DNA of 40,533 nucleotides, taken from contig JAFVYZ010000054.1 in assembly GCA_017508425.1 (NCBI GenBank), forward strand, positions 1 to 40,533, given 5' to 3'. Position 1 is the first letter of the stretch; every line of letters starts with the position of its first letter. A program made the position numbers and the translations under genes. The stretch comes from Clostridia bacterium. Lineage in GTDB: Bacteria; Bacillota; Clostridia; Oscillospirales; CAG-272. Positions 1-40,533 of the stretch are shown here, piece after piece. Under the pieces are notes generated by a model, which saw nothing but the letters and a program-made list of their open reading frames with translations, was not told the origin of the DNA and made no database searches.

Positions 1-30
1 GCTAAGACCATTGCAAACAAGAAGAAGTAA
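1..30 (+). CDS. rpsM: 30S ribosomal protein S13, C-terminal end (partial)
   Basis: The first 27 bases encode the last nine residues AKTIANKKK before a TAA stop at 28-30. A basic tail of this kind (KTIANKKK) is typical of bacterial S13, and the gene lies directly upstream of rpsK as in nearly all Firmicutes. The rest of the gene is outside the window. S13 sits in the head of the small ribosomal subunit and contacts the P-site tRNA. Confidence 0.85.
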   Translation, partial: AKTIANKKK

Positions 31-48
31 TAAAGGAGTGGCAATAGT

Positions 49-441
49 ATGGCTAATGTAAAAAAAGTCGTGAAAAAGCGTCGCGAGCGCAAGAATATTG
101 AAAAAGGCGCTGTGCACATCAGTGCGACTTTCAACAATACCATCATCACCATCACGGACGTTGCAGGAAACGCAATTTCCTGGGCTTCTGCCGGTGAGCT
201 TGGTTTCAAAGGTTCCCGTAAATCCACTCCCTTCGCAGCACAGTCCGCAGCTGAGCAGGCTGCAAGACTTGCGATGGAGCACGGCCTCAAGTCCGTTGAG
301 GTTTACGTAAAGGGTCCCGGTTCCGGACGTGAGTCTGCGATCCGTGCACTTGAGACCGTTGGTCTTCAGGTTACGATGATCAAGGACGTAACTCCGATCC
401 CCCATAACGGCTGCCGTCCGCCTAAGCGCCGCCGCGTATAA
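49..441 (+). CDS. rpsK: 30S ribosomal protein S11
   Basis: This is a full-length S11 of 130 residues. The core [18 protein letters not shown] and the C-terminal [14 protein letters not shown] are hallmark S11 sequence. S11 lines the mRNA exit region on the platform of the 30S subunit and binds 16S rRNA. The start has a ribosome binding site (AAAGGAG near 32) and lies 18 bases after the rpsM stop. It belongs to the alpha operon, with rpsD 21 bases downstream. Nothing is unusual in length or composition. Confidence 0.99.
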
Positions 442-462
442 TTTACAGGAGGTAAATGTAAA

Positions 463-1089
463 ATGGCAAGATATACTGGTCCCGTTTGTCGTCTTTGCCG
501 CCGTGAGGGCACCAAGCTGTTCCTCAAGGGTGAGCGTTGCATGACAGGCAAATGCGCACTTGACCGCAGAAGCACTGCTCCCGGTCAGCATGGCGCAGCA
601 AACAAAAAGGTAAGAGAGTACGGTATGCAGCTTCGTGAGAAGCAAAAGACCAAGAGATACTACGGTATCCTCGAGAAGCCCTTTGTAAACTACTACAAAG
701 AGGCTGAGCGCAAGTCCGGTATGACCGGTGAGAACCTGCTCGTGCTTCTTGAGAGACGTCTTGATAACGTCGTTTACCGCATGGGTCTGGCAGAGAGCCG
801 CAAGCAGGCTCGTCAGCTCGTTCTTCACGCACATTTCACCCTCAACGGCAAGAAGGTAACCATCCCCTCGATCTCCGTTAAGGTTGGCGACGTGATCGCT
901 GTGAAGGAAGCAAGCCGCGATCTTACCACCATTAAGGCTCTCATTGAGGGTGCTGCATCTAAAATCACTCCCAAGTGGCTTGAGGTAAACAAGGAGAATG
1001 CTACCGCTAAGGTTGTGGCTCTGCCCGCCCGCGAGGACATCGACTTTGATTTCAACGAGCAGCTTATCGTCGAGCTTTATTCCAAATAA
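463..1089 (+). CDS. rpsD: 30S ribosomal protein S4 (zinc-binding form)
   Basis: The 208-residue protein is S4, an assembly-initiating 16S rRNA binding protein that in many bacteria also represses the alpha operon. The N-terminal domain has four cysteines (C9, C12, C26, C31) in the CxxC...CxxxxC arrangement of the zinc-binding form. The S4 RNA-binding domain follows ([20 protein letters not shown], about residues 90-150). The start is supported by AGGAGG at 448-453. A 111-base gap containing a small hairpin separates it from rpoA, the widest gap in this operon. Confidence 0.99.
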
Positions 1090-1154
1090 TCCGTTTCCCG
1101 TTTCGGCGGCGGTACGGGGTATGGCTGCCGATAGCTTAAAAAGCACAATAAAAT

Positions 1155-1171
1155 TTGCCGCGTAGCGGCAA
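1155..1171 (+). other. Perfect 7-bp hairpin in the rpsD-rpoA intergenic leader
   Basis: TTGCCGC, a GTA loop, and GCGGCAA form a perfect stem about 30 bases before the rpoA start. No T-run follows, so it is not an intrinsic terminator. It could be a processing site or a target for translational control of rpoA, but the sequence does not decide. Confidence 0.5.
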
Positions 1172-1200
1172 CCAAATTTAATAAGGAGGGTTTACTTGGA

Positions 1201-2172
1201 ATGCTTGAAATTGAAAAGCCGAATATTACGATAGACAAGATGAGCGCAGATGGCACACACGGATTTTTCGTAGTGGATCCGCTTGAGCGCGGTTACGGTA
1301 TTACCCTTGGTAACTCTTTGCGTAGAATTATGCTCAGCTCCCTTCAGGGTGTTGCAGTTACCAGTATTAAAATTGATGGAGTTCTTCACGAATTTTCTAC
1401 CGTTCCCGGTGTGAAAGAAGACGTGACCGAGATTGTACTCAACGTTAAGGGCATCACCGCGAAGCTTCACAGCTCCGCTGCAAAAACGGTGGTGATCGAC
1501 GTGACCGGTCCTTGCAATGTTACCGCAGGTGACATTGTGACCGATGCTGATCTTGAGATTCTGAATCCTGAGCATCACTTGGTAACGGTTGCGGAGAATA
1601 AGCGTTTTTACATGGAGCTTTGCTTCGAGCACGGCCGTGGTTATGTATCGCAGGAGCGCAATAAGCAGATCGCGAGCATGGCAGCCGGAAACGTGTCCGC
1701 TCCCATCGGCACCATCTATACCGATTCCATCTATACGCCTGTCTATAAGGTAAATTACTCTGTGGAGAATACCCGTGTGGGTAACAACACAGATCTTGAC
1801 AAATTGACCATCGAGGTTCTTACCAACGGAACCGTGACGGCCAAGGAAGCGATCTCTCTTGGAGCCAAGATCCTCAACGAACATCTCAACTTGTTTGTCA
1901 ATCTCACCGATGAAGCAAAGAAGGCAGAGATCATGGTGGAGCGCGAAGAAACCATCAAAGAGAAGGTCCTTGAGATGACCATTGAAGAGCTTGACATGTC
2001 GGTACGCAGCTTCAACTGCTTGAAGCGCGCCGGCATTGATACGGTTGAAGATTTGACCAATCGTACCGAGGAGGATATGATCAAGGTCCGCAATCTCGGA
2101 AAGAAATCGCTTGAAGAAGTAATTCAAAAACTGCACTCGCTCGGTCTCGACCTGAAAAAGGAAGAAGACTAA
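1201..2172 (+). CDS. rpoA: DNA-directed RNA polymerase subunit alpha
   Basis: The 323-residue protein is the RNA polymerase alpha subunit. The N-terminal dimerisation/assembly domain (about 1-230) includes [19 protein letters not shown] and the [14 protein letters not shown] segment. After an acidic linker, the C-terminal domain (about 250-315) has the helix-hairpin-helix [18 protein letters not shown] and the [10 protein letters not shown] motif that bind UP elements and activators. The start follows AAGGAGGG, and length matches clostridial homologues. It sits between rpsD and rplQ in the conserved alpha operon order. Confidence 0.99.
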
Positions 2173-2212
2173 GCGGGCGCGACAACAGCAAAATTTTTAG
2201 GAGGGAAAATCA

Positions 2213-2560
2213 ATGCCCGGAAGAAAACTCGGCAGACCCACGGCACACCGCAATGCGATGCTGCGTGGTCTTGTGACTTATCTCCTGGAGAACGGTTCGG
2301 TTGAGACGACTCTCACCAGAGCAAAAGAAGTTCGTTCCATGGCAGAGAAAATGATTACGCTTGGCAAGAAGAACACGCTTGCCAGCCGTCGTGCAGCTCT
2401 CGCATACATTACGAAGGAGGACGTTGTTACCAAGGTATTCAACGAGCTTGCTCCCAAGTATGAGGCGCGCAATGGCGGTTACACCCAGATCTTTAAGATG
2501 GGCCCCCGTCGCGGTGATGCTGCTGAAATGGCACTCATCCGCCTTGTTGACGAGGCGTAA
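2213..2560 (+). CDS. rplQ: 50S ribosomal protein L17
   Basis: The 115-residue protein opens with [20 protein letters not shown] and contains the [21 protein letters not shown] segment diagnostic of bacterial L17, a large-subunit protein near the exit tunnel. AGGAGGG precedes the start. It is the last gene of the alpha operon, and a strong intrinsic terminator begins 10 bases after its stop. L17 is of normal short bacterial length. Confidence 0.99.
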
Positions 2561-2570
2561 GATAACAAAA

Positions 2571-2603
2571 AAGAGCGGAGATGAAGATCTCCGCTCTTTT
2601 TTT
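2571..2603 (+). terminator. Bidirectional intrinsic terminator between rplQ and the cysteine desulfurase
   Basis: AAGAGCGGAGA and TCTCCGCTCTT form an 11-bp perfect stem with a 6-base loop, followed by a run of T. The bases before the stem are a run of A, so on the minus strand the same hairpin is also followed by T. It can therefore end both the ribosomal operon and the convergent minus-strand gene, whose stop codon lies at its edge. Confidence 0.93.
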
Positions 2604-3729
2604 ACGGAAATGCATGCTTGAGCGCGTGCCATAGGGAATCCAGCTCCTCCCGGGTGTTGAAAAGACCAAAGCTCAGGCGTACCGCGCCTCCCTCGGGGGT
2701 GGCGAGCGCCTTGTGGGCCAGTGGTGCGCAATGAAGCCCCGCGCGCACGCAAATGCCCGCTTTATCGAGGAGCCGCGCAAGGGTCGTTGAAGGGATGCCG
2801 CGGCGGTTAAAAAGCAATACGGCACCGGGTGTATCCTTTTCGTAGATCTCATAGCCGTCAAGCGATTCAAGGCGGTCCTTGGCGGCCAAAAACAAGCCCC
2901 TGGCGCGCTTTTGCACCTCGGGTATGCCAATATCGCCAATAAAGCGAAGACCGCCGTTCAGGCTCGCGATTGCGGGGACAGGAAGGGTGCCGGCCTCGAG
3001 ATGCTCGGGCAGGGCCTCCGGCATGGTGTGCGATCCGGAATCCACACCGCTGCCGCCCTCTATCAGGGGGGCGAGTGTGACGCCCTCTCCCAACGCCAAA
3101 ATGCCGCATCCGGGGATCCCGTAAAGTCCCTTGTGACCGGGGACCGCCAAAGCGTCAATGTGCATGGCGCGAAGATCAAGGGGAAAATGGCCTGCTGATT
3201 GCGCGGCATCGACAATAAAGCGAAGGCCGCGGCTTTTGCAAAAAGCACCAATTTCGGGTAAGGGAAGGGACAGGGAACACACGTTTGAGGCGTGTAAACA
3301 AACGACGGCAGTTGTATTTTTTTTGATACGTGTCGCAATTTCTTGTACAATTTCGTTGTTCGTGCGTCCAAGAACAGGAAAGGTGTCAAAGGTGACGCCT
3401 TTTTTCTTCAGGGCGTAAAGCGGTCTTAGAACCGCATTGTGCTCCAGCTCTGAGCAAAGAATATGATCGCCGCTTTTGAGGAGCCCCTTGAGGGATGCGT
3501 TAAGAGCCATGGTGGTGCTTTGCAAAAAGACCACGCGCTCGGGGGCACCCACTCCGAGGAAGCTTGAAAGTTGCTCTCTTACCTCGTATATTTTTTCGGC
3601 GGCTCGGCGTGAAAGGTCGTGTGCACCGCGCCCGGGATTGCCACACCATGCGGTGATGCATTCAAGAACGGCCGCCGTTGCTTGTGGGGGCTTGGGAAAA
3701 GAGGTGGCGGCGTTGTCAAAATAAATCAT
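2602..3729 (-). CDS. Cysteine desulfurase family protein (class V aminotransferase)
   Basis: The 375-residue PLP enzyme probably removes sulfur (or selenium) from cysteine, forming a persulfide. It starts at MIYFDNAATSFPKP, the usual N-terminus of this group; a reading extending 36 codons further upstream would be Arg-rich and unlike the family, and it overlaps the DUF3343 gene. His98 stacks on PLP, Asp174 (VDAAQSAG) binds the pyridine nitrogen, Lys200 in GHKGLYG forms the Schiff base, and Cys334 in VRAGLHCAP is the expected persulfide cysteine. The short RAGLHCAP loop matches the group II (SufS/CsdB-like) branch. Its start is 11 bases after the DUF3343 gene and it has only a weak ribosome binding site, suggesting translational coupling. 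The true acceptor is unknown. Confidence 0.93.
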   Translation of the reverse strand: MIYFDNAATSFPKPPQATAAVLECITAWCGNPGRGAHDLSRRAAEKIYEVREQLSSFLGVGAPERVVFLQSTTMALNASLKGLLKSGDHILCSELEHNAVLRPLYALKKKGVTFDTFPVLGRTNNEIVQEIATRIKKNTTAVVCLHASNVCSLSLPLPEIGAFCKSRGLRFIVDAAQSAGHFPLDLRAMHIDALAVPGHKGLYGIPGCGILALGEGVTLAPLIEGGSGVDSGSHTMPEALPEHLEAGTLPVPAIASLNGGLRFIGDIGIPEVQKRARGLFLAAKDRLESLDGYEIYEKDTPGAVLLFNRRGIPSTTLARLLDKAGICVRAGLHCAPLAHKALATPEGGAVRLSFGLFNTREELDSLWHALKHAFP

Positions 3730-3740
3730 ACTGCAAGGCC

Positions 3741-3980
3741 CTATCGAATATACTCCGATACCGACACGTTGCCGCCTCGAAGTGTCGCTCGTACCGCGCG
3801 CTCGTCCTCGGCGAGGAATTCGACACCGTAAGCGCATCCGCGCCGTGTTCTGCCGGGGTCCAAAGCCACAATCTCACTGCTTATCCCGTTCAAGCTCAGC
3901 GTACGCTGTGCCTTGATTGCGGCAGTCATCGAGCCGACCGCGGCAATGCATTTTTCCCGAAGGGTATTTGTGCCGTGCAT
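3741..3980 (-). CDS. DUF3343 small protein (putative Se/S carrier-like)
   Basis: This 79-residue protein has the DUF3343 pattern: IAAVGSMTAAIKAQRTLSLNGI followed by VALDPGRTRRGCAYGVEF, with one conserved cysteine in the RRGCAYG turn. The chosen ATG has AAAGGAG six bases upstream; a start seven codons earlier has no such site. DUF3343 proteins are commonly encoded beside cysteine desulfurases and are thought to accept sulfur or selenium from them. That pairing is seen here, with 11 bases between the genes. The carrier role is inferred from family context. No selD or yedF is visible in the window. Confidence 0.85.
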   Translation of the reverse strand: MHGTNTLREKCIAAVGSMTAAIKAQRTLSLNGISSEIVALDPGRTRRGCAYGVEFLAEDERAVRATLRGGNVSVSEYIR

Positions 3981-4032
3981 AGTGTACTCCTTTGTTGTCA
4001 TAGGCCGCCGTTTGGAAGGCGACCTTACTAAC

Positions 4033-4062
4033 AATATATGCCAAAGTCTAAAAAAGGCACAA
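4033..4062 (-). promoter_or_regulatory. Possible promoter for the DUF3343-desulfurase pair
   Basis: On the minus strand TTGTGC and TATATT are separated by 18 bases, about 50 bases before the DUF3343 start. The -35 is a poor match, so this is tentative. It is back to back with the plus-strand promoter at 4080-4108. Confidence 0.4.
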
Positions 4063-4079
4063 GATTTTGGCGGCCTGCG

Positions 4080-4108
4080 TTGACAAATATTATATAATAT
4101 TTTATAAT
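4080..4108 (+). promoter_or_regulatory. Consensus sigma-A promoter with a palindromic spacer
   Basis: TTGACA (4080-4085) and TATAAT (4103-4108) are both perfect consensus with a 17-base spacer, 45 bases before the DUF1538 gene. Sixteen of the 17 spacer bases (4086-4101) are the perfect palindrome AATATTATATAATATT, which could be an operator or simply AT-rich DNA. Confidence 0.9.
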
Positions 4109-4152
4109 ATATATTGTGCATTTGCACGGAACACTTGGAAAGGAGTAAGGCG

Positions 4153-5679
4153 ATGCTTAAAATTTTGATGTTAAAATGCAAAGAGGCCATGATTTCGGTA
4201 TTACCGGTAACGGCGATCGTGCTGCTCCTTCATTTTACGCCGCTGGTGTCTCTTACTGCTCTCGAGGTGAGTGTGTTTTTGCTCAGCGCGCTGTTTTTGG
4301 TGTTGGGCATCGGATTTTTCAATCTCGGCGCGGACATTGCCATGACGCCGATGGGCGTGCAAGTGGGTGCCGGTCTTTCAAAATCCCGAAACATCGGGGT
4401 CTTGCTTTCGGTCAGCTTCCTGCTTGGCGTGTTGATCACGGTGGCCGAGCCCGATCTTTCGGTTCTGGCTTCGCAGGTCAGTGCCGTGGTGAACGGCACC
4501 GCACTGATCGCTGCCGTCGGCGTCGGCGTAGGGCTCTTTTTGGTGCTGGCCATACTTCGTATCGTTACCAAAACGGGGCTGTCCAATATTTTGATGATCT
4601 TTTACATGTTCATTTTTGCACTGGCGGCATTGGTGCTGGAGCGTGGGAACGGCGGATTTCTTGCTTTGTCGTTTGATTCGGGCGGTGTGACGACCGGCCC
4701 TATTACCGTCCCCTTTATTATGGCACTGGGTGCCGGCATTGCCGCAACGCTCGGTGGCAAGGATGCCGGTGAAAACAGCTTTGGCTTGGTGGCGCTTTGC
4801 TCGGTAGGCCCGATTTTGGCGGTCATGAGCCTTGGGCTTTTTGCCAAAGGCGAAATGGTTTATGAGCTTCCCGATTATTCCGTAGAGTCGCATCTTGGAG
4901 GGGCCTTGAAGCACACCGTTTTCGAGGTAATGGGCGAGGTTGCCCTGGCCTTGGGGCTTTTGGTGCTCTTCTTTTTGGTGGTTCAGCTGGTTTTCCTGCG
5001 CTTGCCGCGCCGCAAGCTGTACCGTATTGCCATCGGCATTTTTTATACCTTTATCGGTCTTGTAATCTTCCTTTCGGCCGTCACGGTCGGCTTTATGCCG
5101 GTGGGCTATCGCATCGGGTACGATCTTGCCGACAACAATTGCGTGATGCTTGTGGTGCTGGGCTTTATACTTGGCCTTGTGGTCGTGCTCGCCGAGCCTG
5201 CGATCCACGTCCTTAAGGGGCAGGTCGAAAACGTAACGAGCGGTACGGTCAGCAAACGCTCGATGATGATTGCCCTCTCGGTGGGTGTCGGCGTGTCGAT
5301 CGGGCTTTCAATGCTCCGCATCATTTTGGGATTCAGCATCCTTTATTATTTGATTCCCGGTTATTTTATTTCATTGGGTCTTTCCTTTTTTGTGCCGCGT
5401 CTTTATACCGCCATCGCCTTTGATTCGGGTGGCGTTGCAAGCGGCCCTCTCACGTCGAGCTTTATCCTCCCCCTTGCCGTCGGTGCCTGCGTGGCTGTTT
5501 CGGGGGCGTCGGCCGTGATGCAGCATGCCTTTGGCATTGTTGCGATGGTGGCCATGACCCCGCTTATTACCATTCAGGTGATGGGCTTCCGCGCTGTTAT
5601 GGCCGGAAAGGTGCGAGATAATATTATGATGAAGAGGATCCTGGATGCCGACGATGAGCAGATCATCGATTTTATGTAA
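4153..5679 (+). CDS. DUF1538 integral membrane protein with internal duplication
   Basis: The 508-residue protein consists largely of hydrophobic helices (roughly 12 to 14) and belongs to DUF1538, a family of predicted transporters without an established substrate. It is an internal repeat: FDSGGVTTGP at residues 174-183 and FDSGGVASGP at 423-432 occupy equivalent places in two halves 249 residues apart. Each is preceded by an AEPD/AEPA-type segment (VAEPDLSVL and LAEPAIHVL). These polar Asp-Ser-Gly-Gly loops inside the membrane are the likely substrate path. The start has GGAG seven bases upstream; a reading 13 codons longer begins before that site and is less likely. Two P-II-like genes follow directly, suggesting control of transport by nitrogen, nucleotide or carbon status. 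Confidence 0.88.
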   Translation: MLKILMLKCKEAMISVLPVTAIVLLLHFTPLVSLTALEVSVFLLSALFLVLGIGFFNLGADIAMTPMGVQVGAGLSKSRNIGVLLSVSFLLGVLITVAEPDLSVLASQVSAVVNGTALIAAVGVGVGLFLVLAILRIVTKTGLSNILMIFYMFIFALAALVLERGNGGFLALSFDSGGVTTGPITVPFIMALGAGIAATLGGKDAGENSFGLVALCSVGPILAVMSLGLFAKGEMVYELPDYSVESHLGGALKHTVFEVMGEVALALGLLVLFFLVVQLVFLRLPRRKLYRIAIGIFYTFIGLVIFLSAVTVGFMPVGYRIGYDLADNNCVMLVVLGFILGLVVVLAEPAIHVLKGQVENVTSGTVSKRSMMIALSVGVGVSIGLSMLRIILGFSILYYLIPGYFISLGLSFFVPRLYTAIAFDSGGVASGPLTSSFILPLAVGACVAVSGASAVMQHAFGIVAMVAMTPLITIQVMGFRAVMAGKVRDNIMMKRILDADDEQIIDFM

Positions 5680-5691
5680 GGGGGTGGCGTG

Positions 5692-6156
5692 ATGTCTATT
5701 GAAGCAAAGCCAACAGTCCAAAAGGCCGTACGGCCCACACAAAAGACCGTTGCTCATCGCGCCGCAACGCGTAAAAGGGTGCAAACGGGTCACAAAAAGG
5801 CACCTCAAAAATTAAAGCTTTTGATCACGATCGTTCCAAGACCCAAGACCGAATATTTTATGGATCTGATCCAGTCCTTTGACGTGAATATGCAGTTTTG
5901 CACGACGGCCAGGGGCACGGCGACCTCGGATATTCGTGCCTTGATGGGACTTGAGGACAGCGAAAAGCGCGTGATCTTCAGCGTGGTGCGCGAGGATATG
6001 GCACCAAAGGTGTTAAAAACGCTGGAAGAGAAGTTTGCCACCATTAAAAATGCCAAGGGGATTGCGATGACGGTGCCCCTTTCAGGCATGATCGGTGTGG
6101 CGATCTATCAATTTTTAGCCAACCATCGCAAAGGGGGAAAGCAGCATGAAATTTGA
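5692..6156 (+). CDS. P-II-like regulatory protein with basic N-terminal extension
   Basis: The 154-residue protein has a P-II/GlnB-like fold from about residue 41 (LKLLITIVPRP), with ARGTATSDI at the base of the T-loop and NAKGIAMTVPLSG near the C-terminus. The first 40 residues are Lys/Arg-rich and not part of P-II. The T-loop region is short compared with GlnB/GlnK, and no uridylylated Tyr is evident, so it is a divergent P-II. P-II trimers usually bind ATP/ADP and gate a partner transporter; the gene starts 12 bases after the DUF1538 stop and overlaps the next P-II gene by 11 bases. ATG at 5692 is used; a GTG one codon earlier is possible. Confidence 0.8.
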   Translation: MSIEAKPTVQKAVRPTQKTVAHRAATRKRVQTGHKKAPQKLKLLITIVPRPKTEYFMDLIQSFDVNMQFCTTARGTATSDIRALMGLEDSEKRVIFSVVREDMAPKVLKTLEEKFATIKNAKGIAMTVPLSGMIGVAIYQFLANHRKGGKQHEI

Positions 6157-6478
6157 ATACGAATTGATAATTTGCATCGTCAACGTCGGCTTTTCCGATG
6201 CGGTGATGGAGGCGGCACGCGCGTGCGGTGCTAAGGGTGGCACGGTGCTGAATGCGCGCGGAACGGCGAACAAAGAGGCGGAAACCTTTTTTAAGATCAC
6301 CATTCAGCCCGAAAAGGAGGCGGTGATGATCTTAGTGCCCTCAGCCATTAAGGATGACGTCCTGCACGCGCTTTATCAAAAGGTGGGTCTGCAAACACCG
6401 GGGCAGGGCATTGCCATGGCACTCCCTGTTGACGGTGTGGTGGGCTTGCCGAGTCCGGCCCCAAAATCGGAAAAATAA
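6146..6478 (+). CDS. P-II family protein
   Basis: This 110-residue protein is a compact P-II family member. ARGTANKEAETFFKITIQPEKE resembles the nucleotide-binding and T-loop-base region seen in P-II proteins linked to DUF1538, and GIAMALPVDGVVGL matches the C-terminal strand. It overlaps the upstream P-II gene by 11 bases and is translated from an ATG preceded by AAGGGGG. Two different P-II subunits behind one transporter suggest either hetero-trimers or two separate signals. The effector cannot be read from sequence. A strong terminator directly after the stop ends the three-gene operon. Confidence 0.88.
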   Translation: MKFEYELIICIVNVGFSDAVMEAARACGAKGGTVLNARGTANKEAETFFKITIQPEKEAVMILVPSAIKDDVLHALYQKVGLQTPGQGIAMALPVDGVVGLPSPAPKSEK

Positions 6479-6480
6479 TA

Positions 6481-6525
6481 AAAGGTCGCCGTGTCATCCT
6501 TTGGGATCTGCGCGGTGACCTTTTT
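6481..6525 (+). terminator. Intrinsic terminator after the P-II genes
   Basis: AAAGGTCGCCG pairs with CGGTGACCTTT (one G-T pair) across a loop of about 20 bases and is followed by a T-run. It starts two bases after the P-II stop codon. Confidence 0.88.
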
Positions 6526-6567
6526 GCATCAAAAATGTGATAATTGCTTGATTTTTTGAAATAATAC

Positions 6568-6596
6568 TTGTATTTGCGCTCAAAATTTGGTAATAT
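6568..6596 (+). promoter_or_regulatory. Sigma-A type promoter for the DUF5685 operon
   Basis: TTGTAT and TAATAT are separated by 17 bases, about 43 bases before the DUF5685 start. This is a good match to a vegetative promoter. The first gene has only a weak GGCGG ribosome binding site. Confidence 0.65.
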
Positions 6597-6638
6597 GTAG
6601 TGTAGATGCTTTAATATTTTGACAATGGCGGTATCCAT

Positions 6639-7523
6639 ATGTTCGGTTATGTGAAAATCAAAAGAGAAGAGCTTCGTGTCGGCGAGTACGAGTATTACCG
6701 TGCCGCGTATTGCGGGCTTTGCCGCAGTATGGGGCAGTGCACGGGGCAATGCTCGCGGTTGGTCCTTAGCTACGATATCGCGTTTCTCTCGCAGGTGCGT
6801 ATGGCCCTTTGCGGCACGACACCAAGCTTTAAAAAGCGGCGCTGTATTGCGCACCCCGTTCGCGCCCGTATGATGATGGAGCCTAACGACCAGCTCCGTT
6901 ATGCGGCCGACGTTTCGGCTATTCTCACCTTTGAAAAATGCCGCGATGACGTGGTGGATAAACGTGGCTTGGGGCGGCTTTTGGCACGGCTTTTGCTGTG
7001 GATCGCGTGGCCGGCCTACCGCCGCGCGAAAAAACGCCGCGGGGAGCTTGCGACACAGATCCGAGAAAAGCTTTCGGCGCTCACGGCTCTTGAAAAGGCG
7101 CACCGCGCGAGCGTGGATGAGCCTGCCGCGATCTTTGGCGAGCTACTCGGGCTTGCATTTGCCGGAGGCCTTGCGAAGGAGCAGGCGCTTGTGGCGCGTG
7201 CGATCGGCACAAAGGTGGGTAGATTTATTTACATTCTTGATGCCATTGATGATATGGAACGTGATGAGAAAACGGGAAATTTCAACCCCGTGTTGCTCTG
7301 TTTTGGTGCAATGCCCACCGAGAGCCAGCGTCAAATGCTGGAGGATGCACTGCTCGTTTGTCTTGACGATGCGGTGGCGGCGCTCGATCTTATGGGCGAA
7401 AAAAGCACCCCATGTCGTGCCATTCTTGAAAATATACTGTATTTGGGCATGCCCTCGACCGCCCGGGAGATCCTGTGGAGGAAAGAGGGGAAGGCCGCAA
7501 AGGAGGAAGACCGTGAACAATAA
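6639..7523 (+). CDS. DUF5685 family protein
   Basis: The 294-residue cytoplasmic protein matches DUF5685, of unknown function. The N-terminus has a Cys cluster (C25 and C28 in YCGLCRS, then C34 and C38) that could bind metal. The rest is helical. Two acidic motifs, CRDDVVDKR (Asp103/104) and [16 protein letters not shown] (Asp204/205), are spaced like the paired Asp-rich motifs of isoprenoid-synthase folds; I infer a distant relation only, with no activity claimed. It overlaps the J-domain gene by 11 bases, so the products are probably made together. The operon is bounded by its own promoter and terminator. Confidence 0.75.
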
Positions 7524-8229
7524 CCCGTACAAGGTGCTTGGCGTGTCACCGAACGCCGATGACGAAGAAATCAAAAAGGCCTACCGTGAGCTGGCGCGCA
7601 AGTACCACCCCGACCGCTATACCGACTCCGACCTTGCCGATCTTGCAAACGAGAAAATGAAGGAGATCAATGCCGCGTACGAGGAGATCACAAGGCAGCG
7701 TGAGGCGGCTGCCGCCGGCGCAGGTGCGTCGGGTGGATCGGAGCGCGATGGCGCGGAAAACCGCACCCGTGGGGGTGCTAATACTGCCGGCACCGGTGCC
7801 GGGCGTTCGTACCAAGGCAATATGGGCGGTGGCACCAATTACCACTCCCAGAATTATTCTGCCGAGGCCAAGGCCAAATTTACCGATATCCGCAATTGCA
7901 TCAACCGCGGTGATTTGAATCTTGCCGAGGATCTGCTCGCCGAGATCGCCGATGCGGATCGCGGCGCGGAATGGATCTTTTTGACGGGCTGCGTTCAGCT
8001 TCATCGGGGCTTTTACATCGATGCACAGCGCTCCTTTGAAACGGCGTACCGCATGGAGCCCACCAACAACGAGTATTGGCAGTTTAAGGAGAGAATGCAT
8101 CAACGCGCCGGTAATTTCGGCGGTGGCTACCGCACCTCGGGCGACGGTGGCTGTGACTGGTGCACGACTCTCATTTGCGCCGATTGCTGCTGCGAATGCA
8201 TGGGTGGCGATCTCATCCCCTGCTGCTGA
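7513..8229 (+). CDS. J-domain protein with Cys-rich C-terminal tail
   Basis: The 238-residue protein starts at GTG with AGGAGG six bases upstream. Residues 4-65 are a J-domain with HPD at 32-34, which stimulates DnaK-type ATPases. A Gly/Ala/Asn-rich linker (about 70-125) leads to a TPR-like helical region (about 130-195). The last 25 residues contain nine cysteines, ending in PCC. There is no DnaJ zinc finger or client-binding beta domain, so it is not DnaJ itself but a specialised co-chaperone. The tail could bind metal or an Fe-S cluster, or interact with the membrane. It overlaps DUF5685 by 11 bases and is one base from the membrane protein gene, implying a linked role. Confidence 0.88.
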
Positions 8230-8230
8230 T

Positions 8231-8770
8231 ATGCTCGAGCGGCGAAGAAAAGCCACGAGAAATCTCACAACGGCGGCTGTTTTGGCGGCACTTGGTGTGG
8301 TTTTTCTCACATTTGGCTCCTTGGTGGAGGTGTTGGATCTTTCCATGGCCGCGATCGCGTCACTGACGGTCGTGTTTGCCGTTGTTGAACTACGGGGAAA
8401 GTATCCCGTCCTCGTATATTTTGTAACGTCCTTGCTTGCATTTTTGCTCTTGCCAAGCAAGACTCCGGTTCTTTTTTACGCTTGCTTTTTGGGATATTAC
8501 CCGATGCTGAAAGCGCTTTTTGAGGGTCGTTTTTCGGCCCCCGTTGCCTGGCTTTTGAAGTTTTTGTGCTTTTTTGTCGGCACGAGTCTGACGGTAGGTC
8601 TTGGCGTAGCGATCCTGTTCCCGCAAGGATTGGTGTGGCAGGCGAGGTATTTGGTCCTTTTGTTGCCGTTGGCCTTTGTTTTTTGGATCTACGATCTGGC
8701 GTTTACGCGCCTTATTACCTTTTATGTGGTGCGACTTCGTCACCGCTTCCGCTTTTTAAACAAGCCGTAA
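8231..8770 (+). CDS. Small integral membrane protein, unknown function
   Basis: The 179-residue protein has about five hydrophobic helices between residues 10 and 170 and a basic C-terminus (VVRLRHRFRFLNKP). The start ATG lies one base after the J-domain stop, so translation is probably coupled. Size and helix layout resemble ECF-transporter S components, but I see no signature that proves it. Its fixed place behind DUF5685 and the J-domain gene suggests it is the membrane partner of that pair. A terminator follows eight bases after the stop. Confidence 0.7.
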   Translation: MLERRRKATRNLTTAAVLAALGVVFLTFGSLVEVLDLSMAAIASLTVVFAVVELRGKYPVLVYFVTSLLAFLLLPSKTPVLFYACFLGYYPMLKALFEGRFSAPVAWLLKFLCFFVGTSLTVGLGVAILFPQGLVWQARYLVLLLPLAFVFWIYDLAFTRLITFYVVRLRHRFRFLNKP

Positions 8771-8778
8771 AAATATGA

Positions 8779-8809
8779 GCCGCAACGTGCTTTCGCGTTG
8801 CGGCTTTTT
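8779..8809 (+). terminator. Intrinsic terminator after the J-domain operon
   Basis: GCCGCAACG and CGTTGCGGC form a 9-bp stem with an 8-base loop, followed by TTTTT. Confidence 0.93.
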
Positions 8810-8817
8810 GTGATGAC

Positions 8818-8846
8818 TTGACAAAAATATTGTAATATGTTATACT
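8818..8846 (+). promoter_or_regulatory. Sigma-A promoter for the CNNM operon
   Basis: TTGACA (8818-8823) and TATACT (8841-8846) with a 17-base spacer lie about 50 bases before the first CNNM gene and directly after the previous terminator. Confidence 0.87.
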
Positions 8847-8894
8847 TACAGTTAAACACATTCAAAACTACAAATAAAGGAGTTGGTTTTTTTC

Positions 8895-10223
8895 ATGGAC
8901 AGTAGTACAATACCCTTATGGATTGTGTTTGTGATTTGCATCGTAGGCGGTGCGTATTTTGCGGCAACCGAGAGCTCGTTCTCGGCGGTCAACAAAATTA
9001 AGATCAAGGCATTGGCGGATGACGGCAATAAGCGCGCACGCGGTGTTTTGTGGGTGGTCAATCGTTTTGACAAGGCCCTCACCACGCTTCTTGTGGGCAA
9101 CAACGTTACCAAAATTGCCGCAGCATCGGTGGCAACGCTGATCGCGACCCGTTTGTTTGAAGGAAAGTACGATACCAATTCCTTCGGCTTTTCGGTAGGG
9201 TGCAGCGTGGCGAGCACGGCGGTGATCTTTTTGCTCAGCGAAATGATTCCGAAGAGCTTTGCCAACGACCGCAGCGAGAGCGTATCCTTGTTTTTCCAGG
9301 GCTCTCTTCGCATGCTGATGAAGCTCCTTGCGCCCATTGCAGGCTTTTTCGGTCTGATCTCGAATGCGGCGTCCAAGGCCTTTGCCAAGAAAGAGGCCGA
9401 GCCCTCGATCACCGAGGATGAGCTTCTTGAGATCCTTGACACCGTCGAGGAGGAGGGCGTGGTCGATGAGGAGCAGGGCGATATGCTTAAGTCGGCGTTG
9501 GAATTCGGTGACACCGTGGTCGGTGATATTATGACAATGCTGCGCGATATCGAGATGTTGAACATCTCTTCGAGCACGGAGGAGGTCCTGGCCGCGATCC
9601 GCGAGACCAACTACTCGCGCATTCCCGTGTATGCCGGCGACGTCAACCGCATTATCGGTACGCTCCGAGTCCGTAATTTTTTGGCGGAATACCGTCGCAA
9701 CCCCAAAATCACGTTGCGCGCGGTGCTCTCCAAGCCTCACTTTGTGACGGAGGATGCGAAGATCGATGATCTTTTGACCGATATGCGCCAACACAAAAAC
9801 CATATGGCCATTGTTCGTGATAAAAACAAACGTGTGATGGGTCTTGTCACCATCGAGGACATTCTCGAGGAGTTGGTCGGCGAGATCTTTGATGAGGAAG
9901 ACGTGGTTGACCAAAATTTCCAAGCGCTGGGCGGCAACCGCTACCTTGTCAATACGCATATGAAGCTCGGGACGCTCTATGAGCGTATCGGTGCAAGCGA
10001 GGCTCCCGATCGTTTGGCCGGAAAGCCCTTGCTTTCCTTGATGCTTGAAACCCTTGGGCGTTTGCCCGAGGTGGAGGAGTCCTTTGTGATCGGTGACCTT
10101 GAGTTTACCATTGAGACGGTGGAAAATCAGCGTCCCACCAGCGCATACGTGTATTTGCTGGATGAGCAGGAGCTTGCCAGGCGTGCCGCCGAAGCCGCCG
10201 AAAAGGAGGTGGGCGCACAATGA
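8895..10223 (+). CDS. Hemolysin-family CNNM/CBS-domain membrane protein (CorC-like)
   Basis: The 442-residue protein has the standard order of the TlyC/YtfL-type family. A CNNM transmembrane domain (about 1-185, with AATESSFSAVNKIKIKALADDG and LLVGNNVTKIAAAS) is followed by a CBS pair (about 205-330, with TNYSRIPVY and VTIEDILEELVGEIFDEED) and a CorC_HlyC domain (about 345-430). Relatives export or control Mg2+ and other divalent ions; hemolytic activity is not implied. The ATG at 8895 is 12 bases after AAAGGAG, a long spacing, and a TTG at 8883 lies too close to that site. It overlaps the next paralogue by four bases. Confidence 0.93.
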   Translation: MDSSTIPLWIVFVICIVGGAYFAATESSFSAVNKIKIKALADDGNKRARGVLWVVNRFDKALTTLLVGNNVTKIAAASVATLIATRLFEGKYDTNSFGFSVGCSVASTAVIFLLSEMIPKSFANDRSESVSLFFQGSLRMLMKLLAPIAGFFGLISNAASKAFAKKEAEPSITEDELLEILDTVEEEGVVDEEQGDMLKSALEFGDTVVGDIMTMLRDIEMLNISSSTEEVLAAIRETNYSRIPVYAGDVNRIIGTLRVRNFLAEYRRNPKITLRAVLSKPHFVTEDAKIDDLLTDMRQHKNHMAIVRDKNKRVMGLVTIEDILEELVGEIFDEEDVVDQNFQALGGNRYLVNTHMKLGTLYERIGASEAPDRLAGKPLLSLMLETLGRLPEVEESFVIGDLEFTIETVENQRPTSAYVYLLDEQELARRAAEAAEKEVGAQ

Positions 10224-11545
10224 AGACCGGATATTTTGCAACCCATTGGAACGAAATGTGGTGGGCATACGTCGTGATCTTCGTGATGGTATGCCTGTCC
10301 GCGTATTTCTCCGCATCCGAGATCGCGTTTAACTCCGCCAATAAAATGCGTCTTCGCCGTGCCGCCGAGGAGGGCTCGCGTACGGCCAAAACGGCATATG
10401 CGATCGCGGAGAACTTCACCCTCTCGCTTTCTACGATCTTAGTGGGCAATAACCTTGCCAACATTGCGGTATCGACCTGCTCGACCCTGATCGTGATGGA
10501 TCTTTTCCTGCCCGAATTGGCGGGCGTGGCCTCTTTTATTGCCACGATTGTCGTCACCGTCGTTATTTTGATTTTCGGTGAGATCGTGCCCAAGGTTCTC
10601 TCTAAGCAAAATGCCGATACGGTAGCACGTGTGGTGGCATTTCCGACGCGCCTTCTTACGGTGCTGGTCAGCCCCATTGTTTTTATCGTAATGGCATTGC
10701 TCTTCGTGCTTCGTAAGCTCTGGGGCAAGGATCGCGCTGACAGCGACCCGACGGTAACCGAGCAGGAGCTTTCTTCCATTATTGAAACGGTTGAGGAGGA
10801 GGGCGTGATCGACGAGGAGCAGGGCGAGCTGCTGCAGTCGGCTCTTGAGTTCCACGACATTACCGTAGAAAAGATCATGACCCCCCGTATCAATATGACG
10901 GCGTTTGATATCGACGACGAGGAGGCACTGCGTGCTCTTGTCGGCGATGCGACGCAATTCTCACGCATTCCTGTTTATGAGGGGAGTGTCGATAACATCA
11001 TCGGTGTGCTGTCTTTGAACCGCTATTACAAGGCGACGCTCGACGATCCCGCGCCTGACGTTCGTTCGATCTTGATGAAGCCCCCGAAGCTCCACAAAAC
11101 CATGAAGCTGCCGGCAGCTTTGGCGCGCTTGCGCGAGAGAAAGATGCATTTGGCGATCGTGATCGATGAATTCGGCGGCACGCTTGGCGTGGTGACGATG
11201 GAGGATATCCTTGAGGAGCTGGTGGGTGATATTTGGGACGATACCGACGTTATTGTTACCGAATGCTACCCCACGGGTGAAAACACCTATGAGGTATCGG
11301 GTGAGATGAACATCGAGGATTGCTTTGATGAAGTGGAATTCAAGGTTCCCGATGACTTTAGCTGCGAATATACCACGATGGGGGGCTGGGCTGTGGAGAT
11401 GCTCGAGGCCAATCCGCACGTGGGTGACAGCTTCAGCTATGAAAATCTCTTTGTCATCGTGTCGGGCATGGAGGAGGAACGCGTGACTAAGCTTACGCTC
11501 TTTGTCAAGCCCGAGCCCCAGAATGAGGACGAAGAGGAGCTTTAA
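10220..11545 (+). CDS. Hemolysin-family CNNM/CBS-domain membrane protein, second copy
   Basis: The 441-residue paralogue of the preceding protein has the same order: CNNM membrane domain (SASEIAFNSANKMRLRRAAE, then LVGNNLANIAVST), CBS pair (TQFSRIPVYEGSVDNIIGVL and VTMEDILEELVGDIWDD) and C-terminal CorC_HlyC domain. Its start overlaps the upstream stop (ATGA), so the two are translationally coupled and may form a heterodimer, since CNNM proteins are dimers. The sequences differ widely, so this is an old duplication, not a recent one. A DtxR-like metal regulator follows 23 bases later, which supports a role in divalent metal homeostasis. Confidence 0.93.
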   Translation: MKTGYFATHWNEMWWAYVVIFVMVCLSAYFSASEIAFNSANKMRLRRAAEEGSRTAKTAYAIAENFTLSLSTILVGNNLANIAVSTCSTLIVMDLFLPELAGVASFIATIVVTVVILIFGEIVPKVLSKQNADTVARVVAFPTRLLTVLVSPIVFIVMALLFVLRKLWGKDRADSDPTVTEQELSSIIETVEEEGVIDEEQGELLQSALEFHDITVEKIMTPRINMTAFDIDDEEALRALVGDATQFSRIPVYEGSVDNIIGVLSLNRYYKATLDDPAPDVRSILMKPPKLHKTMKLPAALARLRERKMHLAIVIDEFGGTLGVVTMEDILEELVGDIWDDTDVIVTECYPTGENTYEVSGEMNIEDCFDEVEFKVPDDFSCEYTTMGGWAVEMLEANPHVGDSFSYENLFVIVSGMEEERVTKLTLFVKPEPQNEDEEEL

Positions 11546-11568
11546 TATCTTGAAAGGGAGGGAAGACT

Positions 11569-11952
11569 GTGGCGATTCACGAATCGGGTGAAAATTACTT
11601 AGAGCAAATACTGATCCTTTCGCGCCAAAAAAACAAGGTACGTGCCGTGGATCTTTGCACCGCGCTCGGTTTTTCCCGCCCTACGGTGAGCGTTATGCTA
11701 AGGCACCTGCGCGCAAACGGCTTTGTTGCCGATGCCGAGTCGGGAGGGCTTGCCCTGACCGAAAAGGGGTTGGCTGTAGCGGCGCGTATGTATGAGAGGC
11801 ATTGCCTGCTTGCCGAGGCCTTGATGGCGCTCGGGGTGTCGCGTGATACGGCGCTGGAGGATGCCTGTAAGATCGAGCACGATCTCAGCGATGAGACCGT
11901 GGCTTGTCTCAAAGCCTATCTTGAGAGGTTGAGAAGCGATGAAGCACGTTGA
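11569..11952 (+). CDS. DtxR/MntR-family metal-dependent transcriptional regulator
   Basis: The 127-residue regulator has an N-terminal winged helix (about 5-62, recognition helix around [12 protein letters not shown]) and a dimerisation domain (about 65-125), with no C-terminal SH3-like domain, so it has MntR size. By alignment with MntR and DtxR from memory, the metal ligands are Asn9, Glu12, His78, Cys100, Glu103 and His104 ([10 protein letters not shown]). Cys at the fourth position resembles iron-sensing DtxR (Cys102) more than manganese-sensing MntR (Glu99). The start is GTG with AAAGGGAGG upstream. It probably controls metal uptake or the adjacent CNNM genes. Confidence 0.9.
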
Positions 11953-12397
11953 TATTTACACCGACGGCGCGTGCAGGGGAAACCCCGGACGAGGCGGATG
12001 GGGTGCGATTCTTGTATATGGCACCCGTGAAAAGGAGCTGTCGGGGGGCGAGCCTCATACCACCAACAACCGGATGGAGCTTTTGGGCGTCATCGCGGCG
12101 CTTGCGGCGCTCCGTGAGCCCTGTGAAGTGACGTTGACGTCGGACTCGAGCTACGTGGTGAATTCGGTCAACAACGGTTGGGTTGAAAATTGGCGCGCAC
12201 GCGGTTGGCGAAAGGCCGACAAGAGTCCTGCGCTGAACGTGGATCTTTGGGAGCAGCTGCTGGGGCTCCTTGCCAAGCATACGGTTACCTTTAAATGGGT
12301 GCAGGGGCATGCGGGTCACCCCTATAACGAGCGCTGTGACAAGCTTGCAACGGCCTTTGCCGATAGTTTTCCCGTTGAGGAAGTCGGAAAAGAGTGA
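11939..12397 (+). CDS. rnhA: Ribonuclease HI
   Basis: The 152-residue enzyme cleaves the RNA strand of RNA-DNA hybrids in the cytoplasm. All catalytic residues are visible: Asp9 ([11 protein letters not shown]), Glu47 (NNRMEL), Asp69 (TSDSSYV) and Asp134 (ERCDKLA), with His124 in the flexible loop (QGHAGH). The basic handle of E. coli RNase HI is present ([19 protein letters not shown]). Length is normal. The start overlaps the regulator gene by 14 bases, so it is expressed from the same operon, which ends at a strong terminator 33 bases downstream. Confidence 0.98.
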
Positions 12398-12430
12398 ACA
12401 AACGATATCCCGTAAATAGAGCCCTTGAAA

Positions 12431-12467
12431 GAGGCGCGGATCCGGTCGGATCCGCGCCTCTTTTCTT
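12431..12467 (+). terminator. Intrinsic terminator of the CNNM-rnhA operon
   Basis: GAGGCGCGGATCC, loop GGTC and GGATCCGCGCCTC form a perfect 13-bp stem followed by TTTTCTT. It lies 33 bases after rnhA. Confidence 0.95.
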
Positions 12468-12627
12468 GATTTTTACGTCACGTGTCTCGATGTTGATGTA
12501 AAGGGTGCTTCGGATCGTCAAGCGCCTGCTTTTTGAGGCCGTTTTTTGAGGAGGAAACGGGCTTTGTCAAACTGCATAATTTGGCACTTTTGTTTTTGGT
12601 TGAAATCGCGAAATTGCAAAGGAGGCA

Positions 12628-12656
12628 TTGACTCCAAAAGAAAAAGAATATATAAT
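12628..12656 (+). promoter_or_regulatory. Sigma-A promoter of the giant beta-helix protein gene
   Basis: TTGACT (12628-12633) and perfect TATAAT (12651-12656) are 17 bases apart. Transcription would start near 12663, giving a leader of about 90 bases. The stretch 12468-12627 before it shows no gene or clear signal. Confidence 0.85.
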
Positions 12657-12671
12657 GTATTTGTAACTTTC

Positions 12672-12751
12672 TTCGTTTGAACACAAAACGTTCACAAACG
12701 AACAGAAGGGGCGGGTGAGAGTCCTGCCAAGTACAGGAAAAGGAGATTTTC
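12672..12751 (+). other. Structured 5' leader of the giant protein mRNA
   Basis: Within the predicted leader, TTCGTTTG (12672) pairs with CAAACGAA (12695-12702), extended by GAAC/GTTC with a bulge. A second stem pairs GGCGGG with CCTGCC, and an alternative CCTG/CAGG pairing ends just before the AAAAGGAG ribosome binding site. The overlapping pairings could act as a switch or stabilise the mRNA; I do not recognise a known riboswitch. Confidence 0.4.
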
Positions 12752-12753
12752 TT

Positions 12754-15700
12754 ATGAAGAAACAACTGCGTTTGGTTCTCTTCGTGCTCATCATCGCAAC
12801 GCTTGCGTTGATGACGGTCATCGGTGTCAGCGCGGCAACCGACGGTGCCGACGTGCGCGAGGATGGACACTATTACGAGGTCGTAAGCAGTGCCGACGGG
12901 GCAACCCCCAAGTACTATACGACTTTGGCGAGCGCTGTCGCGGCAATCGACGCCGACGGTTATACCGTTACGGTGCTTGGTGACGTGACCGAGCCTGCCG
13001 CTACGCTTGGTAAGGCGTTTGCTTACACCATCAGCGGCGGCCAGACGGGTGCTACGATCACGTTCAGCTCAAAAACGAGCGATGCATTGATCGTTGCTAC
13101 GGCCGGCAAGGTAACGCTGGATAACGTGACCCTCGCTTGCAATGCCGGTGTCAGCTCGAAATACGTGGTTCATATAAACGGCGCAACCGAGTTTGTACTT
13201 AATAACGTTGTAACGAGTGTTGCCGTAACCGACAATACGGTGTATGCCGCTAAGGCAACGGCCTTCACTGTTTCGGGCGCGAAGACCGACATCAGCGGTG
13301 CCGCAAAGGGATTTTATGATCCGAAGGCTAACGTTGCCACTACGGTGACGATCACGGACGGTAAGATCACCTCCGGCGGATACATATTCCGACTCAGCGG
13401 CAAGTTAACGGCTTCTCTTTCCGGCGGCGAGCTGATCGGCGGCGCGGGCAACGATATGTTCCTTACTCAAAGATACGCTGCGAACAGCGTGCTGGACATT
13501 TCCGGCGCGACTGTGATGCCTGCCGAGGGCAAGAGCGTGTTCAACCTTCAGGTAGCGGTAACCGTTACCTTGGGTGCGGATGCGAAGATCTGGGCAAACG
13601 ATGCGGCTATCTTTGCCAAAATGAACAAAGGCGGTACCGTTGCCGTAAGCGGCGCGCAGATCCACCTCAAGGGCGAGAACGGTATGCTTTACGAGGCGGG
13701 TGAGGCCACGGGTACCGTGACCACCAACAGCGGTAAGATCTATATGCATACAGGGGCGCAGCTTCCTGCCGAGGCATTGGATACCGTGTTTGACTGGACC
13801 AAGCTTACCTTTGTGGTAGCGGGCTTCAACGGCCAGCTCGAGCTGACGGAGGCGGGCACGTACAATTTCGCATCTCCCGCGGACGTTGGTGTGCTTATTG
13901 CGGATGCGGCGAAAAAGCCGTTTGAGTCTGCACGCTTTGAGGGCGTGACGGTTGAGGTCGATATCGATGTCTCCTCTTGGATCCCGCTTATTATTAACGG
14001 CGAGGGCGTTATCGTGAACGTTACCGCAGGTGAATACCGTCTTGTTGACGGTGAGAGCTTTGCAACGCTTATTGCGGGCACGCTGAACATTTCGGGCGGT
14101 AGCTTTTATGCAACCAACGGCGATGCCTTTGTCCCCGTGCAGGGCGGTAGCCTGAGCATTTCGGGCGGTACGTTCTACGGTACTGCGGGTGTGGTGCTTC
14201 TGCCTGTAACGGGTGGTAGCCTGAGCATTTCGGGCGGTACGTTTACCGATGTAACGCACGCTATCAACGCTACGGACGGTGCGATCACGATCTCCGGCGG
14301 TACGTTTGCGAACGTGACGCACGCCATCGACGCCACGGGCGGTACGATCGCGGTCACGGGCGGTAGCTTTACGCTGAAGGGCTTTGCGGATACTGCTACC
14401 GATGCTGCGTTCCTGAAATATACGGGTGAAGCGGCTGTCGTGATCGGTGCGGCTGACGGCACCACGGGTCCCTCGATCGTGCTTGGCGCATCTGCGGGCG
14501 TCACCGCGTTTGCCAAGGGCATTGTGATTACGAAGGATGCTGTTGAGCTTACCGTAAACGCGGGCTCGTTTGTTACCGATGGTTCCGCGAACGTTATTTT
14601 TGATCTTCCCGCTACGATCGCAAAGCTTGAGATCAAGGGCGGTAGCTACACTATTACAGGTGCGGGTGCCGTACTGTTTTCGAGCGCTTTGGACCGCGAA
14701 AATTGCGGCGTGACGATCACAGGCGGTACCGTGACCGTTGCCAACGGAGCGATCATTCCCACATTTAATTATATTGAAAGCTCCGCGCTTTCGCTTGTGC
14801 TTGAGGGTATGGTACAGTACCGTATCACCAAGGCGGGCAATTACACCTTCTCCAGACCCGTAGAAATCTACGATCTGATCAAAGCATATTTTACGACCTC
14901 CGTCACCATTTCCGGTGAGGAAGCCGAGTGGATTCCCCTTGTGCTCGACTGCGCCGATGCAGTTTTGACCGTTACGGGTGGGGAATATGAATATGACGGT
15001 GATTTCTTCGTCGTCAATGCCGGCACCTTGAACATTGCGGGCGGCAAATTCAACGCAATGGGCGATAATCTGATCGTGGTCAACGGCGGTAAGCTGAACG
15101 TCACGGGCGGCGAATTTGAAAACATCCTCTACGGCGTTTTCATCAACGGCGGTGAGGTCGTGATCTCGGGCGGTAACTTCACTGCCGGTCGCCCCAGCGC
15201 ACAGCTTGTGAGCGTAAGGGGCAATGCGAAGCTGACCATTACCCCGAATGCCGATGGCGGCGCGGAGCCGAGACTTTATTTGCCCAAGGATGAGAAATCG
15301 TTTGCCGTGCGTGTAACAAGTGCGGCAAACGGTGCTGAGATCAACATCAGCGGCGGTTACTTCGGTAACGCCGGTGCCAACGGCACGTATTATACATTGT
15401 CTCTTGAGGCCGCAGCCATTGCGAACATTACAGGCGGTACCTTTGTCGGCGGTCACAGTGGTTGTGCCATTCAAGTTAAAGGTACGGGTGCGGTGCTCAA
15501 CCTTTCGGGCACTGCCACCATGTACGGCTTTAAGAACATCATCGCTTCGGGCGATGTGACCGTAAACGTTTCGGGCGGCTTCTTCAATCCTCTTACAAAC
15601 CTTTCTACCGGTAAGATCACGCAGGCCAAGTGCCGCTTGATCGAGATGACGAGCGAGGTTGCTAAGGTGAATGTTTCGGGCGGTACGTTTAACAACTTCC

Positions 15701-18700
15701 TCCAGGCGTTCAACTTCACCGCTCCCGCAACCCTGACCGTTACGGGTGGTACGTTTATTCCGAGAACCAGCCACGCAGACACTGAGGTGGATGCATTTAT
15801 TAACTGCACGGCCAATGCTCTCGGTGCCGTTATCGTGATCGGCGATGAAGAGACCGGGGCGGGTCCCGTCGTCAATCTCGGCTATGTTGCGTCCGGTAAT
15901 ACAAAATACCCTGACTCCAGCTATACCAAGCTTTTCAACTTCCTTTGCAACAACGTTGATCTAACCGTTTATGCGGGTGAGTTCATTGCACAGGATGCCA
16001 AGAACGAGATGTTCGTTTTGAACAAGCCCAAGGCGCTTAACATTCTTGGCGGTAGCTTTTCCATCACGGGCTCCGGTACGCAGTTGATTTCCGATGAGCT
16101 TCTTGCAAACAGCAAAACCACGCTTCAAAATATTACCGTGATCGTTCGTGACGGCGCGGCGTTCCCCGATATTAGTACTGAGGTCAACAAGACCATCACG
16201 CTTGTGCTTGCCGGCGACGTCAAGGAAATTGAGGTTCGTACAGGCACGCACGTTGTTCGAAATCTTGATGATATTTACGGTATCATCCGCTCGATCTACA
16301 AGGAGGTTACCATTGAGAAGCCTGCTGCCTCCGGTTGGATCCCCTTGCACATCAACGGCAAGGACGCCAGCGTTACGCTTGAAAACGTAATTGACAATTA
16401 TTCGGGTGAATATTTCGTGCGCGTTACCGAGGGTACGCTTATCATCAACGGTGGTGAATTCTCGGCCTTGGCGGGCGAAAAGCTCTTTGATGTGTGCCCC
16501 TATCCCGTTGTGGATGGCGAGCAGCACGTTACGCTCACCTTCAATGGCGGTTATTACAGCGCCGTGGGTGTATCCAGCTACATTTTGGCCATCGCAGAGG
16601 GTGTCAACACCTCGGGCATTTCGATGACGGGTGCGAATCTCTACGTTGCCGAGTTCGGTAGCGCTCCTGTCCAGGTTGACTTTACGATGACCGATAATAC
16701 CATCGAGGTCCACGGCCTTTCGGGAATTACCCTGAAGCAGGCCGGCGAGTACACCATTGCCTCGGCATCCGACCTTACGGCTCTTGTGGAAAGTGCGCTT
16801 CTTGACAGCTTTGATAGCGAAAAGCTCAAGGTTGAAATTTACACCTGGGTACCGATCCACCTTGATAATAAGGATGCGATCCTGAATGTTACGGGCGGTC
16901 AATATGCAGGTGGTGCACCTTTCTTCTTCAAGCTCTCCGCTGGTACGATCAACATCACGGGCGGTAAGTTCAACAACTCCGTCGGCGATATGATCCAATT
17001 GGTAGGTACGGGTACGCTTAACATCAACCTGCCCACCTACGACACCTCTCACGGCTTTACCTCGCAGGGTAGCATGATCTACGTAGCCGGTGCGGCCAAT
17101 TCGAGCATTACCATTCAGGGCGGTCACTTTGTGTCGAGATTACCCGATACGACCAATGATGAGACCAAGGCGTTTATTTTCTTCGACGACAGCGAAAGAA
17201 GCTCGTCGGGCTCGACCTTGGTGATTGAGGACGGTCACTTTGAGGCGACGCGCATCCTGCGCGTGGATGCCACGGGCGTTGAAGTGACGATCAAGAATGG
17301 CGAATTTGTCAGCGATTACTTTATTGATAACGATCTCGTTACCGAGCGTGCCGAGAACGCCAATATGTTTGCGGTCCACGGTCAGTATTCGAAGCTGAGC
17401 ATTTTGGACGGTACGTTCGATAATAAGGACGGCAACTACCTCTTCGTGCTGGAATACTTTGCAGAGGCTGTGATTGACGGCGGTCAATTCAACGGCTCCG
17501 GTTGGGCTCAGCTGAGTGACTTTGCTACTCTTACCGTAAATGCCAACGAGGATCTTGAAAAGACCCCTGTGTTCACCGATACCGGTGCACTGGCTCTTGG
17601 CGATTACATTATAGTTGACAAAAATGCGACGCTGCTTCTCAATGCCGGCACCTTTACGGCCGGTACGTCCGAGTACTTTGTACTTACGGCAAAGCAGGGT
17701 ACGGTTACTGTAAACGGCGGTACCTACAAGGGCTCGCTCTTCAACGTGTGCGATGCTTGTGTTATGCTCCTGAATGACGGTACCTTTACGGCCACCGGCA
17801 AAGAGGGCGCACTCTTCCGCTTTGAGGGCGCGGTTACGGCTACCAATCTTACGCTCTCCAAGGAGCTCAACTTTACGGTTGAAAAGAACGCTGCTATCAT
17901 CGATACTACGCTGGGCGCCGAAAGCGTCAAGGCGTTGCTTGCAAATGCCAACATCACGGTAACCGATTACACGAAGATCGCGGCTTATCTCCCCTCGAGC
18001 ATTACCTTTGCCACCGAGGCGGATCTTGTAAGCTTTGTGAAGTCTTACCTGCCCGAAGGCAAGGTGACCTTCCTGCTTGAGAATCCCGTTTGTGGCGTTG
18101 TGGTTTATGGCGAGAGCAACATCTTTGTCACGGGTGGTAACTGGACCTTTGAGGGTGACCATCTCTTCAAATTCATGGCTCCGGCCTCGCTGACCATCAC
18201 GGGCGGTAACTTCTCGATCACCAATGGCGGTCTGATATACGCCGCAAACGGTGCCGTTGTAATTACCATTGGCGATAAGGATAATGCCGAGCTTTGCCCC
18301 ACGGTTTCGATCACCAACGGTTTGAAGGCTCTGCTTTACGTCGAAGGTGCGGGCACTGCGATCACCATTTACAACGGTAATTTCACGGCAAACGACTTCC
18401 CGGATTTCAATATGTTCACCTTCTATACGCAGAGTGCAACGGTTGAGATCTTCGGCGGTACCTTTACGGTGACCAAGGGCTCGCATTACGACGAGGAAAC
18501 GGGCACCCAGCTTTTGCACGACACCTCCTTGTTCTATCTTGAACGCTACTATGTGGACGGTGTGGCAAAGACCGATGGTAAGGCGGACATCACCATTCGC
18601 GGCGGTACCTTTAGCGGTCCTCGCATTGTGTTCTACTATTATTCGGGCGGTGAATTGAATATTTATGACGGCAACTTCGTCAGCAATGCGTATGCTTACA

Positions 18701-20466
18701 ATAATACGTACATGTTCTGGTCTCGTCACAAGAACAACCAGTTCAATATTTATGGCGGCACCTTTACGGGTAACAAATATTCGGCCGGCTTCTTCTATGC
18801 AAACTCGGCCTCGGGCTCGGGCAGCAATGTGAGAAAGTTCACCATTGTCGGCGGTACCTTCAACAAGGGCCTGCACTGGATTGTGGTTACCTCGCCCACC
18901 AACGTTACGATCGATCGTACCGAAACGACCGTGCCCGTATTCAACGGCTTGTCGGACGGCACCACCTCGAAGTACGGTTCCAAGGTCACGGCTCACGGCA
19001 TTTACTTTACCAATAAGGCCGTCGGCTCCATTGTCGAAATCAAGGCGGGCAACTTCCGCTTGCCCAGTGGTCTTTTGTACACCATGGTACTGTTCCAGGG
19101 CGGTGACCTTACCGTTTACGACGGCGTTGTTATGGAGGGCCCCCACTACATCTTCCAGCTCGGCGGAAATATGAAGTCCACGATCACGATCAAGGGCGGT
19201 ACCTTTATTTCTAACGATGCCGGTTACATCTTTTACTTAGAGGTAAAAACGCGTCAGACAGACCGCACCGCACTGGCGGAGAGTAAGCTTGTGATCGAGG
19301 GTGGTACCTTTAAGGCAAACCAAACCGCAACGGTATTCTATGTAGCTTCTCTCGAGGAACTTTATTCGATCACCGTCAAGGGCGGTACGTTTAGCTCTGC
19401 CGAATCAAGACTTGCATTTGTCACTCTCGACAACGTGTCATCCTTCGTGATTGAAGGCGGTAGCTTTACGACACAGGCTGTGCGTATGTTCCACATCGAC
19501 AGCTGTGTGACCCCGTTCCTTATTAAGGACGGCACCTTTACGCTGCAGGATCGTGAGTCCATCAACAAGGCCGACGACGGTCTGCTTTACCTCGTAGGTA
19601 AGAACCCTGCCGCCATTAAGGTTTCGGGTGGTACGTTTATCGATCAGCGTCTGGGTAGCAATCAGACCTTTGTGAAGATGAACCCCAACGGCGAGTTTGA
19701 CTTTGCGGGTGAATTCAAGATCTACGTGCTTGAAGAGAAGAAGAACTTCTACTATGATAGCAACGACGATGCGAACAGTGTGCCGTTTATGCCTTGGAAA
19801 GAGACCTATCAGGGCCAAGAGTATTTCGTATGCTTTGGCTACTACAACGAGTTCGCTCCCACCATTACGAGCGCACCCGTGATCCGTCCCGTGCTCGGCC
19901 AAGAGGGCTTGACCTTCATGGCGAACGTATCTCCTGAGGTGCAGGAATATCTTGCAACGCTCGGCACGGTCAGCTACGGTACGATCATCTTCCCGACCAA
20001 GTATTTTGAAAACGGCTGGAAAAACGGCACCGACTTCCTTACCGAGCTGAAGGCTTATGCCTCCGCAAACGGATTGAGCGAAAGCACGGTTTACGTGATG
20101 ATCCCTGCCGTCAACGGCCTTGTCACTGAGGAGGATGGCTCGCTTACCATTCGCGCATCGCTCGTGAACATCAAAGAAAAGAACTATACGTTGGATATCT
20201 CCGGCATTGCGTATGCCAAGGTAACGGCTGAGGACGGTACGGAAACGTACTATTACGCATCGCACGTATCCGCGGGTGTATCGAACAACATTCGTGCAGC
20301 TGCAAAGTATGCTCTTTCCGATGTGAACGCGAAGGCGGTGACCGAGGGCAATCGCGTATATTGCTACGCTTCGATCATGAGAAAGAACCAGTTTAGCCGT
20401 TACGATTCGGCCGTGCAGTACAGCATGAGAAAATACTTGGTTGCAAGTGATCGCAAGCCGAAGTAA
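12754..20466 (+). CDS. Giant secreted right-handed beta-helix repeat protein
   Basis: The 2570-residue protein has a signal peptide (KK, hydrophobic stretch, GVSAA cleavage near residue 27) and is almost entirely repeats of the form (I/V)(N/T)(I/V)(S/T/N)GG(T/S)F spaced about 21-25 residues, as in coils of a right-handed parallel beta-helix. At least five larger blocks are visible, four marked by W(I/V)P(L/I) followed by a GG(E/Q)Y-type turn (DNA near 13978, 14929, 16336, 16845) and a divergent one near 18087. The last 200 residues are a different module containing GLTFMANVSPE, YGTIIFPTKY and YYYASHVSAGVSNNIRAAA. I see no LPXTG, S-layer homology or C-terminal membrane segment, so it is either released or held non-covalently. 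The ATG follows AAAAGGAG; it has its own promoter and no operon partners. Adhesion or glycan binding is plausible but unproven. Confidence 0.88.
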   Translation: MKKQLRLVLFVLIIATLALMTVIGVSAATDGADVREDGHYYEVVSSADGATPKYYTTLASAVAAIDADGYTVTVLGDVTEPAATLGKAFAYTISGGQTGATITFSSKTSDALIVATAGKVTLDNVTLACNAGVSSKYVVHINGATEFVLNNVVTSVAVTDNTVYAAKATAFTVSGAKTDISGAAKGFYDPKANVATTVTITDGKITSGGYIFRLSGKLTASLSGGELIGGAGNDMFLTQRYAANSVLDISGATVMPAEGKSVFNLQVAVTVTLGADAKIWANDAAIFAKMNKGGTVAVSGAQIHLKGENGMLYEAGEATGTVTTNSGKIYMHTGAQLPAEALDTVFDWTKLTFVVAGFNGQLELTEAGTYNFASPADVGVLIADAAKKPFESARFEGVTVEVDIDVSSWIPLIINGEGVIVNVTAGEYRLVDGESFATLIAGTLNISGGSFYATNGDAFVPVQGGSLSISGGTFYGTAGVVLLPVTGGSLSISGGTFTDVTHAINATDGAITISGGTFANVTHAIDATGGTIAVTGGSFTLKGFADTATDAAFLKYTGEAAVVIGAADGTTGPSIVLGASAGVTAFAKGIVITKDAVELTVNAGSFVTDGSANVIFDLPATIAKLEIKGGSYTITGAGAVLFSSALDRENCGVTITGGTVTVANGAIIPTFNYIESSALSLVLEGMVQYRITKAGNYTFSRPVEIYDLIKAYFTTSVTISGEEAEWIPLVLDCADAVLTVTGGEYEYDGDFFVVNAGTLNIAGGKFNAMGDNLIVVNGGKLNVTGGEFENILYGVFINGGEVVISGGNFTAGRPSAQLVSVRGNAKLTITPNADGGAEPRLYLPKDEKSFAVRVTSAANGAEINISGGYFGNAGANGTYYTLSLEAAAIANITGGTFVGGHSGCAIQVKGTGAVLNLSGTATMYGFKNIIASGDVTVNVSGGFFNPLTNLSTGKITQAKCRLIEMTSEVAKVNVSGGTFNNFLQAFNFTAPATLTVTGGTFIPRTSHADTEVDAFINCTANALGAVIVIGDEETGAGPVVNLGYVASGNTKYPDSSYTKLFNFLCNNVDLTVYAGEFIAQDAKNEMFVLNKPKALNILGGSFSITGSGTQLISDELLANSKTTLQNITVIVRDGAAFPDISTEVNKTITLVLAGDVKEIEVRTGTHVVRNLDDIYGIIRSIYKEVTIEKPAASGWIPLHINGKDASVTLENVIDNYSGEYFVRVTEGTLIINGGEFSALAGEKLFDVCPYPVVDGEQHVTLTFNGGYYSAVGVSSYILAIAEGVNTSGISMTGANLYVAEFGSAPVQVDFTMTDNTIEVHGLSGITLKQAGEYTIASASDLTALVESALLDSFDSEKLKVEIYTWVPIHLDNKDAILNVTGGQYAGGAPFFFKLSAGTINITGGKFNNSVGDMIQLVGTGTLNINLPTYDTSHGFTSQGSMIYVAGAANSSITIQGGHFVSRLPDTTNDETKAFIFFDDSERSSSGSTLVIEDGHFEATRILRVDATGVEVTIKNGEFVSDYFIDNDLVTERAENANMFAVHGQYSKLSILDGTFDNKDGNYLFVLEYFAEAVIDGGQFNGSGWAQLSDFATLTVNANEDLEKTPVFTDTGALALGDYIIVDKNATLLLNAGTFTAGTSEYFVLTAKQGTVTVNGGTYKGSLFNVCDACVMLLNDGTFTATGKEGALFRFEGAVTATNLTLSKELNFTVEKNAAIIDTTLGAESVKALLANANITVTDYTKIAAYLPSSITFATEADLVSFVKSYLPEGKVTFLLENPVCGVVVYGESNIFVTGGNWTFEGDHLFKFMAPASLTITGGNFSITNGGLIYAANGAVVITIGDKDNAELCPTVSITNGLKALLYVEGAGTAITIYNGNFTANDFPDFNMFTFYTQSATVEIFGGTFTVTKGSHYDEETGTQLLHDTSLFYLERYYVDGVAKTDGKADITIRGGTFSGPRIVFYYYSGGELNIYDGNFVSNAYAYNNTYMFWSRHKNNQFNIYGGTFTGNKYSAGFFYANSASGSGSNVRKFTIVGGTFNKGLHWIVVTSPTNVTIDRTETTVPVFNGLSDGTTSKYGSKVTAHGIYFTNKAVGSIVEIKAGNFRLPSGLLYTMVLFQGGDLTVYDGVVMEGPHYIFQLGGNMKSTITIKGGTFISNDAGYIFYLEVKTRQTDRTALAESKLVIEGGTFKANQTATVFYVASLEELYSITVKGGTFSSAESRLAFVTLDNVSSFVIEGGSFTTQAVRMFHIDSCVTPFLIKDGTFTLQDRESINKADDGLLYLVGKNPAAIKVSGGTFIDQRLGSNQTFVKMNPNGEFDFAGEFKIYVLEEKKNFYYDSNDDANSVPFMPWKETYQGQEYFVCFGYYNEFAPTITSAPVIRPVLGQEGLTFMANVSPEVQEYLATLGTVSYGTIIFPTKYFENGWKNGTDFLTELKAYASANGLSESTVYVMIPAVNGLVTEEDGSLTIRASLVNIKEKNYTLDISGIAYAKVTAEDGTETYYYASHVSAGVSNNIRAAAKYALSDVNAKAVTEGNRVYCYASIMRKNQFSRYDSAVQYSMRKYLVASDRKPK
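14146..14243 (+). repeat. Identical 29-bp direct repeats inside the giant gene
   Basis: A 29-base sequence starting GGTAGCCTGAGCATTTCGGG occurs at 14146-14174 and again, identically, at 14215-14243, 69 bases (23 codons) apart. A further related unit follows 63 bases (21 codons) later at 14296. This shows recent in-frame duplication of beta-helix coils and could allow copy-number change by recombination. Confidence 0.85.
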
Positions 20467-20477
20467 TTTTTCAAAAA

Positions 20478-20503
20478 AAGCAAGGCGGCTTGCCGCCTTG
20501 CTT
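20478..20503 (-). terminator. Second hairpin downstream of nadE, minus-strand terminator
   Basis: AAGCAAGGCGGC and GCCGCCTTGCTT form a 12-bp perfect stem with a 2-base loop. The T-run is on the minus strand side, so it best serves as a terminator for nadE. On the plus strand no T-run follows it. Confidence 0.8.
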
Positions 20504-20509
20504 ACAACA

Positions 20510-20549
20510 AAAAGACCCGACTGCAAGAGCAGTCGGGTCTTTTATTTTT
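20510..20549 (+). terminator. Bidirectional terminator between the giant gene and nadE
   Basis: AAAAGACCCGACTGC, loop AAGA and GCAGTCGGGTCTTTT form a perfect 15-bp stem followed by ATTTTTG on the plus strand; the minus strand also ends in a T-run. It can stop both converging transcripts. Confidence 0.93.
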
Positions 20550-20553
20550 GTAA

Positions 20554-22476
20554 TTATGCCTCGATGTTTTCAATTTCTCGGAGCCACTCGGCAGCATACG
20601 CATCGGAGGGCATTTGCCATCCTCCGCGCGGTGAGAGGGCAACGGTGCCGATCTTGATGCCGTCCGGTACACAGTTGCGTTTAAATTGCTGTGTGAAAAA
20701 GCGTTTGGTGAAGATCGTAAGCCATTTTTTGATGGTGGCCTTGTCAAAGATCGGGTCAAACGCGAGTGCGGCGAGGTCGAAGATCTTTTGCGGGCGATAT
20801 GCGTAACGCACGGTATAAAAGAGGAAAAAGTCGTGCAGGGCATAGGGGCCGACGATATCCTCGGTTCGCTGCGCGATCACACCCTTGGCATCGGGGGGAA
20901 GAAGCTCGGGGCTGATGGGTGTGTCGATAATGCGGTGGAGAACCTCCGAAACGGGGGCAAAGGTGCCGTTTTCCACAAGTGCTTCAATGATAAAGCGAAT
21001 GAGCGTTTTGGGGATATCACAGTTGATGCCGTACATGCTCATGTGGTCTCCATTGTAGGTGCACCAACCGAGAGCCATTTCCGATAGATCTCCGGTGCCG
21101 AGCACGATGCCGCCGCGCTTGTTGGCAAGGTCCATTAGAACCTGTGTGCGCTCGCGCGCCTGGCAATTTTCATAGGTGACGGAGTAATCGCTTGCGTCGT
21201 GGCCGATGTCCTTAAAATGCCCTAAAACAGCATCACGTATCGAGATTTCCATGGCGGTGACGCCAAGTCCGCGCATCAGGGCCCAGGCATTTTGCAGGGT
21301 GGCGTCGCTGGTTCCAAAGCAGGGCATGGTCACGGCGGTCACGTTTTCGCGCGAAAGGCCCAGGCGATCCATGGCGCAAACGGCCACAAGCAGAGCTAAG
21401 GTCGAGTCAAGACCGCCTGAAATACCAATGGTAAGCTTGCCGCCCACAACACCCAAGCGGCGTGCCAGGGCCGATACCTGCATTTCAAAAATATCGGTGC
21501 AACGTGCGTTGCGTTCTTCCTTTCGGTCGGGCACAAAGGGTAAGCGACCCACCTTCAGAAGTGCCCCGTCAGAGGTGGTTGATGCAAAAGGGAGGTTTAC
21601 CGTTTCGACGTTGTCGCAAACGCCGTATCCGCCGGCGCACTCGCGGAAAATGCGATCGTGGCGGCGATCGTGACGAATCTTGCCAAGATCGAGGTCAACG
21701 GTCAAAAGATAATCGCCTTCAACCGTCTTCTCGTTTTCAGCCTCAAGCCTTCCGCCAAGCGCTGCGAGCCCGTGACCCGGGAAGATAAGGTCGGCCGTAG
21801 ATTCGTCCTTCCCGGCGTTAGAAAGCAAATAGGCACATTTGCCGCGTGCCGATTGCTCAAGCACGGCACGGCGGCGTTTTTCGCGCCCTGTAGCCACCTC
21901 GTGTGCGCCGCTGAGGTTGAGGATCACTTCGGCTCCGGCCATGGCAAGAAGGGTCGAAGGGGGCAAGGGAGCAGAGAGATCGTCACCCAACTCGATGCCG
22001 ATGACGGTGCCGTCCTTCGTCTTGAAAAGGAGGTGTGCGTCAACGGGGAAGGTGAAGCATCCGAGCGATTTTAACGCGGTTTTTTGCAGCGTACAGGCAG
22101 GGGAAAAGTGACGGCGCTCCTCGGTCGTTAAAAAGGTTTTGGGAACAGCGCCCACAATTTTTCCGCCCGAGAGGATCACGGCGCAGTTAAAGAGCCTGCC
22201 GTCGATGGAAAGCGGTGCGCCAACGGTAACGAGCATCGTTTCGGGCACGGCCGTGGCGAGGGCGCAAAGAGCCTCCTCGGTGCGCGACAGCAAAAGGTCC
22301 GACTCAAAAAGGTCACCGCAGGTGCAGCCCGTGAGTGAGAGCTCGGGGAAAACGAGCAAGGCGGCCCCTTTTTCTCTGGCTTCGGTGATCCTTTGCTCCA
22401 TTTTTTCGGCGTTAAAGGAAACGTCTGCTACACGGAGGGCGGGGACACAAAGCCCCGCGCGAAGAATATCAGTCAT
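20554..22476 (-). CDS. nadE: Glutamine-type NAD(+) synthetase with inactivated glutaminase site
   Basis: The 640-residue protein has the two domains of glutamine-dependent NAD synthetase, which amidates nicotinic acid adenine dinucleotide. The N-terminal nitrilase-type glutaminase domain (about 1-290) keeps Glu45 (FPELSLTG) and Lys113 (VPKTFL), but the nucleophile motif, normally CEDLW, reads GDDLS: the Cys is Gly164. The loop after Lys113 is also shortened. The synthetase domain (about 325-640) is intact, with the PP-loop SGGLDS (353-358), GTGDLSEMALGWCTY and the PKTLIR region. The start has AAGGAG eight bases upstream and a promoter at 22511-22539. It probably uses free ammonia. Confidence 0.95.
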   Translation of the reverse strand: MTDILRAGLCVPALRVADVSFNAEKMEQRITEAREKGAALLVFPELSLTGCTCGDLFESDLLLSRTEEALCALATAVPETMLVTVGAPLSIDGRLFNCAVILSGGKIVGAVPKTFLTTEERRHFSPACTLQKTALKSLGCFTFPVDAHLLFKTKDGTVIGIELGDDLSAPLPPSTLLAMAGAEVILNLSGAHEVATGREKRRRAVLEQSARGKCAYLLSNAGKDESTADLIFPGHGLAALGGRLEAENEKTVEGDYLLTVDLDLGKIRHDRRHDRIFRECAGGYGVCDNVETVNLPFASTTSDGALLKVGRLPFVPDRKEERNARCTDIFEMQVSALARRLGVVGGKLTIGISGGLDSTLALLVAVCAMDRLGLSRENVTAVTMPCFGTSDATLQNAWALMRGLGVTAMEISIRDAVLGHFKDIGHDASDYSVTYENCQARERTQVLMDLANKRGGIVLGTGDLSEMALGWCTYNGDHMSMYGINCDIPKTLIRFIIEALVENGTFAPVSEVLHRIIDTPISPELLPPDAKGVIAQRTEDIVGPYALHDFFLFYTVRYAYRPQKIFDLAALAFDPIFDKATIKKWLTIFTKRFFTQQFKRNCVPDGIKIGTVALSPRGGWQMPSDAYAAEWLREIENIEA

Positions 22477-22510
22477 CGTTTATTCTCCTTACAGTTTCTA
22501 CTTCTTTTCC

Positions 22511-22539
22511 ATTGTAGCACATTCTTTTTTAAAATTCAA
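22511..22539 (-). promoter_or_regulatory. Sigma-A promoter of nadE
   Basis: On the minus strand TTGAAT and TACAAT are separated by exactly 17 bases, about 35 bases before the nadE start. Confidence 0.8.
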
Positions 22540-22585
22540 TCCCAAGTGTAAAAAATAGAGCGACGTTTCCAAAAAAGTGGCGCGG

Positions 22586-23641
22586 TTATCTTTTGACAAG
22601 ATATTTGCGCATATCGATCGCACAGGCGATAAGAATGATCAAGCCCTTGATGATATATTGCATATTGGCATCGATCCCAAGAAAGGTCAGACCCACAAAG
22701 ATCAGTCTCAACAGCACCACGCCGAGAATGACACCGCTGATCTTACCCGTGCCCCCGACGAAGGATACGCCTCCAATGACGCAAGCGGCGATGGCGTCAA
22801 GCTCGTAATTGAGCCCCGTTGCGGCACTGTTTGATCCGATGCGGGCAGCCTCAATAAAGCCCGTGATGCCATAAAGAATGCCTGCCAGGGTAAAGACCAG
22901 GATGGTGATGCGGCGCACGTTTACGCCCGACACGCTTGCCGCCTCGGGATTGGAGCCGATGGCAAACATGTTTTTACCGAAGGGCGTTTTGTTCCAAACC
23001 ACCCACATCAAAGCCGTAATTCCTACCACGTACCACACGTAATTGGGAATGGGCGTGCCACCGAGCGAAATGATGCTGCCCTTGATGAAATTGGTATAAT
23101 TGGCGGAAAGCCCCGAAATGGACTGCCCGTTGTTGTTGCCCAGGCCGAGAAACAGGAGCAGGGCTCCGTAAAGGATCAGCTGCGTCGAGAGCGTAACGAT
23201 GAAGGGATGCAAATGAAAGGTGGCGGCACTGTATCCGTTGAGGAACCCGGCCAATGCCCCGATCAAAATGACGATTAAAAGAACAAGGGGGATGGGAAGC
23301 GTTTTGAGCGTTGGGAACATTTTTCCGACGTATCCCGTGGCTTGCAAAAGCGCCGCCGAAACGCAGGCGACCAGCCCGACAATGCGGCCGGCCGAAAGGT
23401 CGGTGCCCGAGAGGATGATGGCCCCCGCGATGCCGAGCGCAAGGGGTAAATTGGCGGCTGAAAGTGAGATGATGTTGATGATGGAGGGGAAGGAAAGAAA
23501 ACGTGGATTCATGCAAGCGATCAAGATCACGGCGATGACAAGAAACAGGGACAGGGAATTGTTTAACAACATTTCTCCGAGCCGCACTCGACGTTCCTTG
23601 GGGTCCATATTTTTTATCTTTTCAATGCACTTGATTTTCAT
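22586..23641 (-). CDS. mglC: Galactose/methylgalactoside ABC transporter permease
   Basis: The 351-residue protein is an RbsC/MglC-type permease with about 8-10 membrane helices. Diagnostic segments are ILSGTDLSAGRIVGLVA, GFLNGYSAATFHLHPFIVTL, FAIGSNPEAASVSGVNV and AACVIGGVSFVGGTGK. It forms the channel for sugar import with the MglA ATPase and MglB receptor. The start ATG has AAAGGA eight bases upstream; upstream in-frame codons lie within mglA and are not used. It is the last gene of the minus-strand mglB-mglA-mglC operon, 14 bases after mglA. I see no convincing terminator after it. Confidence 0.95.
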   Translation of the reverse strand: MKIKCIEKIKNMDPKERRVRLGEMLLNNSLSLFLVIAVILIACMNPRFLSFPSIINIISLSAANLPLALGIAGAIILSGTDLSAGRIVGLVACVSAALLQATGYVGKMFPTLKTLPIPLVLLIVILIGALAGFLNGYSAATFHLHPFIVTLSTQLILYGALLLFLGLGNNNGQSISGLSANYTNFIKGSIISLGGTPIPNYVWYVVGITALMWVVWNKTPFGKNMFAIGSNPEAASVSGVNVRRITILVFTLAGILYGITGFIEAARIGSNSAATGLNYELDAIAACVIGGVSFVGGTGKISGVILGVVLLRLIFVGLTFLGIDANMQYIIKGLIILIACAIDMRKYLVKR

Positions 23642-23655
23642 GTTCGTTGTCCTTT

Positions 23656-25173
23656 TCAGGCGTTTTTTGCGGCAAGAGCCAAAATTTCCTCTTGCGTGGC
23701 GGTGGAGGCATTGACTTCGCCCGTCAGAGTCCCGCCCGACATCACAAGAATGCGGTGACAAATACCAAGCAGCTCGGGCAATTCGCTGGAGATCACCAAA
23801 ATCGATTTTCCGCGTGCGGCAAGCTCCTCAATGAGCTGATAGATCTCGTATTTGGCCCCCACGTCAATACCGCGTGTCGGCTCGTCAAGCAAGAAAACAT
23901 CGGGGTCTGTGAGGAGCCAGCGCCCGAAAATGACCTTTTGCTGATTGCCGCCCGAGAGGGTCTGAAGTGGCGTGGCACGGGAGGCGGCTTTGACGGAAAG
24001 GCGCGAGATCAATTCCTCGGTTTTTTTCACCCGTTGGCGGTCATTTATGAAAATTCCGCCCCAAAGGAAGGATTTTAGTGCCGCAACGGTCATGTTTTCG
24101 GTAATGCTCAGGATCCCGAAAATGCCGCTTGAGCGACGCTCCTCGGTCAGGAATGCAAAGCCGTTTCGCTTGGCTGCACCGGGGGTCTTGTTGCCGATCT
24201 CCTTGCCGTGAAGAAAAAGTTTTCCTTTTTCGCGTGCGGAAAGACCGAAAAGGTTTTCAAACAGCTCGCTTCGCCCGGCGCCCGCAAGGCCTGCGAGGCC
24301 AACGATCTCGCCGCGCCGAAGCGAAAAGGAAACGTCATTCACCTTTTGATAGCGCGAGCAAATGCCCTTGACCTCAAAGATCACCTCGCCGGGTGTCGCG
24401 GTCTTCGGGGGAAAGCGGTCCTTCAGCTCACGCCCGACCATAAGGCGAATGATCTCATCCATGGTCAGCTCCGCCGTCGGTGCCGTTTTGACATGCGCAC
24501 CGTCACGCATGACGGTGATCTCATCGGCGATCCGGAAGATCTCCTCCATCTTATGAGAAATATAAATGATGCCGCACCCGCGTGCCTTTAGTGTGTTGAT
24601 CATCGAAAACAAATGCGAGACCTCCCCTTCGGTCAGGGATGACGTGGGCTCGTCCAGTACAATGATTTTCGCACCAAAGGACACGGCCTTTGCGATCTCT
24701 ACCATTTGGCGATCCGCTACGGGCAGTGTGGACATCATGCGGCGCGGATCGATTGAAATGTTAAGATTTTGCAACACGTCCTCGGTTTTTTCAATCATTT
24801 CGCGCTCTTTTATGAAGATTTTGAATCGGGTTTTGTAACGCCCGAGCCACACGTTGTCCATGACACTGCGCGAGAGCGCTTGCGAAAGCTCCTGGTGGAC
24901 CATGGCCACTCCGTGATCGAGCGCCTCGCGTGGATTTCGGAAGCGGACCTGCTTGCCCTCCAAAAAAACACCCCCCTCATCCGGGGCATAAATGCCGAAA
25001 AGGCATTTCATCAGGGTGGATTTTCCGGCCCCGTTTTCGCCCATCAGCGCGTGCACCGTTCCGGCCTTGACGGAAAGAGAGGCGTCGCGCAGAGCCTGCA
25101 CACCGGGAAAGGATTTTCGCATGCCGCGCATCTCCAGCAAAGCGGGGCTGCTTTTTGACCCGTTAGCCGACAT
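23656..25173 (-). CDS. mglA: Galactose/methylgalactoside ABC transporter ATP-binding protein
   Basis: The 505-residue ATPase has two nucleotide-binding domains in one chain, as in MglA/RbsA. The first has Walker A GENGAGKS (45-52) and Walker B (IIVLDEPTSSL). The second has the usual degenerate Walker A (GLAGAGRS), signature LSGGNQQK and Walker B (VFLLDEPTRGIDVG). It energises sugar import. The start at 25173 overlaps the mglB stop by 11 bases and lacks a strong ribosome binding site, indicating coupling; a longer start at 25212 is possible but adds residues unlike the family. Confidence 0.95.
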   Translation of the reverse strand: MSANGSKSSPALLEMRGMRKSFPGVQALRDASLSVKAGTVHALMGENGAGKSTLMKCLFGIYAPDEGGVFLEGKQVRFRNPREALDHGVAMVHQELSQALSRSVMDNVWLGRYKTRFKIFIKEREMIEKTEDVLQNLNISIDPRRMMSTLPVADRQMVEIAKAVSFGAKIIVLDEPTSSLTEGEVSHLFSMINTLKARGCGIIYISHKMEEIFRIADEITVMRDGAHVKTAPTAELTMDEIIRLMVGRELKDRFPPKTATPGEVIFEVKGICSRYQKVNDVSFSLRRGEIVGLAGLAGAGRSELFENLFGLSAREKGKLFLHGKEIGNKTPGAAKRNGFAFLTEERRSSGIFGILSITENMTVAALKSFLWGGIFINDRQRVKKTEELISRLSVKAASRATPLQTLSGGNQQKVIFGRWLLTDPDVFLLDEPTRGIDVGAKYEIYQLIEELAARGKSILVISSELPELLGICHRILVMSGGTLTGEVNASTATQEEILALAAKNA

Positions 25174-26230
25174 ATTTTTCGTAGCGGATTCGCAGCTTTC
25201 GGCTGCCTGCATCGAGTGTAAAATCACTTGTATCGCTCAGGAGGTCACGCTCCGCTAAGGCGTTCTTCGAAAGGTGCAGGAGAGCCCTTGCCATACCTGC
25301 CGCATCCTGCTTGATCGTGCCGCTCATTTGCCCCTTGGCAATGAGATTTTTAGCGGCCTCGGTGGCATCCACGCCGAACACGGGAATGGTGGGACTGTCT
25401 GCGCCCTTGTTGTATCCGACGGCGTTCAAGGCCGAAATGGCCCCCTCGGCCATGCCGTCGTTGTTGGAAATGACCAGCTCGATCATGTTGCCGCCCTCGG
25501 CGTTGTATTCGGTCAAGGCCGTGGTCATATATTCACCGGCAGCCGCCGCCGACCATTGGCCGTTTTTGTCCACAAGATAGCCGTTTTTGTTGGAGGCGTC
25601 GTAAAATTTAAGGGGCTTTTTACCATTGGCCGTCAGCTTTTTGTTGGCCTCCTCTACGCTGTATTTGGTGCGGAAAATGGCCTCGTTGTTGCCCTCCTCG
25701 CCCTTGAAAAGAATATAAGAGATCTCCCCGTCGCCGTTGAGATCGTATTTGTCGTAATTGGCAAGCAAAAATTCACCGATCAGCTCTCCTTGCAGGATCC
25801 CGGCCTCCTCGGCCTTGGTGCCGACAAATGCGCACATATCATAGCTTTTCACCACGTCATCGCTGACCTCTCGGTTAAAGAAAACGAGGGGGACCCCGGC
25901 ATCACGTGCCAAGGCCACGATCTCCTTTGCGGCGTCGTCGGAGCCGGTGTTGACAATGTTGACAAGAATGGCCTTGGCACCCTTGGTCAGCGCAGTGCGG
26001 ATCTGTTCGGTTTGGGTGGTCTGGCTGCCGCCCCCGTCGTAATCCTGATGGGAGATCCCGGCATTGGTCAGCTCCTTGTCAAGGGTCGTGCGGACCGAGG
26101 AAATATAGGTGTCGCTGTAATTATAGTAAAACACGTGTACGTCGGTATTCTTCGCGGCGCCGCATCCTGTAAAAAGCGCAAGGACAAGAAGGAGGATCGC
26201 GGCGAATGCCAAACATCTTTTTTTCATCAT
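25163..26230 (-). CDS. mglB: Galactose/glucose-binding lipoprotein
   Basis: The 355-residue protein is a periplasmic-binding-protein type 1 receptor, made as a lipoprotein: the signal peptide ends in LFTGC, with the Cys at about residue 22. The loop DLNGDGEISYILFKGEEG matches the calcium-binding loop of E. coli MglB (DLNKDGQIQF), supporting galactose/glucose specificity over ribose. SNNDGMAEGAI and PVFGVDATEAA are further family motifs. It is the first gene of the operon. Two adjacent ATG codons (26230 and 26227) are possible, with AGCAGG upstream. No convincing promoter was found in front of it. Confidence 0.92.
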   Translation of the reverse strand: MMKKRCLAFAAILLLVLALFTGCGAAKNTDVHVFYYNYSDTYISSVRTTLDKELTNAGISHQDYDGGGSQTTQTEQIRTALTKGAKAILVNIVNTGSDDAAKEIVALARDAGVPLVFFNREVSDDVVKSYDMCAFVGTKAEEAGILQGELIGEFLLANYDKYDLNGDGEISYILFKGEEGNNEAIFRTKYSVEEANKKLTANGKKPLKFYDASNKNGYLVDKNGQWSAAAAGEYMTTALTEYNAEGGNMIELVISNNDGMAEGAISALNAVGYNKGADSPTIPVFGVDATEAAKNLIAKGQMSGTIKQDAAGMARALLHLSKNALAERDLLSDTSDFTLDAGSRKLRIRYEKYVG

Positions 26231-26527
26231 AAAATACCTGCTTTCGCGTTGTTTTTTTGCGCAAGTTTTGCGCGGTTTGGTGTTATTTTGCCTTGTTTTG
26301 GGTGGGTTTATGAAGGTGGTGAATTGGTAAAGTGTGGAGCGACCCTCAACACGCCTTGTGGCGCGTGCAAGGAAAAAGCCTGCGGAAATATGAATTTTTT
26401 GTAAAAACATTTTGTTTTATGCGGTTTGGCAAGATGTAGAATTTCACGCCTTTAATTTGGCTATCCTGCACAAAATGGAAGGGAAAATGTGTTTGCACCT
26501 CGAATTTGATTTTATAACCAAGCGTCT

Positions 26528-26566
26528 CAAGAGGGTGGTAAATTAAATTTACCTCTTGGCTTTTTT
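26528..26566 (+). other. Terminator-like hairpin in non-coding DNA
   Basis: CAAGAGG and CCTCTTG flank an inner TAAAT/ATTTA pairing and are followed by GCTTTTTT. It has the form of an intrinsic terminator on the plus strand, yet no plus-strand gene lies upstream for over 2 kb. It may end a small RNA starting between about 26400 and 26500, or be part of a repeat element. Confidence 0.45.
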
Positions 26567-26655
26567 GAAAACGGCCTTTGTGTAAAAGCGATAAAAAATC
26601 GGCACTTTTTTGAGGAGTTGCCGAAACTTCGGGTGAATAAAGTAAATTAAATTTA
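26538..26655. repeat. Two copies of a 14-bp partly palindromic sequence
   Basis: GTAAATTAAATTTA occurs identically at 26538-26551 and 26642-26655. Its core TAAATTAAATTTA is a near palindrome. Two copies 104 bases apart, about ten helical turns, could be a paired operator, but the local AT content makes chance similarity possible. Confidence 0.55.
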
Positions 26656-26783
26656 ACATCAAAAAATGTTGTTGCAAAAAATGACAAATTTGCAAGGGGG
26701 AAGCAGGGGGAAAGGGGTGTCAATTGTGTGTACGTTTTGTGATGTGTACGCGCTCACGTGCATAATGCGCGAGAAATTTCGGC

Positions 26784-26813
26784 TTGACGGTTGGCCTGTC
26801 CGTGTGGTAAAAT
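26784..26813 (+). promoter_or_regulatory. Promoter of the seven-gene glycan transport operon
   Basis: TTGACG (26784-26789) and TAAAAT (26808-26813) are 18 bases apart, giving a leader of about 185 bases before the first gene. This is the only good sigma-A match in front of the operon. Confidence 0.72.
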
Positions 26814-27005
26814 GTTGCCATACATCGGGATGACCCCTAAAAAGGTCGTTTCGGGTATCCGACGCATACACGGAGCTTGGGAACGGCGCGCGCCGTTCCA
26901 AATTTGTTTTCGTGCGTGCGATGCGGGTACGCGTTGCGCGGTGCGGCGTTCTCGGTCGTGCCACGCCAATTCGAAGAACTGCGAGTGCAGTAGAGGAGGA
27001 AAAAC
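26814..27005 (+). other. GC-rich structured leader of the glycan operon
   Basis: This untranslated stretch contains the perfect 20-base palindrome GGAACGGCGCGCGCCGTTCC at 26879-26898, flanked by TTG and AAA, followed by ATTTGTTTTCG. The hairpin plus weak T-rich stretch resembles an attenuator. A GACC/GGTC stem lies before it, and AGAGGAGG precedes the start codon. I recognise no known riboswitch. Confidence 0.45.
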
Positions 27006-30000
27006 ATGAAGAAGAAGATGCTCCAACGACTTCTTGCCTTAGTTTTGGCGGTTACCTTCATTTTCGGCGGTTCGCTCACGATCGGTGCGACCACCGAGGA
27101 TACGAAGGATGCCGGTTCCACCACCGACAAAACTTTGGCAGATATCAGGGAACAACTCAATGCGGATTCCTATGAGACGTACATGAAAGAAAACGCGGAC
27201 ATAGGAAGAGCGAGCGCGGCGATCACGATCGATGCGCTGCAGTACAAAGAGTTCATTAAGGGTTCCGCGGCCGGTGATGGGGTGAAGGAGATCACGCTTG
27301 AAGACGGCACGAAGCTGCTTTATACGCCGAACTCGGGCACGATCAGCTGGGATATCGATGTTCCCGCTACGGCCAAGTACAGCGTGATCATCAACTATAT
27401 GCCCGATGACGCCAAGACGGCATCGATCGAGCGTATTTTGAAGATCGACGATAAGATCCCCTTCTCGGAGGCGCGTTTCATCACGCTTCCCAAGGTGTGG
27501 AAGAATCAGTATTCTTTCGCCAAGATCGAGGCGACCAAGGATGCGTCGATTGCAGATATTCACGCCGCAGCCCTTGCTGCAGGCTTTGCCGAGGCGGAGC
27601 CGGTGACCGAAGACGGCAAGAGCTATGTTCGCGTAGAGATGCCCAAGGTGTGGACGGCCGAGATCGCCAATTTCGTGAACAAATACACCGTGCGCTTCTT
27701 CACCAAGGATATTGATGACAACGAGATCCGTCCCGGCATGGTGCAGGCACCCGAGCTCTCCGGATTTGAGCTTCGTGATGCCAACGGCTTCTATGCTGAA
27801 ACCTTTGAATTTGTGTTTGAGGCCGGCAAGCGCACCATTTCGTTGGAGGCAGTAAACGAGCCTTTGTCGATCCAATCGATCGTTTTGGTGCCTCACGTGG
27901 ACCTGATGTCCTATGCGGATTATTTGGCACAGTACCAGGGTGTTGGCTCGGGCACGGATAAGATCTTTATCCAGGCCGAGTATGCCGGTGCCTCCTCCTC
28001 GCAAACGGTTTATCCCGTTGAGGACCGTACCGATGCAGCCACCATGCCCTCGGATACCACCTGCACGCTCCTGAATACGGTGGGCGGTGAGAAGTGGCAG
28101 ACGGCGGGTCAGTGGGTTCGCTACACCTTCAAGGCCAACAGCACCGGTATGTACAACATCGCGGCGCGTTACCGTCAAAACGTGCTCGACGGTATGTACG
28201 TGTGCCGTGCACTGCGCATCAGCAGCAGCGACGGCTACTACGACGGCTCGGTGCCCTTCTTTGAGGCCTCGCAGATCCGTTTCAATTACAACTCCGCTTG
28301 GCAGTCAACGCTCATGAACAATGGCGGTGACGCTTACCAGTTCTATTTCAAGGAAGGTGTGGAATACACCATTATCCTTGAGGTGGCACTCGGCTCAATG
28401 GGCGATATCGTTCGTCGTGTGGACGCGGCACTGAGCGCGATCAATAACGACTACCTTGCGATCATGAAGCTGACGGGCGCATCGCCCGACCAGTACCGTG
28501 ACTACGGCTTCTCGCGCGTGATGCCCGACGTCATGATCGATATGATCCTGCAGTCCCGTGAGCTGTATGATATTGCAAACGAGCTGGCGATCAAGGCCGG
28601 TGAAAAGAGCTCGAACGTGGCAACCCTTGAAAAGGTAGCTTGGCTTCTTGAGCGTATGGGCACCAACGAGGACGAGGTTGCAAAATACCTTGACCAGCTG
28701 AAGTCCTACATCGGCTCGCTCGGTACTTGGGTGAGTGATGCTAAGACCCAGCCCCTGCAGCTCGATTATTTGGTGGTTCAGCCCTTGGGTGATGAGCTGC
28801 CCCGTGCGAAGGCCGGCTTCTGGCAGTCGCTTTGGCACGAGCTTTCGAGCTTTGTGATGTCTTTCTTCCGCAACTACGACCGTATGGGCGCTACCGATAA
28901 GGAGTTCGATCAATCGACCAGCACTGACGTTTGGATCGCTACCGGTCGTGACCAGGCGCAGGTGCTTCGCAACCTGATCAACAACGACTTTACGCCCAAC
29001 AGCCCCGACGGTACGACCGTAAATCTGAAGCTCGTTGCTGCCGGCACACTCCTGCCCTCGGTTCTCGCGGGCATGGGCCCTGACGTTTACATCGGCGTCG
29101 GCGAGGGTAGCGTTATTAACTACGCGATCCGCGGCGCCTTGCTGCCGATTGAAAACATGGAGGGCTTTGAGGAATACACCTCCTCGAACTTTAACGAGGC
29201 CGCCATGGTGGTGCTTGGTATCGAGGATTCCGACGGTGTTTATCACTGCTACGGCTTGCCCGAAACGCAAAACTTCCATATGATGTTCGTGCGCGAGGAT
29301 GTGCTCGCGGACCTGGGCATCGAGATCCCGAAGACCTGGGATGACGTTCTTGCTGCGATCCCGACCCTGCAGGCCAACAACATGCAGATCGGTATGCACA
29401 CCAACTATCAGATCTTCCTTTACCAAATGGGCGGCACGCTTTTTGCCGACAACGGCATGCGCATCAACCTCGACTCGAACGTCGGTCTTGAGGCGTTTGA
29501 TATGATGTGTAGCCTTTATACCATGTATTCCTTCCCCAAATCCTACGACTTTGCAAACCGCTTCCGTACCGGTGAGATGCCGATCGGCTTTGCGGCTTAC
29601 AACGGCACGTATAATCAGCTTACGGTCTTCGCAACCGAGATCAAGGGCCTTTGGAACTTCTATCCGATGCCCGGCATTGAGCAGCCCGACGGCACGATCA
29701 ACAACATGAGCGTGGCAACCGTTACCGCCATTTGCATGATGAACGGTTGTGGCGGCGAGGGCGGTGAAGAGGGAGCAAAGGACCAGGCTCGCGCTTGGGA
29801 GTTTATGAAGTGGCACTCCGGTGCAAAATGCCAGATCGATTACTCCAACGAAATGGTGGCAATCATCGGTCCCTCGGCAAAGCACGCAACCGCAAACCTG
29901 AACGCCCTTTCCGAAATGCCTTGGACCTCGGCAGAGCTTGAACAGCTGCTTTATCAGTTTAATAATCTTGCGTCGATCCCCGATTACCCCGGCACTTATA

Positions 30001-30410
30001 TTATTGGACGTTATACGAACTTTGCATTCCTTGCCGCTTACAACGATAACAAGGACCCTGTGCAGGAGCTGCAAAGCTACATTTCTACTATTAATAAAGA
30101 GATCACGAGAAAGCGCGAGGAATTCGGTCTTGAGACCCTTGAGCTCGGTCAAACCCTTCGCACCAAGCGACTGGACCAGTTTGCGGATGCATGGGCTGCT
30201 GACGTCAAGAGCCTTGGTGAAGACCACGCGCTGGTAACCGCAGCAAGTGCGAAGATGGGAGATACCATTCGGTTTATTGAGAGCGGAAAATACGATCTTG
30301 TTGAGTATCACGTTATCAACCACATTCTCAACGAGCTCAAGACTCTGGATAGCACCGCATTTGCAAAAACCATCAAGGCAGCGGAAAACGCACTCCTTGT
30401 GATGGCGTAA
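27006..30410 (+). CDS. Large extracellular solute-binding protein with carbohydrate-binding-like N-terminus
   Basis: The 1134-residue protein has a signal peptide (1-28, cleavage near TIGA) without a lipobox Cys. About residues 50-310 and 318-475 look like two beta-sandwich carbohydrate-binding domains (CBM6/35-like: KIFIQAEYAG, WVRYTFKANSTGMYNIAARYRQ). A helical region (480-600) follows, then an aromatic amphipathic segment near 605-623 (WQSLWHELSSFVMSFF). From about 640 it is a family 1 sugar-binding protein: AGMGPDVYIGVG, YGLPETQNFHMMFVREDVL, IPKTWDDVLAAIP, MPIGFAAYNG. The last 90 residues are helical. It is more than twice the usual receptor length. It is the first gene of the operon, with AGGAGG upstream, and presumably feeds the permeases downstream. 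The ligand is unknown. Confidence 0.9.
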   Translation: MKKKMLQRLLALVLAVTFIFGGSLTIGATTEDTKDAGSTTDKTLADIREQLNADSYETYMKENADIGRASAAITIDALQYKEFIKGSAAGDGVKEITLEDGTKLLYTPNSGTISWDIDVPATAKYSVIINYMPDDAKTASIERILKIDDKIPFSEARFITLPKVWKNQYSFAKIEATKDASIADIHAAALAAGFAEAEPVTEDGKSYVRVEMPKVWTAEIANFVNKYTVRFFTKDIDDNEIRPGMVQAPELSGFELRDANGFYAETFEFVFEAGKRTISLEAVNEPLSIQSIVLVPHVDLMSYADYLAQYQGVGSGTDKIFIQAEYAGASSSQTVYPVEDRTDAATMPSDTTCTLLNTVGGEKWQTAGQWVRYTFKANSTGMYNIAARYRQNVLDGMYVCRALRISSSDGYYDGSVPFFEASQIRFNYNSAWQSTLMNNGGDAYQFYFKEGVEYTIILEVALGSMGDIVRRVDAALSAINNDYLAIMKLTGASPDQYRDYGFSRVMPDVMIDMILQSRELYDIANELAIKAGEKSSNVATLEKVAWLLERMGTNEDEVAKYLDQLKSYIGSLGTWVSDAKTQPLQLDYLVVQPLGDELPRAKAGFWQSLWHELSSFVMSFFRNYDRMGATDKEFDQSTSTDVWIATGRDQAQVLRNLINNDFTPNSPDGTTVNLKLVAAGTLLPSVLAGMGPDVYIGVGEGSVINYAIRGALLPIENMEGFEEYTSSNFNEAAMVVLGIEDSDGVYHCYGLPETQNFHMMFVREDVLADLGIEIPKTWDDVLAAIPTLQANNMQIGMHTNYQIFLYQMGGTLFADNGMRINLDSNVGLEAFDMMCSLYTMYSFPKSYDFANRFRTGEMPIGFAAYNGTYNQLTVFATEIKGLWNFYPMPGIEQPDGTINNMSVATVTAICMMNGCGGEGGEEGAKDQARAWEFMKWHSGAKCQIDYSNEMVAIIGPSAKHATANLNALSEMPWTSAELEQLLYQFNNLASIPDYPGTYIIGRYTNFAFLAAYNDNKDPVQELQSYISTINKEITRKREEFGLETLELGQTLRTKRLDQFADAWAADVKSLGEDHALVTAASAKMGDTIRFIESGKYDLVEYHVINHILNELKTLDSTAFAKTIKAAENALLVMA

Positions 30411-30451
30411 GGTTGGCTACATTTATATTAGTGCTGTAAGGAGAAAACAAC

Positions 30452-31387
30452 ATGTCAAAGAAAAAAGCGGTGATCCGATCGGACATGACGCGAGCACAGT
30501 GGACGTGGAAGGAGATGAAACGCAATAAGGTCGCTTATGCAATGGTAGCGCCTTATATGCTGCTCTTCACGCTTTTCACGGTCGTTCCCGTGGTACTTTC
30601 GATGGTGGTCAGTTTAACAAACTTTAACCTGCTCGAGATCCCGGACGTAGTTTGGCTTGACAACTATATCCGTTTGTTCCTCGACGACGATATTTTCATT
30701 CTCGCTTGTAAAAACACCTTGATCTTTGCAATCATCGTAGGCCCTGTTTCCTACTTGATGTCTTTGATGGTTGCATGGTTCATCAACGAGCTGCCCCCCA
30801 AGATCCGTGCGGTGGTTACGCTCATCTTCTATGCGCCCTCTATTTCGGGTCAGGTTTACCTGATTTGGGGTACGCTCTTCTCGGGCGACTCCTATGGTTG
30901 GGTCAACGGTATTCTGCTTGACCTTGGCCTGATCTCCTCCGAGATCCAATGGTTCCAAAATGCAGATTACGTAATGCCTCTTTGTATCGTGGTAGCTCTT
31001 TGGACCTCGCTTGGCACCTCGTTCCTGTCCTTTATTGCAGGTCTTCAGGGCATCGATCGCTCGATGTATGAGGCCGGTGCCGTGGACGGTATCCGCAACC
31101 GTTGGCAGGAGCTTTGGTACATCACGCTGCCCTCGATGAAGCCGCAGCTGATGTTCGGTGCCGTTATGGCAATTACCTCTTCGTTCGGCTTCGGTGGTGT
31201 CGTTACCGCGCTTTGTGGCTTCCCCTCGGTGGACTACGCGGCGCATACCATTATGCACCATCTTGATGACTACGGCTCTCAGCGTTTCGAGGTTGGCTAT
31301 TCCTCGGCGATCGCAGTGGTCCTGTTTGCCGTCATGATCGGCGCGAATATGCTGGTCAAGAAAGTGCTTTCAAAGGTGGGTCAGTAA
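30452..31387 (+). CDS. Sugar ABC transporter permease, MalF/UgpA type (first pair)
   Basis: The 311-residue permease has six helices, starting with KVAYAMVAPYMLLFTLFTVVP, the common first helix of this class. The EAA loop that contacts the ATPase is MYEAGAVDGIRNRWQELWYITLPSMKPQL (about 205-230). It has no large extracellular P2 loop, so it is the short UgpA/LacF form. It follows the binding protein by 41 bases with AAGGAG, and its stop is one base before the partner permease start. Together they form the membrane channel for an oligosaccharide-type substrate. Confidence 0.95.
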   Translation: MSKKKAVIRSDMTRAQWTWKEMKRNKVAYAMVAPYMLLFTLFTVVPVVLSMVVSLTNFNLLEIPDVVWLDNYIRLFLDDDIFILACKNTLIFAIIVGPVSYLMSLMVAWFINELPPKIRAVVTLIFYAPSISGQVYLIWGTLFSGDSYGWVNGILLDLGLISSEIQWFQNADYVMPLCIVVALWTSLGTSFLSFIAGLQGIDRSMYEAGAVDGIRNRWQELWYITLPSMKPQLMFGAVMAITSSFGFGGVVTALCGFPSVDYAAHTIMHHLDDYGSQRFEVGYSSAIAVVLFAVMIGANMLVKKVLSKVGQ

Positions 31388-31388
31388 T

Positions 31389-32264
31389 ATGTCAAAGAAA
31401 CTTCGTACAAGAAAACATAAAGTCGTACTGAACCGCTCGGCCGGCGGTGATGCGGGCATTAGTGTAATGCTCATTCTTCTCGGAGCCTTCATGTTCCTGC
31501 CCATGGTTTACGTCGTGATGCAGTCCTTAAAGCCTCTTGACGAGCTGTGGATGTTCCCCCCGCGCTTCTTCGTGCGCAACCCTACATTTAGAAATTACCG
31601 CGACCTGTTTATGCTGATGAACACGTCGTGGGTGCCGTTCTCCCGTTACATTTTTAACACCGTCTTTACCTCCGTTGTAGGTACGGTCGGCAACCTGTTC
31701 TTTTCGTCGCTTGCGGCTTACGCTATGGCGAAGATCAAGTTCCCGGGCGGCAAGACGATGTTTAAAACGGTGCGTATGTCCCTGATGTTCCACTCCACGG
31801 TTACGGCAATCACTTCCTTTATTATAATGAGTATGTTGAACTGGGTCGATACCTATTGGGCCATTATTGTGCCCGCTTGGGTAACCTCGCTCGGCCTTTA
31901 CCTGATGAAGCAGTTCATGGAAACGAACGTCTCCGACGCGGTGCTCGAATCAGCCCGTCTTGACGGTGCCTCCGAGCTTTACACCTTCTGGGTGATTGCA
32001 ATGCCCATGGTTAAGCCCGCATGGCTGACGCTGATCATTTACTCGTTCCAAGATCTTTGGAACAAGGGCTCGTCGATCTACATTCACTCCGAGCAGCTCA
32101 AATCCTTTAACTACGCGATCGGCCAGATCATGGCCGGCGGTATCAAGCGTGCCGGTGCGCACGCAGCGTCCCTTGTTATTATGATGTTGGTACCGATCAT
32201 GGTATTCATTATTTCTCAGTCCAACATCATTGAGACGATGGGCTCTTCCGGTATGAAAGACTAA
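31389..32264 (+). CDS. Carbohydrate ABC transporter permease, MalG/UgpE type (first pair)
   Basis: The 291-residue permease completes the first pair. Its N-terminal helix is preceded by a basic segment, as in UgpE/LacG proteins, and the EAA loop is VLESARLDGASELYTFWVIAMPMVKP (about 195-220). The start lies one base after the upstream stop with only a weak GGTGGG site, so translation is coupled. It is followed after 15 bases by the NHL/Yip1 gene. Substrate specificity cannot be read from it. Confidence 0.95.
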   Translation: MSKKLRTRKHKVVLNRSAGGDAGISVMLILLGAFMFLPMVYVVMQSLKPLDELWMFPPRFFVRNPTFRNYRDLFMLMNTSWVPFSRYIFNTVFTSVVGTVGNLFFSSLAAYAMAKIKFPGGKTMFKTVRMSLMFHSTVTAITSFIIMSMLNWVDTYWAIIVPAWVTSLGLYLMKQFMETNVSDAVLESARLDGASELYTFWVIAMPMVKPAWLTLIIYSFQDLWNKGSSIYIHSEQLKSFNYAIGQIMAGGIKRAGAHAASLVIMMLVPIMVFIISQSNIIETMGSSGMKD

Positions 32265-32279
32265 TTAGGGAGGAAAAAC

Positions 32280-34463
32280 ATGAAAAAAATCATATCTGTT
32301 GTATGTGTGCTGTTTGCCCTCCTGATGGCGCTTTCGCTTCCGGCAGGTGCCGCACAGGCATATACGACCTATACCTATTCGATTGATGGAAAGCCGCTGT
32401 ATTCGCCCGATGCCTATACGGCTGAGAAGGTGATCACGCACACTTCCATGGGCCTTGATACGGCACTTTCCAACGTCAACGATATGGTCACTGATGCCGA
32501 CGGCAATGTTTACATTGTCGATACCGACAACAACCGTATTGTTTGCCTTGACAAATACTTCCACCTTCGCTTTGAAATTAAAAATTTCACGAACGGTCAC
32601 GGTATTGCCGACTATTTCACCAAGCCTGAGGGTGTCTTCGTTACCGAGGATCGCTATGAGGGCGGTAAGCTGAAGTACAAGGGCCGCATCTTTGTGTGCG
32701 ACACGCAGGCAAACCGTATCGTCACCTTTAACCGTGACGGCAGCTTTGATTCGATCATTGAGGCGCCGAAGTCCGAGCTTTTCTCGGAGGACGCCGTATA
32801 TTGGCCCGTTGCCATCGCCGTGGACGCTTATGAGCGACTTTACGTGGTTTCGACCGAGACCAGTGAGGGTATCATCGTGATGACCGATAAGGGTGAGTTC
32901 ACCTCCTTTATCGGTGCACAGCAATCGGCACTTTCCGTGTGGGATCAGATTTGGCGTCGCTTCCAATCCAAAGAGGAACGTCTTCGTTCCGAGATCGTTA
33001 TTTCTTATCCTTATAATAATATTACGATCAACGAAAAGGGCTTTATCTACGCGACCATTTATGCAGAGCCCCTGCTTTCTCAAATGGAATCGGCGATCAC
33101 CTCTAAGGCAACGGCCGGCACCTACGCCCCCGTAAAGCTCCTGAACCCCGCGGGTGATGAGATCATGCGCCGTAACGGCTTCTGGCCGCCTGCAGGTGAG
33201 ATCGATTACAAGTCGCCTGATGCCGGCCTTCAGACGATCCCCGGAATTTCCCGTATCGAGGATGCGGCTTGCGGTCCCGAGGGCACTTGGTCGATCTATG
33301 ATTACAACCGCAGTAAGATCTTTACTTACGACTACGACGGCAACCTGCTCTTTGCCTTTGGCGATACAGGTAGCCTGCTTGGTAACTTTACCTCAAAATC
33401 GATTCGTGCGATCTGCTATCAGGGCGACGTGTTCCTGGTGCTTGACGGCTCGGGTAATATTACGGTGTTCAAGCGCACCGAGTACGGCGACGTGCTTATT
33501 CGTGCACTTCATCACCAAAATGTCCGTCAGTACGACCTTGCTCTGGATGACTGGAGCGAGATCTTGATGAGAAACTCCAACTACGATGCCGCTTACGTAG
33601 GTATTGGTAAGTGCTTGTCACAGGGTAACGTTGGCCGCTATGAGGAGTCGCTTGAGTACTTCCGTGCAGCTTACGATACGCAGTACTATTCGGTGGCATA
33701 TAAGGAGATCCGTAAGGAGTGGATGTCTCGCTTCTTCCTCGCGATTCCTGTTGTCGTTGTCGCGGTTTGCATCTTGCTCAGCAAGTTCCTCAAGCGTGCC
33801 GCTAAGGTCAATAAGGCCGTGTCCGTTTCGGGCAAAAAGCGCACCTTTAAGGATGAGCTTTATTACGTGTTCCATTTGATGTTCCATCCCGTTGACGGCT
33901 TCTGGGATCTGAAGCATGAAAAACGCGGCTCGGTACGCGGTGCACTGGTGTTCCTCGGTATTACCGTGTTGGCACTTTTCTACCGTGCGATCGGCTCGGG
34001 TTACATTATGAATCCTCAGGGCACGGGCTCGGCCAACATCTTTATGCAGATCCTTATTGTGTTCGTACCGGCGCTGCTCTTCGTGATAGCAAACTGGTGC
34101 ATCACGACCTTGTTTGAGGGTGAGGGTAGCTTTAAGGATATTTTTGTGGCGGTTGGTTACTCGGTACTGCCGATTGCGATCGTTACCATTCCCGTAACCC
34201 TTTTCTCGAACTTTGTAGTGGCTGAGGAATTGAACATTCTGAACCTCTTCATCGTGCTCGGCTTTATTTGGGCCGGTGTGCTCCTGTTCTTTGGAACGAT
34301 GGTCACGCACGATTACAATATGCTCAAGAACCTGTTGACTGTCATCGTGACAATTGCCGGTATGGCGTTTATCATGTTCCTTGCGGTGCTCTTTGCTTCG
34401 CTCGTTATGGACATTGTGGAATTCGTAACCGGTATTGTGTCCGAGGTCACTTATCGACTGTAA
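32280..34463 (+). CDS. NHL beta-propeller/TPR protein with C-terminal Yip1-like membrane domain
   Basis: The 727-residue protein has a signal peptide (1-25), then an extracellular six-bladed-type NHL propeller (about 40-410; typical blade VNDMVTDADGNVYIVDTDNNRIVCLD). A TPR-like pair (about 415-475; YDAAYVGIGKCL, YEESLEYFRAAY) and one membrane helix (484-505) follow. A cytoplasmic linker leads to a Yip1-type domain (about 525-727; VFHLMFHPVDGFWDLKHEKRGS) with about five helices. The propeller would sit outside, close to the permeases, and could bind glycan or the large receptor. GGGAGG precedes the start, and the gene lies between the two permease pairs. Its function is unknown; an accessory or sensor role is my inference. 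Confidence 0.85.
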   Translation: MKKIISVVCVLFALLMALSLPAGAAQAYTTYTYSIDGKPLYSPDAYTAEKVITHTSMGLDTALSNVNDMVTDADGNVYIVDTDNNRIVCLDKYFHLRFEIKNFTNGHGIADYFTKPEGVFVTEDRYEGGKLKYKGRIFVCDTQANRIVTFNRDGSFDSIIEAPKSELFSEDAVYWPVAIAVDAYERLYVVSTETSEGIIVMTDKGEFTSFIGAQQSALSVWDQIWRRFQSKEERLRSEIVISYPYNNITINEKGFIYATIYAEPLLSQMESAITSKATAGTYAPVKLLNPAGDEIMRRNGFWPPAGEIDYKSPDAGLQTIPGISRIEDAACGPEGTWSIYDYNRSKIFTYDYDGNLLFAFGDTGSLLGNFTSKSIRAICYQGDVFLVLDGSGNITVFKRTEYGDVLIRALHHQNVRQYDLALDDWSEILMRNSNYDAAYVGIGKCLSQGNVGRYEESLEYFRAAYDTQYYSVAYKEIRKEWMSRFFLAIPVVVVAVCILLSKFLKRAAKVNKAVSVSGKKRTFKDELYYVFHLMFHPVDGFWDLKHEKRGSVRGALVFLGITVLALFYRAIGSGYIMNPQGTGSANIFMQILIVFVPALLFVIANWCITTLFEGEGSFKDIFVAVGYSVLPIAIVTIPVTLFSNFVVAEELNILNLFIVLGFIWAGVLLFFGTMVTHDYNMLKNLLTVIVTIAGMAFIMFLAVLFASLVMDIVEFVTGIVSEVTYRL

Positions 34464-34482
34464 GCGCGAAAGGAGATTAAAA

Positions 34483-37400
34483 ATGAAAACTAAAAAACTG
34501 CTGATGCGGTTGCTCTGCGCGCTGTTGTCGATGGTGATGCTTGCGTGTATGCTGCCCGCAATAACGGTTTCCGCCGCGGAAGAGTCGGAGGAGGAGACCA
34601 AGATCGATTATACCAATCAGGCTTTCGAAAGTGCCGAAAAGCGTTACGAGGCGATGACGCCTTACTACAATAACGGTACTTACGAGCTGGCCTGCGATGA
34701 GAAGCTTGGTATTGTCGCTTATAAGAAGCTTTCTACCGGTGAGATCCTGTTTACCAACCCTTGGGATATGACCAAGGAGCCTTCGAAGGAGGCAAGCGTT
34801 CGTCAGGAGCTGATGTCGCAGATCGTGCTGACCTACTCGGATAACAAGAGTAACGGCAAGACGCTGACGAGCTATGCGGACGCCATTATGAAGGGTCAAT
34901 ATGCGGTAACGCCCATTAAAAACGGCGTTCGCGTAGAATATGCGCTCGGTGAGATCTCCGCGCGTGTGCTCGTACCCCTTCGTATTGAACAAACCAGCTT
35001 TGAAGAGAAGATCATGAAGCCGCTCAACGAGGCGCTCAGTGCTCGTGACTTTAACAAGTTCATGGCGTACTTCTCCCTCAAAAAGCAGGGTGGCAGCGGT
35101 ATTGCCGCCGCATACCCCATTACCGAGAAGAAGAACATCAACATCTACGTTTTCAACGATGATGCAAGCAAGATCAAAATTCTTCGTGAGCTTGAGGCAT
35201 TGATCCTGGAGCATTGCCCCGACTACTCCTTTGCTCAAATGGACGAGGATTATGAATTCGTTGAATTCGAATACGAAGCTACCTCGCCTGCGGTATTTAG
35301 ACTCGCTCTTGAATACACCATTGATGCAAACGGTCTTTCGGTGGCACTCCCCGCAAACGGTCTTCGTTACGACGAGACGGTTTACCGTATTGACGACCTT
35401 CGCATCCTGCCTTACATGGGTGCATCCTATAAGGGCAACACGGGCGTGGACCGCGAAACCGGAGAGCCGATCGACGGTGATTTCACCTACTCGGGTTACA
35501 CCTTTATACCGGATAGCTCCGGTGCGCTTTATGAGCTTACCGAGATCACCACGCGTCCTGCACGTGTGTACGGTGAGGACTATGCGCTCTTCTCGCTCAA
35601 TGGCTCTCACGTAGCTCCGATGCGTATGCCCGTGTTCGGTCAGATCGAGGTCAAGACCAATACCAAGACGGGTGAAAAGGAGAGCCGCGGCTTTGTGGCC
35701 ATCATCGAAGAGGGCGAAAGCTTTGCTTCGATCGCACCCAACCACAGTACCAAATTCTATTCCTCGGTAGGTGCCTCCTTTATCGCGCGTCAGTCGGACA
35801 GCGCCAACGGTAAATGGTCGGTTTATGCAAGCCGTCGTTACACCGATGACTACAAGCTGCGCTACATTATGCTTTCCGATGACAAAAAGGCGGAAACCGC
35901 AGCGCTGAACAGCTATTACGAATGCTCTTGGATGGGTATGGCCTGCGCCTACCGCGATTATCTCGATGCCAAGAACATTGGCTTCGAGCGTCTTACGTCC
36001 AACGATGTTTCGGCATCGATCCCGCTTTACATTGAGACCTTCGGTTGCATGGATACCGTGCAAAAGGTCATGTCGGTTCCCGTAACCGTGTCTGTGGCTC
36101 TTACCTCGTTTGAGGATATTGAAACGATGTATGAGTACCTGATCGGTCAGGGCGTTACCAACGTTAACTTTAAGCTGACGGGTTATGCCAACGGCGGTCT
36201 TTATTCTGAGGTTCCTTACAAGCTGAAGTGGGAGAGCGCGGTTGGAGGCAAGTCCGGCTTCAAGGACCTGCTTGAGTATGCAGCAGAGCATCCTGAGCTC
36301 GGCATTTTCCCCGACTTCGACTTTGTTTACACCAGCAGCGTTGAGACCAACGTGAATATGAAGAAGTACGGTGCCCGTACGATCGATAACCGTTATACGG
36401 CAAAGCGTTCTTACTCCATTACTCAGCAAACGATGGTCAGCTACTTCCAAATGGTTCTTTCTCCTGCAACGTTTAGCCGCTTCTACGAGAAGCTTGAAAA
36501 GCGTTACAGCAAATACGGCAACGGTGCGATCTCGCTTTCCACCTTCGGCAGCGAATTGAACTCGAGCTTTGCTGAGGAGGATACCGCACTTCGTGAGGAT
36601 GCAAAGCACTACACGATGCAAGCGCTGGAGTACTTCACCTCACGCAACTATGAGGTGATGGTGGATGGCGGCAACGCCTTCACGTGGGGCTATGCGGATT
36701 ACATTCTTGATGTGCCGCTTACCTCGAACCGCTATAACAACGAGTATGCGACCGTACCCTTTATGGGCGTGGTCCTTCACGGCTACGTACAGTTTGCAGG
36801 CACTGCACTCAATATGGAGGGTAACCTCACGTACGCAATGCTGAAGGCGATGGAAAGCGGTGCAGGCGTTTACTTCCTGCTTTCTTACACCAACACCGAG
36901 CTCCTCAAGAGCGATATGCTTCTTTCTCAAAACTATTCGGTTCGTTACGACATTTGGCAGGCACGCTTGGTTGAGATCTATAAGACCCTTGACTCGGTGC
37001 TTGCTGACGTACAAACCAAGCTGATCGTAGATCACGTGCTGCTGGACGGTACGCGTGTGCCGGATGCCGATGAGCTCCTGCAGGACGCAAAGGATGCCGC
37101 TGAAAAAGAGGCAGCCTTGGTTGCACAAAGACGTGAGAACATTGCGTTGGCACTGCAAACTCTTGGTCAGATCAACATGCGTATGAATGGCTACAAGGCC
37201 GATCTTGCCACCAAATATGCGACTCTTCAGGCTTTGCGTGCAAACGGCAGCGTACTGATGAGCGCGTGGGACGCTTACAAGGCAGCTCCTTCCGATGCTG
37301 CTGTAAAGCAGGCGTTCTTCTTGGCACTGACCACGAACGTGGCTGAGCCCATGGCGGACCTCATCCTCCTTCGCAAGACGGTGGATGAATTGAAGACCGC

Positions 37401-37971
37401 GGCCCAGGGCAATTATCAGTTCCTTGTTGATACCAAGGCGGAGGCCGAGGTCGTAGCCGAGGCAAAGACGCTTCTGGATGCCATTTGCGCAACCTATGAT
37501 GCAATGGTTGCCGATTACGGCACGAAGACCGAAGCACTTAATTACGTGCACGCCGATCACCGCGACCTGTTCCTTTACGGTGATGCCGCTTATGCGAACG
37601 TATCGGTAGAGGATCTTTGCGCACTCTTCGTCAGTGCCGTGAAGGGCGACCTTGTTGGCGATGACCGTACCATCGATCTTCAAAAGCTGATCGACACGCT
37701 TGCCGAGGGCCTTACCGTCAAGACCGAGCCTGTTGCAGGTACCACTACGGGTGGAGCTGCAAACGGCAACACCGATACGTCTTACAAGTATGCGGTCGAT
37801 AGTGAGATCGTTTACGTGACCTACGGTGATTACGTGAATGGCAAGAAGGTGGATTATAAGTCCTTGATCCTGAACTTCAACGACTATGCAATCACGACGA
37901 CCGTAAACGGCGTTGTTTACAACATTGCTGCATACGGTTATGCTGTGATCATGCATAACACCAATGCTTAA
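34483..37971 (+). CDS. DUF5696 secreted protein, probable glycosidase relative
   Basis: The 1162-residue protein begins with a signal peptide (1-33; ITVSAA cleavage). A Cys in MLAC within it is a poor lipobox match. A beta-sandwich-like region (about 60-500; YSGYTFIPDSSGALYEL) precedes a segment of alternating strands and helices (about 505-860; ASIPLYIETFG, FPDFDFVYTS, FGSELNSSF, VMVDGGNAFTWGY) that reads like a TIM barrel. Acidic residues near 608, 689 and 727 are candidate catalytic groups. Residues 860-1060 are helical, possibly coiled coil, before a small C-terminal beta domain. The start has AAAGGAG upstream; a reading 16 codons longer overlaps the previous gene. Pfam gives DUF5696 no function; enzymatic cleavage or grip of the imported glycan is my inference from context. 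Confidence 0.85.
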   Translation: MKTKKLLMRLLCALLSMVMLACMLPAITVSAAEESEEETKIDYTNQAFESAEKRYEAMTPYYNNGTYELACDEKLGIVAYKKLSTGEILFTNPWDMTKEPSKEASVRQELMSQIVLTYSDNKSNGKTLTSYADAIMKGQYAVTPIKNGVRVEYALGEISARVLVPLRIEQTSFEEKIMKPLNEALSARDFNKFMAYFSLKKQGGSGIAAAYPITEKKNINIYVFNDDASKIKILRELEALILEHCPDYSFAQMDEDYEFVEFEYEATSPAVFRLALEYTIDANGLSVALPANGLRYDETVYRIDDLRILPYMGASYKGNTGVDRETGEPIDGDFTYSGYTFIPDSSGALYELTEITTRPARVYGEDYALFSLNGSHVAPMRMPVFGQIEVKTNTKTGEKESRGFVAIIEEGESFASIAPNHSTKFYSSVGASFIARQSDSANGKWSVYASRRYTDDYKLRYIMLSDDKKAETAALNSYYECSWMGMACAYRDYLDAKNIGFERLTSNDVSASIPLYIETFGCMDTVQKVMSVPVTVSVALTSFEDIETMYEYLIGQGVTNVNFKLTGYANGGLYSEVPYKLKWESAVGGKSGFKDLLEYAAEHPELGIFPDFDFVYTSSVETNVNMKKYGARTIDNRYTAKRSYSITQQTMVSYFQMVLSPATFSRFYEKLEKRYSKYGNGAISLSTFGSELNSSFAEEDTALREDAKHYTMQALEYFTSRNYEVMVDGGNAFTWGYADYILDVPLTSNRYNNEYATVPFMGVVLHGYVQFAGTALNMEGNLTYAMLKAMESGAGVYFLLSYTNTELLKSDMLLSQNYSVRYDIWQARLVEIYKTLDSVLADVQTKLIVDHVLLDGTRVPDADELLQDAKDAAEKEAALVAQRRENIALALQTLGQINMRMNGYKADLATKYATLQALRANGSVLMSAWDAYKAAPSDAAVKQAFFLALTTNVAEPMADLILLRKTVDELKTAAQGNYQFLVDTKAEAEVVAEAKTLLDAICATYDAMVADYGTKTEALNYVHADHRDLFLYGDAAYANVSVEDLCALFVSAVKGDLVGDDRTIDLQKLIDTLAEGLTVKTEPVAGTTTGGAANGNTDTSYKYAVDSEIVYVTYGDYVNGKKVDYKSLILNFNDYAITTTVNGVVYNIAAYGYAVIMHNTNA

Positions 37972-37988
37972 AAGGAGGGTAAACGCTT

Positions 37989-38984
37989 ATGACAAATCAA
38001 GTTGGGGCTGTAACGAATGTGAAGCCGGCTAAGAAAAAGAAAATACCCTCCCTTGACCGTAAAAAGTCTCGTGCAGGTTGGCTCTTTGTCTTGCCGTTCC
38101 TGATCGGACTGGTCTTCATCTACTTCCCGATCATTTGGGAATCCATTTCTTACAGCGTTTGTAACTACACGATATCAAACGGTATTGTGACCAAAGAGTT
38201 TGTAGGTTTTCAGTATTACACCAAGGCTATCACGGGCGACGCCGCATTTGCGAAGTCGCTCCTGACGGGTCTGAAGGAAATGGCATTTGACATTCCCGCG
38301 ATCCTGATCTTCTCGCTCTTCATCGCCGTGATCCTGAACCAAAAAATGGTGGGTCGTGCGGCATTCCGTGCAATCTTCTTCCTGCCTGTTGTGGTATCTA
38401 CCGGTATCATGGAATCGGTTATGTCCTCGTCTTACGGTGCTTCCGGTGGCTCGATGGACCTCGGTATGGAGGGCGCGGGCGCAGAGGGAGGCGGCGATGC
38501 GGAGGTGCAGGTTCAAACCTCTACCGCAGTGGAGGGACTGCTGATCAGCATTTTCGGCGGTCTTGGCTTCGGTACGGGTCTTGTGACTTACATTTCCTCG
38601 GCAGTTGCAAGTATTTCGGGCATCATCAACCGTTCCGGTGTACAGATCCTGATCTTCCTTGCCGCCCTTCAATCGATCTCGCCGGCCATTTACGAGTCCT
38701 GCCAGATCGACGGTGCGACCTCTTGGGAGACCTTCTGGAAGATCACCTTCCCCATGGTGAGTCCGATGATCTTGGTAAACGCCGTTTATACGATCATTGA
38801 CTCCTTTACAACCGATTCGAACTCGGTCATGATGCTCATTAACGACACGTATATGGGTGTGCAGGAGGGCTCGAAGAACATCAGTGCCGCTATGGGTTGG
38901 ATGTACTTCCTGGTGGTATTGGCGGTAGTTGGCGTGATTGCGGCGATCTTCTCCGCATATGTCTTCTACCAAAGAAGAGATTAA
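37989..38984 (+). CDS. Sugar ABC transporter permease, MalF type, with glycine-rich insertion (second pair)
   Basis: The 331-residue permease starts with a basic tail and the helix RAGWLFVLPFLIGLVFIYFP. The EAA loop is IYESCQIDGATSWETFWKITFPMVSP (about 235-262). Residues about 146-180 are an unusual low-complexity stretch rich in Gly, Ala, Ser and Glu between helices, on the expected outer face. The gene lies 17 bases after DUF5696 with AAAGGAGG upstream, so the second pair appears tied to DUF5696, as the first pair is tied to the binding protein. Confidence 0.93.
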   Translation: MTNQVGAVTNVKPAKKKKIPSLDRKKSRAGWLFVLPFLIGLVFIYFPIIWESISYSVCNYTISNGIVTKEFVGFQYYTKAITGDAAFAKSLLTGLKEMAFDIPAILIFSLFIAVILNQKMVGRAAFRAIFFLPVVVSTGIMESVMSSSYGASGGSMDLGMEGAGAEGGGDAEVQVQTSTAVEGLLISIFGGLGFGTGLVTYISSAVASISGIINRSGVQILIFLAALQSISPAIYESCQIDGATSWETFWKITFPMVSPMILVNAVYTIIDSFTTDSNSVMMLINDTYMGVQEGSKNISAAMGWMYFLVVLAVVGVIAAIFSAYVFYQRRD

Positions 38985-39002
38985 GGAAAGGAGGATGCTA
39001 CT

Positions 39003-40118
39003 ATGACACAAAATATGGACAAAAAGCCCACTGTTATGCGTGAATCAAAAAATAAGATTCGTGTGGACTTTGAACGCACCAGCTTAAAGGAGCGTTTGAA
39101 AACAAAGTACCTTTCCGCGTATTTTGCCAAAAACGTGCTTTGGTATATCTTCCGCCTTTTCCTTTTGATCGGCGTTGCATTCGTGATCCTGAAGCCCTTC
39201 TACACGATGGTGATGCGTTCCTTTATGGCCCCTGAGAATTTTGTGGACGTGACTGTTGTAAATGTCCCCCGCGCCTTCTCGGCCATCATTTACAAGGCAA
39301 TTATCGTGGATTTGGAGTATTTTAAGGTCTTCTTCCTTACGCTTGCGCTTTCGCTCGGCTGTGCATTGCTGCAGACCTTTGCTTGTGCACTTATCGGCTA
39401 CGGCGTAGCAAAATTCAAATTCCGCGGTGCGAAGATCGTGTTCCTCTTGGTGATTATCACCTTGGCGATCCCGCACGGTACGATGCAGTCGGCCATTTTC
39501 TACCGCTTCCAGCATCTTGATATCTTCGGTATCTTTAATTTCCTTGCGGGCGGTGCCCGTACGGGTATTGAAGGCATTGACGCGATCCTTTCTAAGATCA
39601 AGATTTTGCCTGAGAGCTTTGTGGGTGGTATCAGCACCATCCGAAGCGTCGTGCCGATCCTTTTGATGTCGATCACGGGTCTGGCGTTCAAGAACGGTCT
39701 TTACATTTTCTTGCTTCGTCAGTTCTTCCGCGGTGTACCCGATGAGCTTGAGGAGTCCGCTTATTTGGACGGTGCAAACACCTTCCGTACCTTTGTACAG
39801 GTGATCTTGCCCCTTTCGATCCCGATGCTGATCACGGTATTCCTGTTTGCGTTTTGCTGGCAGTGGACGGATGACTTCTACATCCCGCTGTTCTTCACGG
39901 GCAATGCACCCGCGTTGATGACCTATTTGCCTGCCGTTGATCAAATTCCGATCACGCTTGCGACCATTTATACGCAGGTGACGCACTCTGATGGAGGATA
40001 CAAGCAAGCGATTGTTTATGGTTGTGGCCTTATGGCTTGTACGCCCCTCATTATTTTGTACCTGTTCTGCCAAAGATACTTGGTACAGGGTATCGAGCGC
40101 TCCGGTATCGTTGGATAA
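39003..40118 (+). CDS. Carbohydrate ABC transporter permease, MalG type (second pair)
   Basis: The 371-residue permease is about 80 residues longer than its counterpart in the first pair. The extra length comes from a charged N-terminal cytoplasmic tail of about 45 residues and a loop near residues 180-215 (AGGARTGIEGIDAILSKIKI). The EAA loop is LEESAYLDGANTFRTFVQVILPLSIP (about 250-275). It is the last gene of the operon, 18 bases after the third permease with GGAAAGGAGG, and is followed by a terminator. No ATPase gene follows. Confidence 0.94.
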   Translation: MTQNMDKKPTVMRESKNKIRVDFERTSLKERLKTKYLSAYFAKNVLWYIFRLFLLIGVAFVILKPFYTMVMRSFMAPENFVDVTVVNVPRAFSAIIYKAIIVDLEYFKVFFLTLALSLGCALLQTFACALIGYGVAKFKFRGAKIVFLLVIITLAIPHGTMQSAIFYRFQHLDIFGIFNFLAGGARTGIEGIDAILSKIKILPESFVGGISTIRSVVPILLMSITGLAFKNGLYIFLLRQFFRGVPDELEESAYLDGANTFRTFVQVILPLSIPMLITVFLFAFCWQWTDDFYIPLFFTGNAPALMTYLPAVDQIPITLATIYTQVTHSDGGYKQAIVYGCGLMACTPLIILYLFCQRYLVQGIERSGIVG

Positions 40119-40139
40119 TCGATGCCTTACAAAAGTTAC

Positions 40140-40173
40140 GCCCTCGCTCCATTTGGAGCGAGGGCTATCTTTA
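40140..40173 (+). terminator. Intrinsic terminator of the glycan operon
   Basis: GCCCTCGCTCC, loop ATTT and GGAGCGAGGGC form a perfect 11-bp stem followed by TATCTTTAT, 21 bases after the last permease gene. Confidence 0.88.
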
Positions 40174-40238
40174 TACAATCTTAATACCGCGCGATATAGT
40201 GCTAACGCCGTCTTTATCTCTTTTTGGGTATAATAATA

Positions 40239-40244
40239 ACAGAA
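40239..40244 (+). promoter_or_regulatory. Possible -10 element of the potassium channel gene
   Basis: A perfect TATAAT lies 22 bases before the ATG, but no good -35 is found 16-18 bases upstream, so an activator or a weak promoter is possible. Confidence 0.4.
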
Positions 40245-40266
40245 AGAGTATAAGGAGAGGTGTATA

Positions 40267-40533
40267 ATGCGACCTTTACATAGATTTAAGCTGTCATCAT
40301 TCCAAGTCATTTTACTTGGCTTTGCGGCAGTAATACTGATCGGAGCGTTTCTGTTAATGCTCCCTATATCAAGCAAAGACGGTGTTGTAACGCCGTTTTC
40401 GGATGCCTTGTTCACCTCAACCTCGGCTGTTTGCGTAACGGGACTAATCGTGCAGGATACGGCAACCTATTGGTCGTACTTTGGGCAAGCGATTATACTT
40501 ATACTCATTCAGATAGGCGGTTTGGGTGTTGTA
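40267..40533 (+). CDS. TrkH/KtrB family potassium uptake protein, N-terminal part (truncated by window end)
   Basis: The first 89 residues are present. After a basic start, the helix VILLGFAAVILIGAFLLMLP, the segment SSKDGVVTPFSDALFTSTSAVCVTGL and the helix QAIILILIQIGGLGVV match the first membrane-pore-membrane repeat of KtrB. SAVCVTGL is the first selectivity-filter region, with the key Gly. KtrB imports K+ (often with Na+) together with the cytoplasmic regulator KtrA, whose gene is expected next, beyond the window. The ATG follows AAGGAGAGG by six bases. Base composition is more AT-rich than in the preceding operon. Confidence 0.92.
   Translation, partial: MRPLHRFKLSSFQVILLGFAAVILIGAFLLMLPISSKDGVVTPFSDALFTSTSAVCVTGLIVQDTATYWSYFGQAIILILIQIGGLGVV

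Follow-up and report, generated by a model that had tools for sequence, protein, structure and literature searches.

A seven-gene operon of a Clostridia bacterium that probably encodes two CUT1-type sugar importers, two helper proteins and no ATPase of its own

Seven open reading frames (ORFs) follow one another in one direction on the + strand between positions 27006 and 40118 of the window, the 40,533-nucleotide stretch of contig JAFVYZ010000054.1 analysed here (Table 1). The intergenic gaps are, in order, 41, 1, 15, 19, 17 and 18 bases, and the coordinates of the ORF listing thus agree with the original prediction of a seven-gene operon with gaps of 1 to 41 bases. None of the reading frames is interrupted in the window, which stops 415 bases past G2. 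Purine-rich ribosome sites lie ahead of the starts, that of G1 being the least clear. For DUF5696 the mechanical ORF begins with a TTG at 34435, and the ATG at 34483 is preceded by the Shine-Dalgarno-like AAAGGAGAT. Since 23 promoter-like sites were found on both strands against 13.0 expected (sd 4.5), internal promoters may exist within the operon.

Table 1. Coordinates of the operon features in the window
Feature	Coordinates	Strand	Basis
Promoter-like site, TTGACG-18-TAAAAT, TG before second hexamer	26784..26813	+	Consensus match only, 10/12
Giant extracellular receptor (XloE-like), 1134 aa	27006..30410	+	ORF, Pfam profiles, alignment A4
Permease F1 (XloF-like), 311 aa, EAA loop YEAGAVDGIRNRWQELWYITLP	30452..31387	+	Pfam, alignment
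Permease G1 (XloG-like), 291 aa, EAA loop retained	31389..32264	+	Pfam, alignment
NHL beta-propeller + TPR + one TM + Yip1 membrane domain, 727 aa	32280..34463	+	Pfam
DUF5696, exported GH129-like protein, 1162 aa	34483..37971	+	Pfam, profile comparison
Permease F2 (AxoF-like), 331 aa, EAA loop retained, insert vs F1	37989..38984	+	Pfam, alignment
Permease G2 (AxoG-like), 371 aa, EAA loop retained, insert vs G1	39003..40118	+	Pfam, alignment
Terminator-like hairpin, 11 perfect pairs, short weak T tail	40140..40165	+ (listed on both strands)	Stem scan

A textbook importer consists of one receptor, two permeases and one ATPase dimer. The Pfam family BPD_transp_1 matched F1 (9.5e-7) and G2 (1.5e-10); G1 (3e-4) fell below the cut-off and F2 (7.2e-6) was 0.1 bit below it. 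The E of the EAA loop was retained in 108/108 cases for F1, 109/109 for G1, 123/123 for F2 and 117/124 for G2. All four permeases of the window keep loops fit for ATPase docking, which bears out the claim of two different permease pairs; each pair has the EAA coupling loops of a CUT1 importer. The partners F1 + G1 and F2 + G2 are putative, assigned by adjacency and analogy. The giant receptor begins with an N-terminal signal or anchor, followed by about 600 aa of weakly CBM35/golvesin-like and other sequence and, from about residue 634, by a CUT1 solute-binding domain; no lipobox was seen in it. A search with hmmscan matched no receptor family to this protein; in the genome profile search its frame reached 45.5 bits with SBP_bac_1 and 53.9 bits with SBP_bac_8, both above the cut-offs, and the remaining 29 of the 30 members of alignment A4 match both families. 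Furthermore, the A4 profile retrieved sugar-binding proteins from the PDB (5ysb at 4e-24). These data support the predicted oversized receptor as a CUT1 solute-binding protein. The giant receptors of the cassettes are mostly >950 aa, and a lipobox is rare among them.

The operon is a genuine unit and is not unique to the window. The seven genes recur, in this order, in 107/129 loci, the window included, in a set that was not de-duplicated (L088 and L068 are the same place, as are L100 and L075). Besides the window's order, Paenibacillus and Caldicoprobacter are among the groups that carry the cassette. The neighbourhood search proposed with the original prediction therefore showed a set that is not scattered, and the idea that the genes lie together by chance was rejected because the order recurs. 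A phage or plasmid trait was likewise rejected: one scan of viral contigs gave no relative, and two plasmid records carry the cassette, the other loci seen being genome contigs.

One relative has already been described. In the available part of the published account (PMC8579813), the xylan degradation locus (XDL) of Anaerocellum bescii is given as xloEFG-X-GH129-axoFGE, encoding the two CUT1 importers XloEFG and AxoFGE; its expression goes up on xylan, and an msmK deletion strain grows less well on xylan. The A. bescii cassette maps as giant SBP-F1-G1-NHL/Yip1-DUF5696-F2-G2-SBP-GH43-GH10-GH39-GH10-...-GH39, in which the NHL-Yip1 protein is the 'X'. We recognised it as the published XDL because the published XynR operator occurs once, and exactly, upstream of its first gene. 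The seven genes of the window all have their counterparts in the XDL, arranged and oriented alike, the giant receptor included, and neither operon contains an ATPase. However, the XDL extends past G2 with a second receptor (axoE) and the xylan enzymes GH43, GH10 and GH39. In the window, a hairpin follows G2 and DUF5696 is longer, and no recognised glycan enzyme adjoins the operon in its genus. XDL-type paired CUT1 importers are thus already known: this relative favours the predicted two channels and leaves the claim of a wholly uncharacterised machine unsupported.

The missing ATPase, which had been taken as an oddity, is ordinary. Several CUT1 importers of Bacillota share an MsmX/MsmK ATPase, according to the available parts of two accounts (PMC7658222, PMC8579813), and an orphan ATPase of the MsmX/UgpC type, a 139-aa N-terminal piece, 99% identical, lies at the edge of contig C52 in the window's own genome. 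This orphan piece led us to reject the idea of a new energy source. As here, the MsmX/MsmK-dependent importers described in the available part of PMC7658222 (AraNPQ and MdxEFG of B. subtilis; S. pneumoniae) combine a receptor and two permeases with an orphan MsmX-type ATPase in trans; the window cassette differs from them by its two permease pairs, large receptor and two further conserved proteins. In the relatives G003 and G020, the MsmX-type ATPase is a whole, stand-alone gene. Each of these genomes has 8 permease matches, and the only CUT1-like ones are the four of the cassette. Of the other four, two belong to a spermidine-type operon and two are of the amino-acid type. Since no MsmX-type ATPase was found inside 80 named and 20 phylum-sample loci, supply in trans appears to be the rule and would apply to each locus. 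In G023 the ATPase gene lies 1.4 kb ahead of the cassette, and on a plasmid of P. cellulosilyticus (Paenibacillus) one ATPase is the first cassette gene. The MalK/MsmX-type ATPase found outside the operon would serve the window's cassette. A further CUT1 system of the window's genome (L179) is complete and includes an ATPase, which could serve the cassette as well. The adjoining MglA, an ATPase which we take to belong to CUT2, the other class of sugar importers, was rejected as the power source because it is part of a separate MglBAC set on the opposite strand.

We consider it likely that the operon encodes, in one transcription unit, two CUT1-type (type I) ABC sugar importers and two helper proteins, with a shared ATPase in trans. 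Importer A would be formed by the giant receptor, F1 and G1; F2, G2, the NHL-Yip1 protein and the GH129-like DUF5696 would make up importer B. A single shared ATPase of the MsmX/UgpC type, whose gene lies elsewhere, would energise both pairs. A and B may act together on one oligosaccharide class, which the NHL-Yip1 protein and DUF5696 would capture or present at the membrane. In the NHL-Yip1 protein, Pfam recognised Yip1 (3.9e-18), NHL (6e-4) and, weakly, TPR. Many relatives encode NHL and Yip1 as two distinct genes, and the NHL-Yip1 protein is a constant part of the cassette, which is new here. Literature searches returned nothing on a Yip1 domain together with an ABC transporter and an NHL repeat, nothing on a YIP1 family protein with a solute-binding protein or on a Yip1 domain in Paenibacillus, and no papers on DUF5696.

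DUF5696 matched its Pfam family at 9.8e-118 and carries an export signal in its sequence. In the protein of the window some 200 aa are inserted ahead of the C-terminal part, an insertion shared by the same-family L026, L040 and L046 and shorter in L044. At every counted locus whose sequence extends far enough, full-length DUF5696 adjoins F2-G2. Judged from sequence, it might be an active secreted GH129-type glycosidase that trims the incoming oligosaccharide, which would make the operon an ordinary enzyme-plus-transporter locus. Profile A3 of DUF5696 can be aligned along an N-terminal, a barrel and a C-terminal stretch with GH129 (NagBb, ZgGH129) and with GH101, a related family. The GH129 structures 5opq/8rzg were matched at 2-3e-7 over the whole chain, by three stretches that keep their order, and 5wzn/5wzq at 4-5e-6. 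The A. bescii counterpart is named GH129 in the available part of PMC8579813, and a short homologue outside cassettes weakly matched Glyco_hydro_101 (0.003). Taken singly, however, the three stretches are weak (E 0.04, 0.6 and 480), and no A3 member matched Pfam Glyco_hydro_129 (PF11308) at 0.01; over 249 genomes PF11308 gave 0 matches and the controls equally 0, which is uninformative. Between residues 500 and 870 of 129 DUF5696 sequences, E791 is the only acid present in at least 85% of the rows, so that no pair of barrel acids is conserved at this level; the barrel acids D611 and D695 are retained in just over 80%. D695 is D in 98/114 sequences outside the window's genus and 8/15 inside, and D755 in 100/114 and 0/15, respectively. 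We give the active glycosidase somewhat less than an even chance. The predicted outside enzyme or second receptor is upheld as regards the export signal and a distant GH129 likeness, the role itself staying conjectural.

Importer B of most relatives outside the window's order would have its own conventional receptor, and such a gene adjoins the cassette at 73/80 named loci, 13/20 phylum-sample loci and 2/28 order-set loci. The neighbouring receptors were grouped by BLAST and a sample of five was scanned with Pfam, three from two groupings near 460-570 aa and two from other loci. The original prediction had overlooked this second receptor. The counterpart of axoE was found neither beside the genus loci nor across the 7 genus genomes searched, apart from two exceptions, one of the spermidine type and one, in the window's own genome, within a complete system. 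This absence is new; with one receptor not found, the window carries a pared-down form of the cassette. F2-G2 of the genus would consequently have to borrow the giant receptor, rely on capture by DUF5696 or the NHL protein, or serve only as a partner of importer A. The missing receptor would also fit a B half decaying in the genus, its receptor and DUF5696 acids lost and F2-G2 kept by inertia; the loss of D755 in all 15 genus sequences and the single TAG that interrupts DUF5696 in G010 point the same way. Such decay is nevertheless highly improbable, as the frames of the window are all open, the genus loci uncut by contig ends show no other damage to F2, G2 or DUF5696, and the EAA loops are retained.

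Halves A and B co-occur in whole genomes even where they are unlinked, which is also new here. In the relatives set, 23/39 genomes have both DUF5696 and the giant receptor, 3 only DUF5696, 2 only the receptor and 11 neither. The phylum sample (299 genomes, from two same-setting draws with common handles taken as one) gave 28 with both, 2 with only the receptor and 269 with neither; its copy numbers are lower bounds, at most four candidates being scored per genome. Related genomes are among those counted, and the counts are not independent. In all seven one-sided genomes the contig breaks off at the cassette, and both plasmid records that carry one of the two genes carry the other. One lineage keeps both halves unlinked, and G257 has one A-only and one B-only locus. 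The distances of all seven components are correlated (r 0.86-0.95, 67 non-redundant cassettes). This co-occurrence and the widely conserved order would suit a single supercomplex, a double-channel machine in which the NHL-Yip1 protein holds both permease pairs and the giant receptor and DUF5696 feed them. To our knowledge, however, type I importers have one permease pair and one ATPase dimer each; the second conventional receptor of most relatives outside the order fits two separate importers, and correlated distances are expected from shared descent. We regard the supercomplex as rather unlikely. Starting from two separate importers, a bolder and doubtful proposal is a two-channel machine of Bacillota whose importers work only together, with the membrane-anchored NHL-Yip1 protein as bridge, a GH129-like enzyme turned glycan-binding part, one shared ATPase and, in the genus, a single receptor. 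Widespread paired importers with two extra proteins suggest a coupling not described in the literature searched. The functions of DUF5696 and the NHL-Yip1 protein become testable in A. bescii and Paenibacillus, which are cultured and harmless, and hundreds of genes listed as 'function unknown', with at least 573 confirmed relatives, would gain a role.

An oligosaccharide would be the cargo in the window's genus as well. The complex glycan originally proposed was not confirmed for the window: at 15 genus loci, 0/56 closed neighbouring frames matched glycoside hydrolase families at 1e-5. Among the neighbours are instead a gene for glycerol kinase, one resembling MglB, DUF1538 and genes for phage terminase.

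The seven-gene operon described in the original prediction is real. ORF calling confirmed the genes, their order and their strand, with gaps of 41, 1, 15, 19, 17 and 18 bases, and Pfam bore out the gene families. We divide the cassette into an A half (giant receptor and permeases F1 and G1) and a B half (NHL-Yip1, DUF5696 and permeases F2 and G2). The giant receptor was assigned no receptor family by hmmscan with Pfam; in the genome profile searches two receptor families matched its frame, at 45.5 and 53.9 bits, and the receptor identity is plain in its relatives. The claim of one promoter and one terminator held in part: a promoter-like site and a perfect hairpin flank the set, although the promoter scan was noisy.

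Positions of features in the window and in two other loci
Feature	Sequence	Position	Strand	Remark
Seven-gene cassette	window	27006-40118	plus	
DUF5696 gene start	window	34483	plus	ATG, most likely, rather than the TTG of the mechanical ORF at 34435
Galactose/glucose importer, MglB-MglA-MglC type	window	22586-26410	minus	complete; divergent from the cassette
Repeat-rich ORF	window	12715-20466	plus	2583 aa; 'TISGGTF'-like motifs; no Pfam match at 0.01; probably a surface beta-helix protein
BspA-type leucine-rich repeat protein	L043 (own genome, contig C45)	8822-13300	minus	1492 aa; one part shares 49% identity with residues 158-262 of the window DUF5696 protein
Interruption within the G1 gene	L078 (cassette of the A. 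bescii group)	5532-7173		1.6 kb; carries a 442-aa opposite-strand ORF, transposase-like in look

Matches to DUF5696 were found in 28 of 39 relatives, the window's own genome included (G001 and G038 gave only short or weak ones). In the sample of 299 phylum genomes, 37 had a match, which exceeded the cut-off in 30. A scan of GTDB genomes confirmed at least 573 DUF5696 relatives, those listed coming from Paenibacillus, Bacillus and its kin, Cohnella, Caldicoprobacter, Mahella, Lachnospiraceae and others. Gene order was counted in 129 loci: 28 from relatives in the order, 20 from the phylum sample, 80 named loci from one GTDB scan, and the window. The count leaves out short stretches returned by searches (L001-L022, L058-L065) and seven fetched loci (L043, L047-L051 and L057), of which L047-L051 and L057 have only short or weak DUF5696 matches. 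This neighbourhood check supported the set as a genuine unit, all seven genes being present in 107 of the 129 loci (24/28 in the order set, 14/20 in the phylum sample, 68/80 of the named loci, and the window). Among the 22 incomplete loci, 13 are cut by contig ends or short of upstream sequence and nine rows, representing eight places, have the B half only (L069, L070, L074, L075=L100, L084, L085, L110 and L116). In these rows the flanking sequence ought to include the A half but does not; L110 breaks off after DUF5696, and in L100 a weak, unrelated pair of receptor and permease lies downstream. The order is rotated in two loci (L056 and L081). NHL and Yip1, encoded by a single gene in the window, are separate genes in many relatives; on a Butyrivibrio fibrisolvens plasmid this split gives a cassette of eight genes, followed by a conventional receptor. 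One small genome of 1.8 Mb (G033) has six DUF5696 loci (L024, L052-L056): five contain the full set of seven, and a contig end truncates the sixth. Its MalK-type ATPase matches number just one.

The A half also occurs alone, as receptor-F1-G1, in three loci (L198, L199 and L203) of families f58 and f72, a lineage of half-cassettes, and genome G257 has one A-only and one B-only locus on two contigs. In FastTree trees, in which long branches were flagged, the three A-only rows form one group for F1, and the B-only label requires two changes for DUF5696. Genomes with one half were then sought by searching with the N-terminal region of the giant receptor (profile A5) and comparing its matches with those of DUF5696. 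Among the 39 relatives, 23 have both halves, three only a full-length DUF5696 (G002, G012, G037), two only the receptor (G001, G022) and 11 neither, G001 and G038 not being taken as DUF5696 holders. The corresponding numbers for the 299 phylum genomes, own genome included, are 28 with both, two with the receptor only (G135, G177) and 269 with neither; four genomes with weak receptor matches in short frames (G045, G088, G124, G153) were taken as lacking it. These four belong to a single family of the sample; their frames, of about 380-560 aa, align with no more than parts of that N-terminal region and are possibly stand-alone binding modules. In all seven one-sided genomes a contig end lies within or beside the cassette; in G022, 14 bases separate the contig end from the close of the receptor frame. 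Two plasmids carry one half, and the other half is present in both cases. Since the genomes tallied are related, the pairing of the halves is a strong association and not a count of independent events.

A relative of the cassette is already in print. The contig of the Anaerocellum bescii-type genome G200 (2,919,718 bases) carries the cassette and, after it, a second receptor, GH43, GH10, GH39, GH10 and GH39. A 20-base XynR operator is given for the xylan degradation locus of A. bescii in PMC12285236; it has one exact copy in this cassette stretch, upstream of the giant receptor. In the available portion of another report, the operon is written xloEFG-X-GH129-axoFGE-xynF..., is named as two CUT1 transporters and is up on xylan and cellulose (PMC8579813). 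Gene position equates 'X' with the NHL-Yip1 protein and 'GH129' with the DUF5696 protein. The two channels foreseen for the window were thus right in outline, the same cassette being published as two xylan importers, and the view that this machine had not been characterised is not supported for the cassette type; the window operon is a stripped member of it. The open-access literature searched gave no account of the wide cassette as such, of the retained pairing of its halves or of a role for the two extra proteins.

The EAA docking loop is retained in all four permeases. Excerpts of two reports state that MsmX or MsmK powers several Bacillota CUT1 importers without an ATPase of their own (PMC7658222, PMC8579813), and that without MsmK growth on cellobiose, cellulose, xylan and pectin is impaired (PMC8579813). 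The window's own genome has a 139-residue ATPase piece at the edge of contig C52, 99% identical to a relative's orphan, that is, a stand-alone MsmX/UgpC-type ATPase. Such an orphan stands alone in G003 and G020 (97% and 95% complete), each with eight permease matches: four in the cassette, two in an operon that we take to be of spermidine type from a motif and the order of its genes, and two of amino-acid type. The cassette is therefore the sole CUT1-like client seen in these two genomes. G023 has the ATPase 1.4 kb upstream of its cassette; no ATPase of this type was found in the 80 named and 20 phylum-sample loci. A Paenibacillus cellulosilyticus plasmid has the ATPase (54% identity to the orphan) at the head of the cassette. 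A gap of 37 bases separates it from the giant receptor, and both permease pairs follow; of all the evidence for a single ATPase gene serving the two pairs, this gene order is the strongest.

Near the cassette, at most three genes upstream or four downstream of it, 73/80 named loci, 13/20 of the phylum sample and 2/28 of the order set have a conventional receptor of about 460 aa (BLAST grouping, with SBP_bac_1 confirmed in representatives). Searches with two Pfam receptor families in seven genomes of the window's genus found no such second receptor: six match only with the giant receptor and a spermidine-type one, and the own genome has one further receptor, inside a complete CUT1 system with its own ATPase. 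Loose lipobox matches occur in 5/107 giant receptors, 67/102 conventional receptors and 45/107 DUF5696 proteins, that of the window DUF5696 being doubtful.

The DUF5696 profile matched GH129 structures over whole chains (2e-7 to 5e-6); against 5opq the match consists of three stretches, which keep their order in both chains and are individually weak. The Pfam GH129 model gave no match at 0.01 among the sequences of the DUF5696 alignment. Between residues 500 and 870 of 129 aligned sequences, E791 is the single acid column conserved at 85% or more; D611 and D695 reach 81 and 82%. D755 is D in 100/114 sequences outside the genus and 0/15 inside, and D695 in 98/114 and 8/15. No conserved catalytic pair is therefore apparent, and the genus has diverged further. 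We propose that DUF5696 may be a 'turned enzyme'. Short homologues (about 580-650 aa) stand outside any cassette in five genomes of the genus (L047-L051, from G001, G013, G018, G004 and G010); one that was scanned also has a weak Glyco_hydro_101 match.

The NHL-Yip1 protein has a signal peptide-like start, an NHL propeller, TPR, one membrane helix and the Yip1 membrane domain. Its median identity is 34% in 67 non-redundant cassettes, and 98 columns are conserved at 85% or more across 107 rows. That a protein with no assigned function should be so constant is the most intriguing observation left to explain.

Families adjoining the relatives' cassettes, as judged from representatives, include GH10, GH43, GH26, GH30, GH38, GH95, GH5 and a fucosidase. 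These neighbours, together with those on the P. cellulosilyticus plasmid, suggest that the cassette is a general carrier of varied substrates. Across 15 loci of the window's genus, no glycoside hydrolase family was matched by any of the 56 closed frames neighbouring the cassette. Around the ATPase-bearing cassette of the P. cellulosilyticus plasmid (L206) lie four LLM-class flavin oxidoreductases, which we take as a hint of an unusual substrate, perhaps a sulfur-containing one. In some members of the genus, phage terminase and portal genes stand close by, a few genes at most from the cassette (alignment A9; Terminase_6N in 4/56 frames, P22_portal in 1/56). At the place of the window's Mgl-type importer, other genus members also have a related Peripla_BP_4 gene (a cluster of 6 loci; 6/56 neighbours).
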